Shown: positions 1 through 64,000 of the stretch, piece after piece
How positions within the stretch are numbered: position 1 is the stretch's first letter
How the letters are laid out: each line of letters starts with the position of its first letter
IMG/VR virus record: IMGVR_UViG_3300030406_003150
Location: 1-64,000 of that record
DNA from: a virus
Strand: one strand, 5' to 3'
DNA: 64,000 nt
Notes under the pieces: generated by a model
The model's input: only the letters and a program-made list of their open reading frames with translations
The model's database searches: none
Told to the model about the DNA's origin: nothing
Program-made: the position numbers and the translations under genes

Positions 1-75
1 CACGGATACGTTTACCCAACCAGGCTGAGCAACCGCACAAAGCGGAAACAATAAAAACAACAATACTCTTAACAT
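1..75 (-). CDS. secreted or membrane protein, N-terminal fragment (runs off left edge)
   Basis: An ATG lies two bases after the stop of the holin-like gene, and the frame stays open to the window edge. The visible 25 residues begin MLRVLLFLLFPLCAVAQPGW: a short charged N-terminus, a leucine-rich hydrophobic core and an AVA-Q signal-peptidase-I-like cleavage site. This is a typical Sec signal peptide with no lipobox cysteine. Its place directly after the holin suggests a lysis accessory protein such as a spanin, or a secreted protein, but too little is visible to decide. Confidence 0.6.
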   Translation of the reverse strand, partial: MLRVLLFLLFPLCAVAQPGWVNVSV

Positions 76-76
76 C

Positions 77-505
77 TTACTTCTTTGCTTTTTCGATGGT
101 CCTTCCAGCGAAGTATGCACCGAATGCTGTTAGCATTAATATCTCCAACAAAGATACGTAACTGTCTTTTACGTTAAATGGCAGCTGATCCAGCGAGTCG
201 AGCACCATCGTGACCATGAACATAGCCATCAGGCAGATAAGAGTAACGGGTCTGATAAGCTTAGCAAGCTTGACATCGCTGCCCATATCCGCCTTCCATC
301 TTTCAGTTACATTCTTTTGAAACTCTATCTCTGCATCGACCATAGCCGTCCCCTCTGCGGTGTCCACGTCAGGATCTTTGTCGATAAGGTTTTTCACAAG
401 GCCAAGAGCCCCCTGATCTGGCAGGAGGTCTCCGACTGTGTTTAGTACGTTAGGGGCTTTGCTCTTGAGCCACTTCCCCAACTTGGTGTCTTTAATTTTT
501 TCCAC
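77..505 (-). CDS. holin-like membrane protein, copy A (GTA 3-TM holin type)
   Basis: A 142-aa protein with a soluble charged N-terminal half (the LPDQGALG motif and a KNVTERWKADMGSD stretch) followed by two clear hydrophobic segments at about residues 84-105 and 115-133, and a basic tail. This architecture fits the family of 3-TM holins first described from gene-transfer agents. It would act in the inner membrane to release the endolysin. The start overlaps the end of the giant 3026-aa gene by 14 bases. A second copy at 53536-53970 differs at only 18 of 140 aligned positions, far closer than any other pair in the two modules. Holin function is inferred from family resemblance and membrane segments. 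Confidence 0.7.
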   Translation of the reverse strand: MEKIKDTKLGKWLKSKAPNVLNTVGDLLPDQGALGLVKNLIDKDPDVDTAEGTAMVDAEIEFQKNVTERWKADMGSDVKLAKLIRPVTLICLMAMFMVTMVLDSLDQLPFNVKDSYVSLLEILMLTAFGAYFAGRTIEKAKK

Positions 506-3500
506 GTATTTCCTCGTATTTCTTGTTAAACATCATTACCAACTTTCTCTCTTGGTCCATAAGTTTTTGGACTCTTGAAACTCTTTCCCCGTAGTTGCTA
601 ATCTTCTTGGCCGCTCTCTTCTGAGCTCTAATAACCTTTAGTGACTTGTTTATCTTCTTTAGATATTCGTTGAGGGTATTAACTCCTTGATACCTATCTC
701 CAGCATTTGGAATTCTATTTTCCTTGTACTCTTTGGCAAGCTGTTTTATTTCAACTTCACTGTCCTTAAACTTCTGCATGTCGTAATACTTGGAGGGCTC
801 TCCGTAAAGAATTCGCATGAAAGGAATATCGTTAAAGTCTAAATCGATTGGATTTTCTGATCTGTCAGCCACAATTTTGCGGCCCGTCTCTATCGAGCGA
901 GTCACAAACCTACCAGTCCCTCCGAGGAAGTACTCGAAGATGTACCAAGCGCCATCAGGATTTATATCGACTACACCTGGAACATCCTCTGAACCGCCTG
1001 TAGCTTCATTCATCCAGCTAAAGAACTGCTTAATCTCCTCTGGAGATCGGAACGACATCGAAGAGTTTGGTTTTGGAGTTCCAAAAGGATACTGCTCTGC
1101 CTTTACTGGTCCGCCAAAGTATGTTTCGTTGAAAGCAAACGCCTCAAAGAACGGCTTGAAAGCTGTGGGGATTGACGTCTTAGCAATCTGAGTACCAAGA
1201 TTATCTGATTGTCCAAAGCTAATGGGCGAAAACGCATTCACCATGGACATAGCCATAAACATTAAACCTTCCGTTGCCTCTTTGTCTCCAGAGGCCACCT
1301 CAACAGAAGTGCTACCTATGTTTGCGAAGATGTTATATCCATACGGCATGGGTATCTTCCAGTAGTTCTCACCGTCAGGGCGCATGATGATGAGGTTCCT
1401 TTCTTTAACGTAATCAGGAATCTTGTTGTAAAACAATTCTCCATCTTCATCCTCATCAGAGGAAGCTCTGTTGAGAAGAGTAAGCATACCACTACTTATA
1501 ATCATAGCTAAAGCTGCCTTTTGAGCTGTAGTAGCTCTTTGGCGCCAATTTCTCATTGAGCCATCAGGCGCGATAGGTGGCTTCAATCCAACTAAAGATC
1601 TGGCTATTCTAGCAGAACCCTGGACAGAAGCGTTAAAGAACAAGTACGTAGCATTTACTGATGCTCCCCACTCACCTTGCTTGTTAAAGTTTACGGTAAT
1701 GTTCTTAGCAAACTGAGCAGCCTTCTCTCTGCTTACCCCGCCTTCACGAGCAGCGATATAAGCTGACAAGCGAATGCTGTTTTCAAATGCATCGTTCATA
1801 CCCTCTACAAACTCAAGGGCTCCCTTAACGCTACCGATTACTTTCTGAGCATTGGTCTGACCGCTATCATCAATCTGTAAATCACCAGCGATATCCTCAA
1901 GACTCTTCTGATAAGCCCATCCAGTCTTTCCTCCGTCGGCCTTGAACTCCTCGTAGTACTTACTGATCATTGGGTCCGCATCCTTGCCTACCTCGTCACG
2001 AATCAAAGCCTTAAGAGTTGGCCCCACCATCTTGAAGATTCTGCGCATAGCTCCAGTCCCATTCAGGAATCCACCTTCCATCTCCGCCTCAGCGGAAGCA
2101 TTGAATATAGCGGACTGAATATCACGAGAGAAGTTACTCAAGATAAACTCAGGGTTTCTAGAGGTAAATGCTGCCCTCAACCACGAGTTTACAGACCCCA
2201 TGAGCTTAACGAAATAGTTGCGCTGAGGCAAGTTCATAGATCGGAGCGCTTGAGCGTAGCTAGCGTCCTTAAAACGAATAGCTTTTTGAACTCCGTTTAC
2301 CCTTACGGAAACAATATTCGGATCATCACTCTTGTATCCGTCGGCTTCTTTGTCGAGCACCTGCCATACATTGGGGTTTGGATTGGCTTCGGCCAATCGA
2401 TAGAGGCTGTTGATAGCCTCGTTTGTACGCCCCTTAATTTTTACAGCAGCATTCTGAGAGATTGCCTGCGCTACTATGTTTGAAGACTCAGTAAATCTAC
2501 CCTTCGCTTTCTTTGTAGTTGAGCCAGATACACTAAACCCAGTACCGCCGTTTGGATATGGGGAGTAAGCCATGTCAGCCTCATCAACAGACTTACCCTG
2601 AAGCGGAACATAGTTTTCAAACATCTGCTCAAACGCATCAATCGTTTCCTGGGACTCAAGTCCGAGCTCAACCATTGAGTCTCTTGTGTCTTGCAAGATG
2701 CCCCTAACGATTGAAGCAGATTCCTCCAGCTGTCGCTTTCTGGCATCTGGAATGGCGTTAAGCATACCCTGAGCATCAAGGTCGCTAATACCGCTACCCA
2801 TCTGATTTTTTCCGTCTGTACGCTCACGAATAACAGCGTTTCGCTCTTGCGCATGAAGCGCGTACATGTATTGGTCAAGATCATCAATGGTGAGGCCGTT
2901 TTTCTTTAGGCTGTCTGTAATCCTTTGCGTCGATCTGTCAAGACCTTCGAGGTCATTCGCTGCCTTACCATACAGAAGTTCCTCGGCCATGCGGAAATCT
3001 TGCTCCCTCCTTACTTGCCCTCCTTGAGAGGCAGCTACGTCTTCCTGAAGCTTGAACACCCTTCTGTATTTGTCCTGTAGCCTAGTCAGCCAAACGTCAG
3101 TAAAGTCTTCTGCCGCTGACTGCTCTCGCATTTGCCATGTGGCTCCACCTAAATCACCGAAGTTATTTCTGTTGTTTGCCTTGGAGAACATAGCCATACG
3201 CATGTCGATGGGAGGCGTGTCCACCTCATACCAACTATTACCGATCTCGTCTCTGACGAGTGTAGACTCAAGACCGATAGATCTCAATGTCTTTGGCAAG
3301 CTTCTGTATCTCTTTCTGAGTGGAGCCTGTTTCTGCACTTCCTCGTCCAGAATCGCCTCACCCATTTCTCCATCGAACATACGATCAACGCCGAACTCCT
3401 CGCTCATGTACTCGTTGAGCTCCACATCACTTGCGTCCCACCATTGAATATCAGCGGCTGTCTTTTCGGTGGGGAATCTAACTACCCTATCGCCGTTTTC

Positions 3501-6500
3501 CTGAGCTCTTTTTATAATATGTCTAATGGTCTGCTTTTCCCAAGAATCCTTGGCGGAAGGTATACCCTCTTTTTTCTCTTCTTTCTCTTTGTTTCTGTAC
3601 TTTTCTACAGCTTCAACAGCCCCGTCGTAAGCCTTCATCCGCTCCTCTGGAGTCATGTCTATAAGCTCTTCACCTAAAGCGATATCAGAAACGGTATCAG
3701 CCATATAGTCAATGCTGATAACCAAGTCTTTGGAGAAGTTTCCAAGATTGTTTTTCTCCCCTGGTTGTACGTATGGATACTTATTGAAGTGATCGTTTAT
3801 GATCTTATCAATCTGCTTTTCAGTAGAGTCAATCGGAGCCTTTAGGTTAGACAGCGCGTACTGTCTAAGCAAAATTCTAAATGCCCTTACATTAAAGTTT
3901 GGGTCGTTAGCTAATGCGTTGCTCAGCAGACTCCCCATGTTGGGAGCATCATCAAGCCTGCCTTCTGGGACTATCTCGACCTGTTTGAGAACGTCATCCC
4001 ACCAATCTGGATTTATGGCATTGTCTCTCCCCCCAGCGGCAACCAATAACAAGGTTCTATATTGGTCGTAATTTTCTAAGATGTACTTCAGGAAAGGAAG
4101 ATTCTGAACGGTAACATCGATCTCATCAGAGCCGTAGTTCTCAATGACTGCCTCCTCAGTCATGCTGCCGTCATAGGCTCGATCCAACCCCTTTTGATAC
4201 GTGTCTGACTGAATCTCAGATACATACAACACTCCTGGTTGATTTGGGTCAGAAAATATTCTCACATGAGCGTGAACAGGAAAATCAAAGTGTTCTTCGA
4301 ATATTCCTGGAGTGCCATATATGTTGTCGTCTCCAACAAAGGGGATGGTAGTAGCCTCAAGTCTTCTGTATTTCCTTCCGTAGATTCTATCTAACCCATA
4401 ATCTGCGTGAGACCTTTGCTCTTCTAGGGGTTGCAACATCTTGTTCTCAAGGTGCTGTTCAAACTCTTCCTTAGATATAAACTGTGCACCTGGGTATTTA
4501 GATATAAGATCCTGAAGAACAGCTTGCTCAGCTTTAGACGATTTACCCATAACCTGAAGCACCTGGTTGACAGAAACCCCCTTCCTACCTGCTTTTTCTG
4601 TAAGGGTAATAGACCTCCTCGTGGCAGCTTTTGAGAACTTAACGTTGTTTTTTACATGAGCTCTTACAGTAGAAGAAACGTTAGCCTCAATTGCATATCC
4701 AGCCTCCTTCAACCTTTTTTCTAGTCTCTCAAGCTTTTTTCTAATCTGTGGCTTGGCGCTGGGGCTAGCATTTTTAAGCTTTTCTAGCTGATCCTTTATC
4801 TCATCGACTAAGGCTTTGTTTCCATCGTCATCAAAAATAACCTCTGACAGGCCAGTCTTATCTTTGGCTCCATCAAAATCAAGAGACACCTTTTCATCTA
4901 GATATACGACTTCATCGAGCCCGCCTATATAGTACTTGAAATCAGATCCTTCAACATCCTCTCTAACTGCTTTTCTTTCAGGACCAACGAAAAGCTTATT
5001 AAGGTCTATAACAACAGCCGCCAATGCTGTTCCAGCTTTTGTGCTGCTGTTAAACAGCTCAGTAGAATAAACCTCTTGATAATACTTATCGATCGCTGGC
5101 TGAAGCTGAGTCCCCTTCGATGGCCTTATGAATGGGTATTTTGAAAAAATAGCTGGTCTCTTACCAGTGCCCTTAGTGGAAAGAAACATTCTCAGGCTGC
5201 CGCCAGTCCCAGATACAAAATCATCCTTCTCATGAAAGGCCCCCTCTCGGTCAGCAGCCCAATACATAAATGCCTTGACGCTTTCTAAGCTGTTGTAATC
5301 AATCGGCTTTCCATACTCCTCAACTAAGTTAGTTCTATCGCTTCTTTTTCCTGTCCACTCAGAATCTATAGATCGCTTCAGGTCATCTAAAACAGCCTGT
5401 GTAAACTCGCTATTGTTTTCAACCTCAACGCCCTTAAAAATAATATCTACGATGCCCTTAAACACTGAGCTTCTTCCTGGAAGACTCCTCAAGCTATTCT
5501 GATGCAAATAGACAGTAACCTTTCCCCCATCGGCCTCAAGCTGTTTTTTTGTTTGCATCACGGCTTCAAACTCTTCCTTGAAGACCTCGCCGCTTGTTAG
5601 CCTCTTGTACCTGCTCTCTGCCTCATATGTGTTTCTTCTTTTCTTCTTTTGTGTGGCAATACCAATCCTTAATTTTCTTGCTTCATCCTCAATGTCATCT
5701 TGTATTAACTGCTTTAACTCTCCCTCTGTAGAGGTGAGTATAAAGTCTAAATACTTGAGTCTACCCAGGTCCACTTCTCTGTGTCTTTCTGATGCGTGAG
5801 AAATAGAAAGACCCCTTTCAACCATGGATAGAACCTCCTCTACTCCTCCGCTTACCTCAAACTCAATAAAGTCATTATCACCATACGTAAGTCTAACCGT
5901 CCCTTTCCCTGCAACGTCGTACTTCAAGCTCATTGAAGTAGACGGAAGCTGAGATGGCTTAGCTATACGGACACCATTGAACCTACCATCTTCGGAAATA
6001 GAAGATATCTTGTCTGCACCAACTGAGCTAGTAGAGAATTTAACGTTTGGGCCGATCGATTCACCTGGCTCTCCGTCTTCGTTCACCCGATCCAGACCGC
6101 TCATAGAGTAAATCTCTGAGTGTTCAAAAGGATCAATAACGCCCTGGTCGCCCTTGAGTTCGTTTAGCTCTTCAGGTGAAATACCAGAATCGATAAGCGC
6201 CTGTAGATTCGCCTTTTGAATTACAAGGTCTTCAAACTCTTGCGCTGGATCTCTTGACGTAGACCCCATCGTAAGACGATCATCAATAGGTGGGATAAAG
6301 TTTGGCAAAGACGTGTACATATCCATGCCAGAATCTCTCCACAACTGTGCAGTTTCGTTTCTTAGCTCATACAGCTGCTGTTTAATCTCCTTCTCAACTT
6401 CCCTTGCTGCCTGAGCTCTCTCGGCTCTAAGCTGACCAAATGATTTAATTCTGTCTATTTTTACTTTGTTGCCCTGCTTATCTCTCTTGGGCTTGGGTGG

Positions 6501-9500
6501 CTTTACGTCATAACGCTTGCCGTCCTTAATGAAGTGAACGTTTGTAATGACTCCAGGGAACTCCTGGTTGCCAGTCATCTTATTGTACCAGTTCCTGTAG
6601 TGGAAATAATCCTTTACTGTAATTTTCTGAGGGACAGCAGGCGGCTTGTCAGCCCACTCTACGTACTCAACTCCGTACTGCCTGTCAAAATCGTAGTACA
6701 AGGTAGTGTCCACCAGGTAGTTGAAGTCTCCCTTGGATCGCCTAGACATCTTAACCGATGGAGACCTTGACCCGTCAGGGGAGTAGTCCACAACATCTCC
6801 GTCCAGCGCTCTAGACATAACTCTTGCAAAGCCTCTTAGGTCAGTTTCAGTATTAATGATGTTTCGTCCTGCGAACCTATTGATAAGGTCAGCAATTCTC
6901 TGCCAGATATTTCTGTAAGAGTTAGGAGTATTTAAGTAGCTTCTTACAAACCCAGCAAGCAGCTCCTCCTCAAACGTAGCCTTATCTCTTTTCTCTTGTG
7001 GTGTTCTTGCTGGAACCTTATCAAGTATTGTTTTGATATCCTGACCAGTAAGAGTTCGAGATTGAATCCTTGAAAGCAAAGCGACATCACCTTCAAAGGC
7101 CGCCTTAATTCCTTCTACTCCTGAAGGGAAATAATCGATAACCCTATCACTCAGAATCCTCTTCAGATCTAAGCTCATATCCACAAACTTGACAAGCTGT
7201 GAAATAAACTTACCCCTAACTGTATCGTTAGAGAGGATAGACTCCATCCCGTAATGATACGCTACCTCTTCTGTGACAAGATTTATTACGCTATCGATGT
7301 CTCCAGTAAATCCTTGATCAGTTCTAAGCTGTTCCCTTACCTGTGGGTTAGTTACATCGAGCATATGAATCTGCCCGTTGTGATACCAACCAAATGTAGC
7401 GGTACCAATCTTCATAGCTCTACCCCCATTAACCCCCCGAACAGCCTTATTAAGCGATCCTAACGAGTTGTGGATATAGATTCTGGCGTTTGGAAGCTTG
7501 TCCTTAAACTTAGCGAATGCTTTATTGAGAACGTTGTTCAATAAGTTTCTGAATTCCGTGGGCACCTGGCTCATGGATTCGTCAGTAAGATTCTTAGGGT
7601 CGAGCTCAATAGAGTCGTCTTGCTCCTCTACATCTAGTGTAAATACTGGTCGAGGTTTCTTGTTGGCTTTTCTTTCCGCAGCGTTATACTTAGCCACCTT
7701 CCTTTCGAGTTCTCCCTGCTCCTTCTTTAATCGCTTCAGCTCAGCTCTTTCGTCTACGCTCATAGCAGACGGGCCGCCGACGGACCCGTCAGCACCTACA
7801 GCGTTCTGATATTTAGTTGCAAGCTGACTGATCCTTCTGTTGACAGTCTTTAGCCTGTCACGAGACTGAGATAAAAGCTGCCCAATCATAGTGGCTGACA
7901 TACGATCAAGAGGGATAGAGCCGTCTTCGGCATCCTCTGTCTCGTCATACTCTGAAAGACGATCAGCCTCAGATGTAGACGCACCTTTCTTTGCAGATGC
8001 ATTTGCTTCTTGCTCCTCTCTAGAAACGTTTTCTGAGTTAGCTTCTGTTTCGTTGCCATCTGCCGCCTCAGCAGTCGCTTCTGGGGAAACAGGCTGATCC
8101 TTTGCTCTAGATGCTATTTCATCTAGCTTAGATTGAAGCGCATCAATCTCTGACTTAGCAGCTTTTGATTCTTGTTTATTGCTGAGTTCAACTACAGTTT
8201 CAATGTAATCTTGGGCGTCCTGTGTTGAAAGCCTAACAAGTATGCCCTGGTTGTCTCGGACAGCAGCTGCTCTTTGTCTCAGCGGCTCTGTCTTCTTGTT
8301 AAACAGATTCGACAGGTTGTCGTCTCTCTTTACCTCAAGCTTCATGGACATTAACTCCTGCGGGGTAGATTCCTCTACCAACCTGTAAGCCATCTTGCTT
8401 GAAATCCTTGCGCCTCCTTGCCTGTAGCTTGGAGCAGTCAAGAGCCCCTTGGTAATTGTAACTGGAGCAGTGCCGAGCCCGCCAACAGCTTCCATGATTA
8501 CGTCTGAAGCCGTGTAGTCTTGACCCGCAGCCAAACTACCAGCAATCTCACCAAGACCCCCACCTACAGCCTCACCAGTTAAACCAACACCAACACCCAC
8601 AGCAGCAGCTGGTAAAGCGCCCACCCTTGAGGCTGTTCTTGAAAACGCTCTAGAAGCTCCCCCAGCGGCAAGCCCCTGGGTAATAAATTCTACCGAAGCA
8701 ATAGTAACACCTCTAGTTGCAGCCCTTCTGGCCACATTGAACATGGCGTCTTGGTCGTTAAGGATAGTGCCTAAGTTTTCCTCATTGTATTCAAGTCCAC
8801 GCTCGCTAAGCTCATCCATGACGAACTCAGCCACGGCAGCTTGCGCCTCAATCTTACCGCCTATAACCGAGCTTCCAAGCCTAAAGCCAGCGTATAGGCC
8901 CCCAAGCGCTCCACCTATGTTTCCGATTATTGGGATAGGGCTTCCAGCAAAAGCCCCTGCTAATCCTCCCGCAATGGTAGTGCCCGCAACAGTAGTTAAG
9001 TTCTGTGGGGTAAAGTAAGCGCCCTGACTCTGTGCGAATATCTCGCCTATAACACCCCTGCTAATCTCTCCCTCTTCGTGATACGTGTCTAGAAGCGCCT
9101 TAAATCCAGCGAAGTAATCTTGATACCAAGCAGCTTCCTCTTCTCCTCCATACTCTTTGATTCTTTCAGCATACCTCTCATTGAATCTCTCTAGCTCTGG
9201 CGTCATAGACTGACCTTGAGCCGCAGCGTTAAGATCCATAAACTCCCTCACTTCTTGAGCGTCAACCTCTTCGCCAACGAAGCCTTGACCGACGATGCCG
9301 CTCATCTCCTCAAACTTCTTCTGGGCCTCTTTACCCTGAAGCCCTATATCCCAAAGAGACCCCCAAAAACCTTGGTCTTCCTTAAATACAGCATTGGCCT
9401 GCTCGACATAAGGGACTGATTGATAGAACGATGGATTGAGGTCTCTCACGCGGGTCATTGCCGACGTGTAGTCCTCGCCAGATACACCTTTAGCCCTTAA

Positions 9501-9572
9501 GTAATTATCAGCGTCTATCTCATTGAGTTGAGAAGCTTGGTTTATAAAAAAGTTTAAGTCCTTTTCTTCCAT
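492..9572 (-). CDS. giant polyvalent / internal virion (ejection) protein, 3026 aa
   Basis: A single uninterrupted 3026-aa frame. Residues about 190-370 are Gly/Ala-rich and hydrophobic, with several possible membrane segments. A low-complexity acidic stretch follows around 490-560. Around residue 770 a TEEVAYHYG motif looks like the HEVVGHYG zinc-protease motif common in phage polyvalent proteins, with the first histidine replaced by Glu. Around residue 1786 lies SEIQSD, another hallmark of such proteins. Residues about 2400-2750 form an LPD38-like region including a hydrophobic segment near 2690. Such giant proteins are usually packaged and ejected into the host. It lies between the lytic-domain protein and the holin, in the same order as the 1555-aa paralogue at 53975-58642. 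The enzymatic role of individual domains is not established. Confidence 0.75.
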   Translation of the reverse strand: MEEKDLNFFINQASQLNEIDADNYLRAKGVSGEDYTSAMTRVRDLNPSFYQSVPYVEQANAVFKEDQGFWGSLWDIGLQGKEAQKKFEEMSGIVGQGFVGEEVDAQEVREFMDLNAAAQGQSMTPELERFNERYAERIKEYGGEEEAAWYQDYFAGFKALLDTYHEEGEISRGVIGEIFAQSQGAYFTPQNLTTVAGTTIAGGLAGAFAGSPIPIIGNIGGALGGLYAGFRLGSSVIGGKIEAQAAVAEFVMDELSERGLEYNEENLGTILNDQDAMFNVARRAATRGVTIASVEFITQGLAAGGASRAFSRTASRVGALPAAAVGVGVGLTGEAVGGGLGEIAGSLAAGQDYTASDVIMEAVGGLGTAPVTITKGLLTAPSYRQGGARISSKMAYRLVEESTPQELMSMKLEVKRDDNLSNLFNKKTEPLRQRAAAVRDNQGILVRLSTQDAQDYIETVVELSNKQESKAAKSEIDALQSKLDEIASRAKDQPVSPEATAEAADGNETEANSENVSREEQEANASAKKGASTSEADRLSEYDETEDAEDGSIPLDRMSATMIGQLLSQSRDRLKTVNRRISQLATKYQNAVGADGSVGGPSAMSVDERAELKRLKKEQGELERKVAKYNAAERKANKKPRPVFTLDVEEQDDSIELDPKNLTDESMSQVPTEFRNLLNNVLNKAFAKFKDKLPNARIYIHNSLGSLNKAVRGVNGGRAMKIGTATFGWYHNGQIHMLDVTNPQVREQLRTDQGFTGDIDSVINLVTEEVAYHYGMESILSNDTVRGKFISQLVKFVDMSLDLKRILSDRVIDYFPSGVEGIKAAFEGDVALLSRIQSRTLTGQDIKTILDKVPARTPQEKRDKATFEEELLAGFVRSYLNTPNSYRNIWQRIADLINRFAGRNIINTETDLRGFARVMSRALDGDVVDYSPDGSRSPSVKMSRRSKGDFNYLVDTTLYYDFDRQYGVEYVEWADKPPAVPQKITVKDYFHYRNWYNKMTGNQEFPGVITNVHFIKDGKRYDVKPPKPKRDKQGNKVKIDRIKSFGQLRAERAQAAREVEKEIKQQLYELRNETAQLWRDSGMDMYTSLPNFIPPIDDRLTMGSTSRDPAQEFEDLVIQKANLQALIDSGISPEELNELKGDQGVIDPFEHSEIYSMSGLDRVNEDGEPGESIGPNVKFSTSSVGADKISSISEDGRFNGVRIAKPSQLPSTSMSLKYDVAGKGTVRLTYGDNDFIEFEVSGGVEEVLSMVERGLSISHASERHREVDLGRLKYLDFILTSTEGELKQLIQDDIEDEARKLRIGIATQKKKRRNTYEAESRYKRLTSGEVFKEEFEAVMQTKKQLEADGGKVTVYLHQNSLRSLPGRSSVFKGIVDIIFKGVEVENNSEFTQAVLDDLKRSIDSEWTGKRSDRTNLVEEYGKPIDYNSLESVKAFMYWAADREGAFHEKDDFVSGTGGSLRMFLSTKGTGKRPAIFSKYPFIRPSKGTQLQPAIDKYYQEVYSTELFNSSTKAGTALAAVVIDLNKLFVGPERKAVREDVEGSDFKYYIGGLDEVVYLDEKVSLDFDGAKDKTGLSEVIFDDDGNKALVDEIKDQLEKLKNASPSAKPQIRKKLERLEKRLKEAGYAIEANVSSTVRAHVKNNVKFSKAATRRSITLTEKAGRKGVSVNQVLQVMGKSSKAEQAVLQDLISKYPGAQFISKEEFEQHLENKMLQPLEEQRSHADYGLDRIYGRKYRRLEATTIPFVGDDNIYGTPGIFEEHFDFPVHAHVRIFSDPNQPGVLYVSEIQSDTYQKGLDRAYDGSMTEEAVIENYGSDEIDVTVQNLPFLKYILENYDQYRTLLLVAAGGRDNAINPDWWDDVLKQVEIVPEGRLDDAPNMGSLLSNALANDPNFNVRAFRILLRQYALSNLKAPIDSTEKQIDKIINDHFNKYPYVQPGEKNNLGNFSKDLVISIDYMADTVSDIALGEELIDMTPEERMKAYDGAVEAVEKYRNKEKEEKKEGIPSAKDSWEKQTIRHIIKRAQENGDRVVRFPTEKTAADIQWWDASDVELNEYMSEEFGVDRMFDGEMGEAILDEEVQKQAPLRKRYRSLPKTLRSIGLESTLVRDEIGNSWYEVDTPPIDMRMAMFSKANNRNNFGDLGGATWQMREQSAAEDFTDVWLTRLQDKYRRVFKLQEDVAASQGGQVRREQDFRMAEELLYGKAANDLEGLDRSTQRITDSLKKNGLTIDDLDQYMYALHAQERNAVIRERTDGKNQMGSGISDLDAQGMLNAIPDARKRQLEESASIVRGILQDTRDSMVELGLESQETIDAFEQMFENYVPLQGKSVDEADMAYSPYPNGGTGFSVSGSTTKKAKGRFTESSNIVAQAISQNAAVKIKGRTNEAINSLYRLAEANPNPNVWQVLDKEADGYKSDDPNIVSVRVNGVQKAIRFKDASYAQALRSMNLPQRNYFVKLMGSVNSWLRAAFTSRNPEFILSNFSRDIQSAIFNASAEAEMEGGFLNGTGAMRRIFKMVGPTLKALIRDEVGKDADPMISKYYEEFKADGGKTGWAYQKSLEDIAGDLQIDDSGQTNAQKVIGSVKGALEFVEGMNDAFENSIRLSAYIAAREGGVSREKAAQFAKNITVNFNKQGEWGASVNATYLFFNASVQGSARIARSLVGLKPPIAPDGSMRNWRQRATTAQKAALAMIISSGMLTLLNRASSDEDEDGELFYNKIPDYVKERNLIIMRPDGENYWKIPMPYGYNIFANIGSTSVEVASGDKEATEGLMFMAMSMVNAFSPISFGQSDNLGTQIAKTSIPTAFKPFFEAFAFNETYFGGPVKAEQYPFGTPKPNSSMSFRSPEEIKQFFSWMNEATGGSEDVPGVVDINPDGAWYIFEYFLGGTGRFVTRSIETGRKIVADRSENPIDLDFNDIPFMRILYGEPSKYYDMQKFKDSEVEIKQLAKEYKENRIPNAGDRYQGVNTLNEYLKKINKSLKVIRAQKRAAKKISNYGERVSRVQKLMDQERKLVMMFNKKYEEIRGKN

Positions 9573-9584
9573 ATGTCTTCTAGA

Positions 9585-12005
9585 TTAGTTTAGGGCTAAG
9601 TCTGAAGACAAAGGTAATAAACCAGCGTTTGACAGTATGTTGTAGTTTTGGCCTGACTCGACCTTTACGATAGCTTGCATAAGCAGTTTCAGCGGCACCT
9701 GATTGGCTGGAGTCGATGGAGAGATCTCTGGATACCCCATGGATTTAGCGAAGTCAGCTATTGATCTAGCATAAGCTGATGGATCGTTTTCTATGAAAGG
9801 TGCATAAACAGATATGATGTCATACATTGTTACTTCGTCTGGAGTTTTCGCACCAGACGGAAGAGTACCAGCAGCTATCTTCTTGCCAACCTCACCCCTT
9901 CCTTCTCTTTTAATCTTGAGATCTTTTTCAAGGGCGTCTAATCCTTCCTGCGGGGTATCGAATACTCGGAAAGGAGAGTTGTCTTTAGGGTTTATGTATA
10001 CGGGTCCATCATAACCTTCAAAAGGTCTCAAATTGCCAGGATTGTTAGTGAGGATAGCTACACCACCACCTGCATCATAAGCAGCTCTTTGCTCTTCAGT
10101 AAGCCTAGCCCTCAACTCATCTCTAGTGGGCTCATTAGATGGTCTAGAAACCTCATCCTGTGCCTGCATATCTGCCATGCCAGGAGACATACCCTCTGGG
10201 TTCAACAAGTACCTAATTGTGTCTTCTGCGGCTTGCCTTATAATATCTCTCTGACGACTTTCAGCCGTCTGATAATCCCCAGGAGTTAAGAAATCCACGA
10301 CGCTCGCAACACCACTTCTAATCCCTCTGCCCAAAGCTCCTAGGGCTCCCTGACTTGGATTTACCTCTGGTTCCCTGTAGCCTAAATCTCTCAACCTCTG
10401 TTCAAAGTAAGGGCTGTTACGAACCTCTTCAGGAAGGTCATCTATATTCAATGAGCTGGCATCTGAAAGATACCCAAATCCTTGGTCTTGTGAGCGATTT
10501 TCAGGAAGAAATGCAGCTAGCTCTTCTCTTCGCTGAGCCTCTTGTTGCTCTACCCGCTCAGTCTCTCTTCTCTCTTCTTGATCCCTTTGATCAGCCTCTT
10601 GTTGCGGCCTTGCTTTAGCAGCTTCAAATCTTTGCTTTATCCTGTTTCTTCTGGATGAGATTGCTGAAGCCTCTGATTGATTAATCATCTGAGAGTATAG
10701 ATCAGAGCCTACATAATTCAATAAGGAAGCGTGCAAGCCAGGATCGCTAGAGGCACTAATTTTTCTAACCGATCTTGTTACCTCTTCTGGGTAATCAAAA
10801 CCTGGAATTTCTTCCTCTCCCTCTGGGATAACAGGAGATAATGTCTCTATCTCGATATAGAAATTACCGAGTTGATCTACATTCAAAGCTGTTATTTGCT
10901 CTTCTTCTAGGAGTTCAGTAGTGAAATCGTCGGTGATAGGTTCGGTTAAGTTCAGCAAAGCATTAAAACCAGTGTTCTCCACATTGTTTTCTAAACCCTG
11001 CCCCTCAAGGGCTAACAGCAGGTTGCCCGCCTCGTCACCAACAGCAGCAGAAATATCCTCAGCGGTAGTTAGTTCTGTCTGACCCTCTATAAAATCAGGG
11101 CTTCCTTGGCCCGTAACGCCACCGCTAAATATTTCTTCGGCCCTACTTACAACTACCTCCCCAAATCTGTCTTGCCAGGCCTTTCCTGCGTCTGCCACGT
11201 AAGCATCAATAGCTCTTTGAACAAGCTCTGGTTGTCGCATAAGCTCATCTAAATCCATTTGAGCCCTAGATTCGTCTTCAGCTTTTATAGCCGCCAAATA
11301 CAAGTTAGCGATTCTGCGTTGCATTTTTGGGTCAGACATTATCTGTCTTCTGGTCCAATTCATCGCTGCATCAGCGCTAATGTGGTCATCCTTAAAGGCC
11401 TCTGACTTAGAGTCGTAGTACTCGTAGCCACTGAGTATGGACAGATTGTCTACTAACTGAGGCATAAATGGATTGTCCACCCTGCCCCTGTCGCTGAGCA
11501 TGGGGATACCCTGCTCGTTGTACTGAAGTTGTCTAGACTGATCTAGAGATCTATATGCATCTTCGTAAGACTGCCTGGTTCTGCTGTCAATAAAATCCCC
11601 GTATGGATTTTCTCCAGATTGCTCTCTTAAAATGCGACCCTGAAAAGTACCTGCCTGAGCCCCACCAGAAGCAGTACCAAAGTTTTGTGTTTTGTATGCC
11701 TCTGAGCTATCGATAAAAGAAGAAAGCTGGTTTGCCATTTGAGCAAACTGTATCATACCCTCCGAGCTTCTAGTAAAGTCATCTATATTATCAGTAAGCC
11801 ATTGGGCATACTGTTGAGCCTCAGAGTAGTCGCCACCAAACATGGTGGACTGATCAGCTACTTCTACGAGCTGAGCCAGCTTGAAGGCGTTAGCCTCTCT
11901 TTCTTTTTTTTTAGTTTGTACTAAAGCCTGCTCTTCTCTAAAACCTTTAAAGAAATCTGGGACAGTAGTATCGCCTATGTTATAACTAAAAGGATTATCG
12001 CTCAT
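9585..12005 (-). CDS. internal virion protein with C-terminal lytic (GNLR-type) domain, 806 aa
   Basis: The first 640 residues are acidic and Gln/Glu-rich with a coiled-coil-like charged stretch near 460-500, and have no recognised fold. Residues about 645-790 contain NNPGNLRP, a central FRVFDTPQEGLDAL segment and YAP..EN, the pattern of phage virion-associated peptidoglycan hydrolases and lytic transglycosylases. It would puncture the cell wall during DNA entry. The gene overlaps its upstream neighbour (336 aa) by 11 bases and is followed 12 bases later by the giant protein gene. The positional counterpart in module B (58644-60083) has no such domain, so cell-wall degradation is encoded only here in the visible sequence. 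Confidence 0.7.
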   Translation of the reverse strand: MSDNPFSYNIGDTTVPDFFKGFREEQALVQTKKKEREANAFKLAQLVEVADQSTMFGGDYSEAQQYAQWLTDNIDDFTRSSEGMIQFAQMANQLSSFIDSSEAYKTQNFGTASGGAQAGTFQGRILREQSGENPYGDFIDSRTRQSYEDAYRSLDQSRQLQYNEQGIPMLSDRGRVDNPFMPQLVDNLSILSGYEYYDSKSEAFKDDHISADAAMNWTRRQIMSDPKMQRRIANLYLAAIKAEDESRAQMDLDELMRQPELVQRAIDAYVADAGKAWQDRFGEVVVSRAEEIFSGGVTGQGSPDFIEGQTELTTAEDISAAVGDEAGNLLLALEGQGLENNVENTGFNALLNLTEPITDDFTTELLEEEQITALNVDQLGNFYIEIETLSPVIPEGEEEIPGFDYPEEVTRSVRKISASSDPGLHASLLNYVGSDLYSQMINQSEASAISSRRNRIKQRFEAAKARPQQEADQRDQEERRETERVEQQEAQRREELAAFLPENRSQDQGFGYLSDASSLNIDDLPEEVRNSPYFEQRLRDLGYREPEVNPSQGALGALGRGIRSGVASVVDFLTPGDYQTAESRQRDIIRQAAEDTIRYLLNPEGMSPGMADMQAQDEVSRPSNEPTRDELRARLTEEQRAAYDAGGGVAILTNNPGNLRPFEGYDGPVYINPKDNSPFRVFDTPQEGLDALEKDLKIKREGRGEVGKKIAAGTLPSGAKTPDEVTMYDIISVYAPFIENDPSAYARSIADFAKSMGYPEISPSTPANQVPLKLLMQAIVKVESGQNYNILSNAGLLPLSSDLALN

Positions 12006-13005
12006 TTCTCTCCCTCATTGCGAACTCACGCATAAGCTTGCGGAAGTACGGTGATTCTTTTGCGGTCTTCTTCTGCTGCTCTGGGTTGAGCACAGCTTCA
12101 CCTCCAGTCATCTCTCCAATCTTTGCTCCGTCTTGCATAATATCGATAGGGTTGGACTTGTGAGAGAACTCACCTGGAGTCATCATACCTCCTCTTTTAA
12201 GCCCATACATCCCACCTCCAGACCCAGAGCCAAAGGTTGGTGTAGGTAGACCAGTAACCTGAGTCCCCATATTTAACATATCGTCAGACATTACAGGGTT
12301 TGGGTTGATTTGATTAGGGTCAATTTGAATGCCTGGCTCTGCCCTAAAGTCTGCCCCAGTTAGCTGCGGTGCACCAGCAGTTTTGAACGCCTCAGCAATA
12401 TCGCCTGCACTACCTAAAAGACCACCAGCAAGGTCTGCGATACCTGCAATCCTCTGAGCCTTCAAAGCCCTGTTTCTTGCGTCTGCGCCTCTTAGTGCCT
12501 GGAACTCAGCAGCTGTAAGCTGTTGCTGGAGAGCAACGTTCTTGTCCTGCACCGCTTGCTCTTGAGCACCAAAAGCAGCCAAAGCGTCTTGCAATCTTTT
12601 CTGACTGCTAGCCTCAATTCCCATCCTGGTTTGGGCTGCCTGTCTATTTACAGCGCCAAGACCGCCGAGCAAAGCTTTTGCTCCGCCAGATTTTAAAGCG
12701 CCTATATTAGAAGCCTCTTGTTCCGCAGCGATCTGTCTTTGTAAATCAGCAGCTGGATCTTGCCTGGCTAAATTTAGATATTCTTTAAAGGCACTCCCCA
12801 CAGAAAACTGAGGCAAGTCTTTTCCTAACTTATCGAATTGGCTCTTAACCCTGCTCTTGTCTACTTGCGCGGCTTTGTTTGCTGCCCTGCCGCCAATAAA
12901 TTTAGCAAGCTGCGGACCAAGTATGGTTATTAAACTGATAGGGTCTACAGCCAAAGAAAGGCCTGGGTAATCGAAGAAGAATATTTCTTTTATAAAATCA
13001 ATCAT
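11995..13005 (-). CDS. internal virion protein, copy A, 336 aa
   Basis: The N-terminus has a hydrophobic segment (IFFFDYPGLSLAVDPISLI), the centre is an Ala/Gln-rich helical region (residues about 60-190), and the tail contains a Gly-rich hinge and the sequence TGGEAVLNPEQQKK. The 319-aa protein at 60083-61042 has the same layout and ends with a matching TGGEFIINPEQ motif, so the two are diverged paralogues. Long Ala/Gln helices are typical of podovirus ejection proteins that form a trans-envelope channel; that role is inferred. A TATATTTG box lies 7 bases upstream of the ATG. Confidence 0.65.
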   Translation of the reverse strand: MIDFIKEIFFFDYPGLSLAVDPISLITILGPQLAKFIGGRAANKAAQVDKSRVKSQFDKLGKDLPQFSVGSAFKEYLNLARQDPAADLQRQIAAEQEASNIGALKSGGAKALLGGLGAVNRQAAQTRMGIEASSQKRLQDALAAFGAQEQAVQDKNVALQQQLTAAEFQALRGADARNRALKAQRIAGIADLAGGLLGSAGDIAEAFKTAGAPQLTGADFRAEPGIQIDPNQINPNPVMSDDMLNMGTQVTGLPTPTFGSGSGGGMYGLKRGGMMTPGEFSHKSNPIDIMQDGAKIGEMTGGEAVLNPEQQKKTAKESPYFRKLMREFAMRERNER

Positions 13006-13012
13006 GTTCTTG

Positions 13013-13020
13013 CAAATATA
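13013..13020 (-). promoter_or_regulatory. TATATTTG -7-like box before the 336-aa gene
   Basis: On the minus strand this reads TATATTTG followed by CAAGAAC and the ATG at 13005. It begins one base after the stop codon of the 1519-aa gene. It matches the Bacteroidota -7 consensus TAnnTTTG, but no TTG element is found 18 bases upstream. The same arrangement (box against the upstream stop codon) recurs at the paralogous gene, 61049-61056. Confidence 0.4.
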
Positions 13021-13021
13021 G

Positions 13022-16000
13022 TTATTCTCGGCCTAACGGGTGATGACGTTTAGAATCGCTAACGTGAGTGTTAATGCAGTATAGCTCTTGCACCGACGAA
13101 GAAGAAGAGCTAGAAGGCAGAGTCAACTTGATTGTAGAGAAGTTCCCCCTGATGACATCTTCTGTTGTTTTGGACTGAGTTTCGGTTATCCTTACAAAAC
13201 AGTTTCCAGCTATTCCAACTACAGGAGAGTCTAAGACCACCGTAAACCCATTCGCTCCAGCAGAAAAAGAAGCTACGCTTATAGATTTTTCAGCGCTTGT
13301 AGCGTCTACAAACAGGGTGAGAGATCCATCAAACAAGAACGGAAGTCTGTCTATTCTGGCGTTGGTGACCAAGAACGTTTGGTTATCACCAGACGGATTA
13401 GTAAAGTTCCCCACGTACACGTCCCTCTTGTTGGTACCGTAGTTCCCCGAAGAGCCATTGTGTCTCGGCATTGAGGCATAGTAGTTGCCTTCTTTTTCAG
13501 TCCAAGAAGTTATTGGTCCAGCCGTTTGACCAAGGTTTGTGGTTATGTCAGACGTGCCAGACACCTCCCAGTTGCCATCGCTGCCCTCATATGATATAGC
13601 ATTGAATACTTTAACGTTAGATGGCGACAGCTTAGAAACTACTTTTACTATAGATGGCTGTGCCGACTCGCCATGAAAAGTATTGTACGCAGACGTGTTA
13701 TCGTGTTTGTAGAATATAGTATCATCATCTGAGGTAACCGCTTTATATTTAGCGGTGTACAGCATATTGTTTTGATTACTATACAGGTCAGGAAGAAAGC
13801 TATACCTGCTTTGCCAAACACCTCTAGCGGCATCATAACCGACTGTGCTTTCGCTGCTACCCCTTCTTGTTAGATAGTATACGCTGTCCCTGGGATCATA
13901 CCCGCTCACGTACTTCGTGGCTCCACTAGCAAAAAACGTCTCAAAGAAAGAAGACATGTTTTTTTCTGAGATAGGCACGAGCTGACCACCAGTCAGAGAT
14001 AAAACAGATTGACGTGACTCGTCAACGAAGTATACATTATTGTCTTGTATGATAACAGCTTCTGGGTGCCCGCTACTTCCATAGTCCCCAGATGAATACC
14101 TATGTTGTTCCAGCACGTCTGTAGAGACTGCTACATTTGCACTTCCGCTAGCAAACTCAATTATATTTTTGTTTACTGGAATAAGCGCAAGCTTATTCTC
14201 TTGGAGGGCAACTATATCTTCGTTATAGTTACCTATATAATCAATCGCTCCAAACTTAGCATCTAAAGATGAAAAATTCGAAAGCGAAGGATTAAACGAA
14301 GAGAAAGATAGGTTTGAAACATCCTCTACATAAGCATCACTATACGTCAAACCATTTAGCCTGACTATTTCCTTAGACTTTTTAAATGGAACATGAGCTC
14401 TTCCCTGGCTCCAGATCCTTGAGTTAAACCTATCAGAAAGGGTGTTGCTTTCTATAAACAGAGTTTGATATCCGTAAGAGTCATAGAAATCTCTAGCCTC
14501 CCAAGCAGAAAACGTGCTTGAGGTTGCAGTTTCAAGATCAGTTTCTATATCGTTGTCAAGAACTTGAACTCCTCCTCCTGGGCTAGAGCCAGCATGCAGG
14601 GCAGTCTTACAGGCTACTGGCCTCAGCCAAGAATCGCCATTCGTCACAGTAATAGAAGCCCCATGCTGATTGACGCTACCTGATTTTCTAGCCCCGCATC
14701 TGTCGCCATGGCCTATCTCGTAGTACACCTTTTCAGAAGTAGTTTTCTTAGGGGTGTATATCTCAACAAGGGTTTCTTTGCCCCAGTGATTAATAGCGTT
14801 AGTTCCAATAGTAGTGTTCGATCCAGTAGTCAAATCAAAACCGCTTACATCTCCCCAGTCAAACCCAGTATATCTTACGGCAGTGCCACTACTGTTTGTT
14901 TCTCCACCGTTAATTCTTGAAGCCTCAAGGACCAAAAAGCTGCCAGTGTATTTATCGTCAGCAGCGCTACCACTTTCCCTCACTATTTGAATTGGAGTGG
15001 TAGTATCGGTTGGGGATGTGCCTTTGGAAAGAGTAACCACATCGACAACTTCAAACTCAATCTGAGAATTATCATTAGCCTCTGGGTACAAAGTTGACGA
15101 ATTGTCGTCTGCTCTACGGCTGATAAGTCTTAGCCTGTCGCCTTTAGTAAATGAATAATTTCTAGATACGTTTTTCTCTTCCCTGTAGCTTTCCAAAGTG
15201 GTTAAAGAAACATACAGCCTTTTGTTCTGTACGTCTGTACGGTGTTTTGGAGTACTAGCGCCATCATCTAACTCCAAAGTAGCCACATAAGCTGGTCCAG
15301 TAGTATACTGAACGTAATCGTCTATACTGTCTGGGCCTGCATAAACGATCTGATATCTTTCTGCCCAGCTAGGGGGGTTGTGGTTAAAGGTTATCTTTAC
15401 TGATGCTGGTCCAAAGTCCGACAAACTAGAATTACTTCTTTCATTTACTGTCTTTACATAGCAAGACCCTAGCTCATTAACAAAACCAGATCTATTAAAC
15501 TCATCATAGTAAACTATGCCAAAGCTGTGCGTGCTGCCTGATTTAAAAGTAGGTTTAGCTTGGATTGCGTTTGCAGAAGCAGATTGTGCGCTCACAAAAG
15601 TTGAACCTACGGTATAACCGAGAGTCCCCGTGTCGCTTTCAGCGCCAAGAATATCAGCCTCTTGCTCGTGGCTCATATTAAAAGACAAGGTATAAGAAGA
15701 AAACCCACTGCTTATAGCGTCTACACTAAATACAGCGCTAGATTTTTCTACCTGAATAAGCTTGGGGTTGATTCTAAATCCTGATACCCCAGTGGCTGGT
15801 GTAAGAGTTGTAGTATTGCCGAAATCAAAAGTAGCATTTACATTTCCGTCTAGATCCAAACCAGTCCAAGAAGAAAAATTTGGGCTGAGCGAGCTGTCAA
15901 CACCGCTGTCCACAGTAAACTGCTCGTCGGTTATTGTATACAGATAATCAATGGTTTTGCCATTCATAAGTTCTTCAAGAGCAGCCCCTATATCTTCTAT

Positions 16001-17581
16001 GTCTTGGTCTTGGGGAACTATATAGGTAATTGAAATGCCGTCTTGATCCGAAGAACTTTGATGAACGAGAGACACGCTATCGCTAGACTTCAACACTATC
16101 CCAGGGTCTACAATATTAAGAGATGGACTAGTATTATGATTAGCTATCATAGTTCCCTCTACTCTAAAGACGCCTCCACCTGTAGTTCCAGCGTCAACCA
16201 CTATGTTTTTGCCAGGACCTCCCCAGTTGAAACTAAGTTTTATGATCGTGCCAGCGGGGACAATCGTGTCCTTGTCTGCCTGTGTTGATCCGCTTTCTAA
16301 ACCGTCAAATGCAGTCCCTCCAAGAAGATTTATATCTATAGAAGGCGTGGTGGATGTTGACTGAGTTATAACACTTGTGGCCTGACCAGAGGCTATAAAC
16401 TGCTCATCCTTGTCGGTAAGTGGAGAATACTGAACTGTAAGGGTTACGTCAGTAACCACATTGTCGAAACCCTCTTTGTAATTAGAGTACACGACTCTAT
16501 TTCCAGCTATAGCCTGTCCCTTTGCGGTCAGAGGAACGTTGTCATATAATTTGTTTACCGTCTGAGTAGGGACAGTTTCCCCTAGAGTGTTGTTGTAAAA
16601 TCTGTAGGTTTCTGTGGTCGGACTGTAAACCGTAACTGAATTACCAGCTATGTGCCTAGTTACAGTTGTTGTTGGGTCAAACTGATCAACGACAAAGAAT
16701 GATCCAGTATTTCCTATCCTAGCCAACAGCCTAACTTCTTTCAGGTCTGGAAGAGTAGGATCTAGTTGGATGTTTACTAAACATACGTTATCAATAAATG
16801 GGTTGGTTGCAAAACCACTTGTCTCCATGGTGTTCAAAAACAAAACCTTGGAAACAGCTATTTCAGAGTATGGAGAGATCGCAGATTCTTCGCCGTCTTG
16901 AAAGATGTTTTGAGTAGCAAACTGAAAAGTGTCCTCGTTAAAGTTGTTCTGGAGAACGTTTGTATCTGATTCAAAAGAAACAAGAGGGAACTTATTATTT
17001 GCTGCTTTGATAGCAGATATGTGCTCTACAAAATTAGAACCTGTAAACTGATCATAATCGCCAGCTATAGCTCTATCTACGTTAATCTTTCTAGGACCAT
17101 TCTGGTTGTCTGTTACGCTGCTAGATCCACCTCCGTCAGTAAAATAAAGAATGGTGTTTATACTACCGTCTAGGTTTATATTGACAACATCTGCCTTTAT
17201 AAAACCGTTGGGATCAAAGTTTAAATTGCTGCTTTCAAGTATGGTCCTATAGGAGTTAGCCGCTAGGGTTCCGTTAGTAGTAGACTTTGTATTATACTGA
17301 TATATCGTATCGCCAGTTCCAGAAGAGCTAACAGCAAAGTAGTATATAAAACCTCTTTGAGGGTCGGACACCTGACCAATAACCACCTTACTGTTAAAAA
17401 TCTGTGAGTCAGAAACAGCAGTAGCGGCTGTCGTTCCCTTGACATTTTTGATTACACCCTCGGTACCATCTCCATCCTCAGATATGGAGACGTTGAGGGC
17501 GTCCGTCATGGCGCCCTCTTTCAACAAACGCTCATCCTCATCACTGACAAGGAAGCGTGGTATGATCTTATCAATAGGCAT
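13022..17581 (-). CDS. large tail / stabilization-type protein, copy A, 1519 aa
   Basis: The N-terminus (IPRFLVSDEDERLLKEGA, then a DALNVSISEDGDG stretch) resembles podovirus tail-stabilization proteins that sit under the portal. Most of the protein is Ser/Thr-rich beta sequence. Near residues 1140-1300 are IPVNKN, ISEKNMSSFF and a YDPRDSVYYL segment that align with the protein encoded at 62061-64000. The segment after that aligns with the separate gene at 61054-62055. So the single gene here corresponds to two genes in module B. It lies directly downstream of the connector genes, with its start overlapping the previous stop. Host-contact or tail-hub function is inferred from position and composition. 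Confidence 0.7.
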   Translation of the reverse strand: MPIDKIIPRFLVSDEDERLLKEGAMTDALNVSISEDGDGTEGVIKNVKGTTAATAVSDSQIFNSKVVIGQVSDPQRGFIYYFAVSSSGTGDTIYQYNTKSTTNGTLAANSYRTILESSNLNFDPNGFIKADVVNINLDGSINTILYFTDGGGSSSVTDNQNGPRKINVDRAIAGDYDQFTGSNFVEHISAIKAANNKFPLVSFESDTNVLQNNFNEDTFQFATQNIFQDGEESAISPYSEIAVSKVLFLNTMETSGFATNPFIDNVCLVNIQLDPTLPDLKEVRLLARIGNTGSFFVVDQFDPTTTVTRHIAGNSVTVYSPTTETYRFYNNTLGETVPTQTVNKLYDNVPLTAKGQAIAGNRVVYSNYKEGFDNVVTDVTLTVQYSPLTDKDEQFIASGQATSVITQSTSTTPSIDINLLGGTAFDGLESGSTQADKDTIVPAGTIIKLSFNWGGPGKNIVVDAGTTGGGVFRVEGTMIANHNTSPSLNIVDPGIVLKSSDSVSLVHQSSSDQDGISITYIVPQDQDIEDIGAALEELMNGKTIDYLYTITDEQFTVDSGVDSSLSPNFSSWTGLDLDGNVNATFDFGNTTTLTPATGVSGFRINPKLIQVEKSSAVFSVDAISSGFSSYTLSFNMSHEQEADILGAESDTGTLGYTVGSTFVSAQSASANAIQAKPTFKSGSTHSFGIVYYDEFNRSGFVNELGSCYVKTVNERSNSSLSDFGPASVKITFNHNPPSWAERYQIVYAGPDSIDDYVQYTTGPAYVATLELDDGASTPKHRTDVQNKRLYVSLTTLESYREEKNVSRNYSFTKGDRLRLISRRADDNSSTLYPEANDNSQIEFEVVDVVTLSKGTSPTDTTTPIQIVRESGSAADDKYTGSFLVLEASRINGGETNSSGTAVRYTGFDWGDVSGFDLTTGSNTTIGTNAINHWGKETLVEIYTPKKTTSEKVYYEIGHGDRCGARKSGSVNQHGASITVTNGDSWLRPVACKTALHAGSSPGGGVQVLDNDIETDLETATSSTFSAWEARDFYDSYGYQTLFIESNTLSDRFNSRIWSQGRAHVPFKKSKEIVRLNGLTYSDAYVEDVSNLSFSSFNPSLSNFSSLDAKFGAIDYIGNYNEDIVALQENKLALIPVNKNIIEFASGSANVAVSTDVLEQHRYSSGDYGSSGHPEAVIIQDNNVYFVDESRQSVLSLTGGQLVPISEKNMSSFFETFFASGATKYVSGYDPRDSVYYLTRRGSSESTVGYDAARGVWQSRYSFLPDLYSNQNNMLYTAKYKAVTSDDDTIFYKHDNTSAYNTFHGESAQPSIVKVVSKLSPSNVKVFNAISYEGSDGNWEVSGTSDITTNLGQTAGPITSWTEKEGNYYASMPRHNGSSGNYGTNKRDVYVGNFTNPSGDNQTFLVTNARIDRLPFLFDGSLTLFVDATSAEKSISVASFSAGANGFTVVLDSPVVGIAGNCFVRITETQSKTTEDVIRGNFSTIKLTLPSSSSSSSVQELYCINTHVSDSKRHHPLGRE

Positions 17582-18423
17582 TAGAACTTAGGTGCTTGCT
17601 TGTAGTTCTTCCTAATCGTCCTCAAGGCGTCCTCCTTAGTGAACGACTTAATTCTGGAGTTGGCTTTTCTCCTCTCGTTATAGTATTCCTGTCTAGCTCT
17701 CTGCTTCTCTCCCATAGGCACAGAGGCTTTACGCTCAATAATCTTGTAGTACATATACGCCATAAGAGCCTCTTCTGCGTATACATTGACAGAAGGGTTT
17801 TTAGACCTGGCCTCATCAGCTACATACTCTATAACTACCTCGGACACGTTAGAAGCTGTGTCTATCTCAATTCTGTTTTGGTCCAGATTCACCCTGAACT
17901 GACCGTTTCTGTGTCCCCCTCCGATCCCGTACAGAGCATTAGCCGCTCCATAAACATAGTTTCTAAAGATGAAAGAGTTAAATCCTTGGGAGAGACTATC
18001 AGAATTCGATGACGATCCAGACGTAGCGGACTTAGAATCAATTCGATCGTTCACGCCGTCGCCGTCTGAGTCAGCCGCTGAAGCTGCATTGTCTACAGCC
18101 GTTCCAGTAGCATCAGCGTAAGACTGAGAGTAGTTTATATTTTTGTTTTCGCCCAATACATAGATGATGCCATCGGTACCCACAGAGCCTATCTTGCTCC
18201 AGTCTACATAATCATCAGGCAACTCGACGGTATTGTTGGTAGAGTCAACCTTCAGCTTAAGTGACTTTATTTTTTTAGATACATCAAAACCAAGCTCACG
18301 AATACCTCTAAGCGCGTGAGTTCTAATCTGTGTGTCAGAAGCATTGCCAGCGTAGTCATCATCAGCAATAGTGATGATGAAGTCGTTGATGATTTGATTT
18401 AGTGGTACTGTATTTCTAGCCAT
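17581..18423 (-). CDS. head-tail connector / tail tubular-like protein, 280 aa
   Basis: Residues 1-85 form an alpha/beta region (INDFIITIADDDYAGNASD, LPDDYVDWSKIG) of the type seen in podovirus tail-tubular-A or ring proteins. Residues about 100-150 are a Ser/Asp/Ala-rich linker containing the acidic run DSDGDGVNDRIDS, which looks like a calcium-binding thrombospondin-3-type loop. The C-terminus is a basic helical hairpin. It overlaps the neighbours on both sides by a single base, which suggests tight stoichiometric coupling in the connector operon. The exact fold is not certain. Confidence 0.55.
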   Translation of the reverse strand: MARNTVPLNQIINDFIITIADDDYAGNASDTQIRTHALRGIRELGFDVSKKIKSLKLKVDSTNNTVELPDDYVDWSKIGSVGTDGIIYVLGENKNINYSQSYADATGTAVDNAASAADSDGDGVNDRIDSKSATSGSSSNSDSLSQGFNSFIFRNYVYGAANALYGIGGGHRNGQFRVNLDQNRIEIDTASNVSEVVIEYVADEARSKNPSVNVYAEEALMAYMYYKIIERKASVPMGEKQRARQEYYNERRKANSRIKSFTKEDALRTIRKNYKQAPKF

Positions 18424-19157
18424 TAGAATGTCTCTGCTTGTTTCCTACTAGTCACCTCTGAGTTAGCGTAGGCAACCACGTCTGCGTCTCTTAAGTTGAT
18501 TCCAATCATCTTTGCTATCTCATAGATAAGATCAGCTGTGTAATGCTCTGGCAGTTCAAAATCTATCAACGTGCCAGAAGGGGCAAACTTGGGTTGACTA
18601 GAATTCCTTTCTCCGTCAGATGTATTTCTTCCTTGAGGGATTTTATAGTAACGAACTTCAATCTTAGTTACAGAAGTAGGGAATACATGAATGTCGTCTG
18701 ACACAAGCGCTATAGGAAAATCATCTGTAGGTGCGCTAAGGGTGCTGATTAGGATGCGCTCAATTTTTTCTTCGTCGTAACAAATCTCGATTGGCTTCTT
18801 AGTAGACTGGTCCAACAAGATACTTCCAGCCGTAGATATGCTTATGATTCTAGACAGGTCAGTAGGCTTGTCAAATACCCCACTGCTTTTAGATACCGTT
18901 TGCTTCTTTGAAAAAGAAGATAAATCCTCTTGTATTCTTTTGATTCTTGACTTATCCCTGTTGGGGTTAAAGCCAGCGCGAGACAGCCTCTTGGCATCCT
19001 TTAGTTCGTCAAAGAGACCGTTGTATATATTAAGTTGAGCTATCTGAGCGAACTTATTAAACTCAAGATCAGATACAAAGCCCTGCTGATCTTTGTTGGC
19101 TAAATCCAACAAGGTATCGTGTACGATTTGTATACTAGCTCCGTTTGCTTGTGCCAT
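18423..19157 (-). CDS. head-completion / ring protein candidate, 244 aa
   Basis: An N-terminal helical domain (residues 1-90) is followed by a beta-rich region and a C-terminal segment IDFELPEHYTADLIYEIAKM. That segment resembles the conserved LPEHY..EL..EI motif near the end of connector proteins in Bacteroidota podoviruses and crAss-like phages. The gene begins a transcription block: a terminator hairpin and a TATATTTG box lie directly upstream, with only four bases between the box and the ATG. Function is inferred from order (capsid, connector, tail). Confidence 0.5.
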   Translation of the reverse strand: MAQANGASIQIVHDTLLDLANKDQQGFVSDLEFNKFAQIAQLNIYNGLFDELKDAKRLSRAGFNPNRDKSRIKRIQEDLSSFSKKQTVSKSSGVFDKPTDLSRIISISTAGSILLDQSTKKPIEICYDEEKIERILISTLSAPTDDFPIALVSDDIHVFPTSVTKIEVRYYKIPQGRNTSDGERNSSQPKFAPSGTLIDFELPEHYTADLIYEIAKMIGINLRDADVVAYANSEVTSRKQAETF

Positions 19158-19161
19158 GCAA

Positions 19162-19169
19162 CAAATATA
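19162..19169 (-). promoter_or_regulatory. TATATTTG box, possibly leaderless promoter
   Basis: Reads TATATTTG, then TTGC, then the ATG at 19157. The 16 bases CATGCAACAAATATAC (plus strand, 19155-19170) occur identically at 37620-37635, before another late gene. A start four bases from a -7 box would give an mRNA beginning at or near the AUG. No -33 TTG is visible because a terminator stem occupies that place. Confidence 0.45.
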
Positions 19170-19200
19170 CGAAAAAGAAAAAGCCCCCTTGCGGGGGCTC
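19170..19200 (-). terminator. rho-independent terminator
   Basis: On the minus strand a 7-bp stem AGCCCCC / GGGGGCT with a four-base loop (GCAA) is followed by a T-rich run (TTTTTCTTTTTC). It lies 20-50 bases after the stop of the 269-aa gene and ends directly before the TATATTTG box of the next gene, so it divides the late operon. Confidence 0.85.
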
Positions 19201-19222
19201 TTCTAGCACTGAGGCGCAGATA

Positions 19223-20032
19223 TTAGGATAGCTGTCTTTCGATTTCAGCGACGACAGGAGCCGCCGCATCTGTCAAGCAGTATCTAACAAAAACATCAAC
19301 TGGGTCTTGACCAGCAGGCACCGATACGATGAGGCTGTTGGTATCAAACCACTTAACGGCATTGTCATCTGCCTTAATTAACTGATAGTTGATAGCCTGA
19401 CGAACCATAGACTTCATAGATACCACTGGGTTGTCGAATGATTCAATAAACTGTTGAGGGGACTTCTTTGCTTTGATTAGCAAGTCGTGCTTTATTTCTG
19501 CTGCTGGTCTGTCTATATCCATACCGTAAGCTAAAGCTACAGAGCATAGCTGGTCTATGTCTTTGCTTCTAAGCAAGCTAATCGCGTCGTTAATCAAGAA
19601 CTCAGAATCAACATCGATCTCTGCTTTCTTCACTTTGTCAACAAGCTCAAACAGGGAACCTCCGTTCGCCTTATTATCTGGGTGTATGCGTAAATACTCT
19701 TTCAGGTTGGGTTGAGACTTATTTACAAACAGCCTCCCCATGTTGAATATGATGGGGGTTTTTACAGATCTGTCTGATTGCTCGTCCCTCCATATAGAGT
19801 TTTCATTTTCGCAGTAACGAATCTCTCTGACCTTACCGACCTCTTCGTCATAAATCGTAATGCCACTTTGCATCAGCATCATAACGGCTCCAGCGTTGTA
19901 CGCTACGAACTCTTGTATTCCGCTATACTTTTGATTCTCATTGCGCTTAACAGGCTTTCTCTTAGCCTGTTGCTTGGCTGCTGGTGCAGCTTTTTTTGGT
20001 CGCCCTGGAGGGCGCTTGGTTGTTTGATTCAT
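19223..20032 (-). CDS. AT-hook-bearing phage protein of unknown function, 269 aa
   Basis: The first 35 residues are very basic and contain KRPPGRPKK, a classical AT-hook motif that binds the minor groove of AT-rich DNA. The rest (residues 40-269) is a mixed alpha/beta region with no recognised domain. It is the last gene before a terminator and sits between the capsid block and the connector block, with hairpin terminators on both sides, so it may form its own transcript. It could be a DNA-binding virion or packaging protein; only the AT-hook is evident from sequence. Confidence 0.6.
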   Translation of the reverse strand: MNQTTKRPPGRPKKAAPAAKQQAKRKPVKRNENQKYSGIQEFVAYNAGAVMMLMQSGITIYDEEVGKVREIRYCENENSIWRDEQSDRSVKTPIIFNMGRLFVNKSQPNLKEYLRIHPDNKANGGSLFELVDKVKKAEIDVDSEFLINDAISLLRSKDIDQLCSVALAYGMDIDRPAAEIKHDLLIKAKKSPQQFIESFDNPVVSMKSMVRQAINYQLIKADDNAVKWFDTNSLIVSVPAGQDPVDVFVRYCLTDAAAPVVAEIERQLS

Positions 20033-20065
20033 AATGATATTGAATTAAATGTTTTTACAAGAGTA

Positions 20066-20096
20066 GTAAAAGAGAGGAGAGCTATTCTCTCCTCTC
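20066..20096 (-). terminator. rho-independent terminator after the capsid block
   Basis: On the minus strand a perfect 10-bp stem GAGAGGAGAG / CTCTCCTCTC with a five-base loop (AATAG) is followed by TTTTA. It lies 16 bases past the stop of the 129-aa gene and ends 33 bases before the next start. Confidence 0.85.
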
Positions 20097-20111
20097 AGTT
20101 ACCGATTTAGA

Positions 20112-20501
20112 TTAAGCAAAAACTGGAGAGTTGGCGTTAGCACCAATAATATCCAAGTCAGTTGCTGATTGAAGTCCATCCTTTGTAAGCATTACAGAAG
20201 CAGCTTCGTTTGCAGCATTCAAAGTAAGAGTGTTTGAGCCTCTTCTGAAAATCACTGCGGCAGCGGCAGCATCTTCTGAGTTGCTGTTGAGGCTGGTAAT
20301 GTCAACAAAGAAAATCAATCCCGCTGGGCCGATCAAGTCTACCGTGTATGTAGGTGCCGAATCTGCCCCTTGAGCATTGATCAAAACTGTTCTTGAGTCA
20401 ACCTCAAAGTTTACAGTTTTTGCAGTTTCAGTTGCTACAATCTCAAGAGTCAAGGTAGCGCTTGCTGTTTCAGAAAGCAGGGGAAAAAGTTTATCCGCCA
20501 T
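20112..20501 (-). CDS. capsid-linked structural protein (decoration candidate), 129 aa
   Basis: The start is placed at the ATG at 20501 (MADKLFPLLSETASA), not at upstream near-cognate codons, because the stretch before it overlaps a hairpin. The protein is small, Ala/Thr/Ser-rich and beta-like (TLTLEIVATETAKTV, GPAGLIFFVDITSL). It follows the major capsid gene and precedes a strong terminator, a usual position for head decoration or fibre proteins. It shares no obvious motif with known decoration proteins, so the call rests on context. Confidence 0.5.
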   Translation of the reverse strand: MADKLFPLLSETASATLTLEIVATETAKTVNFEVDSRTVLINAQGADSAPTYTVDLIGPAGLIFFVDITSLNSNSEDAAAAAVIFRRGSNTLTLNAANEAASVMLTKDGLQSATDLDIIGANANSPVFA

Positions 20502-20524
20502 AATAATAAGTATTATGAACATCA

Positions 20525-20550
20525 AGAGAAAGCCCCGAAGGGCCTTCTCT
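20525..20550 (-). terminator. GC-rich hairpin after the capsid gene (attenuator or mRNA stabiliser)
   Basis: On the minus strand an 11-bp stem AGAGAAGGCCC / GGGCTTTCTCT (one G-U pair) closes a TTCG tetraloop. No T-run follows, so complete termination is unlikely. It lies 16 bases after the capsid stop and 24 before the next start, which fits partial attenuation or protection of the capsid mRNA 3' end. Confidence 0.6.
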
Positions 20551-20565
20551 GTCAGTTCAGGTTAA

Positions 20566-21987
20566 TTACTTCAATACAACGTGCTGGTTAGCAGCGCGAG
20601 TAACGAGGTTACACTCAGAACGGTAGTTGAACTTAACAGTGTCCTTACCGTTTGTAACGTGACCAAGAACTCCACCGCCTTCTACCCAGTGCTCCATCTC
20701 TCTGCTGTAGTTTCCAGCAGACTTGAAGTTCATCTCCAAAGAAGGAGACTTAATACCAGTAGAAGCGTCAGCTACTTGCGTCATAGGAATCATAGCACCC
20801 TTATGGATTTCGTTGAGTCCACCCAAAGTAGGATCGTTCAACAACTTCCAATCGTGCTTGTGGAAAGTGTATCCACCGCGAGTGAACGACTTAAATCCGA
20901 GCTTTACAGCCAAGTCAGCGTCATTGTTGAATGCGCCGAACTGTCCAGCCAAACCAGCAGTCACCTGAGTAGCGATACCAGAAGCAAGCAAGTTATCGAT
21001 ATCCAAAGAAGTCTTTCTGTTCAGGTACATAGCGTACTCAGCAGGAGCTCCTTCTTTATCGAGCTGAATCAAGATATCGTCGATATCCTTCATGCTAGAG
21101 AATGTTCCGTGAGTTCCACCAGAGAGAGTAGAGATGATACCTCTTCTTTCTACAGCTTGGAAGTAACCCTCAGAACCTGGAATAGTTCCGCTTGCGTCTC
21201 CAGTAGCAGCTGTTTCAACACCGCCGAGAGCGATATCAGCTGCCGATGCTTCAGCTGGAGGACGTGTGCCAACAGCGTCAAGCTGAGAGTACAACAACAT
21301 CATCTCACGCTGATTCATGAAGCGCTTACGAGCATCCATCTCGTTCTTCAAGTACCACATGTACTGTCCGTTTACGTTCAGGTAGCCGATGTTTGTAGCC
21401 TGAGAACCATTCACCTCGTAAGTTTCCTTCGTGATGATGTAAGGATTCTTACGCTTTACCAAACCGTTCTGATAGAACGTAGTTGGCTGGTCAGTACCCT
21501 GAGCGTAGATGTTACCGATGATTGCTGCGGTTCCACTCAATGAGGCGTCAAGCGCCTCGCCGTCAAGACGAACCACGTCAAGAGTATTAGTAGCCGTCTT
21601 AATAACAACTACTCTTTCTCCAGTAGCGAGCAACAACACGTCGTTCACACGGCAAGGCTCGCCAGTTACGGTCAACGTAGCGTTGGCAGCTGGAGAACCC
21701 ACAGCGGCTGACGAGTTAGTGTAAGCAACAGTCTGGTGCAGACGACCCTCTTCGTAGTAATGTACTTCGTCAGCGGTGCCAGCGTTCTTTTTCGCTCCTG
21801 TCATTTCCAGGAAGCCAGTGATGCCCTGATCACCGAAAGTTTCAACATACAGATCTCTTACGTCGGGCTTCGTAGGATCGATTAAATCTCCCAAAGAAGT
21901 ATAGTTCTGTGGGCTGGTTTGAAAGCCTCCGCCTACAAGTCCTTCACTTGATGTGGCGTCGTCTCTATTAGTAATGGAATTAGCCAT
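20566..21987 (-). CDS. major capsid protein, 473 aa
   Basis: Recognised by position directly after an acidic scaffold-like gene, by size (473 aa) and by sequence character. The N-terminus has GGGFQTSPQNYTSLGDLIDP and LYVETFGDQGITGFLEM, as in HK97-fold capsid proteins of Bacteroidota podoviruses and crAss-like phages. The body has mixed beta segments and a KNEMDARKRFMNQREMMLL helix. Codon choice is visibly more restricted than in neighbours, as expected for the most abundant protein. An A/T-rich stretch replaces a Shine-Dalgarno site. A tetraloop hairpin follows the stop. Confidence 0.85.
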   Translation of the reverse strand: MANSITNRDDATSSEGLVGGGFQTSPQNYTSLGDLIDPTKPDVRDLYVETFGDQGITGFLEMTGAKKNAGTADEVHYYEEGRLHQTVAYTNSSAAVGSPAANATLTVTGEPCRVNDVLLLATGERVVVIKTATNTLDVVRLDGEALDASLSGTAAIIGNIYAQGTDQPTTFYQNGLVKRKNPYIITKETYEVNGSQATNIGYLNVNGQYMWYLKNEMDARKRFMNQREMMLLYSQLDAVGTRPPAEASAADIALGGVETAATGDASGTIPGSEGYFQAVERRGIISTLSGGTHGTFSSMKDIDDILIQLDKEGAPAEYAMYLNRKTSLDIDNLLASGIATQVTAGLAGQFGAFNNDADLAVKLGFKSFTRGGYTFHKHDWKLLNDPTLGGLNEIHKGAMIPMTQVADASTGIKSPSLEMNFKSAGNYSREMEHWVEGGGVLGHVTNGKDTVKFNYRSECNLVTRAANQHVVLK

Positions 21988-22009
21988 AATATTTTCTTTT
22001 TATAAAAAC

Positions 22010-23095
22010 TTATACAAATCCGAACCCTCCTTTATTCATCCCCATAGCCTCTCTTAATTGTTCGGTTAGGGGGTCGGGTCCGCTAGGTGCGCTTCCTTGA
22101 CTTGGAGAAGTTGGGGTTGCGTTAGCCGCGTTCTGCACTACCGATCTCTGAGCGTCTGCCATGCCCTGTCTGTAAACAGACTGGATAATCTTATCGGCAT
22201 TGTCGATCAAAGCTCTGTGCATGTTGAGCGTATCGTAATCCCAGCTTCCGTCTTCTCTCACGTATGGATCGAAGAACTCGTCAAGGCGAGCATTTTTCTC
22301 AGCGAGTTGACCCTTGTATGCTTCGTCCATACCGAAGGTAAAGCTGTTACCATTTCCGAGATCGAACTCAATCCCTTCCATAGAGTCTAGCTCCTCCGCC
22401 ATAGCAGAAATCCAAGGCTCATCAATAAATGACTCCGACTCTACAGATTGTCGCTCTGGGGCTTGATATTGCAATCGCATTTCTTCAATACCCTTACGCG
22501 CATTCTCTGCGTCGATTTTCATTTGCAGTTGCGAAAGCTTCACCTCGTCTTCTGAGTTAAGATCTGGATCGAGCTTGTACTTGCTAGAGACCAACAATCC
22601 GATTTCTTCTTGAGAAAGGTTGGGGTAGTCAGATGCCATTTGCACCTGAATAGCAGTCATGTCATCCATTTCGGATGGGTTCATAGACTGATAAACAAAC
22701 CAATCTCTTGGATCACGACCAGTGTTATCAACAAAGTCTGCGATCGCAGCGATTCTTTCGTCGAGCTCTCTTTGCTCCTGCTGTTGCACCGTCAAGTCAT
22801 CGAGGGAATTGATGTCTCTTCCAAGCCTTTCGCTAAGGAAGTTAAAGACTGCTCCTTCGACTTCTTCTGGTGAATATTGTGGTTCTCCCACAGTCTCGTT
22901 TGACTGAGGTTCCGAACTAATTTCTTGTTGAACCTCTGGGGTAGCTTCTACCGTAGGCTGTTGATCTACGGCTGGGGCTTGAGGTTGTTGTACTGAAGCT
23001 ATCTCTTCTTCGCTTACAAAGCTGAAGGACGGCTCTGGTGTGGAGACGGGAGCCTCTTGCTCTACCGCCTCTACGGGTTGTGTATTTTCTTCCAT
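22010..23095 (-). CDS. scaffolding protein candidate, 361 aa
   Basis: The N-terminal 75 residues are Pro/Gln/Glu-rich and disordered. The rest is acidic and helical (LDDLTVQQQEQRELDERIAA, SEDEVKLSQLQMKIDAENA). The C-terminus ends with a short basic-hydrophobic tail (LREAMGMNKGGFGFV). A disordered acidic helical protein immediately upstream of the capsid gene is the classic profile of a phage scaffold that directs procapsid assembly and is then removed. No protease domain is seen. The assignment rests on composition and order, not on a specific motif. Confidence 0.7.
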   Translation of the reverse strand: MEENTQPVEAVEQEAPVSTPEPSFSFVSEEEIASVQQPQAPAVDQQPTVEATPEVQQEISSEPQSNETVGEPQYSPEEVEGAVFNFLSERLGRDINSLDDLTVQQQEQRELDERIAAIADFVDNTGRDPRDWFVYQSMNPSEMDDMTAIQVQMASDYPNLSQEEIGLLVSSKYKLDPDLNSEDEVKLSQLQMKIDAENARKGIEEMRLQYQAPERQSVESESFIDEPWISAMAEELDSMEGIEFDLGNGNSFTFGMDEAYKGQLAEKNARLDEFFDPYVREDGSWDYDTLNMHRALIDNADKIIQSVYRQGMADAQRSVVQNAANATPTSPSQGSAPSGPDPLTEQLREAMGMNKGGFGFV

Positions 23096-23113
23096 TAAAT
23101 TAAAATTCGTTTA

Positions 23114-23377
23114 TTACAGGTATGCAATAACGCCGCAGCCTGAAGTATTGGGAACCACAATACTGGTGTATTCACCTTCGATGGTTTGCCCTTCCTTTAG
23201 GATAAGATCGTAGCCATTGCTGTCTTGAGTTCCGTTAACAAAAAAGTTAGGGGAAGTAACGCCATAAGTTCCAGCACCTGTAACCGTAAACTTAAAAAAG
23301 CTTTTGCCTGTAGGGGCGTTTAGAGTAGTATTTTGAGCGCCTACGTGAACCTCACTCACACTGTTTGGATATGCCAT
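23114..23377 (-). CDS. small virion protein, 87 aa
   Basis: The frame is open further upstream, but the start is placed at the ATG at 23377 (MAYPNSVSEVHVGAQ): a TATATTTG box lies 14 bases upstream of it and the longer version would run into the preceding gene. The product is beta-rich (FFKFTVTGAGTYGVTS, EGEYTSIVVPNTSG) and resembles small head-fibre or decoration proteins. It lies just before the scaffold gene. Function is unknown. Confidence 0.55.
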   Translation of the reverse strand: MAYPNSVSEVHVGAQNTTLNAPTGKSFFKFTVTGAGTYGVTSPNFFVNGTQDSNGYDLILKEGQTIEGEYTSIVVPNTSGCGVIAYL

Positions 23378-23391
23378 TGCTATTCTTTTTG

Positions 23392-23399
23392 CAAATATA
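23392..23399 (-). promoter_or_regulatory. TATATTTG box before the capsid block
   Basis: TATATTTG on the minus strand, 14 bases upstream of the ATG at 23377, in the short gap between the 70-aa basic protein and the first gene of the scaffold-capsid block. No -33 TTG at the 18-base spacing. Confidence 0.45.
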
Positions 23400-23402
23400 T
23401 AA

Positions 23403-23615
23403 TTATTTCTTCTTGCCTTTTCCAGCGCGGATCTTAGCGGCTTCCTTTCTACCAAACTCGCTCTTCACCCTAGCCATAGCCCAGGCATGCTGAGAAACCT
23501 TTGGTCTGTTTCCAGAAGACATGTACGCAGCTAGACCTCGACGATACACCTCTTTCTGTGCAGCGTCAAGACCAGCCATGCCTCCGCCTTTTTTCTTCTT
23601 CTTCTTGGCCTTCAT
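23403..23615 (-). CDS. small lysine-rich phage protein, 70 aa
   Basis: The product starts with a poly-lysine stretch (KAKKKKKKGGG) and ends GKGKKK. Between them lies RRGLAAYMSSGNRPKVSQHA, a segment seen in short conserved proteins and domains of marine phages (of the type catalogued as DUF5824, from memory). Its ATG overlaps the stop of the upstream gene. It is part of a run of five very basic proteins (23403-24890) between the fibre genes and the capsid block, so it may be a virion DNA-binding or capsid-internal protein. Function is not known. Confidence 0.6.
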   Translation of the reverse strand: MKAKKKKKKGGGMAGLDAAQKEVYRRGLAAYMSSGNRPKVSQHAWAMARVKSEFGRKEAAKIRAGKGKKK

Positions 23616-23839
23616 TACATTCCTAGCATTTTCTTGGCCTTAGCTCTTTGTGCTGGGTCTTTCAACAAAGCCTCCATCAAGCTACCGCCGTCCTTGAACA
23701 CCTTTCCGCCGTACATGTACTTAGGCATCTTACCGCCCTTACCCATCATCATAGGCTTCTTAATCATGCCGCCACCTGGCATCTTCTTCACTGGCTTCAT
23801 CATGCCGCCAGCCATCATTTTCTTTTTACCGTGGTCCAT
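23615..23839 (-). CDS. Met/Gly/Lys-rich small protein, 74 aa
   Basis: A strikingly biased protein: the first 50 residues are mostly Met, Gly and Lys in short repeats (KKMMAGGMMKP, KKPMMMGKGGK), followed by YMYGGKVFKDGGSLMEALL and a helical basic tail. The YGGK/DGGS pattern is shared loosely with neighbouring small proteins and with the ends of larger virion proteins here (YGGKLK at 51962-53539). Coupled by overlap to the next gene. The coding call is supported by the neighbouring tight spacing and a clean start; function is unknown. Confidence 0.6.
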   Translation of the reverse strand: MDHGKKKMMAGGMMKPVKKMPGGGMIKKPMMMGKGGKMPKYMYGGKVFKDGGSLMEALLKDPAQRAKAKKMLGM

Positions 23840-23857
23840 AGTTTTATCTTTTAAAAG

Positions 23858-24403
23858 TTATATCTTATCTCGTTGAGCCATAAGCCTTTTGAGCCTAGCC
23901 GCTACAGCTGGAGGAAATCCTTTCTTCTTTCTTTTAGCTTTTGTCCCTCTATGCTTTTTATATATAGCGCTGATCTCAGCCATAAGCTTCTTTCTCTTCC
24001 CTACGTCAGCACTACCACGAGTATACTTCGGGTTGAACTTCATCCCCTTCTTCGCTTTGGGTACTTCACCTCTTTCCTTTTTTGAAATAGCGATAGCTGC
24101 TTGCTGCTTAAGGTTTCCACCGCTCTTGAAAGTAGCTGGTTCTGATAATTTTGGCCTAACTATATACCCTCTTTCATCCTGAGACAATATAATCTCTGGG
24201 TAATCCCTGCCCTCAACTAAATTACGAACAACTGATGTCTCCCCTGGTTTAACACCCATGGACTTGATAGCTTCAGCTACAAGCGCCTCTCGAAGAATGC
24301 TTTTAGCAAGATGCCTCTGCGGTGATCTTTCTTCCATAACAGGAAGATTCATATCGAAATTAATCTGTCGCTTTATGGGTTTTATTTTCTTCTTTCGTGC
24401 CAT
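23858..24403 (-). CDS. basic phage protein, 181 aa
   Basis: The start is taken as the ATG at 24403, which shares its last base with the upstream TGA (TGATG), indicating coupling. The protein is strongly basic at both ends (MARKKKIKPIKRQI and a C-terminal RGTKAKRKKKGFPPAV). The middle contains SKKERGEVPKAKKG and NPKYTRGSADVGKRKK. It resembles basic DNA-binding virion-associated proteins, but no established domain was recognised. Confidence 0.6.
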   Translation of the reverse strand: MARKKKIKPIKRQINFDMNLPVMEERSPQRHLAKSILREALVAEAIKSMGVKPGETSVVRNLVEGRDYPEIILSQDERGYIVRPKLSEPATFKSGGNLKQQAAIAISKKERGEVPKAKKGMKFNPKYTRGSADVGKRKKLMAEISAIYKKHRGTKAKRKKKGFPPAVAARLKRLMAQRDKI

Positions 24404-24597
24404 CACTTCTTCTTTGGGTGGTCAGCCATTTTGAACGTAGCCTTCTTCACGGCACCAGGGTGTGGTACGTAGTCGCCTTTCATAAGATAGTATCTACCTC
24501 CCTCTTCCATCCAGTGAAAGCCCTTCGGTGGATCAATAGACATCTTTCGGCTTGTTACGGTAAACTTCCCGCCCTTCTTGTACTTAGCTACTTTCAT
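24403..24597 (-). CDS. small basic protein, 64 aa
   Basis: ATG at 24597 overlaps the TGA of the preceding gene; a longer GTG start at 24603 is less likely. The protein begins MKVAKYKKGGKFTVTSRKM and ends ADHPKKK. The KKGGKF pattern is shared with neighbours. No domain recognised. Confidence 0.55.
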   Translation of the reverse strand: MKVAKYKKGGKFTVTSRKMSIDPPKGFHWMEEGGRYYLMKGDYVPHPGAVKKATFKMADHPKKK

Positions 24598-24890
24598 CAC
24601 CACTTAGATTTGTTAGCCCAGTACGCTGCACTCATCTTGCCCTTTGCGATGTTGCGTCTGTGTCTAGCCTTGAAGCTGGCTCTCTTTTTCTTCATCTTGT
24701 CGCTCTCTCCAGCCTTTGGCTTGCCCGCTGTCTTGGCACCTTGCTGACCGTAACGTATAAGCTTTACTTTGTTTCCTTCTTTCGCTAACACTATGTGAGA
24801 CTTCTTAGGGTGCTTCGGAGTTCTCTTGGGTTTGTTCACCCCAGATAACCCGTGCTTCTTAAGGAGGTTCTTGACTCTAGTATTAGACAT
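24597..24890 (-). CDS. conserved basic phage protein (YWANK family), 97 aa
   Basis: Very basic and highly patterned. The N-terminal half has NKPKRTPKHPKKSHIVLAK and the C-terminal half ends KARHRRNIAKGKMSAAYWA followed by NKSKW. This C-terminal signature is recalled from many aquatic phages, so the gene is very probably real and conserved, although its function is unknown. A TACCTTTG box lies four bases before the ATG, making this the first gene of the small-basic-protein run. Confidence 0.7.
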   Translation of the reverse strand: MSNTRVKNLLKKHGLSGVNKPKRTPKHPKKSHIVLAKEGNKVKLIRYGQQGAKTAGKPKAGESDKMKKKRASFKARHRRNIAKGKMSAAYWANKSKW

Positions 24891-24894
24891 CTGG

Positions 24895-24902
24895 CAAAGG
24901 TA
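24895..24902 (-). promoter_or_regulatory. TACCTTTG -7-like box
   Basis: TACCTTTG then CCAG then ATG (24890) on the minus strand. The -7 sequence equals that of the strong early promoter at 38532-38539, but no TTGAC lies 18 bases upstream. The four-base spacing to the ATG repeats that at 19157 and 37622. Confidence 0.4.
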
Positions 24903-24916
24903 ATAAAAATAAAAAG

Positions 24917-25174
24917 TTATGGCTTGACGCCATATTCGCCAGCGGGAAGCGTGTAAGTAATTTCTCCTCCATTTACCATATCCAAGTAGGTGTATGTTTT
25001 TGGAGAAGACAATTCCATACTTTCATAAGTAGCTCGCCAGGTTGTTTCGTTAATTTTAATGCACTCGTCTAACGAAGATTCGTTGAACCCAAAAGAAAAG
25101 TTTGGACAATTATCGTCACTCCAGCTTTCCTCTAAATCAGACTCAGAGGTAATATTTACTGTGTATGTAGCCAT
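24917..25174 (-). CDS. small acidic virion-associated protein, 85 aa
   Basis: An acidic, beta-like protein (YTVNITSESDLEESWSDD, EITYTLPAGEYGVKP) two bases after the RCC1-like fibre gene. Position suggests a fibre accessory protein or chaperone. No recognised domain; expression as part of the fibre transcript is inferred from spacing. Confidence 0.5.
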   Translation of the reverse strand: MATYTVNITSESDLEESWSDDNCPNFSFGFNESSLDECIKINETTWRATYESMELSSPKTYTYLDMVNGGEITYTLPAGEYGVKP

Positions 25175-25176
25175 TT

Positions 25177-26534
25177 TTATTGATATTGAGCGATTAACAC
25201 TTCGGCGCTGTTTGAATCTGGTCTTATAATGGCAGCTTCTCCGTTTATCTGAGAGTCTATAAGTAAAGTTGGGCTTGTTATATATGCCCCGCTGGTACTA
25301 TTAGGTGATATATTTCCCTCTCTTGTATACCCAACGTAATAGAGCTTGCCAGATCTTTTTATGATAAGATACTTGACTATGTATTGACCTCGTGCATAGT
25401 AGATGTCTTCAGCATCAGTCCAGGTACTCGTTCTCACAGCGTCTCCAGCCTTATGATCATCCTGGGTTCCGTCTCCACTCATGTAATATTGCCCATCACC
25501 CTGGTGGTAAAAATGACCACTAGAGTTAATCAGGTGTGAAGAGTAGTAGTTAGCGTAAAACTTAGTCCAATCGGTCTGAAGGGTACCGCCAACAGAACCA
25601 GTTTGAACCATGATGGTTTGATCAGAGGTTAAGTTTTGACCTAAAGGTTCGTTGCTGTCACATCTTCCGCAAGCAAAGGCCCTACCGCTTTGAATCGCAG
25701 TTGTGTGGTGATAGCTTGCGTCAACAAAAGAAAAATTATTGTTTGTAGCGCTAACGAGATTCGTAGCATCTACAGCAGTCCACGTAGTTGTGTTTCCTGA
25801 CTGGGTGTTTTGTCCAGTCATTCCGTCGTTGTTTCGCCCAGCAGTGTAAAGCACGTTGCTTGACCCCTTAATAGCAGCAGTATGATTTTGACTGACAGAT
25901 ACGCTAACCCAGTCGCTATCTGTTCCTATTTGAGTCCAATTACCGTAAGACGAAGAGGTTGAACCATTTCCAAACTTTCCGTAACTGTTGTTGCCAATAC
26001 CATAAAGCTTTCCAGAGTTTATAGCTAGTGCAGTAGAAGAACAGGCGGATACGTCTGTCCATCCCGTATCAGAGTCGCCAACCCCTGTAAGCTGAGTAAA
26101 GGTCCTCCGCGAGACACTCCCTGAGCCGCCCCAATAGCTGTTGGATGTAGCCATAATCCACATCTTTCCGTCTGTATCTATAATAAAAATTGCATACCCT
26201 CCAGCCGTCATTTTTGATACGGTTGGGGTAAATGGAGTAGCAGCTCTAGCGTGGATACCATTGACGTCTGAAGAGTAGTTTCTAACTATATCTGTCCCCA
26301 GGGTAAACCCAGTAACATCGTCGCCGCCGCTGTGCTTTCCGCTGGAGGCTGATTCGCTGTAGGGTTGCCTGTATGCCCCTCCCATCTGTATCAATCCAGA
26401 CGTTGGCACTGTGGTGGTGTACGTTCCCGTCCCAGCCACAGGGTCAAAAGCTCCACCAGAGGCTGGAATATCCTGTCCGTTTATAGATGCAATGTTAGCC
26501 ATGTCTATACCGTTTTTCTGATCTATGTCTGGCA

Positions 26535-26535
<1 letters not shown>
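25177..26535 (-). CDS. tail fibre protein with RCC1-like beta-propeller repeats, 452 aa
   Basis: An N-terminal segment (MANIASINGQDIPASGG) typical of Bacteroidota phage fibre proteins precedes several RCC1-type repeats. Each has the pattern W..V....H..A....G.LY..G.N..G..G, for example KLYGIGNNSYGKFGNG and SQNHTAAIKGSSNVLYTAGR (about residues 110-330). RCC1 repeats fold into a seven-bladed propeller, which suits carbohydrate or protein recognition. The start codon overlaps the stop of the collagen-like fibre gene. It is therefore the likely distal, receptor-recognising part of the fibre; the receptor cannot be deduced. Confidence 0.75.
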
Positions 26536-28746
<2,211 letters not shown>

Positions 28747-28747
28747 A

Positions 28748-31195
28748 TCAACCTAATAGTGTGTTTGTAATATCTGCTGGTATATCAGAACCCTCTGCTA
28801 TTTCACCTCTCTTGCCTTGACGTTGAGATATAAGCTTGCTCTGCTTCTCCGCTTGCTTATCTATCCTTTCGTCCTTTCTGTTCTCCTTGAGAACTTCAAT
28901 CTTTTCTTTAAACTCTTGATCGTCAGTCTTGAATCCAAGAGTCGCCTGAGCTTTAATTATCTCAATCTCTTTTCTAAACTGATGGCGTACCTGTTCGAGC
29001 TGCGACTCTAACTGAGTTTTAAGCTGCATCTTTTGAGCATCTATCTCTGCCTCCATCTGCATCTCTTGCATCCTAGCTTGAGAAGCAGCCTGAGCAGAAG
29101 CCTGAGCTTGCTGAGCCTGGAACTGAGAATTTTGCGCAGCGATCTGTTGTTGAGAAGCGATTCTCTTTTTCCTTCGGATCACAAGCAAACGCTCAGCTTG
29201 ATTCACATCCTTTATGTTGCGAATAGCTATAGCATCCTCAATATCTATTTCCTTTTGCTGCAAAGAAATCTGTATGTTTTGTTCCAAGTATGCCTTGTCT
29301 TTGTCCTCCATTTCTTTGACTACCTGCACACCAAAGTTGTACATCGGCAAGTTGCTAAACGAAGAAAGGACAGACATATTTTCTTTTCCAATAGCGTTCT
29401 CATAAACCCTATACAAGACAGACTCAGAAGGAAGTATCTGTATGCACTTCACTATGTCTTCGCACACATACTTAAACAACACCATAGAAGCATTAGTGAT
29501 GTCGTATATAGCATTGTTCCCAGCTGCTATAGCTTGCTGCTGAACACCCACGAGTGTATCACCCTTAGGGGTAGAAGCATCCATCATCTCGTTGATTCCC
29601 GTAGTGTCACGGATCATTCGGAGATAGTGGTTGTATAAACCAATCAATTCGTTGATATTTCGAATGCTGTTACCTATCTCTCTGACTGGAGGATTTTGGA
29701 AACCACCTTCTGGGTTCTTGCTTCTGTAGTAGAAGACACCTGTCTGCTCGTATATGTCGTGGAGATCCAAAGGCTGAAGTTCGCCGCCCTTTCCAAGCTG
29801 TACGTTTTCTAGACCTTCGATGTCAATGATCAGTCCGTCAGGCTTGGCCTTTGCGATAGCTTGCTGCAACTTCAAGTGAGTCAACTGCAACATATCGGCA
29901 AAACCCGTGCAACTATCCACCAAAGACTTTGGCATCATGTTGCGGATGTTTGTCGCAACTACAGAATAAGACAGTCTGCACTTAGATATATCATGAATAT
30001 TCTTAGGGATATTCTTGCTCATCCCATAGTTGAAAATCATATCAGAACCGCCCAAGATATAGCTACCACCGTAAACGGTAGCAATTTCCATTTTGTGCGG
30101 TTTTCTTTGAAACACACTCCCCTGTTTAGGCTCATAATTAAAACCCTTCATAAAGAAGTTTACGTTTCCGAACCTGTTCTCCTTCTCTTCGAAATGAATA
30201 CAATCAACAGAGATAAATTCAAAATCTAATATGTTAACCATATACTCATCGTACCCATACTCCTGGCGCATAAGTCGATTGTTGTAAGAGGTCTTGTTTA
30301 ACGCACTAGAATCATTACCGTACTTCCCGCTTACAGTCTTAGCTATCTTTTCAAAGTCGTGCTCTTCTAGTTCATGACCAGCTAACCTTTTTAGCTCTTG
30401 TATGGATACCGTCTTAATGTGACCAGCATAAATTAAATCTTGGAAGGTGGGGTCCTCTGTGTAGCTATGAATAAACTTAGTCGGATCAACGTAATTAGTT
30501 TTGATTCCTTCGTTGGGGTCGTTGGTCCTCTGCACAACAGCCATGCCCAAAGAAACTAAGTCGTTAACACATCGTCTAAAAATATTATCGGTGAAGTTAT
30601 TCCAGGAAAGAGTCATATTGGTTCCAATCTGAGCTGCCACTTCAGCATCAGTCTTGGTGTTTGTACCCAAGAATATTTCTGACTCTTCTAAAGAATCTGG
30701 TAATTCGTCAGGGTCGATGTCGAGAACCAACCCGCTTTTTTCTTTTAGAGCCTTAAGCTTTTCCTTGGCTTGAATCTGTACCTCTACTCTTCTTTTCTTT
30801 TTGTCTTTTTCAGAAGAAGAAAGTGGGTCTACAGCCTCAAGATTGGGGTACGGATTTCTAGAAAGGATTTTGTTTACAACGACACGAACAAACTTTGGAA
30901 GGATAGGAACTGGCGTATAATCCAGATTCATCAAGCTGCCATCACCATCGTTCGGATTCAAAGACCGAAGAAGCTTCTTGTATATGTTGGTGTCTTGATT
31001 ACCGTTAGCGTAATCCCTACTTCTTTCAAAAATAACATTTCTTTTCCCATAAAGAGATGTGGAGCTAGTCATCTTACCCCACTGAGACTCCATCGCTTTT
31101 GCGTATGCAATCCCGTAAGCCTTACTGTTTTTCGTTTCAGTGCTTGCTAACGGATCGGGAAACGAGCCTTTTTTGTTGTCGTTTTTATAATTCAT
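28748..31195 (-). CDS. portal protein, 815 aa
   Basis: The N-terminal region contains ERSRDYANGNQDTNIYKKLL and TPVPILPKFVRVVVNKI, closely reminiscent of the portal proteins of crAss-like and related Bacteroidota phages. The middle is mixed alpha/beta. From about residue 660 the protein turns into long Gln-rich helices (QQIAAQNSQFQAQQAQASAQ), the expected portal barrel. The length (815 aa) is normal for podovirus portals with a barrel. It directly follows the large terminase gene, and a TATATTTG box lies 28 bases before its ATG. Confidence 0.8.
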   Translation of the reverse strand: MNYKNDNKKGSFPDPLASTETKNSKAYGIAYAKAMESQWGKMTSSTSLYGKRNVIFERSRDYANGNQDTNIYKKLLRSLNPNDGDGSLMNLDYTPVPILPKFVRVVVNKILSRNPYPNLEAVDPLSSSEKDKKKRRVEVQIQAKEKLKALKEKSGLVLDIDPDELPDSLEESEIFLGTNTKTDAEVAAQIGTNMTLSWNNFTDNIFRRCVNDLVSLGMAVVQRTNDPNEGIKTNYVDPTKFIHSYTEDPTFQDLIYAGHIKTVSIQELKRLAGHELEEHDFEKIAKTVSGKYGNDSSALNKTSYNNRLMRQEYGYDEYMVNILDFEFISVDCIHFEEKENRFGNVNFFMKGFNYEPKQGSVFQRKPHKMEIATVYGGSYILGGSDMIFNYGMSKNIPKNIHDISKCRLSYSVVATNIRNMMPKSLVDSCTGFADMLQLTHLKLQQAIAKAKPDGLIIDIEGLENVQLGKGGELQPLDLHDIYEQTGVFYYRSKNPEGGFQNPPVREIGNSIRNINELIGLYNHYLRMIRDTTGINEMMDASTPKGDTLVGVQQQAIAAGNNAIYDITNASMVLFKYVCEDIVKCIQILPSESVLYRVYENAIGKENMSVLSSFSNLPMYNFGVQVVKEMEDKDKAYLEQNIQISLQQKEIDIEDAIAIRNIKDVNQAERLLVIRRKKRIASQQQIAAQNSQFQAQQAQASAQAASQARMQEMQMEAEIDAQKMQLKTQLESQLEQVRHQFRKEIEIIKAQATLGFKTDDQEFKEKIEVLKENRKDERIDKQAEKQSKLISQRQGKRGEIAEGSDIPADITNTLLG

Positions 31196-31223
31196 ATTTT
31201 TTAAAGCACAGTAAGCTTGTTTG

Positions 31224-31231
31224 CAAATATA
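31224..31231 (-). promoter_or_regulatory. TATATTTG box before the portal gene
   Basis: TATATTTGC on the minus strand, 28 bases before the ATG at 31195 and 8 bases after the terminase stop. No -33 TTG at 18-base spacing. Confidence 0.4.
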
Positions 31232-31239
31232 GCAAATCG

Positions 31240-33369
31240 TTAATTGACCTTATATTTTCTAAAAAACACACGATCATTGAAATTAGATTCCTTCTTTTGT
31301 TTTTGTTTCTGACAGCCTAACAATGCAAGACCAGAACTAATAGTCAAGTCATATTTAGTTCTCTTATCTATCTTAAATCCTATCCAGTCCTCTAACGTTG
31401 TATTAAAATACATCTTTCCCACTTCGCCAGTTTCGTAGTTTACTCCAACGTGTTCATGGATATACTTCTCTATAGATTGAGCATGAGCCTGTATTACGTC
31501 CTGAGAGTTAGATGGAATCCCTTTTGTTTTCACATTTGTGTGTGAAGAAGTACTAAGCAGATGCTTAGGTCTGTCCATCAAGTAACCGTCGTAACCCCTT
31601 GACTCAAAGTATCTTACAATACCATACTTGTTGTTCTCTACAAGCAAAGGGTATCCGTAGTAGAAAGCACACATCAAGACGTCCTCATAAAATATACTGG
31701 CTAGATCTGGGCGTGAAGCATATTCTACAACAAACATGTTTGAGGGGCGATTCATAGAAAACTTGTTGTACATGTGGAGCGCACCTTTAGAGCCTCTGTT
31801 GTCTACAGTAGCATCTAGGTCGTAAGAGTCAACCCCACCACAACCATATTCAGGGAAAGGCGCAACTCTTTTCCCTCTGTCCAGTTTGGATATATTTCTT
31901 TCATTTGGATCTGGCATCCAGCATACCTTGAACCTGCCGTTAGGGGTGGGAGAGAACACCACCTCTTTATCTTTTTCTTTCCAAGTAAAGTTTCCTGTAA
32001 CTACAGGATTTGGGAATAGCTCGTCGTTGTGTTCTATCTGCTGATAAATCTTACCTATGTTGAAAAGGCTACCCTCAATGCTGTCCCTGAAGGCTTCGTC
32101 TTCGGTAAAAGGAAACTGCCTAGTTATCTCGTTAAGTTCAGAAGGGTCATCCTTAAAAGACTTCCTCTCATTTTTTAAATAAGACTTACTACCCAAATCA
32201 ATGACCTCACCATCGATACCTATTACGTCACCATGTATGTGTACGGTTTGGGAAGGATCTTCAACTACAGCATTTCCATACTGATCAAAGAAACCTTCTA
32301 ACGCTTCGTATGCAGGAATAAATATTCTGTAAAGACCCGACCTAGTTCTTCCGTTGGCGTTTCTCTGATTAGGATCTGAATCATTCCATAAACCTTTATA
32401 CTCTTTACCGCCTTTGTTCATAGGGTTGACAGTAGAGCCAACAATTGCCTTTCCGACAATCCTCTTACCTACAATCAAGCAAGTCCTTTCTATCCTCCAA
32501 GCTTCACGAATGTCTGTAGGCTTCTCCCACTTGCCTGCCTCGTCCAAGTAAAGCATATGCAGCTTCTCACCATCATATGCGTTGTTCGTGGTGTTCTTCC
32601 AGTTGATGACTGTATTAAGGGCATCACCACGGTAAGACGTCTTGTTGTTTTTCGTAATTCTTTTTGATGGCTCACGGAAAGCCAGCTCCATACGGGGGTT
32701 GGTGGTACCGTCCTGGATAGGCTTGAAGAAGAAGGGGTAGCCTCTAAAAATAGAGACTACTTTTTTCATGAAGATGTTTTCCTGAGCATCTTTACCAGTC
32801 TTTGACTGAATGCCCAACAACTTCTCTTTAACTTGACTAGCTTCGTCCACAAGGACAGCAGAGCATATATTAGTGTAGCCAGAACGACGACACTTAGTAT
32901 AAAGCTGACCGAAACAACGGGGATCAGCTTCGCAAGCAGCCATGTGGAGAAAGATTTCTCTTTGGAAAGCGAGGTATGATGGGTATCCGATATCAATTTT
33001 AGACCATTGTAGAAACATATAGTGTCTCCCTGTAATATACGTAGGGACCCCATTGTTGTAAAACCAAACGCCGTTCCTCCTGCGTTGAAACTCTTTCTCG
33101 ATGTATACACGAAACTTTGACCGAAACTCGGCAGGCTTCTCGAACCACTCATCCATACTTCGAATCCTTTGCAGTTCTTCGGGCATAGGCAAGCGCCTCC
33201 ACAGCTGCAACTCCTTTGGCTCTTCATGGAAGAGTATTTCAGATCGCTTTGGTTTTTTTGGTAGCACAATAAGTAGCCCACTCGATTCGAAGTGATTTCC
33301 CTCTGTGCCGTTAGGGTCGATCTTAATCCCTTTAGTTTCATAACCATCTATATCTATAAGTACAGACAT
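31240..33369 (-). CDS. terL: terminase large subunit, 709 aa
   Basis: ATP-driven DNA packaging motor. A Walker-A-like CRRSGYTN lies near residue 160 and the Walker B MLYLDEAG near residue 275, followed by a GSTVNPMNKGG coupling segment. The nuclease domain begins with GGVDSYDLDAT near residue 513 (acidic metal ligands). The frame is open to 33387 within the tRNA, but MSVLIDIDGYE at 33369 is chosen as start because it avoids overlapping the mature tRNA. It is the first large gene after the tRNA pair and is followed by the portal gene. Confidence 0.88.
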   Translation of the reverse strand: MSVLIDIDGYETKGIKIDPNGTEGNHFESSGLLIVLPKKPKRSEILFHEEPKELQLWRRLPMPEELQRIRSMDEWFEKPAEFRSKFRVYIEKEFQRRRNGVWFYNNGVPTYITGRHYMFLQWSKIDIGYPSYLAFQREIFLHMAACEADPRCFGQLYTKCRRSGYTNICSAVLVDEASQVKEKLLGIQSKTGKDAQENIFMKKVVSIFRGYPFFFKPIQDGTTNPRMELAFREPSKRITKNNKTSYRGDALNTVINWKNTTNNAYDGEKLHMLYLDEAGKWEKPTDIREAWRIERTCLIVGKRIVGKAIVGSTVNPMNKGGKEYKGLWNDSDPNQRNANGRTRSGLYRIFIPAYEALEGFFDQYGNAVVEDPSQTVHIHGDVIGIDGEVIDLGSKSYLKNERKSFKDDPSELNEITRQFPFTEDEAFRDSIEGSLFNIGKIYQQIEHNDELFPNPVVTGNFTWKEKDKEVVFSPTPNGRFKVCWMPDPNERNISKLDRGKRVAPFPEYGCGGVDSYDLDATVDNRGSKGALHMYNKFSMNRPSNMFVVEYASRPDLASIFYEDVLMCAFYYGYPLLVENNKYGIVRYFESRGYDGYLMDRPKHLLSTSSHTNVKTKGIPSNSQDVIQAHAQSIEKYIHEHVGVNYETGEVGKMYFNTTLEDWIGFKIDKRTKYDLTISSGLALLGCQKQKQKKESNFNDRVFFRKYKVN

Positions 33370-33382
33370 TGAATTTAATTTG

Positions 33383-33456
33383 TACACCCGACAGGATTCG
33401 AACCTGTGACCGTCTGCTTAGAAGGCAGATGCTCTATCCAACTGAGCTACGAGTGC
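33383..33456 (-). tRNA. tRNA-Arg (anticodon TCT)
   Basis: A full cloverleaf on the minus strand: 7-bp acceptor GCACTCG / CGGGTGT (one G-U at each of two positions), D-arm AGCTCAGTTGGATAGAGC, anticodon loop CTTCTAA (TCT), T-arm with GGTTCGAATCC, discriminator A. No encoded CCA (ACA AAT follows). It reads AGA/AGG codons. The 3' end of the HNH gene overlaps its first 10 bases: the HNH stop TAG is the TAG at tRNA positions 8-10. The terminase start is 14 bases downstream. Confidence 0.95.
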
Positions 33457-33791
33457 ATTCGCTCATGTGTTTTTTTACGATGGCAATTTGCACACCTTAT
33501 CTCACACTTTCTTATTTCGTCTTTTATTGTTTTTATGCTGTAATAGTTAGAAACCATATCAGCTATTGCCCTTCTCTTTTCTCCTTTTACGTGATCAAAC
33601 TCAAGGACCACTGGGTCTGACTCCCCGCAATCCACACAGCTGAACATTCTTTTTACTCGGTCTACAAAAGCTTTGTTCTTTTTTCTTTGCCTTCTGTTTC
33701 TAGCCGAGCTTCTAGAGATTATTTTCTCTTTGTTTTCTCGGTAGTGTTTAGCTGCCGCCTTAGCCTGATCTTTTTTGCTTTTGTATGGCAC
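33447..33791 (-). CDS. HNH homing endonuclease, 114 aa
   Basis: A Lys/Arg-rich N-terminal half precedes an HNH module: CVDCGESDP (about residue 51), VLEFDHVKGEKR (about 67, the central HNH Asp-His) and CEIRCANCHRKKTH (about 95-108). Two CxxC pairs suggest a structural zinc. It would make a site-specific double-strand break and spread its own gene. The GTG start lies four bases after the 3' end of tRNA-Met and its last ten bases lie inside tRNA-Arg, so the gene fills the gap between the two tRNAs. Confidence 0.85.
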   Translation of the reverse strand: MPYKSKKDQAKAAAKHYRENKEKIISRSSARNRRQRKKNKAFVDRVKRMFSCVDCGESDPVVLEFDHVKGEKRRAIADMVSNYYSIKTIKDEIRKCEIRCANCHRKKTHERMHS

Positions 33792-33795
33792 CGTG

Positions 33796-33867
33796 TGCTC
33801 TCTATTGGATTCGAACCAATGACCTACGAATTATGAGTTCGCTGCTCTACCGCTGAGCTAAGAGAGC
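33796..33867 (-). tRNA. tRNA with CAT anticodon (Met or Ile2)
   Basis: Cloverleaf on the minus strand: perfect 7-bp acceptor GCTCTCT / AGAGAGC, D-arm AGCTCAGCGGTAGAGC, anticodon stem GCGAA/TTCGT with loop CTCATAA (CAT), T-arm TTGGTTCGAATCCAA, discriminator A, no encoded CCA. The absence of a C1-A72 mismatch argues against initiator tRNA. It could be elongator Met, or an Ile tRNA whose C34 is modified to lysidine; sequence alone cannot decide. Confidence 0.93.
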
Positions 33868-33948
33868 TTGAAGTTGACGATAGAGTGACCAGAAGTAACG
33901 TTTTGACTGCTAAAATCATAATCACCCCAATATATTAAGCCAGTGGGT

Positions 33949-34242
33949 TTACTTGGAGAATTTTTCTGCGAATCCTCCTGAGTAGTCTTTGTCTTGTTCG
34001 ATTTCTCCATTTGCTTGTAGCTCTTTAACCATTTGTTCTAATCTCTGGCGCTCTACCAGAAGTTCTTTACAATCCACAGCAGTCTGCTTTATTGACTGCA
34101 ATTCTGCTTTTCGAGCAGAGCCACCAGCCTCTGGATCAACAGGCTTTTTGATTTCCTCAATCATATTGTTGATCGCAACCTCCATACTAGACATAAGTCG
34201 TCTAGCCGCACTGACAGTAGTAAACTTAGTCGAACGGCTCAT
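33949..34242 (-). CDS. terminase small subunit candidate, 97 aa
   Basis: Start set at the ATG at 34242 (MSRSTKFTTVSAARRLMSS); the longer frame overlaps the previous gene. The protein is helical and charged with a coiled-coil-like stretch (LLVERQRLEQMVKELQANG). It precedes the tRNA pair and terL, where small terminases usually lie, and no other candidate is visible. There is no recognisable HTH, so the call is mainly from context. Confidence 0.4.
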   Translation of the reverse strand: MSRSTKFTTVSAARRLMSSMEVAINNMIEEIKKPVDPEAGGSARKAELQSIKQTAVDCKELLVERQRLEQMVKELQANGEIEQDKDYSGGFAEKFSK

Positions 34243-34537
34243 CTCCAATCCAGTATGTTCCGTACTGAGAGCAGTACACAAATACAGGCGTACGCTCACC
34301 CACATATGACCCACCTATATTGAACTCGAAATGCTCAATAGCATCTTCACGAGTCATATCATCATCCCTACAAAGGATGTCAATGATTTGGTCAATATCG
34401 TAAACGGCTTTTGGTTCTGACCCATGTGTCATTCCTATCAACGCTTCATCGAAACCATCGGCGATAAGACACTCGTTTTGCTCCAGAGCAGACATAAGCT
34501 CGTCTGCCTTTCTTTTTTCAGAGGCAATCATAGTCAT
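34226..34537 (-). CDS. conserved phage protein of unknown function, 103 aa
   Basis: Begins MTMIASEKRKADELM and contains ECLIADGFDEALIGM, then YDIDQIIDILCRDDDMTRED and a C-terminal FEFNIGGSYVGERTPVFVY. This pattern is recalled from many unrelated phages as a small conserved protein without assigned function. Acidic; overlaps the following gene by 17 bases, so translation is coupled. It lies in the block between GroES-like and terminase genes. Confidence 0.6.
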   Translation of the reverse strand: MTMIASEKRKADELMSALEQNECLIADGFDEALIGMTHGSEPKAVYDIDQIIDILCRDDDMTREDAIEHFEFNIGGSYVGERTPVFVYCSQYGTYWIGDEPFD

Positions 34538-34547
34538 ATTAATTAAA

Positions 34548-35132
34548 TTATCTTTCAACATACATCAAGTCTTCAAGGCGGGTTCTGTAATATTCCTTCC
34601 CATCTATCTTGATGCGATAGTCTCGGTTCTCTTTGAACCCCACTACGTCGCCGACCTCTAGCCCTAGCGCTTCAATCCCAGAAGACGTAAATGCGACTTT
34701 ACCTCTTGTTGTTGGTTTCTCTGTAAGTTTAACAACTTCGATAATTTCCGATTCTTGAACTTCCTCTTCTTCGATGGGTTCAAGAAGGCTCCAACCCGCA
34801 AGAGGTTGGATAGCACCAGTACTGCCACTTTTAAAGCCAATAGCTTGATTATTGATAGCGTGGTCTTGATCGTACCTGACAAGGTAGTGATTATCACTGC
34901 CAGTAAGTGGTTGACCTTCGTTGATAACCACGAGATGGTGGAAGTACAGCGTGTCGCCAGGCTCGACACCAGTTTCGTACTTGAACGGGACAGCCACGAC
35001 AGGGCCTTCTGTAACTCTGTTTTCAAACTCATTGAATCTATTGTCTATGTACAACTCTAAACCACCAGACGTAGTGATGGTGTCGTTTATCGTCCTGTCT
35101 AATTCGACGACAAACAAATTAAATGTTTTCAT
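34548..35132 (-). CDS. GroES-like co-chaperonin, 194 aa
   Basis: The N-terminal half has the Hsp10 pattern: a strand (NLFVVELDRTINDTI), a mobile-loop-like segment (TTSGGLELYIDNRFNE), GPVVAVPFKYETGVEPGDTL and FHHLVV. The C-terminal part closes with GDVVGFKENRDYRIKIDGK and YYRTRLEDLMYV. Phage co-chaperonins such as T4 gp31 cap host GroEL to fold the capsid protein, and this gene sits upstream of the structural genes on the same strand. At 194 aa it is twice the length of bacterial GroES, with an acidic insert (EPIEEEEVQESEI) in the middle. Confidence 0.7.
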   Translation of the reverse strand: MKTFNLFVVELDRTINDTITTSGGLELYIDNRFNEFENRVTEGPVVAVPFKYETGVEPGDTLYFHHLVVINEGQPLTGSDNHYLVRYDQDHAINNQAIGFKSGSTGAIQPLAGWSLLEPIEEEEVQESEIIEVVKLTEKPTTRGKVAFTSSGIEALGLEVGDVVGFKENRDYRIKIDGKEYYRTRLEDLMYVER

Positions 35133-35142
35133 TAATTAAAAT

Positions 35143-35478
35143 TTAGTAACCCCCACCGCCACTTCCTCCGCTAGGGGTAGTTGTAGGAGTAGTTTGCATT
35201 GGAATATTCTGTGTTCTTACTGGAGGCGTGTACCTTACAGGCGGGATTACGATTGGCAATCTCCTTTCAATGACTGGCGTTGGAATCTCTGCCTGTCTAT
35301 TCGCTACACTTTGTCTAGACTTTGAACTTACAGGTTCAAGAATAGCGTGAAACCTATCTACATGAACAGCACCCACCATAGCACCCTTCTTGGGGTGGAC
35401 ATGGTAGTAACCTCTGTATCTTCTGCCATTAGGCAGCTTGAACTCCGATCCGTCTGTATAAAGGTTTTCTGTTGCCAT
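35143..35478 (-). CDS. small virion-like protein, 111 aa
   Basis: The N-terminal half (LYTDGSEFKLPNGRRYRGYY, HVHPKKGAMVGAVHV) matches a small conserved protein pattern seen in many phages next to structural genes. The C-terminal half is Pro/Thr/Gly-rich and unstructured, ending in a Gly-rich tail. The ATG at 35478 overlaps the previous TGA (TGATG). Function unknown; possibly a virion component. Confidence 0.6.
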   Translation of the reverse strand: MATENLYTDGSEFKLPNGRRYRGYYHVHPKKGAMVGAVHVDRFHAILEPVSSKSRQSVANRQAEIPTPVIERRLPIVIPPVRYTPPVRTQNIPMQTTPTTTPSGGSGGGGY

Positions 35479-35714
35479 CAAAAATTAAGATCAAATTCTA
35501 AAACACATGACATCTCATCTATGCTCTTCCATAGCATGGTGCCTTCATCGTTCTCAATGTAGATCAAATAACGTTGCTTACCAAACTTGTGAAGATGTCT
35601 GTCGTCTTCTACGATAGCAGACACTTCTCCAGATCCAGCTCGCATACCTACATAATAAGCCATTCCGTTCTTGGGGTCTTTGCCGACCACAATCTTTCTA
35701 ATAAGTCCTTCCAT
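35478..35714 (-). CDS. hypothetical phage protein, 78 aa
   Basis: A small mixed alpha/beta protein (LIRKIVVGKDPKNGMAYYVG, QRYLIYIENDEGTMLWKS). Its start overlaps the stop of the 98-aa gene and its stop overlaps the start of the 111-aa gene, which supports it as a real, coupled gene. No family recognised. Confidence 0.55.
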   Translation of the reverse strand: MEGLIRKIVVGKDPKNGMAYYVGMRAGSGEVSAIVEDDRHLHKFGKQRYLIYIENDEGTMLWKSIDEMSCVLEFDLNF

Positions 35715-36010
35715 TAGTTTAATGATATTCCCAATCCACCCAACAGGTCATCAAGAGGGTCGTCGTCTTTGTAGGCATTATCCATTATGGTCTTCACAGT
35801 TTCTAGCTCTTGCCTGTCTTGGATATTGAAGCTGTACATAGTCTTCATCTCAGCTTCCGTATCCCCCACTTCTATAGCGTCGTAATCTATTACTCCGATT
35901 ACAATAGAAGCAACGGTCCTATCCTTCATATCAAACTCCTCGATAGTCTCTTCCATCTTTTTTACAAGGCTGTACAATTCAGCAAAGAAGAGGGTCTCGT
36001 TGGGGCTCAT
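35714..36010 (-). CDS. acidic hypothetical phage protein, 98 aa
   Basis: Strongly acidic and helical at the start (ELYSLVKKMEETIEEFDMKD), with a short C-terminal DDPLDDLLGGLGISLN that resembles a peptide for binding another protein. A TATATTTG box lies 19 bases before the ATG, and the gene is divergent from the plus-strand winged-helix gene. It opens the block that runs to the GroES-like gene. Function unknown. Confidence 0.55.
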   Translation of the reverse strand: MSPNETLFFAELYSLVKKMEETIEEFDMKDRTVASIVIGVIDYDAIEVGDTEAEMKTMYSFNIQDRQELETVKTIMDNAYKDDDPLDDLLGGLGISLN

Positions 36011-36029
36011 GTTGTAAATTCGTTTGACT

Positions 36030-36037
36030 CAAATATA
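36030..36037 (-). promoter_or_regulatory. TATATTTG box in the divergent gap
   Basis: TATATTTG on the minus strand, 19 bases upstream of the ATG at 36010. It lies in the 40-base gap between this gene and the divergent plus-strand gene at 36051, a good place for control of both. Confidence 0.4.
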
Positions 36038-36050
36038 CGACAGAATAGAG

Positions 36051-36470
36051 ATGCCAAAATCGACAGTTAAGAAGAAGCGGATGTTTAGAGATGTGTCTAA
36101 ACTACCTAGTAAATACGTAAAGCAAAACCACCTTAAAAATCTAAGGACAGCTATGAACGAGTTCTTAGAAGACAACCCTAGCCTGACTAGAGGATATATT
36201 TATTTTATGCTGTACGCTTACGACCTAGAGTTTTTCACTATCTCTTGGGCAGCGGAGAACTACCAGATGAGTAAAGGCAATCTAGCTGACAGGATCATAT
36301 ACCCGCTGATGAGCCTTGGGTATATCTATAAGGTGTTTGATAAACTTAGCCCTTCTCAGACTCTAGAGGATCACTTGTTCCGTGATGAAACAAAGTATAA
36401 CTACAGAGTTCGTTATGGGCTGTCGCAGAAAGGTAGGCTAGCGGTACAGCGTTTCTACAATTCTCTTTAG
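36051..36470 (+). CDS. winged-helix-like protein, 139 aa
   Basis: The ATG at 36051 (MPKSTVKKKRMFRDVSKL) is preferred over an in-frame TTG at 36024. A basic N-terminus precedes a MarR-like arrangement: YIYFMLYAYDLEFFTISWAA, a helix YQMSKGNLADRIIYPLMSLG (recognition-helix position), a wing-like YIYKVFDKLSPSQTLEDH, and a final YGLSQKGRLAVQRFYNSL as in MarR/PadR C-termini. It is the only plus-strand gene inside the late block, divergent from 36010 and convergent with 36467. A regulator of the early-late switch is a reasonable guess; the DNA target is unknown. Confidence 0.6.
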   Translation: MPKSTVKKKRMFRDVSKLPSKYVKQNHLKNLRTAMNEFLEDNPSLTRGYIYFMLYAYDLEFFTISWAAENYQMSKGNLADRIIYPLMSLGYIYKVFDKLSPSQTLEDHLFRDETKYNYRVRYGLSQKGRLAVQRFYNSL

Positions 36471-36601
36471 CGGCCTTGACCACGATAAGCTTTCTTGTAG
36501 CTTTTGCTTTGCTTGTTGCTAGACGTCTTCGTCTTAGCGTGTACCCCTGGCCGCTTTTTTTTGCTGTCGCCAGGAGCGTAGTTAAATACTTGCTTAGGCA
36601 T
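36467..36601 (-). CDS. small conserved basic protein, 44 aa
   Basis: An ATG-started 44-codon frame with the sequence MPKQVFNYAPGDSKKKRPGV then HAKTKTSSNKQSKSYKKAYR and GQGR. The KRPGVHAKTKTS...YKKAYRGQGR pattern is recalled from many podovirus genomes. It overlaps the end of the endolysin gene by eight bases and the end of the convergent winged-helix gene by four. Highly basic and probably disordered; function unknown. Confidence 0.65.
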   Translation of the reverse strand: MPKQVFNYAPGDSKKKRPGVHAKTKTSSNKQSKSYKKAYRGQGR

Positions 36602-37064
36602 TTTCTACTGTGTAGTAAACTCTATTCTTTTCGTCTCTGCGGGCTCGCTTAATCTGTTTGCGATTCTGTCCCACAGACTTATATGAGATATGCACCCAGT
36701 TGGGTTCTTCATCATCCCCGAACTCCCAGATCATTTGGTCCCACACGAGGTTGTCTTTCACGAAGTTGAAGATATCTGCATTCGTGATGCGTCCGTATAC
36801 GTCGGCATCCAGGTCGAGCGCCTCGCCCACCATGTGCTGAGAGTACTTACTCCCGCCGATGGCTTTGTTTAGCTGCTTCCCTCTGTATCCAGAGCTCACG
36901 GCGATAGGCACACCGAAGTGATCGCGGATAGGTTGGAATACATTCTCTGCTACGGCCTTGAGGTTTTCGATCTCCCAGTCTTCTGGGGTGTTGTCAATAC
37001 CGAGGCGGCTGGCCGTGTTTGACTTTACGACCTCCTTCAGTGATAGGTTTTTGCTTAACTGCAT
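36594..37064 (-). CDS. peptidase M15 family endolysin, 156 aa
   Basis: A zinc D-Ala-D-Ala-type peptidase that cuts peptidoglycan cross-links. The zinc ligands are visible as H77 and D84 in SQHMVGEALDLD and H125 in WVHIS, with SSGYRGKQLN as the conserved strand and catalytic Asp/Glu near 118-120. At 156 aa it is a typical single-domain phage M15_3 enzyme. No signal peptide is seen, so a holin would be needed; the two holin-like genes are far away at 77-505 and 53536-53970. A T-rich tract rather than a Shine-Dalgarno site precedes the ATG. Confidence 0.88.
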   Translation of the reverse strand: MQLSKNLSLKEVVKSNTASRLGIDNTPEDWEIENLKAVAENVFQPIRDHFGVPIAVSSGYRGKQLNKAIGGSKYSQHMVGEALDLDADVYGRITNADIFNFVKDNLVWDQMIWEFGDDEEPNWVHISYKSVGQNRKQIKRARRDEKNRVYYTVENA

Positions 37065-37067
37065 TTT

Positions 37068-37130
37068 TTTTTGCTACCCAGCTAGGGTTGATTCGTTTTA
37101 ATTTAGGGTTGAAGTAGTTTTTGCTACCCA
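37068..37130. repeat. short direct repeat in the endolysin leader
   Basis: TTTTTGCTACCCA occurs at 37068-37080 and 37118-37130, with TAGGGTTGA-like copies between. It lies in the 69-base gap between the 162-aa gene and the endolysin start. Read on the minus strand the copies give TGGGTAGCAAAAA, a possible regulatory element. Confidence 0.5.
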
Positions 37131-37133
37131 ATA

Positions 37134-37622
37134 TCAGCTAGCTATAAATACTTCTAGTTGAGCTGTGGCGTTTTCATCATTAATAGCGATGATGCTCTCA
37201 AGATCTACCAAACTACCTATCGCAGTAGCAGTAGCAGCGTCATCATCTACTGCTGCGACCCCTACAGCCTTACCCAACATAAAGCTTTTACCAGCTTCTA
37301 ACAATATCGTCGCCTGAGTACTCGCGGCAGCACCGCCGTTTGCTGCAAGCTGTAGAGAAAGAGTCACAGAGTTCGTACTCTCTAAGTTCGTTACTCTTAC
37401 ATACTTGACGTCATCGTCATCTAAAGCGCCATCCGCCGTAGTAACGTCAGTTCTAAAGTTGGCTATCGTAGTTTGAGTGGCAGATCCTCCCCCGTCAGCA
37501 GGTAAAGTGACAAGTCTTTTGAAAGACTGTGTAACACTAGCAATATTTAGCGTGTTTGTTGCACCCTGCTGAGTGCCATTGAGCGAAAGCTCTTCTCTAA
37601 TTGTTACAGTGAGTACTCCCAT
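37134..37622 (-). CDS. beta-rich virion-like protein, 162 aa
   Basis: An Ala/Thr/Ser-rich protein of beta character (LTVTIREELSLNG, KYVRVTNLESTNSVTLSLQL, EAGKSFMLGKAVG), similar in style to phage head-fibre or virion surface proteins in which a LEAGKS loop is frequent. The start lies four bases from a TATATTTG box, within a 16-base sequence identical to that at 19155-19170. It sits near the beginning of the late operon, before the endolysin. Role inferred. Confidence 0.55.
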   Translation of the reverse strand: MGVLTVTIREELSLNGTQQGATNTLNIASVTQSFKRLVTLPADGGGSATQTTIANFRTDVTTADGALDDDDVKYVRVTNLESTNSVTLSLQLAANGGAAASTQATILLEAGKSFMLGKAVGVAAVDDDAATATAIGSLVDLESIIAINDENATAQLEVFIAS

Positions 37623-37626
37623 GCAA

Positions 37627-37634
37627 CAAATATA
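37627..37634 (-). promoter_or_regulatory. TATATTTG box, possibly leaderless promoter
   Basis: TATATTTG then TTGC then ATG (37622), identical over 16 bases to the site before the 244-aa connector gene. A TTG lies 23 bases upstream rather than 18. Confidence 0.45.
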
Positions 37635-37763
37635 CTATTTTTTATTCTTAAAGAATTCAATCTGTCGCAAGCGCTTCAGTGCAGCCTTCTTAGTCAAGAA
37701 TTTACCTAGCAACTTCCCCTTCTTACTGCGGATCTCGTAGGTATTCTTCCTTTTTACTATCAT
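37635..37763 (-). CDS. small basic phage protein, 42 aa
   Basis: Start at the ATG at 37763 (MIVKRKNTYEIRSKKGKLLG). The tail FLTKKAALKRLRQIEFFK matches a small protein pattern seen in numerous phages (two short strands then a helix ending RLRQIEYF). It is the first gene of the leftward operon, 132 bases downstream of the strong leftward promoter. Function unknown. Confidence 0.6.
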   Translation of the reverse strand: MIVKRKNTYEIRSKKGKLLGKFLTKKAALKRLRQIEFFKNKK

Positions 37764-37894
37764 GACAGTCCTTGTGCCTTTACAGCTCGTATGGTTTGAT
37801 TGACGTGGGATTATTTTAAAGTGCATACGCACTCATAAATTTACCAATGTAGCATTTAAAACAACTTATTGTGTCACTTCACTAACAATGTAGG

Positions 37895-37925
37895 CAAAGT
37901 TACAGCTTTTTTTTTAAAAAGTCAA
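37895..37925 (-). promoter_or_regulatory. leftward promoter, TTGAC-N18-TAACTTTG
   Basis: On the minus strand TTGAC (37925-37921), an 18-base T/A-rich spacer and TAACTTTG (37902-37895). The spacing and both boxes match the three best early promoters on the plus strand and the Bacteroidota housekeeping sigma consensus. It points into the leftward operon beginning at 37763. Confidence 0.75.
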
Positions 37926-38072
37926 GCCATAAAGTAGATTCTAAGTAAAGAGTCTTATGTGTTTGTAATACAGCATCTTACTAGATTTAAAAAGTGGACA
38001 CATATATACCCCTTCTCTCGCCAACACGCCTCCCGTCTTCTTTTTTTTGGTAGAAATACAGATCTGGGGGAT

Positions 38073-38103
38073 TATATATGTATGTACACACACGCGCACG
38101 CAC
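38073..38103. repeat. 31-base perfect pyrimidine-purine alternation (Z-DNA-prone)
   Basis: Every step from 38073 to 38103 alternates pyrimidine and purine, running from TATATATG through ACACAC to CGCGCACGCACAC. Further alternating tracts of 24 bases (38293-38316) and 13 bases (38319-38331) lie 200 bases on. Confidence 0.8.
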
Positions 38104-38353
38104 ACCAAAACCGCCTGCGTAACCCCGCCCCCATAATGCGGCTGCAGTTTGCGCGTAGTTTTTTGGCTTTTGTGCTGCCACAAGTAACTAAGAATCAGCA
38201 GGTTACAGCATCCAGTTGAAGCAACGGTTGAATTTATGGACGCTAACTGGCTGAAAGAGAGGCAGAACAATCCCCTCACCTACACACATACTTGCGCACA
38301 TATACACGCACACGTAGGTACACACACACATCACACACGCATAGTGAGCGCAC

Positions 38354-38392
38354 TGTGGGCACATAGCGGGTGGTGTGGGCACACAGCGGGTG
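38354..38392. repeat. 19-base tandem-like direct repeats
   Basis: TGTGGGCACATAGCGGGTG (38354-38372) and TGTGGGCACACAGCGGGTG (38374-38392) differ at one base and are offset by 20, i.e. about two helical turns. Two ATGCGCT copies follow at 38396 and 38406. The spacing suggests iterons for a DNA-binding protein. Confidence 0.7.
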
Positions 38393-38508
38393 ATGATGCG
38401 CTGTAATGCGCTATGATGCAGGCACACATACAAGCCAGACCCAAAAAAATTTTGCCTCGGAAAGCCCAGTGTTTGCAGGGGTTTCAGCGATGCGACCAAA
38501 AAAAGTGC

Positions 38509-38539
38509 TTGACAAAGGTGTTTCGATTCCCTACCTTTG
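38509..38539 (+). promoter_or_regulatory. early promoter A, TTGAC-N18-TACCTTTG
   Basis: TTGAC at 38509-38513, exactly 18 bases, then TACCTTTG at 38532-38539. The first early gene starts 40 bases downstream. Matches the Bacteroidota -33/-7 consensus. Confidence 0.85.
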
Positions 38540-38563
38540 TCGCCGTCGGCAACGTCGCTGACC

Positions 38564-38579
38564 TCAAAATCTCTTACCT
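38564..38579 (+). promoter_or_regulatory. conserved early leader (translation start element)
   Basis: CTCAAAATCTCTTACCT directly before the ATG at 38580, one of about nine copies of a CAAAATCTCTnACAC-type leader in the early region. It has no Shine-Dalgarno core. Confidence 0.6.
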
Positions 38580-39197
38580 ATGGCAAACGCCACATACACT
38601 CCCACACACTGCCCACAGACAGGGCGCAAGTTCACCAAGGCTGAGCGCAAGGCCGCTAACAAGGCGAAGTACGCTGCTGAGCGTGCTGCTCAGGCTGCAT
38701 CGAAGCCCAAGTCCAAGCGCAAGGCCAAGGCGCAAAAGGCCTCACCCAAGCCCACGAAGGTGAGCGTACCCACTCGCAAAGCGAAGCTGATGCGTATGAC
38801 CAAGGCTCAGTTGGTTGACCTCATCATCGGCGCTGAACCACCAGCACCCAAGCGCAAGCCCAAGGCGAAGCGCAAGGCTGTAGCGAAAGGTCGCAAGGCC
38901 TCACCCAGCGAGCGTGTAGCAGACAAACAGGAGCGCGGGGCACACGGTGCGAAGGGTGTCGGCCCAATCGAGCCGCAGCCTGAGGGTCACACGTCAGACG
39001 TGAAGCAAGCACGTAAGGCGACGGAGGCGATGGGGGAGCGCAACCGCCGCAAGCATGCGAAGAAGCTGGCTATGCGCTGGGCATTTGCACCGAACTACGG
39101 TGGCATGTTCCTTGAAGGTCAGCAAGCGGAGTTGCAGCGCCTGCTCGGTGACGTGGATGTGTCCACCTACGAGGACGTAATGGCCGCTGTACTCTAA
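38580..39197 (+). CDS. Lys/Ala-rich histone-like early protein, 205 aa
   Basis: First gene behind early promoter A. Residues 15-115 are dominated by Lys, Ala, Pro and Arg (KAERKAANKAKYAAERAAQA, PKRKPKAKRKAVAKGRKA), resembling the tails of histone H1 or bacterial AlgP/Hc1-type proteins. The last 60 residues are a more ordinary globular segment (MRWAFAPNYGGMFLEGQQAE). It probably coats nucleic acid early in infection, either to take over the host nucleoid or to protect phage DNA. The GC-rich codon use (CGC, AAG, GCC) is unlike the late genes. No exact homologue recognised. Confidence 0.65.
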   Translation: MANATYTPTHCPQTGRKFTKAERKAANKAKYAAERAAQAASKPKSKRKAKAQKASPKPTKVSVPTRKAKLMRMTKAQLVDLIIGAEPPAPKRKPKAKRKAVAKGRKASPSERVADKQERGAHGAKGVGPIEPQPEGHTSDVKQARKATEAMGERNRRKHAKKLAMRWAFAPNYGGMFLEGQQAELQRLLGDVDVSTYEDVMAAVL

Positions 39198-39209
39198 GCC
39201 TGTCGAATC

Positions 39210-39809
39210 ATGGTAAGTTTCAGCACACTACCGCTCGCTACAGTCACACGCCACACCAAGGCGTGGGCTGGGCGGGCATCCGATCACGAGCGCGAGGAAG
39301 GCTTGCGCTGGTACAAGGAAGCGATGGAATTCGCTGAATACCTGTCGATTACGTTCAACATCTCAAAGGTCGTAGCTGCGGGCGTGATAAGCGCCCTGAG
39401 CCCGAACAACAAGTGGGAGCGCAACAAAATCGATGCATTCAACCTGATTCAGGCATACGTAGACGGTCGCACGATGGATGATGTGAGCGTGTGTACGTAC
39501 ACGAACAACAAGCGCCGCGCGTGGGGCATCCTGAGCGGTGACGTGGAGATGCTACGCAAGGCACGCAAGACCCACGCATTTGCGCTGAATGTGGGTGCGA
39601 TGGATGAATCTGTCGTTACCATTGACAAGTGGATGCTCCGTGCGTTTGTGACTACGTCGCTCAAGCCCAAGGACGTGCCTACTACGTGTACTCCCGTGCA
39701 GTACGACCGTCTGAGCGCTCACTTCTGCAAGGTGGCGCGTGCTATGGGGTACAAGCCCTACGAGTTGCAGGCTATCATATGGGTCACCATTCGTAATCGA
39801 TGGCTCTGA
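39210..39809 (+). CDS. HhH-GPD glycosylase-like phage protein, 199 aa
   Basis: The segments ISALSPNNKWERNKIDAF, THAFALNVG, VVTIDKWMLRAF and ELQAIIWVTIRNRW follow the layout of a phage protein family (of the DUF7178 type, from memory) that looks like a helix-hairpin-helix DNA glycosylase. The VTIDKW aspartate lies where the catalytic Asp of HhH-GPD enzymes sits. It could excise or read modified bases early in infection. It is co-transcribed with the histone-like gene, 12 bases downstream. Enzyme activity is not proven by the sequence. Confidence 0.55.
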   Translation: MVSFSTLPLATVTRHTKAWAGRASDHEREEGLRWYKEAMEFAEYLSITFNISKVVAAGVISALSPNNKWERNKIDAFNLIQAYVDGRTMDDVSVCTYTNNKRRAWGILSGDVEMLRKARKTHAFALNVGAMDESVVTIDKWMLRAFVTTSLKPKDVPTTCTPVQYDRLSAHFCKVARAMGYKPYELQAIIWVTIRNRWL

Positions 39810-39843
39810 AACCCCAGTAAATGCTGGCAAATCGAAAATAAAT

Positions 39844-39874
39844 TTGACAACGCTGTTTGGATTCCTTATCTTTG
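39844..39874 (+). promoter_or_regulatory. early promoter B, TTGAC-N18-TATCTTTG
   Basis: TTGAC at 39844-39848, 18 bases, TATCTTTG at 39867-39874; 29 bases before the ATG at 39904. Shares the core ACAACG-n-TGTTTG with early promoter C. Confidence 0.85.
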
Positions 39875-39884
39875 CAGTCCACGA

Positions 39885-39903
39885 AATCAAAATTCTCTTG
39901 CAT
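39885..39903 (+). promoter_or_regulatory. conserved early leader
   Basis: AATCAAAATTCTCTTGCAT before the ATG at 39904. With transcription starting about 6 bases after promoter B, the untranslated leader would be about 24 nt. Confidence 0.6.
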
Positions 39904-40143
39904 ATGGAAAACGCACCACGCTACTGCTCAATCACCAACGAACCTATGTGGGAAGGTTGGTACTTCGAAGGGATTGGGTTCTTCTACGTCAAGTACGAGA
40001 AGGATGCGCTCCGCATCTGCCAAGAACACGACTACGCCACGCTGGATGAGGCGTTCGATGACGAGTTCATGTACTGGACTGACTGGCACGACATCCCCAA
40101 GGACGAGTGGGACTTACCCACGAACCTACCCAAGGTACACTGA
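39904..40143 (+). CDS. small acidic early protein, 79 aa
   Basis: Start at the ATG at 39904 (MENAPRYCSITNEPMWEGW), behind promoter B and the conserved leader; the longer frame upstream is non-coding. It is acidic and aromatic-rich (EFMYWTDWHDIPKDEWDLP) with a Cys near the N-terminus. Small acidic early proteins of phages often inhibit host enzymes, but nothing specific is recognised. Its stop codon TGA (40141-40143) is part of the CTGATGA catalytic core of the first hammerhead ribozyme, so RNA cleavage would leave its mRNA with a 34-base 3' tail. Confidence 0.65.
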   Translation: MENAPRYCSITNEPMWEGWYFEGIGFFYVKYEKDALRICQEHDYATLDEAFDDEFMYWTDWHDIPKDEWDLPTNLPKVH

Positions 40144-40183
40144 TGAGTCCTGAATGGACGAAACGCTGCGAAGCGTCTGTATC
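40134..40183 (+). ncRNA. hammerhead ribozyme 1 (stem I open)
   Basis: All invariant elements are present: CTGATGA core (40140-40146), stem II GTCC/GGAC with a TGAAT loop, GAAA (40160-40163), stem III CGCT/AGCG closed by a GCGA tetraloop, U16.1 (40176) and H17 = C (40177), and stem I GGTACA/TGTATC (six pairs, one G-U). Predicted cleavage lies between 40177 and 40178, giving a downstream mRNA with a 24-nt leader before the ATG at 40202. It overlaps the stop codon of the upstream gene. Confidence 0.93.
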
Positions 40184-40184
40184 A

Positions 40185-40201
40185 ATCAAAATCTCTCACA
40201 C
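40185..40201 (+). promoter_or_regulatory. conserved early leader after ribozyme 1
   Basis: ATCAAAATCTCTCACAC before the ATG at 40202, beginning eight bases after the predicted cleavage site. Confidence 0.65.
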
Positions 40202-40453
40202 ATGAGCAAATACGAAAACGGCTACCTGCCTAAGATTGCCTACCACATGTTCAAGGGCAATCAAGACCGAGTTGATTACTTCGTTCATCGACAACTGACC
40301 ACGTACGGGCCAATCGAAGACCGCCAGCGCTGGTGGGTAATCGAGGAAGTCCACCGACTCCGAGAACAACAAGCGAAGCCTAAGACCTTCGAAGATGCAT
40401 TGGCACTCTGCCACAACAAAGACGAGGTGCTGGCTCAACTCAAAAACCTCTAA
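40202..40453 (+). CDS. small early protein between two hammerheads, 83 aa
   Basis: Start at the ATG at 40202 (MSKYENGYLPKIAYHMFKG). A small, mostly helical, Trp/His/Arg-containing protein (EDRQRWWVIEEVHRLREQQA) with no recognised family. It is the only ORF in the 320-nt RNA that the two ribozymes would release (40178-40497). Its last codons (KNL-stop) run directly into stem I of the second ribozyme. Confidence 0.65.
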   Translation: MSKYENGYLPKIAYHMFKGNQDRVDYFVHRQLTTYGPIEDRQRWWVIEEVHRLREQQAKPKTFEDALALCHNKDEVLAQLKNL

Positions 40454-40503
40454 GGCACACTGACGAGGCTTGAATAGCCGAAACGCCGCGAGGCGTATGT
40501 GTC
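40454..40503 (+). ncRNA. hammerhead ribozyme 2 (stem I open)
   Basis: Same 50-nt design as ribozyme 1: core CTGACGA (40460-40466; position 7 is free to vary), stem II GGCT/AGCC with the same TGAAT loop, GAAA (40480-40483), stem III CGCC/GGCG with the same GCGA loop, U16.1 (40496), H17 = A (40497), stem I GGCACA/TGTGTC. Compared with ribozyme 1 there are compensatory changes in all three stems. Predicted cleavage after 40497, leaving a 25-nt leader before the ATG at 40523. Confidence 0.93.
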
Positions 40504-40504
40504 A

Positions 40505-40522
40505 AATCAAAATCATTACACT
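40505..40522 (+). promoter_or_regulatory. conserved early leader after ribozyme 2
   Basis: AATCAAAATCATTACACT before the ATG at 40523, the third element of the same ribozyme-leader-ATG arrangement. Confidence 0.6.
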
Positions 40523-40822
40523 ATGCACACAAGCATTCCCCGTCTACGTGCCCTGCACATCGAGTTCTTCGGCCCTACCAACACGAAGGGCGCACGAGTC
40601 CGCATCAAGGACGAACGCAACAACGTCACCAAGTGGCTGGCATATGACTACGCTGTCGGAGATATCGTAGAGCAGTCGTATACGTACCTTGAGCAGCAGG
40701 GCGTAATCAAAGAGGGCACGGATATGTGGGGTGACAAGGACGTCTACCCGATGCTGATTCTGCACGACACACGCCGAGGCTACACGCTGGGCGTACCTAA
40801 CTTCGAAACCCCAATCAAATGA
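40523..40822 (+). CDS. hypothetical early protein, 99 aa
   Basis: Start at the ATG at 40523 (MHTSIPRLRALHIEFFGPTN), just after the second ribozyme and leader. It is a mixed alpha/beta basic-acidic protein (GARVRIKDERNNVTKWLAYD, YPMLILHDTRRGYTLGVP). No family recognised. Its stop overlaps the ATG of a tiny membrane peptide, so translation continues by coupling. Confidence 0.6.
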   Translation: MHTSIPRLRALHIEFFGPTNTKGARVRIKDERNNVTKWLAYDYAVGDIVEQSYTYLEQQGVIKEGTDMWGDKDVYPMLILHDTRRGYTLGVPNFETPIK

Positions 40823-40890
40823 GTACAGCAATCCTTTGTGCCTACGCTGTGGGCACGGTAATCGTTACAATTCAATCCCTGAAAAAATGA
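40819..40890 (+). CDS. tiny membrane peptide, 23 aa
   Basis: An ATGA overlap (40819-40822) joins it to the upstream gene and a second ATGA (40887-40890) joins it to the next. The peptide is a single hydrophobic span, ILCAYAVGTVIVTI, with a C-terminal KK. Double coupling makes expression plausible despite the length. It could be an inner-membrane inhibitor or holin-like peptide; function unknown. Confidence 0.5.
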   Translation: MSTAILCAYAVGTVIVTIQSLKK

Positions 40891-41069
40891 TACGAAGCAC
40901 TTTCGACAAGTGGATACACAAAGGCGAGGTCATAGGCAGCGTGCGTTGTGTGAACTACGCTAAGATGGCTTTGGCTGTCTGGGCGCAAGGAAGGGACGCA
41001 GATGCCTTCGTATATCTGGACAAAGCAAAGCGAGAGTTTTACATCACGGCAGATGAACTGCCATTCTAA
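40887..41069 (+). CDS. hypothetical early protein, 60 aa
   Basis: Start at the ATG at 40887 (MIRSTFDKWIHKGEVIGSVR), which overlaps the preceding TGA; a longer frame beginning at 40836 lies over the tiny peptide and is less likely. Alpha/beta, mildly basic (NYAKMALAVWAQGRDADAFV). No family recognised. Confidence 0.55.
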   Translation: MIRSTFDKWIHKGEVIGSVRCVNYAKMALAVWAQGRDADAFVYLDKAKREFYITADELPF

Positions 41070-41080
41070 ATCAAATCACA

Positions 41081-41371
41081 ATGAAAACACAACAACACAT
41101 TGACGCGCTGTACGAACGGCGCAAGACAGCAGGCGGATTCGAGCAGGCGTTGATCGACGCATACTTGCGAGCCGATGGCGGCAATACAAGAATTCTCGAA
41201 GAGGCTTTCAAGGGTACTCGGTTTGACCTGACTCCGAAACCCAAGTTCAACAGCGGCGTGGAGACGCTACGCAATGCTGCGTACTGGTCAGGGCATCGTG
41301 ACGAGTACCTGAACGACGACAAAACAGCCTACCAACTCATCGACGAATACCTGAATGAAAAAGAACAATGA
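41081..41371 (+). CDS. hypothetical early protein, 96 aa
   Basis: Preceded by AATCAAATCACA, a weak form of the early leader. Helical and charged (HIDALYERRKTAGGFEQALI, DYLNDDKTAYQLIDEYLNE). Its stop is ATGA-overlapped with the next start. No family recognised. Confidence 0.6.
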   Translation: MKTQQHIDALYERRKTAGGFEQALIDAYLRADGGNTRILEEAFKGTRFDLTPKPKFNSGVETLRNAAYWSGHRDEYLNDDKTAYQLIDEYLNEKEQ

Positions 41372-41490
41372 GAGCAATGACGGACTTATGGAGAGAAGGG
41401 TACGACTACCCAAGCGATGACGATGATGCATATGAGTATGACATCATGGAGGAAGCAGACCGAGCATACGAATACGAAAACGATATATGA
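41368..41490 (+). CDS. tiny acidic protein, 40 aa
   Basis: ATGA-coupled to the 96-aa gene. Extremely acidic and tyrosine-rich (YDYPSDDDDAYEYDIMEEAD). Such DNA-mimic-like composition is typical of small phage inhibitors of nucleic-acid-binding host proteins, but that is speculation. The next ATG follows one base after its stop. Confidence 0.5.
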   Translation: MRAMTDLWREGYDYPSDDDDAYEYDIMEEADRAYEYENDI

Positions 41491-41491
41491 A

Positions 41492-41758
41492 ATGGAAACA
41501 AAATTCTTGAACGAACGATTACCCATCCGCATAGGCACCAAGGTCGTGTATCGCGGTGGCTTTGGCTTCGAAGGCCGCAAGGTGGCGCGAGTCACACACA
41601 TAGAGCAGACGTTCCACCCGAACGAGAAGTACGGACACGAGGTGGACGAGGTGACATACTCGCAAGACCATTACGTACTCAATCTGGATGACGGCCACTG
41701 GTGTTACTCCCACCAAGTCGATGGGGTCGTTGTAAATGACTGTGAATCAACCGATTAG
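41492..41758 (+). CDS. hypothetical early protein, 88 aa
   Basis: ATG at 41492 (METKFLNERLPIRIGTKVVY) directly follows the stop of the 40-aa gene; the longer upstream frame overlaps that gene. The sequence is beta-rich with an SH3/Tudor-like feel (KVVYRGGFGFEGRKVARVTH) and several His residues near the end. Last gene before promoter C. No family recognised. Confidence 0.55.
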   Translation: METKFLNERLPIRIGTKVVYRGGFGFEGRKVARVTHIEQTFHPNEKYGHEVDEVTYSQDHYVLNLDDGHWCYSHQVDGVVVNDCESTD

Positions 41759-41767
41759 AAAAAAAAC

Positions 41768-41798
41768 TTGACAACGGCGTTTGAATGTCGTATCTTTG
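41768..41798 (+). promoter_or_regulatory. early promoter C, TTGAC-N18-TATCTTTG
   Basis: TTGAC at 41768-41772, 18 bases, TATCTTTG at 41791-41798, followed by a structured leader and the gene at 41915. Confidence 0.87.
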
Positions 41799-41818
41799 CA
41801 TCGTCAATCGATTACTGG

Positions 41819-41882
41819 TTGAGCTGTCCACTCAAGGTGGTGTATGTACTCCGACACATACGGGGCGAAAGCCTCGGACAGC
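41819..41882 (+). ncRNA. compact pseudoknotted leader RNA
   Basis: Hairpin 1 TTGAG(CTGTCCA)CTCAA at 41819-41835; hairpin 2 GTATGT/ACATAC at 41842-41861; hairpin 3 GGGGC(GAAA)GCCTC at 41862-41875, abutting hairpin 2 without a gap; then GGACAG at 41876-41881, which is complementary to the loop of hairpin 1 (CTGTCC). This gives a pseudoknot with stacked helices and a GNRA tetraloop. It lies between promoter C and the gene at 41915. No known ribozyme or riboswitch consensus was matched. Confidence 0.6.
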
Positions 41883-41896
41883 CTTCCACAATCACA

Positions 41897-41914
41897 AATC
41901 AAAATCTCTAACAC
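41897..41914 (+). promoter_or_regulatory. conserved early leader (best copy)
   Basis: AATCAAAATCTCTAACAC directly before the ATG at 41915, the sequence closest to the consensus of the early leaders. Confidence 0.65.
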
Positions 41915-42112
41915 ATGGAAAAGCAAGAATACTTTTACTACTTCGAGAATGGCGGATGGAACTCAGAGTTCGCCACGTCTATCGAGGAGGCTCGGCAGAT
42001 GGCTGAGGCACGATGGGCACACTTGGACAGCCTGACCCCTGCACCTAAGACGTTCAAGCCCGTAAAGGGGAACGAGGAGCACTACAAGTCGCTGCTCAAT
42101 ATGTTCTACTAA
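41915..42112 (+). CDS. hypothetical early protein, 65 aa
   Basis: Start at the ATG after the consensus leader (MEKQEYFYYFENGGWNSEFA). Aromatic-rich N-terminus, then a helical segment (EEARQMAEARWAHLDS) and a basic tail. It is the only gene between promoter C and the 339-base non-coding stretch. No family recognised. Confidence 0.6.
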   Translation: MEKQEYFYYFENGGWNSEFATSIEEARQMAEARWAHLDSLTPAPKTFKPVKGNEEHYKSLLNMFY

Positions 42113-42451
42113 TCACACATAGCATTGACATATCCCGCATGAGGATGCGGTAAGGATGTGCCAAACCAACAAACGTTCCTTCTACCCGTTACCACGGGCT
42201 TATGGCAACGAGCGTGAGGGATGGCGGTGGTTCGATCCCACCCTATGCTACAACGGTACTCACCATTAAATCTGGTAGGTGAGCTAAGTCGATACCAGGA
42301 CCACTGAGCGACACGTTAAATCACCAGGAAGACCATTACCTGTGGTGTGAGCTATGGAATCATGAGGCTTGCACCTACGAGAGAGAAACTCTGCGTGGCG
42401 TGGATAGAAGGGATAAACAAAGCCGACCACATTAACTCAAAACTCTAACAC
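42113..42451 (+). ncRNA. 339-base gene-free structured region with a tRNA-like T-arm
   Basis: No credible ORF. It has several strong stems: CCGCAT/ATGCGG, CATATCC/GGATGTG around it, CCCGT/ACGGG, CTCACC/GGTGAG inside GGTA/TACC, and CACCAGG with CCTGTGGTG. At 42226-42242 GGTGG TTCGATC CCACC is a perfect tRNA T-arm, and AGCAT (42121) can pair with ATGCT (42245-42249) as an acceptor end. No anticodon arm is evident. It ends in a conserved early leader. One or more structured RNAs are likely; class unknown. Confidence 0.45.
42436..42451 (+). promoter_or_regulatory. conserved early leader
   Basis: CTCAAAACTCTAACAC directly before the ATG at 42452. The following gene ends in AAAAACTCTAACAC too, placing another copy before the ATG at 42602 across its own stop codon. 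Confidence 0.6.
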
Positions 42452-42598
42452 ATGAAAGACGAAATCATTGCCCGACTCGAATACTTCGAAGAAACCATTG
42501 CAGGTGAAATCGAAACTTGGCTAGACCCCGTGACGGGTGACTACTACCACGTACCTATAGAAATCGTGCGTGACTTTGACAACATCGAAAAACTCTAA
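42452..42598 (+). CDS. small acidic early protein, 48 aa
   Basis: ATG directly after the conserved leader: MKDEIIARLEYFEETIAGEI then ETWLDPVTGDYYHVPIEIV. Acidic, helix then strand. Its last codons and stop (AAA CTC TAA) double as the leader of the next gene, so coding and initiation signals overlap. No family recognised. Confidence 0.55.
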   Translation: MKDEIIARLEYFEETIAGEIETWLDPVTGDYYHVPIEIVRDFDNIEKL

Positions 42599-42601
42599 CA
42601 C

Positions 42602-42817
42602 ATGAAAGTACTCCAACCAACGTCAATAACTACAACAGGCACCCCAGTGAAGTGCCAAAGCATCTCAATCGACAGCAAAGAAATAGCAATCCTGTTCTTC
42701 GGAACACGAGAAGTGGACATCATCGCCGTCCCTGAAGCCCACATCCCTATTGGGGACGTGGACGAGTACCTCGAAGAACTCGGATACAACTTATCAGAAA
42801 TCCTTTACATGACATGA
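42602..42817 (+). CDS. hypothetical early protein, 71 aa
   Basis: Begins MKVLQPTSITTTGTPVKCQS after a leader supplied by the preceding gene's end. Acidic alpha/beta (EIAILFFGTREVDIIAVPEA, DVDEYLEELGYNLSEILY). Its stop overlaps the next ATG. No family recognised. Confidence 0.55.
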   Translation: MKVLQPTSITTTGTPVKCQSISIDSKEIAILFFGTREVDIIAVPEAHIPIGDVDEYLEELGYNLSEILYMT

Positions 42818-42966
42818 CATACGAACAATTTGAACTGCTCCGTAAGTGGGCAGAGCGTGTGGCTAACACAGCCAACGACACTGACACGAACATACGCTCC
42901 ATCGATCTCGTGCATGACATTGCAGGAATTTTGGCTAATGACGAACACTTTTTGCCACGACTGTGA
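42814..42966 (+). CDS. small early protein, 50 aa
   Basis: ATGA-coupled to the 71-aa gene. Helical, slightly acidic (MTYEQFELLRKWAERVANTA, IRSIDLVHDIAGILANDEHF). The coupling at both ends (a GTGA follows) supports it as real. No family recognised. Confidence 0.5.
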   Translation: MTYEQFELLRKWAERVANTANDTDTNIRSIDLVHDIAGILANDEHFLPRL

Positions 42967-42992
42967 TAACTGGAGACCTCAACCTACAAGAG

Positions 42993-43196
42993 ATGAGCAG
43001 ACTGACACAAAGCAAGGGCGTGTGCCCGAACTGCAAGGCTGACAGCCACATCAGCTACAGCAAGCTGAAAGACCAGTACGACCCCGACCTTGTATACTTC
43101 GACGTCAAGTGCCACAACTGCGGTACTACGTGGGACGAGCATTACAGCCTCGTGTTCTTCGAACAAGACAACATTCAAATACCATCACAACAATGA
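42993..43196 (+). CDS. zinc-ribbon protein, 67 aa
   Basis: Two CxxC pairs (CPNCKADSH and CHNCGTTWDEHYSLVFFE) spaced about 30 residues apart form a zinc ribbon, a fold used by phages for nucleic-acid or RNA-polymerase binding. The ATG at 42993 (MSRLTQSKGVCPNC) fits the usual start of such proteins; an overlapping GTG at 42963 would add ten residues and be coupled to the upstream stop. The end overlaps the next ATG. Partner unknown. Confidence 0.65.
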   Translation: MSRLTQSKGVCPNCKADSHISYSKLKDQYDPDLVYFDVKCHNCGTTWDEHYSLVFFEQDNIQIPSQQ

Positions 43197-43600
43197 AATA
43201 CTGGAACGAACAAGGACGATACCAACAGGAGTACAACGCATACTGGAAGGCACTTGTACCCGACACAGGCGAAGCATCTACCACCGAAGGCGAGGCACTC
43301 CGAGCCATCAGCCGAATCTACTACGATATCTACAACAACGGTGGCTGCAACATCCTCGAAAGCCAAGAAGTGTATGACGATGACGGCAACTACGAGTGCG
43401 ATGAGCATTCAATCTCCTCGTTCTACGACAGCTTCTTTGATACTGTTGCCCGATTCACGGGGGACCACGACAACGTGCGTTTACTCAAGATGAAGGTGGA
43501 GGACTTGGGTGTGGACTACTGGCACAAAGACCTCGGAACTATGCTTGATAGCCTGATTGACAAAACCATAGAAAAGATTGGAACAGAAAAAGCAGCATGA
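43193..43600 (+). CDS. conserved early protein of unknown function, 135 aa
   Basis: The ATG at 43193 overlaps the previous TGA. The sequence MKYWNEQGRYQQEYNAYWKA, then VPDTGEASTTEGEALRAISR and IYYDIYNNGGCN, is a pattern recalled from proteins of several phages and plasmids (GEALRAISRIYYDYYNNG). Helical, acidic. Function unknown. A tiny ATGA-coupled frame follows. Confidence 0.6.
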   Translation: MKYWNEQGRYQQEYNAYWKALVPDTGEASTTEGEALRAISRIYYDIYNNGGCNILESQEVYDDDGNYECDEHSISSFYDSFFDTVARFTGDHDNVRLLKMKVEDLGVDYWHKDLGTMLDSLIDKTIEKIGTEKAA

Positions 43601-43671
43601 CACATGAACAACTCCAAGAAATCTTCGGCCTCGAATGGATTGACTACCTCGACTATTTGTGTGAAGAGTAG
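43597..43671 (+). pseudogene. short coupled ORF, 24 aa, probably frameshifted
   Basis: ATGA-coupled to the 135-aa gene: MTHEQLQEIFGLEWIDYLDY then LCEE and stop. Another frame that is open through the same place continues with protein-like sequence (EDPAKDFNEWMQHVYSQVKI) up to the next gene. Joined by a single-base shift the two would make a normal protein of roughly 50 residues. So this is either a real tiny gene or the front of a frameshifted one. Confidence 0.4.
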
Positions 43672-43764
43672 TGCAAACGAAGATCCCGCGAAGGATTTCA
43701 ACGAGTGGATGCAGCACGTCTACTCACAAGTCAAAATCAATTACGAACGTAAACTCAAAATCTC

Positions 43765-44160
43765 ATGTACAAAATCAGATTCCACCTCGCCAAAGGCGAA
43801 AACTTCATGAAGTGGCAAATCAAAGCGCCAGGCTTAGTTCGATACGTAGACCCCGCTGAATTTCAGATAGCTATGTTCAATGCCAAGCTCAAGGTTCAAA
43901 CAGGCACGTCAAAAAAGATTCACGAAGGTGCATGCAAAACTGTGTGTGCTTGGGTTCAATGTGAAGAGTTCCAGATTACAAGGAACGACAAAATCAAACC
44001 CAACGTAAATGACTTCTACGTCAGGTTCAACCCACGCCGTAATCCTGAATGGGTAGACATGCACGACAACATCATGAGCAACGAGGAGTACAGCTTGCTG
44101 GTAAGCCAAGATCGTAGCCTGTTTGTAGTGACCGAGAACCACCAATGCGACGAAGAATGA
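43765..44160 (+). CDS. hypothetical early protein, 131 aa
   Basis: Preceded by ACTCAAAATCTC immediately before the ATG, a shortened early leader. Basic alpha/beta (MYKIRFHLAKGENFMKWQIK, DKIKPNVNDFYVRFNPRRNP), Cys-containing around residue 57-67. No family recognised. Its stop overlaps the start of the GIY-YIG gene. Confidence 0.6.
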   Translation: MYKIRFHLAKGENFMKWQIKAPGLVRYVDPAEFQIAMFNAKLKVQTGTSKKIHEGACKTVCAWVQCEEFQITRNDKIKPNVNDFYVRFNPRRNPEWVDMHDNIMSNEEYSLLVSQDRSLFVVTENHQCDEE

Positions 44161-45194
44161 CATACGAAGAAATCATAGAGCAAGAGCCGCAACCGATAGT
44201 GTACTCCATTGACTTCCCAAACGGGATGTTCTATGTGGGTCGGACGGTGGATGTATCGAGGCGGGCAAAACGTCACTTCCATGAGTCGATGCGGTCCGCA
44301 CACAGCAACACAGCTATGGAGCGATGCTTCAAGAAGTATAAGTTTCAAGAAACATGGGGGGTGATAAAGACATTTGCTACTGCGAAGGAAGCTGTAGATT
44401 TCGAGGCGATGTACATCGAAGAGTTCTGGGATGACCCTTTGTTCCTGAATCAGAAGCGCGGTGACAAGTTTACCGCGTTGGAAAACGAGCGACAACACAG
44501 CAAGCTGGCGTACTACATGAACGCATACACAAAGATGATGTGGCGATCAGAGAAGAAGGGTGAATTGCGCCATCAGATGGGGCAAAAGGGATACCAGCCG
44601 CTACCTTCTGGTATTGGAGGTAAGTGCCACAGGGTATTGGCTTATGGTTCTACCCCAGAGGAGTGTGAAGCAGATGCAGAACGAATATTACGGAGGGATT
44701 TTGTTCAGATATGCAACAAGATTGACCCCCCTTGGAAAGAAAAAGCTAATCAAAAGCTAAACGCCAAGCGAAAAGAGGAACGCAGAATAGCAAAGCTAAA
44801 GAAGTCATATGTGGTTAAGGACCTGAAGACAGGACGTGTTTCGATTGCTAAATGGTGGTGTAGCAAGAAAGGACTTACTCCTGGTCAGAAAAGAGTGTTA
44901 AATGAAGGTGTAAGACCATGGTCTCTGCACAACGTGAGAAGGTATGGAGAGCCTTGGGCGGAATTCGTTCCTGAGAAAACTCAATCGTGGGCAAATCACA
45001 ACAAACCCAAGCCCATCGTAGGGGTACACAAGAGTGGAAAGATAGGCGAGTGGGCTAGCGTGGGTGCATTCGCAAGAGAGGAACTAAATGCTAAAACAAG
45101 ATCAAGAAAAAAATGCTTACGGGCACAAGCAATAATATCAATCGAAAGAAATGGCACATGCCATGGGTGGGAACTAAAATACAAGAAACAATGA
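44157..45194 (+). CDS. GIY-YIG homing endonuclease, 345 aa
   Basis: The catalytic module occupies residues about 14-100: VYSIDFPNGMFYVGRTVDVS is a variant of GIY-YIG (VYS ... YVG), with the conserved Arg in RRAKRHF and a Glu in EAMYIEEFW. The remaining 240 residues are Lys-rich with repeats of the NUMOD type (VVKDLKTGRVSIAKWWCSKK, IVGVHKSGKIGEWASVGAFA), which bind DNA. It is a selfish element that cuts a specific site. It is inserted neatly between coupled small genes, keeping ATGA overlaps on both sides. Confidence 0.85.
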   Translation: MTYEEIIEQEPQPIVYSIDFPNGMFYVGRTVDVSRRAKRHFHESMRSAHSNTAMERCFKKYKFQETWGVIKTFATAKEAVDFEAMYIEEFWDDPLFLNQKRGDKFTALENERQHSKLAYYMNAYTKMMWRSEKKGELRHQMGQKGYQPLPSGIGGKCHRVLAYGSTPEECEADAERILRRDFVQICNKIDPPWKEKANQKLNAKRKEERRIAKLKKSYVVKDLKTGRVSIAKWWCSKKGLTPGQKRVLNEGVRPWSLHNVRRYGEPWAEFVPEKTQSWANHNKPKPIVGVHKSGKIGEWASVGAFAREELNAKTRSRKKCLRAQAIISIERNGTCHGWELKYKKQ

Positions 45195-45550
45195 ACAACG
45201 TTAACTACATCTACTCCTACGTTCACAACGGAGCGTGGGTATTCGACGACGAGTCACGAGAGCTCGACAAAGAACCTTTCGTGGAAGGTGCTGACCTTCT
45301 CCTCGACGCCATGAGCGGACGAGACAAATACGAGTACATCGACAGGTGTGCATTCTACTTCGCTGAGACTCCTCTCCCCAACTGGGATGTACAGCTCAAG
45401 ATGCACGGACATGACGGATACGACGGCACGTACTACAAGGTTGACTTCCCTGAGAAGAACGTCAAGAACGAAGGTCCAATCTGGCTGTGTCCAGCACTAC
45501 TGAAGTTCTTTGACAAATCACCACAAAACATTTACGTAAAAATCAAATGA
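45191..45550 (+). CDS. conserved early protein (DUF6717-like), 119 aa
   Basis: ATG at 45191 overlaps the preceding TGA. The segments YIYSYVHNGAWVFDDESREL, PLPNWDVQLKMHGHDGYDGT and IWLCPALLKFFDKSPQNIYV match a family recalled as DUF6717, found in phages and bacteria. Acidic, aromatic-rich. Enzymatic role unknown. ATGA-coupled to the next gene. Confidence 0.6.
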   Translation: MNNVNYIYSYVHNGAWVFDDESRELDKEPFVEGADLLLDAMSGRDKYEYIDRCAFYFAETPLPNWDVQLKMHGHDGYDGTYYKVDFPEKNVKNEGPIWLCPALLKFFDKSPQNIYVKIK

Positions 45551-45867
45551 CGAACGAAGCAGCAATCAAGATGATTCGGGACAAACACCGAACCGAAAAC
45601 AAAGCGGAGAAGCTAGCAGCTATGTACGCTATGGATGACATCATATTCGATGATATCGAAGTGTGGCTCAAGACACCCACGTACAAACACATCGAACAGT
45701 TTGTGAGCATTGGGCTGGAGGTCTTGGAAGATTATATGTGTGAACCACACACAGATGAGGATAAGCAACGTAAGTTTGCAGAAGGAACGCTTGGTATCGC
45801 AGAGTCTATGTACCACTACGCTCAGATACATCACGAGCTACAAGAAGAGTCTATGTCAGAACGCTGA
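45547..45867 (+). CDS. hypothetical early protein, 106 aa
   Basis: ATGA-coupled to the 119-aa gene. Acidic, almost wholly helical (MIRDKHRTENKAEKLAAMYA, QFVSIGLEVLEDYMCEPHTD). It is the last gene of the coupled cluster; a cloverleaf RNA with a T-run follows five bases after the stop. No family recognised. Confidence 0.6.
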   Translation: MTNEAAIKMIRDKHRTENKAEKLAAMYAMDDIIFDDIEVWLKTPTYKHIEQFVSIGLEVLEDYMCEPHTDEDKQRKFAEGTLGIAESMYHYAQIHHELQEESMSER

Positions 45868-45871
45868 CATG

Positions 45872-45950
45872 AGAGGGACGTATGGTGTGCGGGGAGATCC
45901 CGTAACAAGCCTTGTGTAAGAGAGCTTTGAGAAACAAAGTCCCTCTTTTT
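45872..45950 (+). ncRNA. cloverleaf-shaped RNA ending in a T-run (terminator or structured RNA)
   Basis: A 7-bp closing stem AGAGGGA/TCCCTCT (45872-45878 with 45940-45946) encloses three hairpins: CGGG/CCCG (45890-45902), ACAA/TTGT (45905-45915) and CTTTG(AGAAA)CAAAG (45925-45939). The last abuts the closing stem like a tRNA T-arm, and TTTTT follows. There is no usable anticodon loop or TTC-loop, so it is not a functional tRNA. It would terminate the first early transcript or be a stable RNA. Confidence 0.5.
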
Positions 45951-45951
45951 C

Positions 45952-45982
45952 TTGGATTATCAACATTGGCTTTGTAGGTTTG
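45952..45982 (+). promoter_or_regulatory. promoter D, TTGGA-N18-TAGGTTTG
   Basis: TTGGA at 45952-45956, exactly 18 bases, TAGGTTTG at 45975-45982, 18 bases before the ATG at 46001. Same geometry as promoters A-C. The spacer contains TTATCAACA (45957-45965), one mismatch from a DnaA box. Confidence 0.65.
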
Positions 45983-46000
45983 GTGGATAAAATTTAATCC

Positions 46001-46399
46001 ATGAAAAAAAGAATTGACAAGGTGATGAGAGAGTATTCCAAGGTCATTCACGTAGACATCAAGTCAAAGCGACGCCTAGCCTACATAGTGCAGCCAAGGG
46101 CAGCATTGATGGTTGCGATGAGCAGAGAGATGCCCGTCGTTGAGGTAGCCAGAGCATTCGGGATGAACCACGCAACGGTGCTTCACCACAAGAGAAAGCA
46201 TCTGGGAAACTTAGATCATTGGCTGGGCTACAGAGACAAGTACGAGATAGCAAAGGCTATGTGTGATGCATGGCTAAGGCGAGAGCGGATTGTGCAAGCA
46301 ATCGAAACAGTAAACAATAAAATTGAATCGCTACAAGACGTAGCACAAGAATTAAATCAAAGGTTAAACAATGAGCAATTACAAGTTCAAGACCACTAA
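46001..46399 (+). CDS. DnaA domain IV-like DNA-binding protein, 132 aa
   Basis: Residues about 32-66, including AALMVAMSREMPVVEVARAF and GMNHATVLHHKRKH, match the C-terminal DnaA helix-turn-helix that reads DnaA boxes (compare the usual GRDHTTVLHA signature). The AAA+ ATPase domain of DnaA is absent; a basic N-terminus and a C-terminal coiled-coil (IETVNNKIESLQDVAQELNQ) flank the HTH. It could bind the phage or host origin, or DnaA boxes in promoters. It opens the replication operon behind promoter D. Confidence 0.7.
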   Translation: MKKRIDKVMREYSKVIHVDIKSKRRLAYIVQPRAALMVAMSREMPVVEVARAFGMNHATVLHHKRKHLGNLDHWLGYRDKYEIAKAMCDAWLRRERIVQAIETVNNKIESLQDVAQELNQRLNNEQLQVQDH

Positions 46400-46886
46400 C
46401 ATTCGTGGTAAGCAGTACGTTGAAGTCAACGAACGCATCAAGTTCTTCCGACAAGAAGAGCAGTACAAAAACTGGAGTTTGATAACAGAGTTCACCGTGC
46501 TGGACAGCGAGCAATGTGTGTGCAAGGCATCGATAGCAGACCCAGAGCATCGCATCATTTCGGTCGGACATGCGCACGAAGTGCAAGGAAGTAGCAACAT
46601 CAACAAGACGAGCTACGTAGAGAACTGCGAGACCTCAGCAATCGGCCGTGCGTTAGCCATGCTGGGGATTGGAATCGACACTTCCATTGCATCGGCTAAC
46701 GAGGTATCAGATGCTATTGCCAAGCAGGAGGCAAGCGATGAGCCAGTAGAAAATATCATGGACAAAGCTGTTGCTTACATCAAGTCGCAGACCGACAAGA
46801 AGAAAGCGTTTGAGTCCATCATGTCCAAGTACAAGGACAGCCTGACCGACAAGCAGGTAGCTGGACTCAAGAAGTTTGTTCGATGA
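46371..46886 (+). CDS. single-strand annealing protein-like, 171 aa
   Basis: The core HAHEVQGSSNINKTSYVENC and ETSAIGRALAMLGIGIDTSI follow the motif shared by phage ERF/Rad52-like recombinases and their relatives (a TSY.EN.ETSA.GRAL..LG pattern). The C-terminal 40 residues are a helical Lys-rich segment. It overlaps the DnaA-like gene by 29 bases and lies two genes upstream of a RecE-like exonuclease, the usual pairing of a strand-annealing protein with its nuclease. Family call is from pattern memory. Confidence 0.55.
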   Translation: MSNYKFKTTNIRGKQYVEVNERIKFFRQEEQYKNWSLITEFTVLDSEQCVCKASIADPEHRIISVGHAHEVQGSSNINKTSYVENCETSAIGRALAMLGIGIDTSIASANEVSDAIAKQEASDEPVENIMDKAVAYIKSQTDKKKAFESIMSKYKDSLTDKQVAGLKKFVR

Positions 46887-47173
46887 GGGTTGACTTAGTT
46901 AGAACTGATCACAAGAAGTACGCACAGTTCAGGGCTTCGGCGCTGAAGCTCAAAGTCAAGAAGGTTTGGGTGGAAACCAAAGACGCAAACCCAGAGTTTG
47001 ACGGGTTGTTTTTCATCAAGCACAAAGACTTCTTGGGCGACATAGACATAGCTGAGTTCTTCATCAACTCCAAAGGCCAAAGCTTTTGGCTTACGCCGAG
47101 TGATCCCACACACTGGGCAGAGATAGAGACCTACGAGTACAAAGACAAAGAGGGAAATTTAATTTACGAATGA
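46883..47173 (+). CDS. hypothetical replication-operon protein, 96 aa
   Basis: ATG at 46883 overlaps the preceding TGA. Beta-rich (KKVWVETKDANPEFDGLFFI, GQSFWLTPSDPTHWAEIETY). Coupled at both ends between the annealing protein and the exonuclease, so it probably works with recombination. No family recognised. Confidence 0.55.
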   Translation: MRVDLVRTDHKKYAQFRASALKLKVKKVWVETKDANPEFDGLFFIKHKDFLGDIDIAEFFINSKGQSFWLTPSDPTHWAEIETYEYKDKEGNLIYE

Positions 47174-47955
47174 TGACAATACCTGAACAATTACAAGAGA
47201 GATACAACAAATCGCACCTCTCTTACTCCTCTATCAAGCAAGCGCTGGGGGACATGGCGCAGTTCGACCGATACATGAAGGGCGAGCTGGTGTACAAGTC
47301 CGAAGCCCTAGATTTTGGTACGCTGTACGACATGCTGCTGTTCGAACGAAAGAAAGCGATGGAAACATACTTCGTCATCAACAAAAACAGGATACTTGCC
47401 GAGTGCAGCTCCAAAACTAAATCGTCTAAGTCTCCTCACCTTACAAACGAATACAAGTCTGTAAAGGCGGACCTTGAGCAGCAAGCAGAACTCAAAGGAA
47501 TGACCTTAGTGTCACACGAAGATTGGCAGATGGCTAACGATATGATCGACAGACTAGCGACGTGTGGTCTGCTTGACACCTATCTAGCTGGTGAGTACCA
47601 GGTGGGATTCCTTGAAGAGCTGCATGGTATTCAAGTGAAAGGATTCCTTGACTGCTTGGGTGACGGATTCATCAGCGACAGCAAGTCTTCACGCAGCGCA
47701 GAGAAGTTTCGCTACGCAGTCAGAGACTTCTGCTACGACATCCAAGCATACATATACACAAAGGTGTTTGGAATAAAAGATTTCTACTGGGTTGTTCAGG
47801 AGAAAACTTATCCGTATCTTCCTGCTCTCGTCAAGTGTAGCGATGAGACAATCTTTGTGGGTGAAATGAAATTCAATGATGCAGTAAACAGGATCAGAAC
47901 CTTCTTGAGAGAGGACTATGACCCAACAAAGGATTACTTGCAGTATGAAGTTTAA
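47170..47955 (+). CDS. RecE-like PD-(D/E)XK exonuclease, 261 aa
   Basis: The nuclease core is GFLDCLGDGFISDSKSSRSA (about residues 158-178; D, D-x-K with K in SKSS) followed by FCYDIQAYIYTKVFG, the QxxxY motif of the RecE/YqaJ/AddB-like exonucleases. The N-terminal domain begins with SSIKQALGDMAQFDRYMKG and EALDFGTLYDMLLF, typical of the PDDEXK_exonuclease-8 family. It would resect dsDNA ends to feed the annealing protein encoded upstream. Length (261 aa) is normal for the phage form. Confidence 0.8.
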   Translation: MMTIPEQLQERYNKSHLSYSSIKQALGDMAQFDRYMKGELVYKSEALDFGTLYDMLLFERKKAMETYFVINKNRILAECSSKTKSSKSPHLTNEYKSVKADLEQQAELKGMTLVSHEDWQMANDMIDRLATCGLLDTYLAGEYQVGFLEELHGIQVKGFLDCLGDGFISDSKSSRSAEKFRYAVRDFCYDIQAYIYTKVFGIKDFYWVVQEKTYPYLPALVKCSDETIFVGEMKFNDAVNRIRTFLREDYDPTKDYLQYEV

Positions 47956-48043
47956 GAAAGCGTGGGAAACCGTTGCGGGTGTATTGTACTACATGTCAGC
48001 GGCTTTCTGTGTGGCAATGTTAATAGTAGAAATTTTTAATTAA
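47945..48043 (+). CDS. tiny membrane protein, 32 aa
   Basis: The ATG lies 11 bases inside the end of the exonuclease gene. Sequence MKFKKAWETVAGVLYYMSAA then FCVAMLIVEIFN: a basic N-terminus and one membrane span. The 8-base gap to the next gene supports a real small gene. It might tether a protein to the membrane; function unknown. Confidence 0.5.
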   Translation: MKFKKAWETVAGVLYYMSAAFCVAMLIVEIFN

Positions 48044-48051
48044 TTTAAAAG

Positions 48052-48357
48052 ATGAGTGATCAAAACAAAAAGTACGAGAGTGTTCTCGTAGGCTGGGCAG
48101 ACGAGCCTAGCTACAATGACAACGGTGAGTTGATGGGGTGGAGCTTCCGCCTCAAGGACAACGAGTTGAAAGACGCTATTGACCAGTACGCTACCAAGCG
48201 TGACGAGAACGGTCAGGGTGGTAACATTCGATTCCGATTGTTCATGTCGAAGTCGGGCAAGCCATGCCTCAGCGTATGGGACCCGAACAGCGAGGCGGCA
48301 CAAGAACGCCGAAACAACCAGGCTAAAAACGGTGGGTCATCTGACTTGCCGTTCTAG
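48052..48357 (+). CDS. single-stranded DNA-binding protein-like, 101 aa
   Basis: A small beta-rich protein (YESVLVGWADEPSYNDNGE, GNIRFRLFMSKSGKPCLSVW) with a disordered C-terminal tail (AQERRNNQAKNGGSSDLPF). The ending DLPF imitates the DD(I/L)PF tip by which bacterial SSB recruits partner enzymes. Located between the exonuclease and the primase-helicase and followed by a terminator. SSB role is inferred from tail, size and context, since the OB-fold motif is not decisive. Confidence 0.6.
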   Translation: MSDQNKKYESVLVGWADEPSYNDNGELMGWSFRLKDNELKDAIDQYATKRDENGQGGNIRFRLFMSKSGKPCLSVWDPNSEAAQERRNNQAKNGGSSDLPF

Positions 48358-48383
48358 TATATCATGTCATACGGTTAAGGGGA

Positions 48384-48412
48384 GGGGTTGAGATTATTCT
48401 CACCCCTTTTCT
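48384..48412 (+). terminator. rho-independent terminator after the SSB-like gene
   Basis: GGGGTTGAGA / TCTCACCCC (nine pairs with one bulged T) around a TTAT loop, followed by TTTTCTTT. About 27 bases past the stop codon. Confidence 0.8.
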
Positions 48413-48430
48413 TTCCCTTACTCTTACACA

Positions 48431-48709
48431 ATGGGAAAGCCTATCTATTACATCGAAGCAGAAGCTACGATTATCAAAAACAGAAGGCCAGTATCTAAGA
48501 TGGTGTGGATAGTAAGCACATACGACAACCCATCGGACATCATGAAGCATGACATGAGAACCATGAGCAGGCTACGGGATCAGCTGATTACAAAGAAGGC
48601 CAAGAACAAAACAGTTTTAATTGAGAGTATCAAGTCAATCAAACAAGTAGGAACGACCTCCAATGCAAGTAACTATCTACAAAAATCTCTACAAGAAAAG
48701 CGCAAGTGA
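48431..48709 (+). CDS. hypothetical protein before the primase-helicase, 92 aa
   Basis: Starts MGKPIYYIEAEATIIKNRRP after the terminator. Basic, with an alpha/beta first half and a Lys-rich helical tail (LRDQLITKKAKNKTVLIESI). It overlaps the primase-helicase gene by 47 bases, so they are co-expressed. No family recognised; no promoter with the TTG-N18-TAnnTTTG geometry was seen just upstream. Confidence 0.55.
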   Translation: MGKPIYYIEAEATIIKNRRPVSKMVWIVSTYDNPSDIMKHDMRTMSRLRDQLITKKAKNKTVLIESIKSIKQVGTTSNASNYLQKSLQEKRK

Positions 48710-50480
48710 TGCACACATAGTCCCTGTGATGGCCGCCCTGAAAAGAATCAAAGATGGCTCATCGAAAGACAAGATTGAAAAGATTAGATCAGGAGAGAAG
48801 GAGTTCAAGAGGGCTTTACCTGTAGTTCTTTTCAGCGGTGAGTTTGGCGCCAGAAAAGACAACGAGATACGAAAGCACAGCTCCTTCATAGTCTTAGACT
48901 TTGACCACATAGAAGTAGAAAAGTCGAAACCAGTTATAGGCACAGACCCTTACGTATATGCCTGCTGGGTGTCGCCTTCGGGAGACGGCATCAAAGCGCT
49001 GGCAAGAATTACAAACCCAGAAAGACACAGGGATCACTTCAGGGCGCTTGTAGCATACTTCAAAAAGCAATACGACCTTGAGGTTGATATATCTGGAATC
49101 AACGAGAGCCGAGCTTGTTACGAATCATACGACCCAGACATCATACTAAACGAGGGCAGCAATGTCTTCGGTGCGCTTCAAGTAGATTCTAAGCAAGAGC
49201 AGGTAGCTGTCTCACAATCAGAGAGTTACACCGATTACTTAAAGTTAAATCTAGCAGCAAAGATGATTCGTCAATGCCCTGACGGAGAGAAGCATGCAAC
49301 GTTGCTTAGGGCTGGAAGGTTGTGCGGTGGATTTATATCTGCTGGGCGCATGGAAGAGGACGAGGTGATTCGTGTGCTCACCAGAGAGATACTCAAACGA
49401 GACGTTGATGACGAAGAGCATACGGTAAGGACGTTACGAGAGGCTGTAGAGAAGGGCAAGCAAGATCCCATAACCGTAACCATACAAGACGAGAAGAAAG
49501 CACAGAGGGAGCTTCTAATCAACGATGGTGACATGTCCTTCATATCGTCAGACGACGAAGACTTCCGATGGATTGACGACTTTGCAAACGGAAAGATACC
49601 CGTAGGGCTAGATACTGGTGACGTGGAGCTTGATAGGTTCTTCAGATACAAAAAGGAGTTCGTTATTGTAAACGGGCACAGTAACGTGGGCAAGACTACC
49701 ATGGTGCTGTACTTGATGGTAAACTCTACTATGCGGCACGGATGGAAATGGGTAGTGTACTCCTCTGAGAACCGTACAGCCTCCCTAAAGATGTCACTGA
49801 TACAGTTTGCAATGAACAAGTCTGTATCATCCATGAACCATGCACAAAGGAAGAAAGCATACGAGTGGGTTGGCAAACACTTTGTCATCATCAGCAACAA
49901 GCAGATATACAGCTACACAGACATTATAGTATTCTTAGAGAAGATACTTAAGCAGCAAAGCATTGATGGCGTGTTTGTTGATCCCTACAACAGCCTCAAA
50001 TTGGACATGAGAAACAGCTCTATAGGCGTACACGACTACCACTATGAAGCAGCCTCTGAGTTCCTTACGTTCTCCACCTCTAACAACGTAGCAGTCTGGC
50101 TGAACATGCATGCGGTTACTGAGGCTCAAAGAAGGAAGGGGCCTGACGGTTTGCCTGTAGCGCCATACGCGGAGGACACAGAGGGCGGCGGTAAGTTTGT
50201 GAATCGTTCTGATTGTTTTGTCACAATACACCGCAAGGTTCAGCACCCTGATCCCAACCAGAGAAAGGTCACGGAGTTTCATATCCGCAAGGTGCGAGAC
50301 GTAGAAACTGGTGGCGAACCGAGCCCCTTAGAGGAGCCAGTCCGCTTTGAGATGAACACTTCGAGGACTGGGTTTAGGCTGTACAAGACTCAAATGGATT
50401 TGTTCCAACCCCTTGATTTACAGCAATCTAAGCAGTCTTACTTTACGTGGGGCGAGAACAGTTCGTTTTTAAAAGAATAA
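48663..50480 (+). CDS. primase-helicase (BT4734/VirE-N-like plus DnaB-like), 605 aa
   Basis: The N-terminal 170 residues hold SSFIVLDFDHIE (about 73-84) and YACWVSPSGDGIKALARI, the signature of the BT4734/VirE-N primase-like (AEP-related) domain of Bacteroidota elements. A linker with PDGEKHATLLRAGRLCGGF leads to a RecA-fold helicase: Walker A GHSNVGKTT at about 338, Walker B-like GVFVDPYNSL at about 440, and a C-terminal HRKVQHPDPNQRKVTEFHIR. It would synthesise primers and unwind DNA at the fork. The two activities in one chain parallel phage T7 gp4. No DNA polymerase gene accompanies it in the window. Confidence 0.8.
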   Translation: MQVTIYKNLYKKSASDAHIVPVMAALKRIKDGSSKDKIEKIRSGEKEFKRALPVVLFSGEFGARKDNEIRKHSSFIVLDFDHIEVEKSKPVIGTDPYVYACWVSPSGDGIKALARITNPERHRDHFRALVAYFKKQYDLEVDISGINESRACYESYDPDIILNEGSNVFGALQVDSKQEQVAVSQSESYTDYLKLNLAAKMIRQCPDGEKHATLLRAGRLCGGFISAGRMEEDEVIRVLTREILKRDVDDEEHTVRTLREAVEKGKQDPITVTIQDEKKAQRELLINDGDMSFISSDDEDFRWIDDFANGKIPVGLDTGDVELDRFFRYKKEFVIVNGHSNVGKTTMVLYLMVNSTMRHGWKWVVYSSENRTASLKMSLIQFAMNKSVSSMNHAQRKKAYEWVGKHFVIISNKQIYSYTDIIVFLEKILKQQSIDGVFVDPYNSLKLDMRNSSIGVHDYHYEAASEFLTFSTSNNVAVWLNMHAVTEAQRRKGPDGLPVAPYAEDTEGGGKFVNRSDCFVTIHRKVQHPDPNQRKVTEFHIRKVRDVETGGEPSPLEEPVRFEMNTSRTGFRLYKTQMDLFQPLDLQQSKQSYFTWGENSSFLKE

Positions 50481-51016
50481 GCTGTAACTTCCACGATGTG
50501 AAGCGAAAGGCGAAGGGCACTCCAAGACGAAAGACCGCTAAGAAAAAAAACTTAGGTAAGTATAAGAGCGGGTTGGAAAAAACATGCGCTGACCTTTTAG
50601 CTGAATCGGGGCTAAGTTTTGCCTATGAGAAGCATGAGTACATCCTGATGGACAAGTTTAGATACCCAGGAACGTATCTAAAAATGACATCAAAGCGTAA
50701 GGATCTATCGGACAGAACCAATAAGGTCGTCCTACCAATAAAATATACTCCAGACTTTGTGGGACCAGACAAAGGTTGGATAATTGAAACCAAAGGGTAT
50801 ACACCTTCGCATCACGACTTCCCGATGCGGTGGAAGCTATTCCTAAACCACTTGATAGACTCAGGAGAACCAGTCCCTGCACTGTTCATCTGCAAAAACA
50901 AACGGCAGATTGAAGAGGCAATAGAGAAGATTAAAGAACTAGGGTATGGTAAAAAAAGAGCTAACAAAAGAACAACTAGGCGAAAGCTACAGAATAGCGA
51001 CAGTCAGGCTGCATGA
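50447..51016 (+). CDS. T7 endonuclease I-like Holliday junction resolvase, 189 aa
   Basis: Catalytic pattern E44 (SGLEKTCADLL), D103 (YTPDF), E114 and K116 (IIETKGY) matches endonuclease I-type resolvases, with EKHEYIL as the linking strand. The N-terminus is Lys/Arg-rich for DNA binding. It would resolve recombination and replication junctions before packaging. The start is uncertain: no ATG precedes the core, so the GTG at 50447 (overlapping the helicase end by 34 bases) or the GTG at 50498 is used. Confidence 0.75.
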   Translation: MGREQFVFKRISCNFHDVKRKAKGTPRRKTAKKKNLGKYKSGLEKTCADLLAESGLSFAYEKHEYILMDKFRYPGTYLKMTSKRKDLSDRTNKVVLPIKYTPDFVGPDKGWIIETKGYTPSHHDFPMRWKLFLNHLIDSGEPVPALFICKNKRQIEEAIEKIKELGYGKKRANKRTTRRKLQNSDSQAA

Positions 51017-51230
51017 AATTGTAGATAGGCTGTACGAAGACCTCTTCGATCAGGAGGGTAACCCGCGCTGCGACAGTGGGAACATAGCGAACATGATTGC
51101 TTCGCAAAGAATATCAATTAATCAAGAGTTGGAGCTGATCAAAGATGCTTCATACGAACACCTCGAATCAAATACAAATGAACAATCAAAACAGGAGGGT
51201 ATATTCTTCTACGACGGGCAGGGTAGCTGA
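50946..51230 (+). CDS. hypothetical early protein, 94 aa
   Basis: Starts MVKKELTKEQLGESYRIATV, overlapping the resolvase end by 71 bases and the following gene by 53. Acidic and helical (VRLHEIVDRLYEDLFDQEGN). The overlaps on both sides in different frames suggest compaction. No family recognised. Confidence 0.5.
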   Translation: MVKKELTKEQLGESYRIATVRLHEIVDRLYEDLFDQEGNPRCDSGNIANMIASQRISINQELELIKDASYEHLESNTNEQSKQEGIFFYDGQGS

Positions 51231-51675
51231 GACCCGATTCCAAAGAGCGGCAGAGAAGCTAGGCTTGAAAGTAATGAAGAGCGAAAACGATCAAGACATT
51301 CACCTGCATGTAGATTATTGGCTGAGCTACGATGGCGGCAACAATCACGGCGTAGATGTAAAGGGCAACAACTTGCCCGACGAGATATGGTGTGAGTTCA
51401 GGAACGTAAACGGAGACCCTGGATGGATGTACGGGTATGCCAGTATCGTTGCCTTTGACATGCCTGAAGAAGGTGGGTTCTGTGTGGTGGACACAAAGGA
51501 CCTACGAAAGTATTGTGAAGACCACGTAGAGGATGTGGTTGTGACTCACAAGTCAAATGCTTACAAGAAAAAGTACCAACGCAAAAACAGAGAGGATATC
51601 ATCACGAGGATTTACCTGTCTGATTTGAAGACAATTAGTTCTTACAGGGTGTGGGAGTACAACAAAGACTACTAG
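51178..51675 (+). CDS. PD-(D/E)XK nuclease-like protein, 165 aa
   Basis: Start at the ATG at 51178 (MNNQNRRVYSSTTGRVAETR). E19, D46 (HVDYWLS), D60 and K62 (GVDVKGNN) give the E-D-D-x-K spacing of a PD-(D/E)XK fold, followed by WCEFRNVNGDPGWMYGYASI. It resembles restriction-type or recombination nucleases that recognise small phage genomes. It is the last plus-strand gene and overlaps the convergent 97-aa gene by four bases. Confidence 0.55.
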   Translation: MNNQNRRVYSSTTGRVAETRFQRAAEKLGLKVMKSENDQDIHLHVDYWLSYDGGNNHGVDVKGNNLPDEIWCEFRNVNGDPGWMYGYASIVAFDMPEEGGFCVVDTKDLRKYCEDHVEDVVVTHKSNAYKKKYQRKNREDIITRIYLSDLKTISSYRVWEYNKDY

Positions 51676-51965
51676 GCCCTGTTGTGCATCCTGCGTATAG
51701 CCTCTTTACCTGCCCTAGCTATGCGGGCTTGCTCGGTTTTACCCGCTACTTTAGCTCGTTGCTCTAACACAGTAAGTATCTGAATTTTTCTAGCGAATGG
51801 CTTGTTAATCTTCTTGACCTTGGCTACGGTAGCTCTAGCGTCAGCGGGAGTAGCAAACTTGATTGAAACGGTATCTCTTGGATTCTCGTCCGTGTACAGC
51901 CTTCTGTCCGATCCCTTGGGCTTCTTGCCTGTACCTACTTTGGGGTCACGCTTCTTTGTCCTCAT
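51672..51965 (-). CDS. DUF5872-like small protein, 97 aa
   Basis: The N-terminal KKRDPKVGTGKKPKGSDRRL and YTDENPRDTVSIKFATPADA is the highly conserved signature recalled for DUF5872 proteins of aquatic viruses. The rest is Lys/Arg/Ala-rich and helical. It is the last gene of the leftward module B transcription unit and meets the plus-strand early operon tail to tail, sharing four bases. Its start shares four bases with the end of the 525-aa gene. Confidence 0.7.
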   Translation of the reverse strand: MRTKKRDPKVGTGKKPKGSDRRLYTDENPRDTVSIKFATPADARATVAKVKKINKPFARKIQILTVLEQRAKVAGKTEQARIARAGKEAIRRMHNRA

Positions 51966-53539
51966 CTTTTCTTAGCTCTCATTCCTTTCTTACGCTTCTT
52001 CTTCACCTTGAGCTTGCCTCCGTATCTAAGTTTTTCTACTATTGGGTAAGGGAATAGAAGCCTAGTTCCCTTTGGGGTTGGACCCCCGTAAGGCTGTTTT
52101 GGTATAGGTTCTATTTTAGCTGCTGGTAGTCCAACCTCCTTTAATTTAGGGTCAATGTACTTGTTCTTTATTTCAAGGAGGTACTTATCTGCCTCTTCTA
52201 CAGACATACCGTAAGCTTTGGATGTTCCTGATCCCGTCAGAAGTTCGTCAGTCATAATCCTTCTTAGTTCTTTTTCAGGTATCCCAAAATAATTTCTAAA
52301 TCTACCCATATCATTCAGGGTCCTGAAGCTTATGGCTTCTTCCTGAGAGACTTTATCTATAATCTTCACACCGCGATTCTTAATAGTTTTCTTAACTTCA
52401 TCGCTTGCCGAGATGTATTTGTTTCCTTTCTTAATTTGAGTAAGGAACATAGGGTAAGAGTCCGAGCTGAGACTACCTGATTCTGGTATCCCTATCAAAT
52501 CACCTTTCTGTATGTTAGACATCAGAGTGTTCATGACTTTAGCCTGCTCTCTCTTATCGGTAAAATTAGCATTTGGCCGCTTTTTGAGCTCAGTCATGTC
52601 CATGTTCATGCTGTGGGCATATCGGTCCCCATATTCTTTAGCTAAGTTGGGGAGCTTTTCAGACACAGATGCAGAATTTATTTCCGCATAATTACCCATC
52701 CTGTCTGTATAGGAAACCATAACCTCGTTTGGACTGTATCGCTCAAAATCTGCCTGAAAGTCACCTATACTTTCTGGTATATTTCCCAGCCCTCTTGTCT
52801 CTTCTATTGAGGGAGCAAGCTTCAAACTGGATGACGGGGCTCCTTGAGTGGATATATCTTTTATTTCTTCAAGTACAAGCCTTTCGGTGTTGCTTAAATT
52901 AAGACCAGAGAACTCATCAAACGATAAGTCGATGAGTTCTTGAGCGTCTTTAGCTATAGCTGCCCGTTCTTCTTTACTGAATTTTTCAGCTACGAAAGCA
53001 ATATCTTCAGGGGACTCCAACTCCCGACCAATACCCTTGAATATCCTGTCGAGAGCAGGGTTATTTACGCTCTGAGCGTATGACCTCATCATGCTAAGGT
53101 TGCCAGGCAAGAACGCCATGGCTCCCGCAGCGAGAGACAGGCCAGCTCCACCAGCCACCTTACCTAAGTCGCCCTCCTTCACCCCTCTGCCAGCCATCTG
53201 CAAACCAGAAAATATATCTTCCACGTCTCCGACGGGGCTAACAAACTTCATGGGAGTCACGGATTCGACCCTTCCAGATTCCATCGGATACCCTCGGCCC
53301 ATCATACTCTCAAACTCCTCGCGCTCCTTGGCTCTCTGCATATCTCTGAGCATACCAGCAAAGTCCATAGATTCTCCTGCGGAAAGCTGTTGTTGCAACG
53401 CCTCTGGTCGGCGGGTCATAGTAGACTCACTGACTGCGGGCTGAGACTGAAACCTAGGCAAGGGCTGAGACTGAGCAGCCAATCTTTCAAGAAGAGATCG
53501 AACCTCGCCACCTTGCTGATATCTTCTTACTGCTCTCAT
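51962..53539 (-). CDS. virion-associated protein, 525 aa
   Basis: The N-terminus (RRYQQGGEVRSLLERLAAQS) is basic, followed by a Gln/Met-rich disordered stretch. A hydrophobic Gly/Ala segment (AGGAGLSLAAGAMAFLPGNL, about residues 131-150) could insert in a membrane. The C-terminal half resembles polyvalent-protein domains, ending in a strongly basic tail (RYGGKLKVKKKRKKGMRAKK). The GG-containing basic ends occur in several virion proteins here. It follows the holin of module B by an overlapping ATGA. Probably ejected or virion-internal; function unknown. Confidence 0.55.
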   Translation of the reverse strand: MRAVRRYQQGGEVRSLLERLAAQSQPLPRFQSQPAVSESTMTRRPEALQQQLSAGESMDFAGMLRDMQRAKEREEFESMMGRGYPMESGRVESVTPMKFVSPVGDVEDIFSGLQMAGRGVKEGDLGKVAGGAGLSLAAGAMAFLPGNLSMMRSYAQSVNNPALDRIFKGIGRELESPEDIAFVAEKFSKEERAAIAKDAQELIDLSFDEFSGLNLSNTERLVLEEIKDISTQGAPSSSLKLAPSIEETRGLGNIPESIGDFQADFERYSPNEVMVSYTDRMGNYAEINSASVSEKLPNLAKEYGDRYAHSMNMDMTELKKRPNANFTDKREQAKVMNTLMSNIQKGDLIGIPESGSLSSDSYPMFLTQIKKGNKYISASDEVKKTIKNRGVKIIDKVSQEEAISFRTLNDMGRFRNYFGIPEKELRRIMTDELLTGSGTSKAYGMSVEEADKYLLEIKNKYIDPKLKEVGLPAAKIEPIPKQPYGGPTPKGTRLLFPYPIVEKLRYGGKLKVKKKRKKGMRAKKR

Positions 53540-53970
53540 TTCTTAGCTTTCTCGATAGTTCTACCTGCAAAGTACGCACCAAATGCTGTAAGCATAAGCA
53601 CCTGCAATAAGTCTATGTAGCTGTCCTTCACATTGAACGGCCAGTTGTCTAAGCTGTCGAGGATCATCGTAACCATAAACATGCTCATCAAAGCGATCAA
53701 AGTGATAGGGCGAATCAGCTTAGCTAGCTTCACGTCGCTGCCCATGTCAGCCTTCCATCGCTCAGTTACGTTCTTCTGGAACTCAATCTCTGCATCAACC
53801 ATAGCAATACCTTCGTCAGTGTTTACATCTGGGTCTTTGTCAATCAAGTTCTTTACTATTCCAAGCGCCCCCTGATCAGGAAGCAACTCACCTACTGTGT
53901 CAAGCACGTTCGGGGCTTTGCTCTTGAGCCAAGCACCCAGCTTAGTATTCTTAATCTTTTTGTCTGCCAT
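53536..53970 (-). CDS. holin-like membrane protein, copy B (GTA 3-TM holin type)
   Basis: A 144-aa protein of the same design as copy A at 77-505: charged N-terminal half, LPDQGALG motif, two hydrophobic segments near residues 87-107 and 118-136. It differs from copy A at 18 of 140 aligned residues, mostly conservative changes. It lies between the 1555-aa polyvalent gene (four bases upstream) and the 525-aa gene, exactly as copy A lies after the 3026-aa gene. Two active holins might set lysis timing together, or one may serve ejection of membrane-active proteins. Confidence 0.7.
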   Translation of the reverse strand: MADKKIKNTKLGAWLKSKAPNVLDTVGELLPDQGALGIVKNLIDKDPDVNTDEGIAMVDAEIEFQKNVTERWKADMGSDVKLAKLIRPITLIALMSMFMVTMILDSLDNWPFNVKDSYIDLLQVLMLTAFGAYFAGRTIEKAKK

Positions 53971-53974
53971 CTTA

Positions 53975-56900
53975 TTATTGTTCTTGAGCCTGTACGAGCG
54001 CGTTAAACGCCTCTACGTTGGCCGTGTACATGTCTATCATCTCTTGGACTCTTTCATCGCCGTATATGGCTTTGTTTGCCTCCAGGGACTCTATCTTGTT
54101 ATTGTATCTCTGCTTGGAAACGATACTCATAGGGATTGCACCACCCCTAAGTATTTGGTCTACATCTCTTTTAGACATACCGCCATCGGAGAAAGAGGAG
54201 CCAATCTTATCTTCTGCCATGCCAAGCGTTCTACCTGTTTCTGCGTACCCCAAGACCGTATTGTTGAACTTGTCCTGAGCTTGCTTGTAAGCAGAGAAGG
54301 CTTTCTGTATTTCGTTCTCAGACATGATCCTGTTTGTAGACAGGGACTTAAGCTGTTGCGATTGCAACTCGCTCATGATGCCTTTCTCCTCTCTAATCTT
54401 ATTTTTAACAGCCTGATAGTAGTTCACTGTTGACTGTCGGAAACCAAGGAATCCAAGCAGAGCGTCTTCTGGTTTGTACTCTCGATACGTGCTCACCTTC
54501 TCTCCGAATATTTCTGGGCTAATCTCCAATGCCCTCGCCATTTCTTGAGCGTTATTGTAAACGCCTGGACCAGCTTTCTTGGCGAGGTAGTTAACCATAG
54601 CCTTAGGGTCATTGAACACGCCATTAACGATTGGTATGGAGCTGACCTTCTCTCCCTCGCTGTAGATAGCGTTACCGAAAGAGTTTTCGTTTTTAAACAG
54701 TTCGAGCAAAGCCTTACTGGTAAGGTCAAATCCTACATAAGGACCGAGCGCCTCTTCCAGCGCATCAACCGCTCTCTTCCCGACGGTTTCGTCCTGAGGA
54801 TTCTCCAGCAGGATTCTAATTGGCTTAATAACAACCTCCGACGGGAACAAAGCTGTACCATCGATAAACGTGGCGCTATTCTCATCCTTACCCATGTAGA
54901 GGAGTTCGGAATCTTCCTGATAGAAAGGAACTAATGACCTAATTCTTTCGTCATCCTCATCTGTAAGTCCAAGCAAATGTTTAGATGCAGTGGATAGCGC
55001 TCCAATACCAACAGTAGCCATAGTCATTCCAGCTAGCCTACTCATAGCCATCCTAGTTCTTCCAGCCTGCAAATCCTCTACAGCATATAACAAATTGTTT
55101 TTTGTGGTTCGAACCACTTCGTAGGGGAAAGAAACAAACGATCCAACAAACGGATTTCTTCTGATCTTCCTGATGGTTGGCGGAATGTAAGAATATGTAG
55201 GGTATCCACCTCGAATGCGCTCAGCAGCTTTATTAATAGCATCCAATTCGCTCATCCCGCTGTCCATGAGCTTGGCCTTCTCTTCATAAAAACCAGTCGT
55301 TTTATAGAAGTCATCACCAAAAGCATAAGCTTTCTTGGCAAAATCAAAAGCTTTTTTACCTGTAGCAACCCTTCTAGGATCTCCATAACTTGATGAAAAA
55401 TCGTTTAGTGTAGCCATAAGCTCGCCAGACCTGGTTGCGTCACCTATAACCCCTAGCTTTATAAGTTCCTCTCTCTCTTTTTGCAACTGCTTTTTGTTTC
55501 TAACGGGTCCCCACGCCATCGCTGCTGACTTGCCAATCCTATCTGGACTCATGGCAAAAATGTGACCAGAATTTAAACCAAGAAGGATACCACTATACAA
55601 GTTTCTAAACGTAGTGGTTGGAGAAAGAACAGTCTTGCTGAGCTTACCATAGCTGGCAAGTCTTACAAGACTGTTGTATAAGTTATTGTTTACAGTTTCC
55701 AAAGGTCCAAGAGCATCCATAGCTTCTTTGAACTCTATGGGAACATACAAGTCTTTTAAGTAAGACCAATCATTAGAGTTTGGTGCCAGCTTAGTGTATC
55801 CTGGTTTAGGAGTTGCCGTTGCTATGCCCATGCCAAGCACGGCATCAGACAAATTTTGTTGATAGTCAATGCTAGCCAAAAAACCAGACAGCTGTTCGGT
55901 TGTGTTTGCGTAATTAAACAGCGGATCTTTAGCCTCTCCAAGCAGCTCTCTAAACGCCTCTGGTATATCCTTTCTTTTTCTTAAAAATCTGGCTGCTGCT
56001 GCACCCGCCCTGCCAACAGCCATCTCTGAACCTTCACCCCGAACCAGATCATCAATGTATTTTACAACTTCTGCTTGAGCCTGTTCAAAGCTTAGGCCCT
56101 CAGCTGTCTGCAAGTACTCCACGGCACCATCAAACTTCTTTCTGGCGACATCATTCATCTCCCCGTAAGGCATCATGAATCCCTTCAAATACTTGGGATC
56201 GGTAAACGCCTCGAAGCTTCTCTTTATATATTGTCCGTTATTAAACTGAATGGTTTCAATGAGTTCTTCAGTCGCCTTTTTTTGTTTTTCAGTTTTTACT
56301 CCTTCTTTGAGTTTTTGCTGTAAGACATTTACGATGTGCTTAGATAGGGTGTCTATTCTTTCTCTTGAATAATCAAGCACTTGCAAATCCTTTTGATCAA
56401 GGAAGCTCAAGTCTACTTCCTTGTCACCCGTCAGGTACTGATTGATCCTATCGTATCTGCTATTTGTTAGGTTTTCATTTGCGCCTTTTGACGCTTTCTT
56501 TCTGAGGTCATTAATTGCATTAGCCTCTACGTTAATTTTGTCGTTGTAAGCAGCAATATCTCTGTTTAGCTGTCTATATATTTCTGCAACCTCATTGTTT
56601 GCTCCAGCGTTAGATTTGAAAGTTCTATTCCAGAGTCTTCTTGCAGATCTATTAAGAGAAAACTTATCGTATGTCTTTCCGTTCAGAGAAATAGTGCCTC
56701 TCTTTCTGTGGAACAGCTTTTTGAGCCTAGACATCTGCGACTTAGGCTGCGCTTCTTGAAGCAAAGCCTCTTCGTCGAACCTCCACGTAGGGTATTCCTG
56801 CTTAGGCTGTTCTGGGGCTTCTGTTGGTTCTGCTGGTGTTTCTACGGCTTCTGGTTGAACTGGCTGCTCAGTGGGCTTACTAACACCCAGTCGATCAGCA

Positions 56901-58642
56901 TACTCTATTGCTTCCTTTATAGTTCGGAATCCCTGACCCCAGTTGTTCTGATCTGAAGTTTCAGATGGGTCCGTTGTATCGTATGCAGCATACTGTCCGC
57001 TATCAGTTTTCCTAAGTAAAAAGTCACCATCTGGATGTCTTATAACGTAAGTTCCATCAGATATCTTTTCTCTTTTCACCTTCTTTACAGCCTCTGGTTG
57101 AACTGGCTCTGGCTGAACCTCGATAGGTTCTGGCTGCTTGGGCTCAATCGGCTCCACCTTAGCCGCCTCTACAGCGCGGTTAATTATTTCGTCAATCTCT
57201 GAGTCAATCTCGCTGAGTCTGTTCTTCCCCGACTTCAGCTTCGAGTTTACATATTTCTCGCGCTCCGTCTCCAAATCTACCAGCCTAGATCTATCCTCGC
57301 CCTTCACTCGTGGGTCAATCTCTGCGTCGATCTCTGCTTTGCGCTTCTTGGATGCAATCAAAGCGCTCACCTCAGCATCGTTCTTGACTTCTATCTTGTC
57401 AAGCAACCCAGCCTTAATCTGTTCATTCGTAGCGGTATTCACTACGTCAAGCACCTCGTTTCTGTTAGCAGCGCCCTTGTTTATGGAGTACTTAGGCGGG
57501 TTCAGAAGCACTGTGCCTACAGAGATAGGTGCTGTAGCCAGCCCAGCTACGCCTTCAAATCCAATCTCAGCTACGTCAAGCTCCTGACCAACAGCCACCC
57601 TTGCAGCGGTCTCTCCAGCAGCTCCAGACACAGACTCTCCAGCAAGGCCCACGCCAGTAGTCTTCAGCTTGCTGCCCGTCTTGGCAAGCACCTTGCCGCC
57701 CACCGATCGTACCACCCTGCCTCCGATGGCATCAAACACGCCAACAGTAGCACCCTTAGTCAGAGCCTTATTTCGCATTCTAGCGTAGGCTTCTGGGTCC
57801 TGCATCACAGCGAGCACGTTATCTACGTTGAACTCTCTCTCGCCTAGCTCCTCGTTCAGGAATTCTGAAAAAGAAGCAGCCGTCTCCAGCGTCCCACTCA
57901 TCACACCGAGGGCAGTAGGCATAGTGGCAGCAATACCTGCGGCAGTGCCTACGCCTGGGGCTACAGAGCCAGCAACAGCTCCGCCACCCATAATGGCAGC
58001 ACCTTCTGCTAAAGATACTTTGTTCGCCATGCCAGCCATGGACTGCAAGAATATCTCAGGGAGTACGCTAGGGTTATTTGCCAGCCCCTTGAAGAACCCG
58101 AATGGTCCGCTACCGTTCTCTTCGTAAATCTTGTTGAACGAGCGCATCTCGTCGCTCATACCTACGCTCTCTTGCTGGCGCTGCCAGTCCTTTACAGTAT
58201 CTACGTAAGTCTGTACAGTCTCTCTGTCTACGTCTGTGCCACCGTACATAAGCTTGAGGGTCTCGTCTATCTTGGCACCTTCGCCCTGACCAGTGTAAAT
58301 GGCTCTGGCTGTGTCGTCAATGAAGTCCCCCACTACTGGGATGGAGTTTAGAAACTCACCAAACGATCCTCCAATAAAGTTTTTCTCTGCTTCTGGGTTA
58401 GGATTTGTGACTTGTGTGAAGTCCAAATCTGTAGAGGCCACCTCGGAATCTGGCATAAACGCCATAAAAGGGTTTTGAGAGAGCGATTCCGAAGAGTCTT
58501 TTTTTTTTACGATCATGTCCTGGTAGACAGGATACTTCTCCAGCATCCTGTTAGCCAAGTCAAGGTTATCTAAGGCCTCGTACTGAGGGTACTTAGACTT
58601 AATCATTTGAGCGAACTCCTCTAATGTGTACTTATCCTCCAT
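53975..58642 (-). CDS. large polyvalent / internal virion protein, copy B, 1555 aa
   Basis: Shares the module A protein's architecture at half the length. Residues about 195-390 are Gly/Ala-rich and hydrophobic and align with the 3026-aa protein (GLAGESVSGAAGETAARVAV against GLTGEAVGGGLGEIAGSLAA). A Pro/Glu-rich linker (EPIEPKQPEPIEVQPEPVQP) follows at about 490-510. The C-terminal third has VLSPTTTFRNLYSG and FVSFPYEVVRTTKNNLLYAV, the LPD38-like region of large polyvalent proteins. No HExxH-type motif was seen. Presumably ejected with DNA. It overlaps nothing but sits two bases after the 479-aa gene. Confidence 0.75.
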   Translation of the reverse strand: MEDKYTLEEFAQMIKSKYPQYEALDNLDLANRMLEKYPVYQDMIVKKKDSSESLSQNPFMAFMPDSEVASTDLDFTQVTNPNPEAEKNFIGGSFGEFLNSIPVVGDFIDDTARAIYTGQGEGAKIDETLKLMYGGTDVDRETVQTYVDTVKDWQRQQESVGMSDEMRSFNKIYEENGSGPFGFFKGLANNPSVLPEIFLQSMAGMANKVSLAEGAAIMGGGAVAGSVAPGVGTAAGIAATMPTALGVMSGTLETAASFSEFLNEELGEREFNVDNVLAVMQDPEAYARMRNKALTKGATVGVFDAIGGRVVRSVGGKVLAKTGSKLKTTGVGLAGESVSGAAGETAARVAVGQELDVAEIGFEGVAGLATAPISVGTVLLNPPKYSINKGAANRNEVLDVVNTATNEQIKAGLLDKIEVKNDAEVSALIASKKRKAEIDAEIDPRVKGEDRSRLVDLETEREKYVNSKLKSGKNRLSEIDSEIDEIINRAVEAAKVEPIEPKQPEPIEVQPEPVQPEAVKKVKREKISDGTYVIRHPDGDFLLRKTDSGQYAAYDTTDPSETSDQNNWGQGFRTIKEAIEYADRLGVSKPTEQPVQPEAVETPAEPTEAPEQPKQEYPTWRFDEEALLQEAQPKSQMSRLKKLFHRKRGTISLNGKTYDKFSLNRSARRLWNRTFKSNAGANNEVAEIYRQLNRDIAAYNDKINVEANAINDLRKKASKGANENLTNSRYDRINQYLTGDKEVDLSFLDQKDLQVLDYSRERIDTLSKHIVNVLQQKLKEGVKTEKQKKATEELIETIQFNNGQYIKRSFEAFTDPKYLKGFMMPYGEMNDVARKKFDGAVEYLQTAEGLSFEQAQAEVVKYIDDLVRGEGSEMAVGRAGAAAARFLRKRKDIPEAFRELLGEAKDPLFNYANTTEQLSGFLASIDYQQNLSDAVLGMGIATATPKPGYTKLAPNSNDWSYLKDLYVPIEFKEAMDALGPLETVNNNLYNSLVRLASYGKLSKTVLSPTTTFRNLYSGILLGLNSGHIFAMSPDRIGKSAAMAWGPVRNKKQLQKEREELIKLGVIGDATRSGELMATLNDFSSSYGDPRRVATGKKAFDFAKKAYAFGDDFYKTTGFYEEKAKLMDSGMSELDAINKAAERIRGGYPTYSYIPPTIRKIRRNPFVGSFVSFPYEVVRTTKNNLLYAVEDLQAGRTRMAMSRLAGMTMATVGIGALSTASKHLLGLTDEDDERIRSLVPFYQEDSELLYMGKDENSATFIDGTALFPSEVVIKPIRILLENPQDETVGKRAVDALEEALGPYVGFDLTSKALLELFKNENSFGNAIYSEGEKVSSIPIVNGVFNDPKAMVNYLAKKAGPGVYNNAQEMARALEISPEIFGEKVSTYREYKPEDALLGFLGFRQSTVNYYQAVKNKIREEKGIMSELQSQQLKSLSTNRIMSENEIQKAFSAYKQAQDKFNNTVLGYAETGRTLGMAEDKIGSSFSDGGMSKRDVDQILRGGAIPMSIVSKQRYNNKIESLEANKAIYGDERVQEMIDMYTANVEAFNALVQAQEQ

Positions 58643-58643
58643 A

Positions 58644-60083
58644 CTATTGTTGTTGCCTCAGAATTCCCAGTGGATCGTCGTTTACTGACGCTTGAGTTCC
58701 CGCAGCGGGTTGTTGTTCATCCTGACCCTGGAAGTAGCTGACGTTTCTTATAGCTCTATCTGGGTCCAACAGCATTTCAAGGGTAAGCTCACCCTCATAC
58801 GCCTCGTTCATAGCTTGTCTAAGCTGCTCAAGGATGTCTTGCTCCTGCTCATTAGGCTGTGCATAGTTCACTCTGTATTCACCCTTTAGGCCACCTTTAA
58901 TAACAAGCATGTCCATCTCTGGGAAGACCTGAATGGTCCTAACTTTCTCGTTTACAATTGGAGTCTTCTTCAGCCTAATTTTACTGGCGTCATCATAAGG
59001 GGACTCTTTGTACAATGGGTCGTACTCAGGGTTCGGTAAGTCAAGACCTTTACCCTTCTCAAGCTCAGTCATTACGTAGTTTTGCCCTACAGCATCTTGA
59101 TCTGGACCCAATGTATCGGCAAATCGTCCATACTGTTGGAGCTCCTCCTGAGTGATCTCAGCCCTGGTTCTGTTCTCGATTACATCTACAGAAAGCTGCT
59201 TAGACGAACCGCCCGTAGCGTCGGGTTTGTCCATCCCCAACAAATCTAGAGCAGCTTCAACATATCTGTTTTTGAAATCAATAACACCTGCCTCAAGATC
59301 AGAGTAAAAGTTATTTGCGCTAGCAGAATAAACCTTACTGGTGTCATATTTATCAAGCATATCGTCCTTTATATCCGCTCTAATTTTTTCAGGGGGCTCA
59401 CCAGCGGCTACCAAATCATTAGCAGTAGCACGATAAAGAGCAGCAAACTGTTCAGGTGTTACATTATCCTGAGGGCCAAAGTCCCGCGTATAGTAGCCCT
59501 GTCTATTAATGCCTGGAGCGTTTAATATATTTCCAATCTCACCGAGTGACTCTCCGCTAGCACCTACATACTGAGCAGTAATGCTTCCATCAGGATTTAC
59601 AGTGTATTCACCAATACCGCCAGCGTCATATTCGGCATCGTGCTCTAAAAGTTGTGCTGCGTCACCTGTAAACTTTGAAGTTTCAGTATCTAGTGATCCT
59701 ATCTGATATACGCCCTTCTCATATTCTTTTCTTTGTGGAGCAACCTCTTCAGCGTGGTTCTTGAAAAAATCATAAGAAATTGACACATTATCGAATATGG
59801 TGCTTGCCATGGGGTCACCGTTTCGGAACGCATTGGCCGCCAATAGTCTTTGCTCTTCAAAAATATCTCTATGTTTTTCAGCCCACCCACTAGTATCGTA
59901 GCCTCGGAGTTCTTTTAGATTCTCATCTCGCTGCCTTCTTCTAGCGGTTTCTCTAGCTAGATTGTTTCTAGCAGCAGCAGCCATCAAAGGGCCTAGGTTT
60001 TGTGTGCCCTGAGTTATTGCCTCACTAAATGTTTTGCTAGGCTGTAAAGGGGCTACGTAAGCTGGAACTGGACCGTTTGCCAT
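58644..60083 (-). CDS. internal virion protein, copy B, 479 aa (no lytic domain)
   Basis: Positional counterpart of the 806-aa protein, between the 319-aa and the 1555-aa proteins. The first 60 residues are a basic, Arg/Ala-rich helix (NNLARETARRRQRDENLKEL), the middle is acidic, and the C-terminus is Gln-rich. It lacks the NNPGNLR region, so it is shorter by about 330 residues. Similarity to the N-terminal part of the 806-aa protein is weak by eye. Likely an ejection protein; function not demonstrated. Confidence 0.6.
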   Translation of the reverse strand: MANGPVPAYVAPLQPSKTFSEAITQGTQNLGPLMAAAARNNLARETARRRQRDENLKELRGYDTSGWAEKHRDIFEEQRLLAANAFRNGDPMASTIFDNVSISYDFFKNHAEEVAPQRKEYEKGVYQIGSLDTETSKFTGDAAQLLEHDAEYDAGGIGEYTVNPDGSITAQYVGASGESLGEIGNILNAPGINRQGYYTRDFGPQDNVTPEQFAALYRATANDLVAAGEPPEKIRADIKDDMLDKYDTSKVYSASANNFYSDLEAGVIDFKNRYVEAALDLLGMDKPDATGGSSKQLSVDVIENRTRAEITQEELQQYGRFADTLGPDQDAVGQNYVMTELEKGKGLDLPNPEYDPLYKESPYDDASKIRLKKTPIVNEKVRTIQVFPEMDMLVIKGGLKGEYRVNYAQPNEQEQDILEQLRQAMNEAYEGELTLEMLLDPDRAIRNVSYFQGQDEQQPAAGTQASVNDDPLGILRQQQ

Positions 60084-61042
60084 TACGCTTCATTAAATTG
60101 TGGTTCCTCTAAAAACTTAGCGGCTTTGAATAGTTCAAGCAGCTGCTCGTAAGTAGGCTCCTCTTTATTGATCATAGCATACGCCTCTTGCAAGCCTGAC
60201 GACTGCTCTGGGTTAATGATAAACTCACCCCCCGTAGCTTCGGCTTCTTTTACGCCAGTCTCTTCGTCTACGATAGCCTTCTTGTTGGTGCTGTGATCGA
60301 ACTCTCCCCCTAGCTTTTGCACTGGGGGCTGCTTTGAATCTTGCAATATTGCAATCATCACATCTTCTTTCATCTCTCCTCCGTGACCGTACTTTATCTT
60401 GCCTCCTTTTTCCTTCGTAATGTCTCCAAAAGCCCCAGCCCCAGCAAGTGCGGTTCCAATGCCAAGGATGTTCTGTAAGGCCCCAGGAAAAGCAGAAGCC
60501 TTCTGAGCTTTAAGCTGTTCTATGTTCTGAGCAGCTGTAGCTTCAGATCCCATGGCTCTTTGCAGCTTGAGTTGCTCTAAGTTTCTCTGTAAATCTATGT
60601 TACCAGTCAAAGCGGCTTGTTCTAACCCAGCTAATCTACCCTCTGCTGCTAGCTCTCTAGACAAATCGGCTTGCTGTGCAGCCGTAGTTGCCTGTTGAGT
60701 AGCCTGTGTGAGTCCTGGTACAGCCCCCATCAAAGCTCTAGGGTCAGTAGCTAAAGCCTCTAACGCAGTAGCCTGCTGTGCAGCTATAGGTGACAAGTCT
60801 GTAGGGCGCATACCCGCCTTAGCCAGTTGTTTTTCTGCCTCGGAAACGGTGTACTTTACGTCAGCCAACGAGCCAAAAGCAGACTGAACGTCTTGCCTGG
60901 CTTGGTCTAAAAGAGGCTGCTGAGCTTTTATTCTTTTTTTAGCAGTAAAAAAATCCGCAATACCCCCTGCTAATGGAATTCCGACGCCAGCTATAATCGC
61001 AGCAAGTTGTCCACCCGTTAAGTATTTCTTGGTTTCAGCCAT
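60083..61042 (-). CDS. internal virion protein, copy B, 319 aa
   Basis: Paralogue of the 336-aa protein. Residues 10-30 form a hydrophobic segment (GGQLAAIIAGVGIPLAGGIA), followed by long Ala/Gln-rich helices (QATQQATTAAQQADLSRELA) and a C-terminal region with GGEFDHSTNKKAIVDEETG and GGEFIINPEQ, matching the module A protein's EFSHKSNP...TGGEAVLNPEQ. Likely part of a trans-envelope ejection channel. A TAAATTTG box lies six bases before the ATG, as at the module A gene. Confidence 0.7.
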   Translation of the reverse strand: MAETKKYLTGGQLAAIIAGVGIPLAGGIADFFTAKKRIKAQQPLLDQARQDVQSAFGSLADVKYTVSEAEKQLAKAGMRPTDLSPIAAQQATALEALATDPRALMGAVPGLTQATQQATTAAQQADLSRELAAEGRLAGLEQAALTGNIDLQRNLEQLKLQRAMGSEATAAQNIEQLKAQKASAFPGALQNILGIGTALAGAGAFGDITKEKGGKIKYGHGGEMKEDVMIAILQDSKQPPVQKLGGEFDHSTNKKAIVDEETGVKEAEATGGEFIINPEQSSGLQEAYAMINKEEPTYEQLLELFKAAKFLEEPQFNEA

Positions 61043-61048
61043 CGTTTA

Positions 61049-61056
61049 CAAATTTA
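61049..61056 (-). promoter_or_regulatory. TAAATTTG box before the 319-aa gene
   Basis: TAAATTTG overlaps the stop codon of the upstream 333-aa gene and precedes the ATG at 61042 by six bases, mirroring the box at 13013-13020 next to the paralogous gene. Confidence 0.4.
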
Positions 61057-62055
61057 AGCGTTTTGATTTAAACCCTTATCTAGCTTAGAAAAGGCGTATT
61101 CTGCGTTAATAGAGTGAAGTTCCAAAGGTTTTGAGCTAGCAGATTCTAACCTAAGGTTTAAATATGGACCCCTCATCTCATCACCGTTGATTTCAGCTGG
61201 AGAAACAGCAAAAAGGTTTGAAGCTGTAGTAAGATACTGCTCAAAAGCTTGGAGGTATAATGTAATAAAACTAGAATCACCTAAGAAATTTGACGGGATA
61301 GGCAAACTTAAAGTCATAACTCCATTACCAATAGAAACAATGTTTATATCAAGCCCCAATAATGAATTCTCTAGCACTATAAAAGGAGGAGTAACAGAAG
61401 AAAAAGAAGAAAGTGTTTGCAACTGACCTGACAAATCGGGATCATCAAAAGAAGCCAAGAGAATTATTGAGTTGCCAAAAGGAGCCGAAGGAAAAGAGCT
61501 TACCTCTATGGCATTTAGATTTACATCGACTAACACATTAGGGTTACCTTCTAGAAGTATCTCTTGCAAAACCTCTGAAAACAGTCCTTCTATGGAAGTA
61601 GCGCCAGGTACAGGAACTATGTTAGCACTAGAGTTCAACCTAGATCTTGGGACCTCCAAATACTTAAACCCTTCTTTGTCCTCAAGGATCTTAGATGTCA
61701 ACAAACTTTGCTGATTGTTTGAGTCGTCGTACTCTTGGTTAGTGCTAAATATGTATGACCAATTATTTCTGTTCGTCTCTAAAGAAACAGACTTAAATAT
61801 CTTTACAGAAGAGGGGTCATCATTAAAAGATAGCTCTATACTAGACTTGTTTTTAACTCCATAGAAGTCATTTCTAGCTGAGTTCTTGTCATGCAGCCAC
61901 GCTGTGCCTATGTTGTCTTTAAACGACAGCATTTCGTCACCAGAGGAAGCGTAACAAGTCGGGACAAAAGAGTACCTAGTTGTCCAAGCGCTTTGCCTTT
62001 CTGAGTAAGCAAACGTAGCTTCAAACCCGTTTGATGTTAAAGGTATATCTGCCAT
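61054..62055 (-). CDS. C-terminal part of the tail protein, copy B, as a separate gene, 333 aa
   Basis: The first residues (MADIPLTSNGFEATFAYSER, then QSAWTTRYSFVP) align with the 1519-aa protein's VGYDAARGVWQSRYSFLP, and the following 150 residues share the pattern FYGVKNKSSIELSFNDDPSS against FHGESAQPSIVKVVSKLSPS. So this gene equals the C-terminal third of the single module A tail protein. Its own ATG lies five bases after the upstream stop. The two chains could reassemble non-covalently, or the C-terminal piece may be an independent host-contact protein. Confidence 0.7.
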   Translation of the reverse strand: MADIPLTSNGFEATFAYSERQSAWTTRYSFVPTCYASSGDEMLSFKDNIGTAWLHDKNSARNDFYGVKNKSSIELSFNDDPSSVKIFKSVSLETNRNNWSYIFSTNQEYDDSNNQQSLLTSKILEDKEGFKYLEVPRSRLNSSANIVPVPGATSIEGLFSEVLQEILLEGNPNVLVDVNLNAIEVSSFPSAPFGNSIILLASFDDPDLSGQLQTLSSFSSVTPPFIVLENSLLGLDINIVSIGNGVMTLSLPIPSNFLGDSSFITLYLQAFEQYLTTASNLFAVSPAEINGDEMRGPYLNLRLESASSKPLELHSINAEYAFSKLDKGLNQNA

Positions 62056-62060
62056 GGATG

Positions 62061-64000
62061 TTACAGATTAAAAGCTGGGTCATTTAAACTGTACGAAGTG
62101 CCTTGCTCTTGCGTTCCAAATCCCCAAGTGCCTAACATGTTTAATAAATCTGCAGCGCTAATTTGATTGTCTTCGTTAGAATCAGCTTTTGCAGCTAACT
62201 TAACGTAGCTAGCAAGATAGAAATACTGTGCTACAGTCATAGTCCCATCGTCTATCAACCACAATATTGTTTCTAAAGAAGACGGTCCAGCAGGAATTCC
62301 TCCTTGGTCTGGAGTTGGCGTGCTAGCAAAGGCAGGTTCGTCAGGATCGGTTGTTACTCCGAATACTTGAAGCATTTGAATTAAATCAAAAGTATTTACT
62401 GGTCCCTGTTCGTTTAGGTTAAGACTAAAGTTGTCATTGATTTGAGCTCTAAGCAGGTGGTACTCCCCTACTGTAAGCTCATTCTGAACAAACAAATAGT
62501 TTATGGCTCCATCAACACTTTTAAAGTAGTTTACCGTAGTCGGCTTTGGTTTACTTGGAGGTGGTGGGGTAGCTTTAGGTAGCGGAGGAGTGGATGTTGC
62601 TGGTATCAAACCAGAGAACATACCAGTGCCTTCAATGTACTCCTCTCCAAAATTTTCAGCGAACAGTAAAAAATCACCAACCGTATCAATCAGTTGGTTT
62701 CCATTTAAATCAAACCTAGCCATCTTTACGTTGGTTTGATTGTCCACTGCGCTCTCCATGAAGTTTCTTAAATCTAATAGCGTAGGCTCACCTGCGGTGC
62801 CTTGTAAGTCTTGTAGGTATTGGAATGCTAATTCTTTGCTCATGTCTTGATCTGTTAAGTCAGTTCCATAAAAATCATTGTATGCTTGTGTAAACGGAGA
62901 AAGCGCTTCACCGTCAGAGTCATCTTCCGATCCGTCATCACCATTACCTTCATCTTCTGATTCTTTAAACAAAACGGTTAGTGGTAAATCTAGAATTGGT
63001 GTGTCTGGGTCGTTGCTGTATATCTCTAAGAAGCTATTTATTGGTCCATCTTCCTCTGGAATTATGATAGAAATCAATATTGTTTCTGATCCACTAGGCT
63101 GTATCACCATTGGATTGTCGGCGCTAACATTAGCGTTAGCAGAGACCAACTCAAAGTTTATGGCCTCACCATCGTTTATATCAAAGTCGGTTATAATCAG
63201 ATTGGCTGATCCAGTATTAGATACTATTACCTGTTTTGGAGTAACAGTGTCTGTAAGGGTTAGCACTCCGAAATCTAAAACATCCGAAGGGTTTATTACT
63301 ATGTTTGGCTCAAGCTCTTCTACGGGAGTTACATCATCTTCTTGCGTCTCTTGGACAACCTCTTGGACAAAGCTTGTGCTCCTTACGGGGATGTTTACAA
63401 TGGACAACAAATACTCTTCTTTTAGAGTATCATAGCCTCCTACTACGCGGACATTATCACCTACTTCTATGGCTTTTTGTAAAGAAGCTCTAATCAAAGA
63501 AGACATACCCTTCTCAGATATTTCTTCAACACCAGACTGCCTAGTAAATCTGTAAACTTTAGACAGAGATTTATTACAGAAGTAAACTTGCTGACCTGAA
63601 TCATAAACAGAAGAAGGATCATCATCACATCCTGAAACACCAGGGTATGCTATAACTTCTCCAAGCACATTTAGTGAAGCTATAATCTGTTGATTGCCTG
63701 AAGCATCCGACAGCACATTTTTGTTTACAGGAACGATACTGACTTTTTCTTTCTGAATGACTACTATGTAATCGTTGTGGTTGGCTATGTACTCTATATC
63801 TCCGTAACGATCTGATAAGTCTTTGAAGTTTGCTAGAGAAGAGTTAAAAGAAGAATACCTGATTCTAAATGATTCAGGGTTACTAGGGTCTGAGTAAGTT
63901 ATAGTAGCCTCCCTTTTAGTCTCTGCTGCATCTTCGAATATGACGTTTGGTCTACCTCTAGAAAAAGAATCTGATTTAAATAAATCTGTAGCGGACTGCG
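62061..64000 (-). CDS. tail/stabilization-type protein, copy B, with inserted SPD-2/EF-hand cassette (runs off right edge)
   Basis: The frame is open to the window edge, so the N-terminus is missing. From the edge to about 63377 it aligns with the 1519-aa protein (SSFNSSLANF against SSFNPSLSNF; IVPVNKN against IPVNKN; ISEKGMSSL against ISEKNMSSF; GGYDTLKEEYLLS against SGYDPRDSVYYLT). Exactly after that point comes about 440 residues of foreign sequence: an SPD-2/choice-of-anchor-like beta domain (63300-62975, LDFGVLTLTDTVTPKQVIVS and EIYSNDPDTPI), an acidic linker, and three EF-hand/dockerin-like segments (DLNGNQLIDTVGDFLLFAE, NLNEQGPVNTFDLIQML, DSNEDNQISAADLLNML). The rest of the tail protein is the separate gene downstream. 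Confidence 0.75.
   Translation of the reverse strand, partial: QSATDLFKSDSFSRGRPNVIFEDAAETKREATITYSDPSNPESFRIRYSSFNSSLANFKDLSDRYGDIEYIANHNDYIVVIQKEKVSIVPVNKNVLSDASGNQQIIASLNVLGEVIAYPGVSGCDDDPSSVYDSGQQVYFCNKSLSKVYRFTRQSGVEEISEKGMSSLIRASLQKAIEVGDNVRVVGGYDTLKEEYLLSIVNIPVRSTSFVQEVVQETQEDDVTPVEELEPNIVINPSDVLDFGVLTLTDTVTPKQVIVSNTGSANLIITDFDINDGEAINFELVSANANVSADNPMVIQPSGSETILISIIIPEEDGPINSFLEIYSNDPDTPILDLPLTVLFKESEDEGNGDDGSEDDSDGEALSPFTQAYNDFYGTDLTDQDMSKELAFQYLQDLQGTAGEPTLLDLRNFMESAVDNQTNVKMARFDLNGNQLIDTVGDFLLFAENFGEEYIEGTGMFSGLIPATSTPPLPKATPPPPSKPKPTTVNYFKSVDGAINYLFVQNELTVGEYHLLRAQINDNFSLNLNEQGPVNTFDLIQMLQVFGVTTDPDEPAFASTPTPDQGGIPAGPSSLETILWLIDDGTMTVAQYFYLASYVKLAAKADSNEDNQISAADLLNMLGTWGFGTQEQGTSYSLNDPAFNL

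Follow-up and report, generated by a model that had tools for sequence, protein, structure and literature searches.

Type I Hammerhead Ribozymes Between Small Phage Genes as Likely Intercistronic Processing Sites

Introduction

Several hammerhead ribozymes have been found to flank single prophage genes of variable identity, and processing into single-gene mRNAs was already proposed for them by Perreault et al. in 2011 (PMC3088659), so the general idea is not new. A triple hammerhead set from A. tumefaciens was shown to cleave in vitro and in E. coli, and the HHphage element of haloviruses HF1/HF2 lies 13 nt before a start codon (PMC3088659). What hammerheads are for in prokaryotes and phages is acknowledged to be unresolved (PMC6155905). 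Here, we describe two hammerhead elements in a window of 64,000 nucleotides, by which we mean the whole stretch of DNA that was analysed (positions 1 to 64,000 of IMG/VR record IMGVR_UViG_3300030406_003150). Other loci and contigs are designated by L numbers.

Results and Discussion

Genomic Context of the Two Elements

The viral contig contains 78,121 bases, and the two elements sit in a region of small genes. The portal protein shares about 29-31% identity with its counterparts in Flavobacterium phages and in an environmental podovirus, and the matches are mostly to phages of Flavobacterium or Cellulophaga. The host is probably a Bacteroidota-type bacterium, as inferred from sequence alone. 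As shown in Table 1, a promoter is followed by gene A, ribozyme 1, gene B, ribozyme 2 and gene C, so that both ribozymes are internal to one likely transcript. Homologs of up1 stand before the same region in seven related loci.

Table 1. Features around the two hammerhead elements, numbered by position in the window.
Feature	Position	Strand	Remarks
up1 (DUF7178), conserved gene ahead of the cassette region, orthology anchor	39210..39809	+	Pfam PF23802, 2.1e-35
Promoter TTTG-N20-TATCTTTG, Bacteroidota-type	39843..39874	+	Consensus match
Gene A, small, 79 aa	39904..40143	+	Stop TGA 40141-40143 inside ribozyme 1 core; homologs in L237, L238, L252, L253
Ribozyme 1, type I hammerhead	40134..40183	+	Predicted cut 40177/40178; junction also in L237, L238, L253
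Leader after cut 1, 24 nt, A-rich	40178..40201	+	First 6 nt are the 3' strand of stem I
Gene B, small, 83 aa	40202..40453	+	Between both ribozymes; stop TAA adjoins ribozyme 2; homologs in L236-L239, L053
Ribozyme 2, type I hammerhead	40454..40503	+	Predicted cut 40497/40498; orthologous element in L237-L239
Leader after cut 2, 25 nt	40498..40522	+	First 6 nt are the 3' strand of stem I
Gene C, small, 99 aa	40523..40822	+	Directly 3' of ribozyme 2; promoter-preceded in related phages

The promoter is the sole plus-strand match to the promoter consensus in the window. The distance from the -7 box to the start site is 4-5 nt in F. johnsoniae (PMC6847099), and from this spacing transcription is expected to start at about 39879-39880, which would give gene A a promoter-made leader that is also 24-25 nt long. 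Gene B had no PHROG or Pfam match in profile searches. Most gene borders in this phage carry no ribozyme. Elsewhere in the window, a GIY-YIG homing-endonuclease-like gene was found in the early region (44145-45194), and an RCC1-like repeat protein (PHROG 'regulator of chromosome condensation') is encoded among the structural genes (25180-26535).

Sequence, Fold and Model Scores of the Two Elements

Element 1 consists of stem I GGTACA/TGTATC, the core CTGATGA, stem II GTCC-TGAAT-GGAC, GAAA, stem III CGCT-GCGA-AGCG and U-C at the cleavage site. The corresponding parts of element 2 are GGCACA/TGTGTC, CTGACGA, GGCT-TGAAT-AGCC, GAAA, CGCC-GCGA-GGCG and U-A, respectively. Both meet the hammerhead sequence criteria (C3UGANGA9, G12AA14, A15.1-U16.1 and H17) and the type I layout, with the ends in helix I and loops closing helices II and III. 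The original prediction, made without database searches, had placed two complete hammerheads at 40134-40183 and 40454-40503; these coordinates and the letters held exactly, as did the claims of a complete core, three helices, identical loops TGAAT and GCGA, an open stem I (type I) and the flanking of one small gene, which is gene B.

The minimum-energy fold of each 50-nt element was the hammerhead, at -15.7 and -17.8 kcal/mol for elements 1 and 2, respectively, with z of about -2. When flanks of about 15 nt were included, the hammerhead remained the minimum-energy fold of element 2, but that of element 1 turned into another structure. Both elements are type I hammerhead ribozymes in sequence and structure; their self-cleavage is inferred, and there are no cleavage data.

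A covariance model was built from 18 elements of other phages, with the window left out. Over the 78-kb record it gave 77.1 and 76.3 bits (E of about 1e-17) for the two elements, and the third-best match in this record reached only 10.9 bits. The original prediction had named a search with the Rfam hammerhead models as a check. In Rfam, element 1 scored 23.6 bits with RF00163 (Hammerhead_1), below the gathering cut-off of 34, and 16.9 bits with RF03152 (RAGATH-1), whose gathering cut-off is 56.3, so that neither criterion was met; no RF00163 match was listed for element 2. At the gathering cut-off, the search of the whole window returned tRNAs only. This outcome reflects the Rfam model and not the element. 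Across nine loci with about 30 covariance-model matches, only 1 gathering hit was obtained, and Rfam fails to reach most of this abundant phage ribozyme family. The family shares with RF00163 the common core, GAAA, A15.1-U16.1, three helices and the open stem I, but its stem I has just 6 bp and is flanked on both sides by a near-invariant unpaired A, its stem III is short and its loop II is mostly TGAAT. The hammerhead core is also common to RAGATH-1, and relatives match that model weakly, but RAGATH-1 has an additional upstream hairpin.

Occurrence in Other Phages

A search among related phages, also named in the original prediction, was run and uncovered a large family with compensatory changes. 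The first search pattern fixed only the core and loop II (TGAAT) and was found on 66 viral contigs, compared with 15 for the reversed pattern; pairing of stem II, which this pattern did not demand, was complete in nearly all of the 66. The second pattern imposed GGTTAA in helix I and returned at least 120 stretches. Since TGAAT and GGTTAA were imposed by the first and second pattern, respectively, their frequencies are biased. The covariance model matched 114 and 115 times in the two pattern-search sets, and 191 distinct well-formed elements were obtained on about 135 viral contigs.

Six cultured phages carry one element each: Flavobacterium phages elemoA, elemoC and elemoE, Methylophilales phage MEP301, Pelagibacter phage HTVC131P and Agrobacterium phage OLIVR1. 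Between elemoA and elemoC, helix II differs by compensatory changes (GACT/AGTC and GGTT/AACC, respectively). In elemoA, the ribozyme occupies 16692-16756 of MT497065.1, and its predicted cut would leave 28 nt ahead of the QMP84661.1 start. A hypothetical protein (QMP84662.1) is annotated antisense across this ribozyme (MT497065.1, 16681-16788) and is probably no gene. The human-faecal phage H20 (MT836459) was rejected as a carrier, as the covariance model gave no match. Bacterial genomes were likewise rejected as the main home, with one pattern match in a 257-Gb collection of 84,980 cellular genomes. That sole match (L103, JAKVAX010000027.1, 4953-4996) lies on a Flavobacteriales MAG contig that is possibly viral.

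Fifty whole records together contained 105 copies; the number per record ranged from one to seven, and about half of the records had a single ribozyme. This bears on a retrozyme-like reading, in which the gene B RNA would be excised by the two ribozymes and circularised. Two cuts flank exactly one gene, which favors this reading, as do the 5'-OH and 2',3'-cyclic phosphate ends that hammerhead cleavage leaves. Against it stand the many records with one ribozyme and the absence of RtcB and RNA_ligase domains from this phage and 27 other records, nearly all of them hammerhead-bearing, although this negative result covers two families in phage records and does not exclude host ligases. Circular products were also looked for with other phage hammerheads and none were detected (PMC3088659). 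We regard circularisation as very unlikely.

Covariation and Conserved Bases

Elements 1 and 2 differ at 10 positions, which comprise four full pair changes (8 nt) and the free positions N7 and H17. The claim that the helices were kept by compensatory change held and is supported by alignments of relatives and by the orthologous B/C junction. The further claim that this was evidence inside a single sequence held only in part, since four pair changes are few and the strong evidence comes from relatives. In the first 20 gapless rows, whose selection was based on pairing, 100% of 300 pair cells were standard pairs and two-sided changes were found in 11 of 15 pairs. In 99 distinct rows, standard pairs made up 99.6% of pair cells, with two-sided changes in 393 cells compared with 87 in shuffles, and slid structures lowered the pairing to 24-40%. 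The 99-row alignment leans towards the structure because it was fitted to the covariance model. Orthologous junctions are free of both row-selection and model-fitting bias: at the B/C junction, element 2 and its counterparts in L237-L239 differ by two compensatory changes in stem II and one in stem III, and the fixed core bases are identical throughout.

The A residues flanking helix I are near-invariant, at 187 and 185 of 191 on the two sides; the first search pattern did not demand either, and the second demanded the 5' one. A stem I longer than 6 bp was rejected, as pairing at positions 2-6 beyond the stem was at or below chance. By analogy with the peripheral contacts of other type I hammerheads, we infer that the flanking A residues may contact loop II; such a contact has not been shown.

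The elements could in principle be chance motifs or dead relics. The bare CTGANGA...GAAA motif occurs 8 times in the window with 5.3 expected, which is no excess over chance and in keeping with this explanation. However, the E value from an independent model, the outnumbering of the reversed pattern with stem II paired nearly throughout, the covariation and the fixed position described below all but exclude it.

Position Relative to Stop and Start Codons

Position statistics were taken from 200 elements with unique contexts. An ATG reading frame begins no more than 100 nt downstream in 175 of the 200, and the distance from cut to ATG has a median of 23 nt, a mode of 23 nt and an interquartile range of 20-27. 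This distance was 15-33 nt for 74.5% of elements and for 9.9% of random same-strand sites. The antisense control gave 38 of 200 and no such spacing pattern. HTVC131P had no clear open reading frame at the usual distance from its element. On the other side, among 169 elements with a recognisable upstream gene, the stop codon of 132 is located at -3, -2, +3, +7 or +17 from helix I, that is, right before helix I, in GGTTAA, in CTGA or in TGAAT. Since these stops either touch stem I or share bases with stem I, the core or loop II, the cut falls between stop and start, and an element can terminate a gene whichever of the three frames it uses. The 165 downstream proteins fell into 143 clusters, which rules out dependence on one downstream gene family and indicates that the ribozyme serves gene borders, not one gene.

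Leaders after the cut are G-poor and 54% A, with peaks of A at -12 (81%) and -3 (69%). In F. johnsoniae, positive determinants of translation are located at -3, -6, -12 and -13 (PMC6847099), and the modal 5' UTR length in B. thetaiotaomicron is 23 nt (PMC7366714), equal to the mode from cut to ATG. Shine-Dalgarno-like motifs were present in 22 of 191 leaders, about a tenth, so some hosts probably do not belong to Bacteroidota; the phages of Agrobacterium, Pelagibacter and Methylophilales are examples. The predicted accessibility of the start codon after cutting showed a small gain, the mean unpaired probability rising from 0.66 to 0.71 and being higher in 60 of 80 cases.

Hairpins were observed in some leaders. 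Those of L149 are about 40 nt long and carry a conserved hairpin, GTGC-AGNCTATAACAG-GCAC, right before the ATG, whether a ribozyme is present or not; they follow its ribozymes and two ribozyme-free borders (reverse strand 2010 and 4417), and no Rfam family covers this hairpin at E<=1. In L065 and L153, one and the same hairpin (AGTCTGTTCNAACAGACT and AGTCCG...CGGACT, respectively) recurs within the genome, both in several ribozymes, where it forms stem III, and behind promoters, where it is a 5' UTR hairpin, for example at reverse strand 5197, 6540, 7665 and 8662 in L065. It may possibly be a common protein-binding or stability element.

Exchange Between Promoters and Ribozymes at One Locus

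After the DUF7178 gene, the order promoter-A-ribozyme-B-ribozyme-C was found in the window, L237 and L238, the order promoter-B-ribozyme-C in L239, and a promoter region directly followed by C in L251, L244 and L247. In the window, L237 and L238, ribozyme 1 stands in front of gene B; in L239, its place is taken by TTTG-N20-TATATTTG. The leaders are almost identical, and AATCAAAATCTCAATCAC forms the end of the leader in L237/L238 (ribozyme 1) as well as in L239 (promoter). Gene C follows ribozyme 2 in four phages and a promoter in L251, again with little difference in the leader. In L053, a promoter at gene B and a ribozyme at an unrelated gene are both followed by the leader CAAAATCAAAATCTCAATTACATG. 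The consensus is matched by the promoters of L237, L239 and L251, and L244 and L247 have only weak -7 boxes. These results show that, at this one locus, a ribozyme and a promoter can stand in for each other in front of one gene.

In the up1 tree, the three promoter-C phages split from the five ribozyme-bearing ones with full support; as the tree was midpoint-rooted, it cannot resolve whether promoter or ribozyme was the ancestral state. Within contigs generally, promoter and ribozyme leaders showed a slight excess of similarity (0.56, with a background of 0.49). The claim of exchange therefore rests on the orthologous locus, and its evidence is limited to one locus family. The fixed gene borders, the large family and the alternation with promoters had not been seen in the original prediction.

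Two other explanations bear on these borders. The upstream 3' end could be the main selected effect, with the cut replacing a terminator and the ribozyme body with its cyclic phosphate blocking 3' exonucleases. The type I layout, which keeps stems II and III on the upstream RNA, and the stop codons in or beside the element support this reading. However, the start codon spacing is equally tight, the leader is common to promoter-driven genes, and L239, which lacks A and ribozyme 1, has a promoter joined to the B leader, so that it is the 5' side that was kept. We consider the 3'-end reading unlikely. The elements could also be mainly a DNA-level module, that is, similar border sequences where phages recombine, with cleavage secondary. 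The same border does join different partners (A/B, and A/other in L253; B/C, and B/other in L053 and L236), and copies within a genome share ribozyme (0.76) and leader (0.69, compared with 0.51 between genomes) but not the flanking coding DNA. Compensatory changes, a fixed core and variable stems are unexpected for a plain homology tract, and we hold this explanation to be very unlikely, although it and the processing reading are not mutually exclusive.

Proposed Function

We propose that the elements are intercistronic processing sites, through which every gene of a polycistronic transcript obtains a 5' end like that made by a promoter. This reading is likely, with a probability of roughly 0.72; cleavage in cells, effects on RNA stability and a benefit to translation are inferred. 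RNA from the promoter upstream of gene A would run across genes A, B and C, and each ribozyme would fold during synthesis and cut 3' of the stop codon of the upstream gene. The upstream mRNA would retain its stop and carry the folded ribozyme body at its 3' end, terminated by a 2',3'-cyclic phosphate. The mRNA of the next gene would start with a 5'-OH and an A-rich leader of 24-25 nt, like a 5' end from the phage's own promoter. Single-gene mRNAs would result, the main benefit being the promoter-like front end for the downstream gene. Genes could then come and go between promoter and operon, and each gene would still have such a front end. Where the stop codon lies within the ribozyme, part of the element would be hidden by a ribosome that terminates there, so that cutting may compete with upstream translation. 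The flanked minimum-energy fold of element 1 counts against this function, and it is possible that co-transcriptional folding differs. The many ribozyme-free gene borders of this phage, the small gain in start codon accessibility, the limitation of promoter exchange to one locus family and the lack of a clear reading frame in HTVC131P also count against it.

In a bolder reading, hammerheads would be natural insulators that replace internal promoters, and cassettes of leader, gene and ribozyme would be gained and lost at the promoter-proximal end. The terminal ribozyme of a new gene would then restore a promoter-like leader of promoter length to the displaced gene, and the array would be indifferent to gene order in hosts that initiate without Shine-Dalgarno sequences. 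Taken jointly, these claims fall just short of what we would be inclined to accept.

The family offers a sharp, testable answer to the question of purpose, namely fixed-distance cuts between stop and start and replacement of ribozyme and promoter at the same gene. Since Elemovirus phages cultured on Flavobacterium strain BAL314 carry the element, this answer can be tested in infected cells.

Comparison with Known Systems

The clusters of Perreault et al. have in common with this family several hammerheads around single genes and the idea of processing. In contrast, neither a fixed stop/start geometry nor promoter exchange is found there, in the bearing sections of PMC3088659, and here one compact family is present that is mostly invisible to Rfam; overlap with the sequence set of that study is not excluded. 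Judged by the literature searched, what appears new is that stop codon, cut and start codon have a fixed geometry, that the leader length agrees with that of Bacteroidota, that ribozymes exchange with promoters at the same gene, and that the family mostly missed by Rfam is so large. RiboJ-type insulators (PMC7536230) likewise use a hammerhead cut to normalise the 5' UTR whatever lies upstream. However, RiboJ is man-made and placed between promoter and gene, whereas the phage elements are natural and lie between genes of one transcript. If the proposed function is true, they would be nature's equivalent of the engineered ribozyme insulators of synthetic biology.

Follow-up and report, generated by a model that had tools for sequence, protein, structure and literature searches.

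The window analysed here comprises 64,000 nucleotides, positions 1 to 64,000 of the IMG/VR virus record IMGVR_UViG_3300030406_003150. It derives from a marine crAss-like phage in which the gene for the tail-tip protein known as the muzzle is in two pieces, both on the minus strand (62061–68024 and 61054–62055). The first piece, the N chain, codes for 1987 aa; the whole gene occupies 62061–68024 of the record, and 62061–63998 lies in the window. The second piece, the C chain (61054–62055), codes for 333 aa. The break between them (62053–62063, minus strand) consists of a TAA stop, 5 nt and an ATG restart, with the letters TAA CATCC ATG. The gene pair belongs to structural module B of the record. 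Module A codes for a single-chain muzzle of 1519 aa (13022–17581, minus strand), which carries no cassette at this point and serves as the comparison below. The two modules share a single record of 78,121 bases, and this record may be composite.

Comparison with module A delimits the break precisely. By BLASTP, residues 4–199 of the N-chain fragment match module A residues 1049–1238 (35%, E 1e-26) and C-chain residues 12–137 match module A residues 1244–1373 (29%, E 1e-11). The two matches are merely five residues apart in the module A muzzle, where the equivalent of the break is at residues 1239–1244. The propeller region ahead of the break (63399–63998, minus strand) is homologous to module A 1049–1238 and to about 1041–1198 of gp44, the muzzle of phage PhicrAss001; the whole N chain has further matches at module A 1–386, 677–859 and 930–1236. 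Homology ends at YLLS and restarts 11 residues inside the C gene. Between the two matches, 443 residues after YLLSIVN (62064–63392, minus strand) have no counterpart in module A; they form a C-terminal tail of the N chain, here called the cassette. The original prediction, that a cassette of 440 residues sits at one precise point and that homology with module A halts at YLLSIVN and resumes in the next gene, agrees with these results.

The C chain contains the crAss_MUZ_C domain PF25729 (61645–61875, minus strand; E 1.8e-9, 38.3 bits, cut-off 27). The same family is above its gathering score in the module A muzzle, and the C gene is related to the module A C-terminus. The crAss_MUZ model PF25731 scores 29.5 bits, against a cut-off of 27, on the 645-residue N-chain fragment in the window. 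The full 1987-aa N chain gives no listed Pfam match at E ≤ 1, crAss_MUZ included, and PF25731 is also absent from the module A and phi38:1 muzzles. The crAss_MUZ half of the assignment is marginal by itself because it is unlisted on the full chain, and the assignment is carried by the alignment and by a PHROG match shared with module A (phrog_14478, E 2.7e-35). The locus had been described as a generic tail hub; these matches point to a crassvirus muzzle instead, the hexameric gate that closes the tail tip (PMC10172136, section 9).

An AlphaFold model of module A residues 1041–1519 (72 rows) has a mean pLDDT of 66.9, and a Foldseek search with this unbroken model has gp44 as its top match (PDB 7qok, E 2.3e-9). 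In VIA-align, gp44 has a Z score of 9.0, level with other podophage nozzle propellers (8.5–10.1), among them P22 gp10 (9.6). The nozzle-type propeller fold was seen in the model of this single-chain homologue only (A 1041–1519). In the PDB, a profile built on the break region missed gp44 at E 0.01, and sequence searches of the PDB with proteins P0001, P0002 (the C chain) and P0004 gave chance matches or none. A crassvirus muzzle is a single polypeptide; the present one is encoded by two genes, and it is therefore named a split variant. We consider it probable, jointly with the rest of the interpretation developed below, that the gene pair represents one crAss-type muzzle encoded as two chains. 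In the muzzle tree, in which the muzzle only was placed, this phage falls outside five Steigviridae/Suoliviridae rows, among other environmental phages.

The break maps between gp44 residues 1198 and 1199 in a MAFFT alignment, and the same position is given by the profile matches, whose source alignment includes gp44. Two strands of the module A model, 183–189 and 194–199, precede the break. The preceding blade is formed by strands 137–139, 142–147, 152–157 and 160–165, followed by a helix; beyond the break come two unresolved strands and then the four strands of the last blade. Strand order would put the break in the B–C loop of the penultimate blade. Strand order is the basis of this assignment because the model residues at the break are of low confidence (187–231, under 50). 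In a propeller, the B–C and D–A loops lie on one face. The break loop should share the distal face with the Ig and crass domains, placed by Bayfield et al. at the tail tip, beneath the propeller (PMC10172136, section 9).

The cassette was predicted to contain an SPD-2 domain, an acidic linker and three calcium loops. The acidic linker (62907–62966, minus strand) can be read directly off the translation. The SPD-2 or choice-of-anchor-D-like Ig domain (63000–63314, minus strand) is matched by the NCBIfam choice-of-anchor D model NF012200 (E 3.3e-8, 34 bits), a family likeness below the curated score of 45 bits. The same model gives 30.3 bits, against the curated 45, on the cassette of the related contig L006. 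The orthologous cassette of contig L007 is above the Pfam cut-off for the HYDIN/CFA65/VesB-like Ig family PF22544 (32.8 against 25.5 bits) and also above that of PF22073; the window cassette itself has no Pfam match at E 0.01.

Two of the three predicted loops match a strict EF/dockerin pattern: loop 2 (62385–62420) and loop 3 (62148–62183), both on the minus strand. Shuffled sequences contain the pattern 0.055 times on average, and 0.3% of them reach two. Loop 1 (62673–62711, minus strand) is degenerate, with a spacing that is canonical in L006 and one off here. The strict pattern occurs three times in the L006 cassette and is absent from that of L007. Pfam EF-hand_6 (13.1 of 25 bits) and Dockerin_1 (13.3 of 22.9 bits) are below cut-off on the window cassette, loop 3 included, as is a score of 18.7 of 25 bits in L006. 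A loop-like pattern is all that we claim for these putative repeats, and they may bind calcium. An AlphaFold model of the cassette (5 rows) has a pLDDT of 31.9, and the Ig and EF folds are predictions from sequence.

A search with the C chain revealed the gene pair in four further contigs, L004, L005, L006 and L007, whose C chains are 97%, 96%, 76% and 48% identical to that of the window. Each of them shows the stop and the restart together with a tail of the SPD-2-plus-loops type. The stop of the N chain and the start of the C chain are 5 nt apart in L004, L005 and L006 and 1 nt apart in L007. Between the window and L005, dN/dS is 0.19 for the N core, 0.08 for the cassette and 0.13 for the C chain. 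Between the window and L006, it is 0.21 for the cassette and 0.19 for the C chain, the N core being saturated in dS. The cassette values, 0.08 and 0.21, correspond to purifying selection. Around the break, scans for promoters and terminators stayed at chance level.

These relatives bear on the simplest alternative, that the split reflects an error of sequencing or assembly, or decay of the gene. The presence of two structural modules in a possibly composite record is in its favour. The same break in four other contigs shows that the split is not a sequencing error, dN/dS against L005 is well below 1 in all three parts, and cultured phages are split too, with virion peptides annotated in phi18:3. 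We regard this alternative as highly improbable. The same break point, followed by an unrelated tail, is found in contigs L008 and L009 and in the cultured phages phi46:3, phi13:2 and phi19:3. None of the close relatives found for module B is cassette-free or unsplit, and the patterns used revealed no relatives of the module A muzzle in viral contigs.

The cassette had been predicted to come from a host. The genomes of bacteria and archaea (84,980) were scanned twice with the cassette and contained no homologue by these scans, and the origin in a host is therefore unproven. Among viral contigs, the cassette was found in the four related contigs L004–L007 only, and there was no match among INPHARED phages. 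The scans relied on plain tblastn or on a handful of short peptide patterns and would overlook distant relatives.

The distribution of the break was surveyed with a C-region profile built from three phages, two of them split. The best 80 of 278 confirmed IMG/VR places were kept; the survey sample consists of these 80, six loci from the C-chain search, four further loci and isolates. There are 100 loci with a recognisable C region (including the best 80 of 278), of which 86 are split with an N half, 3 are split without one and 11 are in one frame. Seven duplicates were dropped, which leaves 80 split loci in which both halves were found. The ratio of 80 split to 10 unsplit is not a frequency, because near-copies inflate the counts and the seed was two-thirds split.

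The same loop is broken in all 80 split loci of this search-biased sample, which includes the best 80 of 278 places. In every one, the N profile ends at 157–159 of 160 and the C profile starts at 1–3, and in every one a tail is present (94–1046 aa, median 360). Unsplit muzzles of the same survey, again including the best 80 of 278, have at most 17 aa at the site in every case. The muzzle of Maribacter phage Panino, tallied here as unsplit, is yet broken further upstream. The original prediction had been of a single event; with the same loop broken in 80 of 80 split loci (including the best 80 of 278) and filled with unrelated cassettes, the break is not private to this phage. The break looks like a recurrent exchange point in many Bacteroidota-type phages, and the window cassette looks like one filling of it.

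The spacing of the halves is highly variable in this sample (including the best 80 of 278): in 24 of the 80 split loci, the C start falls in a range from −8 to +21 nt relative to the N stop, and in the other 56 the halves are at least 150 nt and up to about 4.5 kb apart, mostly with further genes between them. This bears on the idea that a programmed frameshift or readthrough joins the halves into one fused chain in which the cassette forms an internal loop; the gap of just 5 nt in the present phage could be quoted in its favour. The range of spacings, above all the 56 distant pairs (from the sample including the best 80 of 278), argues against it, as do stops that are TAA or TAG and C starts in varying frames, and the survey contained no single chain with a cassette at the loop. 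We find a fused product very unlikely.

The tails of the 80 split loci form 33 clusters at 50% identity. Pfam searches of the 33 representatives found Big_9 Ig domains in five, cadherin-like domains in up to three, BACON domains in two, and VWA, SPD-2 or HYDIN/ASH, and He_PIG domains in one each; many representatives have no Pfam match. In the Pachyviridae-like tails, the first domain, some 280 aa long, is conserved, and 74 of 86 tails fall in one similarity network. This first domain, common to most tails, is absent from the window family, and a profile test does not support a cassette common to this family and the Pachyviridae-like tails (E 0.66 for the window, 0.22 for L007 and 0.61 for L018).

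Among 22 genes found between separated halves, two have a Pfam match to 2OG-Fe(II) oxygenases; such enzymes, encoded behind the tail, might modify the displayed domains. A description of the intervening genes as glycosyltransferases was dropped, Pfam backing only the 2OG-Fe(II) oxygenases in two of the 22. In MW202828, a gene between the muzzle halves carries the depositors' label "putative glycosidase".

A mobile element or self-splicing intron might instead interrupt the gene and be removed from it; Delta and Zeta crass-like phages are rich in introns and inteins (PMC7886860). No Rfam match at gathering score was obtained in any of the five loci searched (77,048 bases), the insert continues the open reading frame of the N half and is under purifying selection, and no intein or endonuclease family of Pfam is present in the 33 tails and 22 intervening genes. 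We give this explanation as little credence as an artefact.

The history of the break was examined in a tree of 46 rows with five unsplit crassvirus muzzles as outgroup. In this tree, the unsplit module A groups with L018 and the window family, which are split (97/86), and the unsplit phi38:1 and L036 stand beside the split L033 (97/85). At least five changes of state are required, three of them forced by starred branches. The split rows form one side of a branch in none of 200 bootstrap trees, and the AU test rejects a single split clade (p 0.0016). An earlier and larger tree (91 rows, with gp44 as its sole root) likewise required five changes. Long branches are present in the muzzle tree (Gundel 1.82, module A 1.8). 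These sequence comparisons indicate that the split or unsplit state has changed repeatedly at one loop, through several gains or through an early gain and subsequent losses.

A search with gp44 residues 1042–1371 matched 76 records; 59 of the 60 listed align without a break across the site, and the remaining one ends short of it. Among the matches listed, the gut Crassvirales are thus unbroken at the muzzle loop. Unsplit, cassette-free muzzles are found in the outgroups gp44, DAC15, phi14:2 and cr1_1, so that a cassette-free single chain, on which the predicted sequence of events depended, does exist. Since the single chains of the outgroups have no cassette, the stop and restart are likely to be derived. 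The proposal that a host cassette was inserted, with a stop and restart made after it, is thereby retained as regards a likely derived stop and restart; its order of insertion and splitting is hypothetical, and so is the host origin, given that no homologue was found in 84,980 genomes.

We propose that the N and C chains, translated from adjacent or nearby genes, would assemble into a two-chain propeller. The N chain ends in the 443-residue tail, which combines the SPD-2-like Ig domain with the acidic linker and the EF-like loops. The C chain would restart at the next strand and complete the penultimate and last blades by non-covalent folding. Up to six copies of the tail would then hang from the distal face of the tail tip, where they may attach to the host surface, its extracellular polymers or slime. 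Reassembly of the chains and distal display are proposed, and adhesion by the cassette is plausible from its domain types and position. A two-chain muzzle, in which the distal loop is a gene boundary displaying interchangeable and probably host-binding domains, is the interpretation that we favour, and we consider it probable as a whole.

A chain end removes the need for a return path and for a common reading frame, so that the tail could be swapped and extra genes could settle behind it. In the survey, which includes the best 80 of 278 places, there is no unsplit muzzle with a cassette at the loop and no split one without. A free chain end would explain both the turnover of tails and genes around a fixed break and the absence of a cassette from unsplit chains. 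It may be proposed further that the distal loop is a recurrent exchange port: the gene boundary would have arisen independently in several lineages, receptor domains and the genes behind them would be swapped while the rest of the gate is untouched, and splitting would be the condition for a cassette. For this wider proposal we see the chances as evenly balanced.

The tail might instead be structural, bracing or sealing the contacts of muzzle subunits or clamping the tail fibres, with the split only aiding folding or assembly. EF-like loops can be structural, the adhesive role of the cassette is a prediction from its sequence, and the conserved first domain of the Pachyviridae-like tails (about 280 aa, 74 of 86) befits a structural element. 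The complete turnover of tails between relatives, with 33 clusters at 50% identity, argues against such a role, and Ig, cadherin-like, BACON and VWA domains are typical of surface binding. We consider a structural tail unlikely, though clearly less so than a fused product.

Evidence from virions is available for phi18:3, whose GenBank record gives gp114 (N chain and tail) and gp115 (C chain) as "structural protein" with experimental MS/MS proteomics according to the depositors' note; the phi18:3 cassette differs from that of the window, and the MS/MS result does not show contact between the chains. If the two-chain muzzle is correct, a propeller protein of a functional virion tolerates being severed between two strands of a single blade. 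One of the most abundant phage groups has the muzzle as its gate. A fixed attachment point for domains is a concrete and testable candidate for the host contact site, and likely binding domains could be read from metagenomes in which they are now annotated merely as "structural protein".

Several known systems resemble parts of this arrangement. The nozzles of the T7 gp12 and P22 gp10 type resemble it in the architecture of the propeller, as seen in the fold search (Z 9.6 for P22 gp10); they are not known to carry an exchangeable tail at a fixed break. The BACON-repeat tail proteins of p-crAssphage likewise vary by surface-binding domains, and BACON is present in two of the 33 tails here; in p-crAssphage these domains are in separate tail-spike proteins and not in the muzzle (PMC10136315). 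Known variation in muzzle length concerns the crass and IG2 domains (PMC10172136), and no description of a split muzzle was found in the open-licence PMC papers searched.

The closest structural counterpart is gp44 of PhicrAss001 (PDB 7qok, 7qol and 8ckb), which shares with the split pair the Pfam family PF25729 and, marginally and on the N-chain fragment, PF25731, as well as the region of the propeller and C-terminal domain, and a similar place in the operon, after the ring or tubular protein and ahead of the cargo genes. It differs in being one chain of 1371 aa with no insert at 1198/1199, where the present phage has a 443-aa tail, a stop and a restart. The homologous muzzles of flavobacterial podophages (phi38:1 gp097, Tenacibaculum phage Gundel_1 and the Flavobacterium elemo phages) are also single chains, with 3–17 aa between the two profile matches. 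In the Pachyviridae, phi18:3 gp114/gp115 and phi46:3 gp111/gp112 are plain "structural protein" entries whose two products are not linked in the records. They share with the present phage the split at the same loop and the tail on the N chain; their C chain starts 3 nt on, and their tail is a Big_9 or cadherin-like Ig tail unrelated in sequence to the window cassette.

Two MCPs and two muzzles, the crAss-type tail-tip proteins, are encoded in the record, where they flank a single TerL–portal–replication core. The structural modules lie in the regions 1–24055 and 53534–78121 (record coordinates). Two relatives, G001 (about 54 kb) and G003 (about 53 kb), contain the core and module B only. The start of the record (75–501) is 74% identical to positions 53534–53960, and its end (about 77.4–78.0 kb) is 80% identical to positions 23390–24055. 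On the basis of these identities between the termini and internal stretches, two phages with a common core may have been joined in the record, or it may carry a genuine double module. The large gene of module A (492–9572) codes for 3026 residues and that of module B (53975–58642) for 1555 residues; they have PHROG 32588 in common and their other family matches differ, so the cargo-type proteins also differ between the modules.

In many phages, entire genes are placed between the two halves of the muzzle. Among the 22 representatives of these intervening genes scanned with Pfam, two match 2OG-Fe(II) oxygenases; by reading of the sequences, the putative oxygenase genes were assigned to L064:6930–8105 and L096:6334–7503 (loci of the muzzle survey). 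The intervening gene of L040/L042 codes for an enzyme-like protein of 309 amino acids, without a Pfam match. The products of such genes might modify the displayed tail domains. A VWA match was obtained for one of the 33 tail representatives, and the muzzle tail at L034:6739–7959, as judged by eye, seems to be this member, with an apparent VWA-type domain and a DxTGS motif. The VWA-type fold is frequent in cell adhesion.

The C chain, the second half of the split muzzle, may also carry a cassette, since 84–94 additional open-frame residues precede its conserved start at L028:8725–9738 and L044:8743–9717. The muzzle gene of crAssphage cr109_1 (L113:1339–5451) contains 18 in-frame stop codons when translated with table 11, a pattern that recoding of one stop codon would produce. 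The muzzle of Maribacter phage Panino has its break (L012:8680–8791), with a gap of 110 nt, some 120 residues upstream of the site shared by the split loci (residues 1198/1199 of gp44 of ΦcrAss001); this is either an error in the sequence or another break point.
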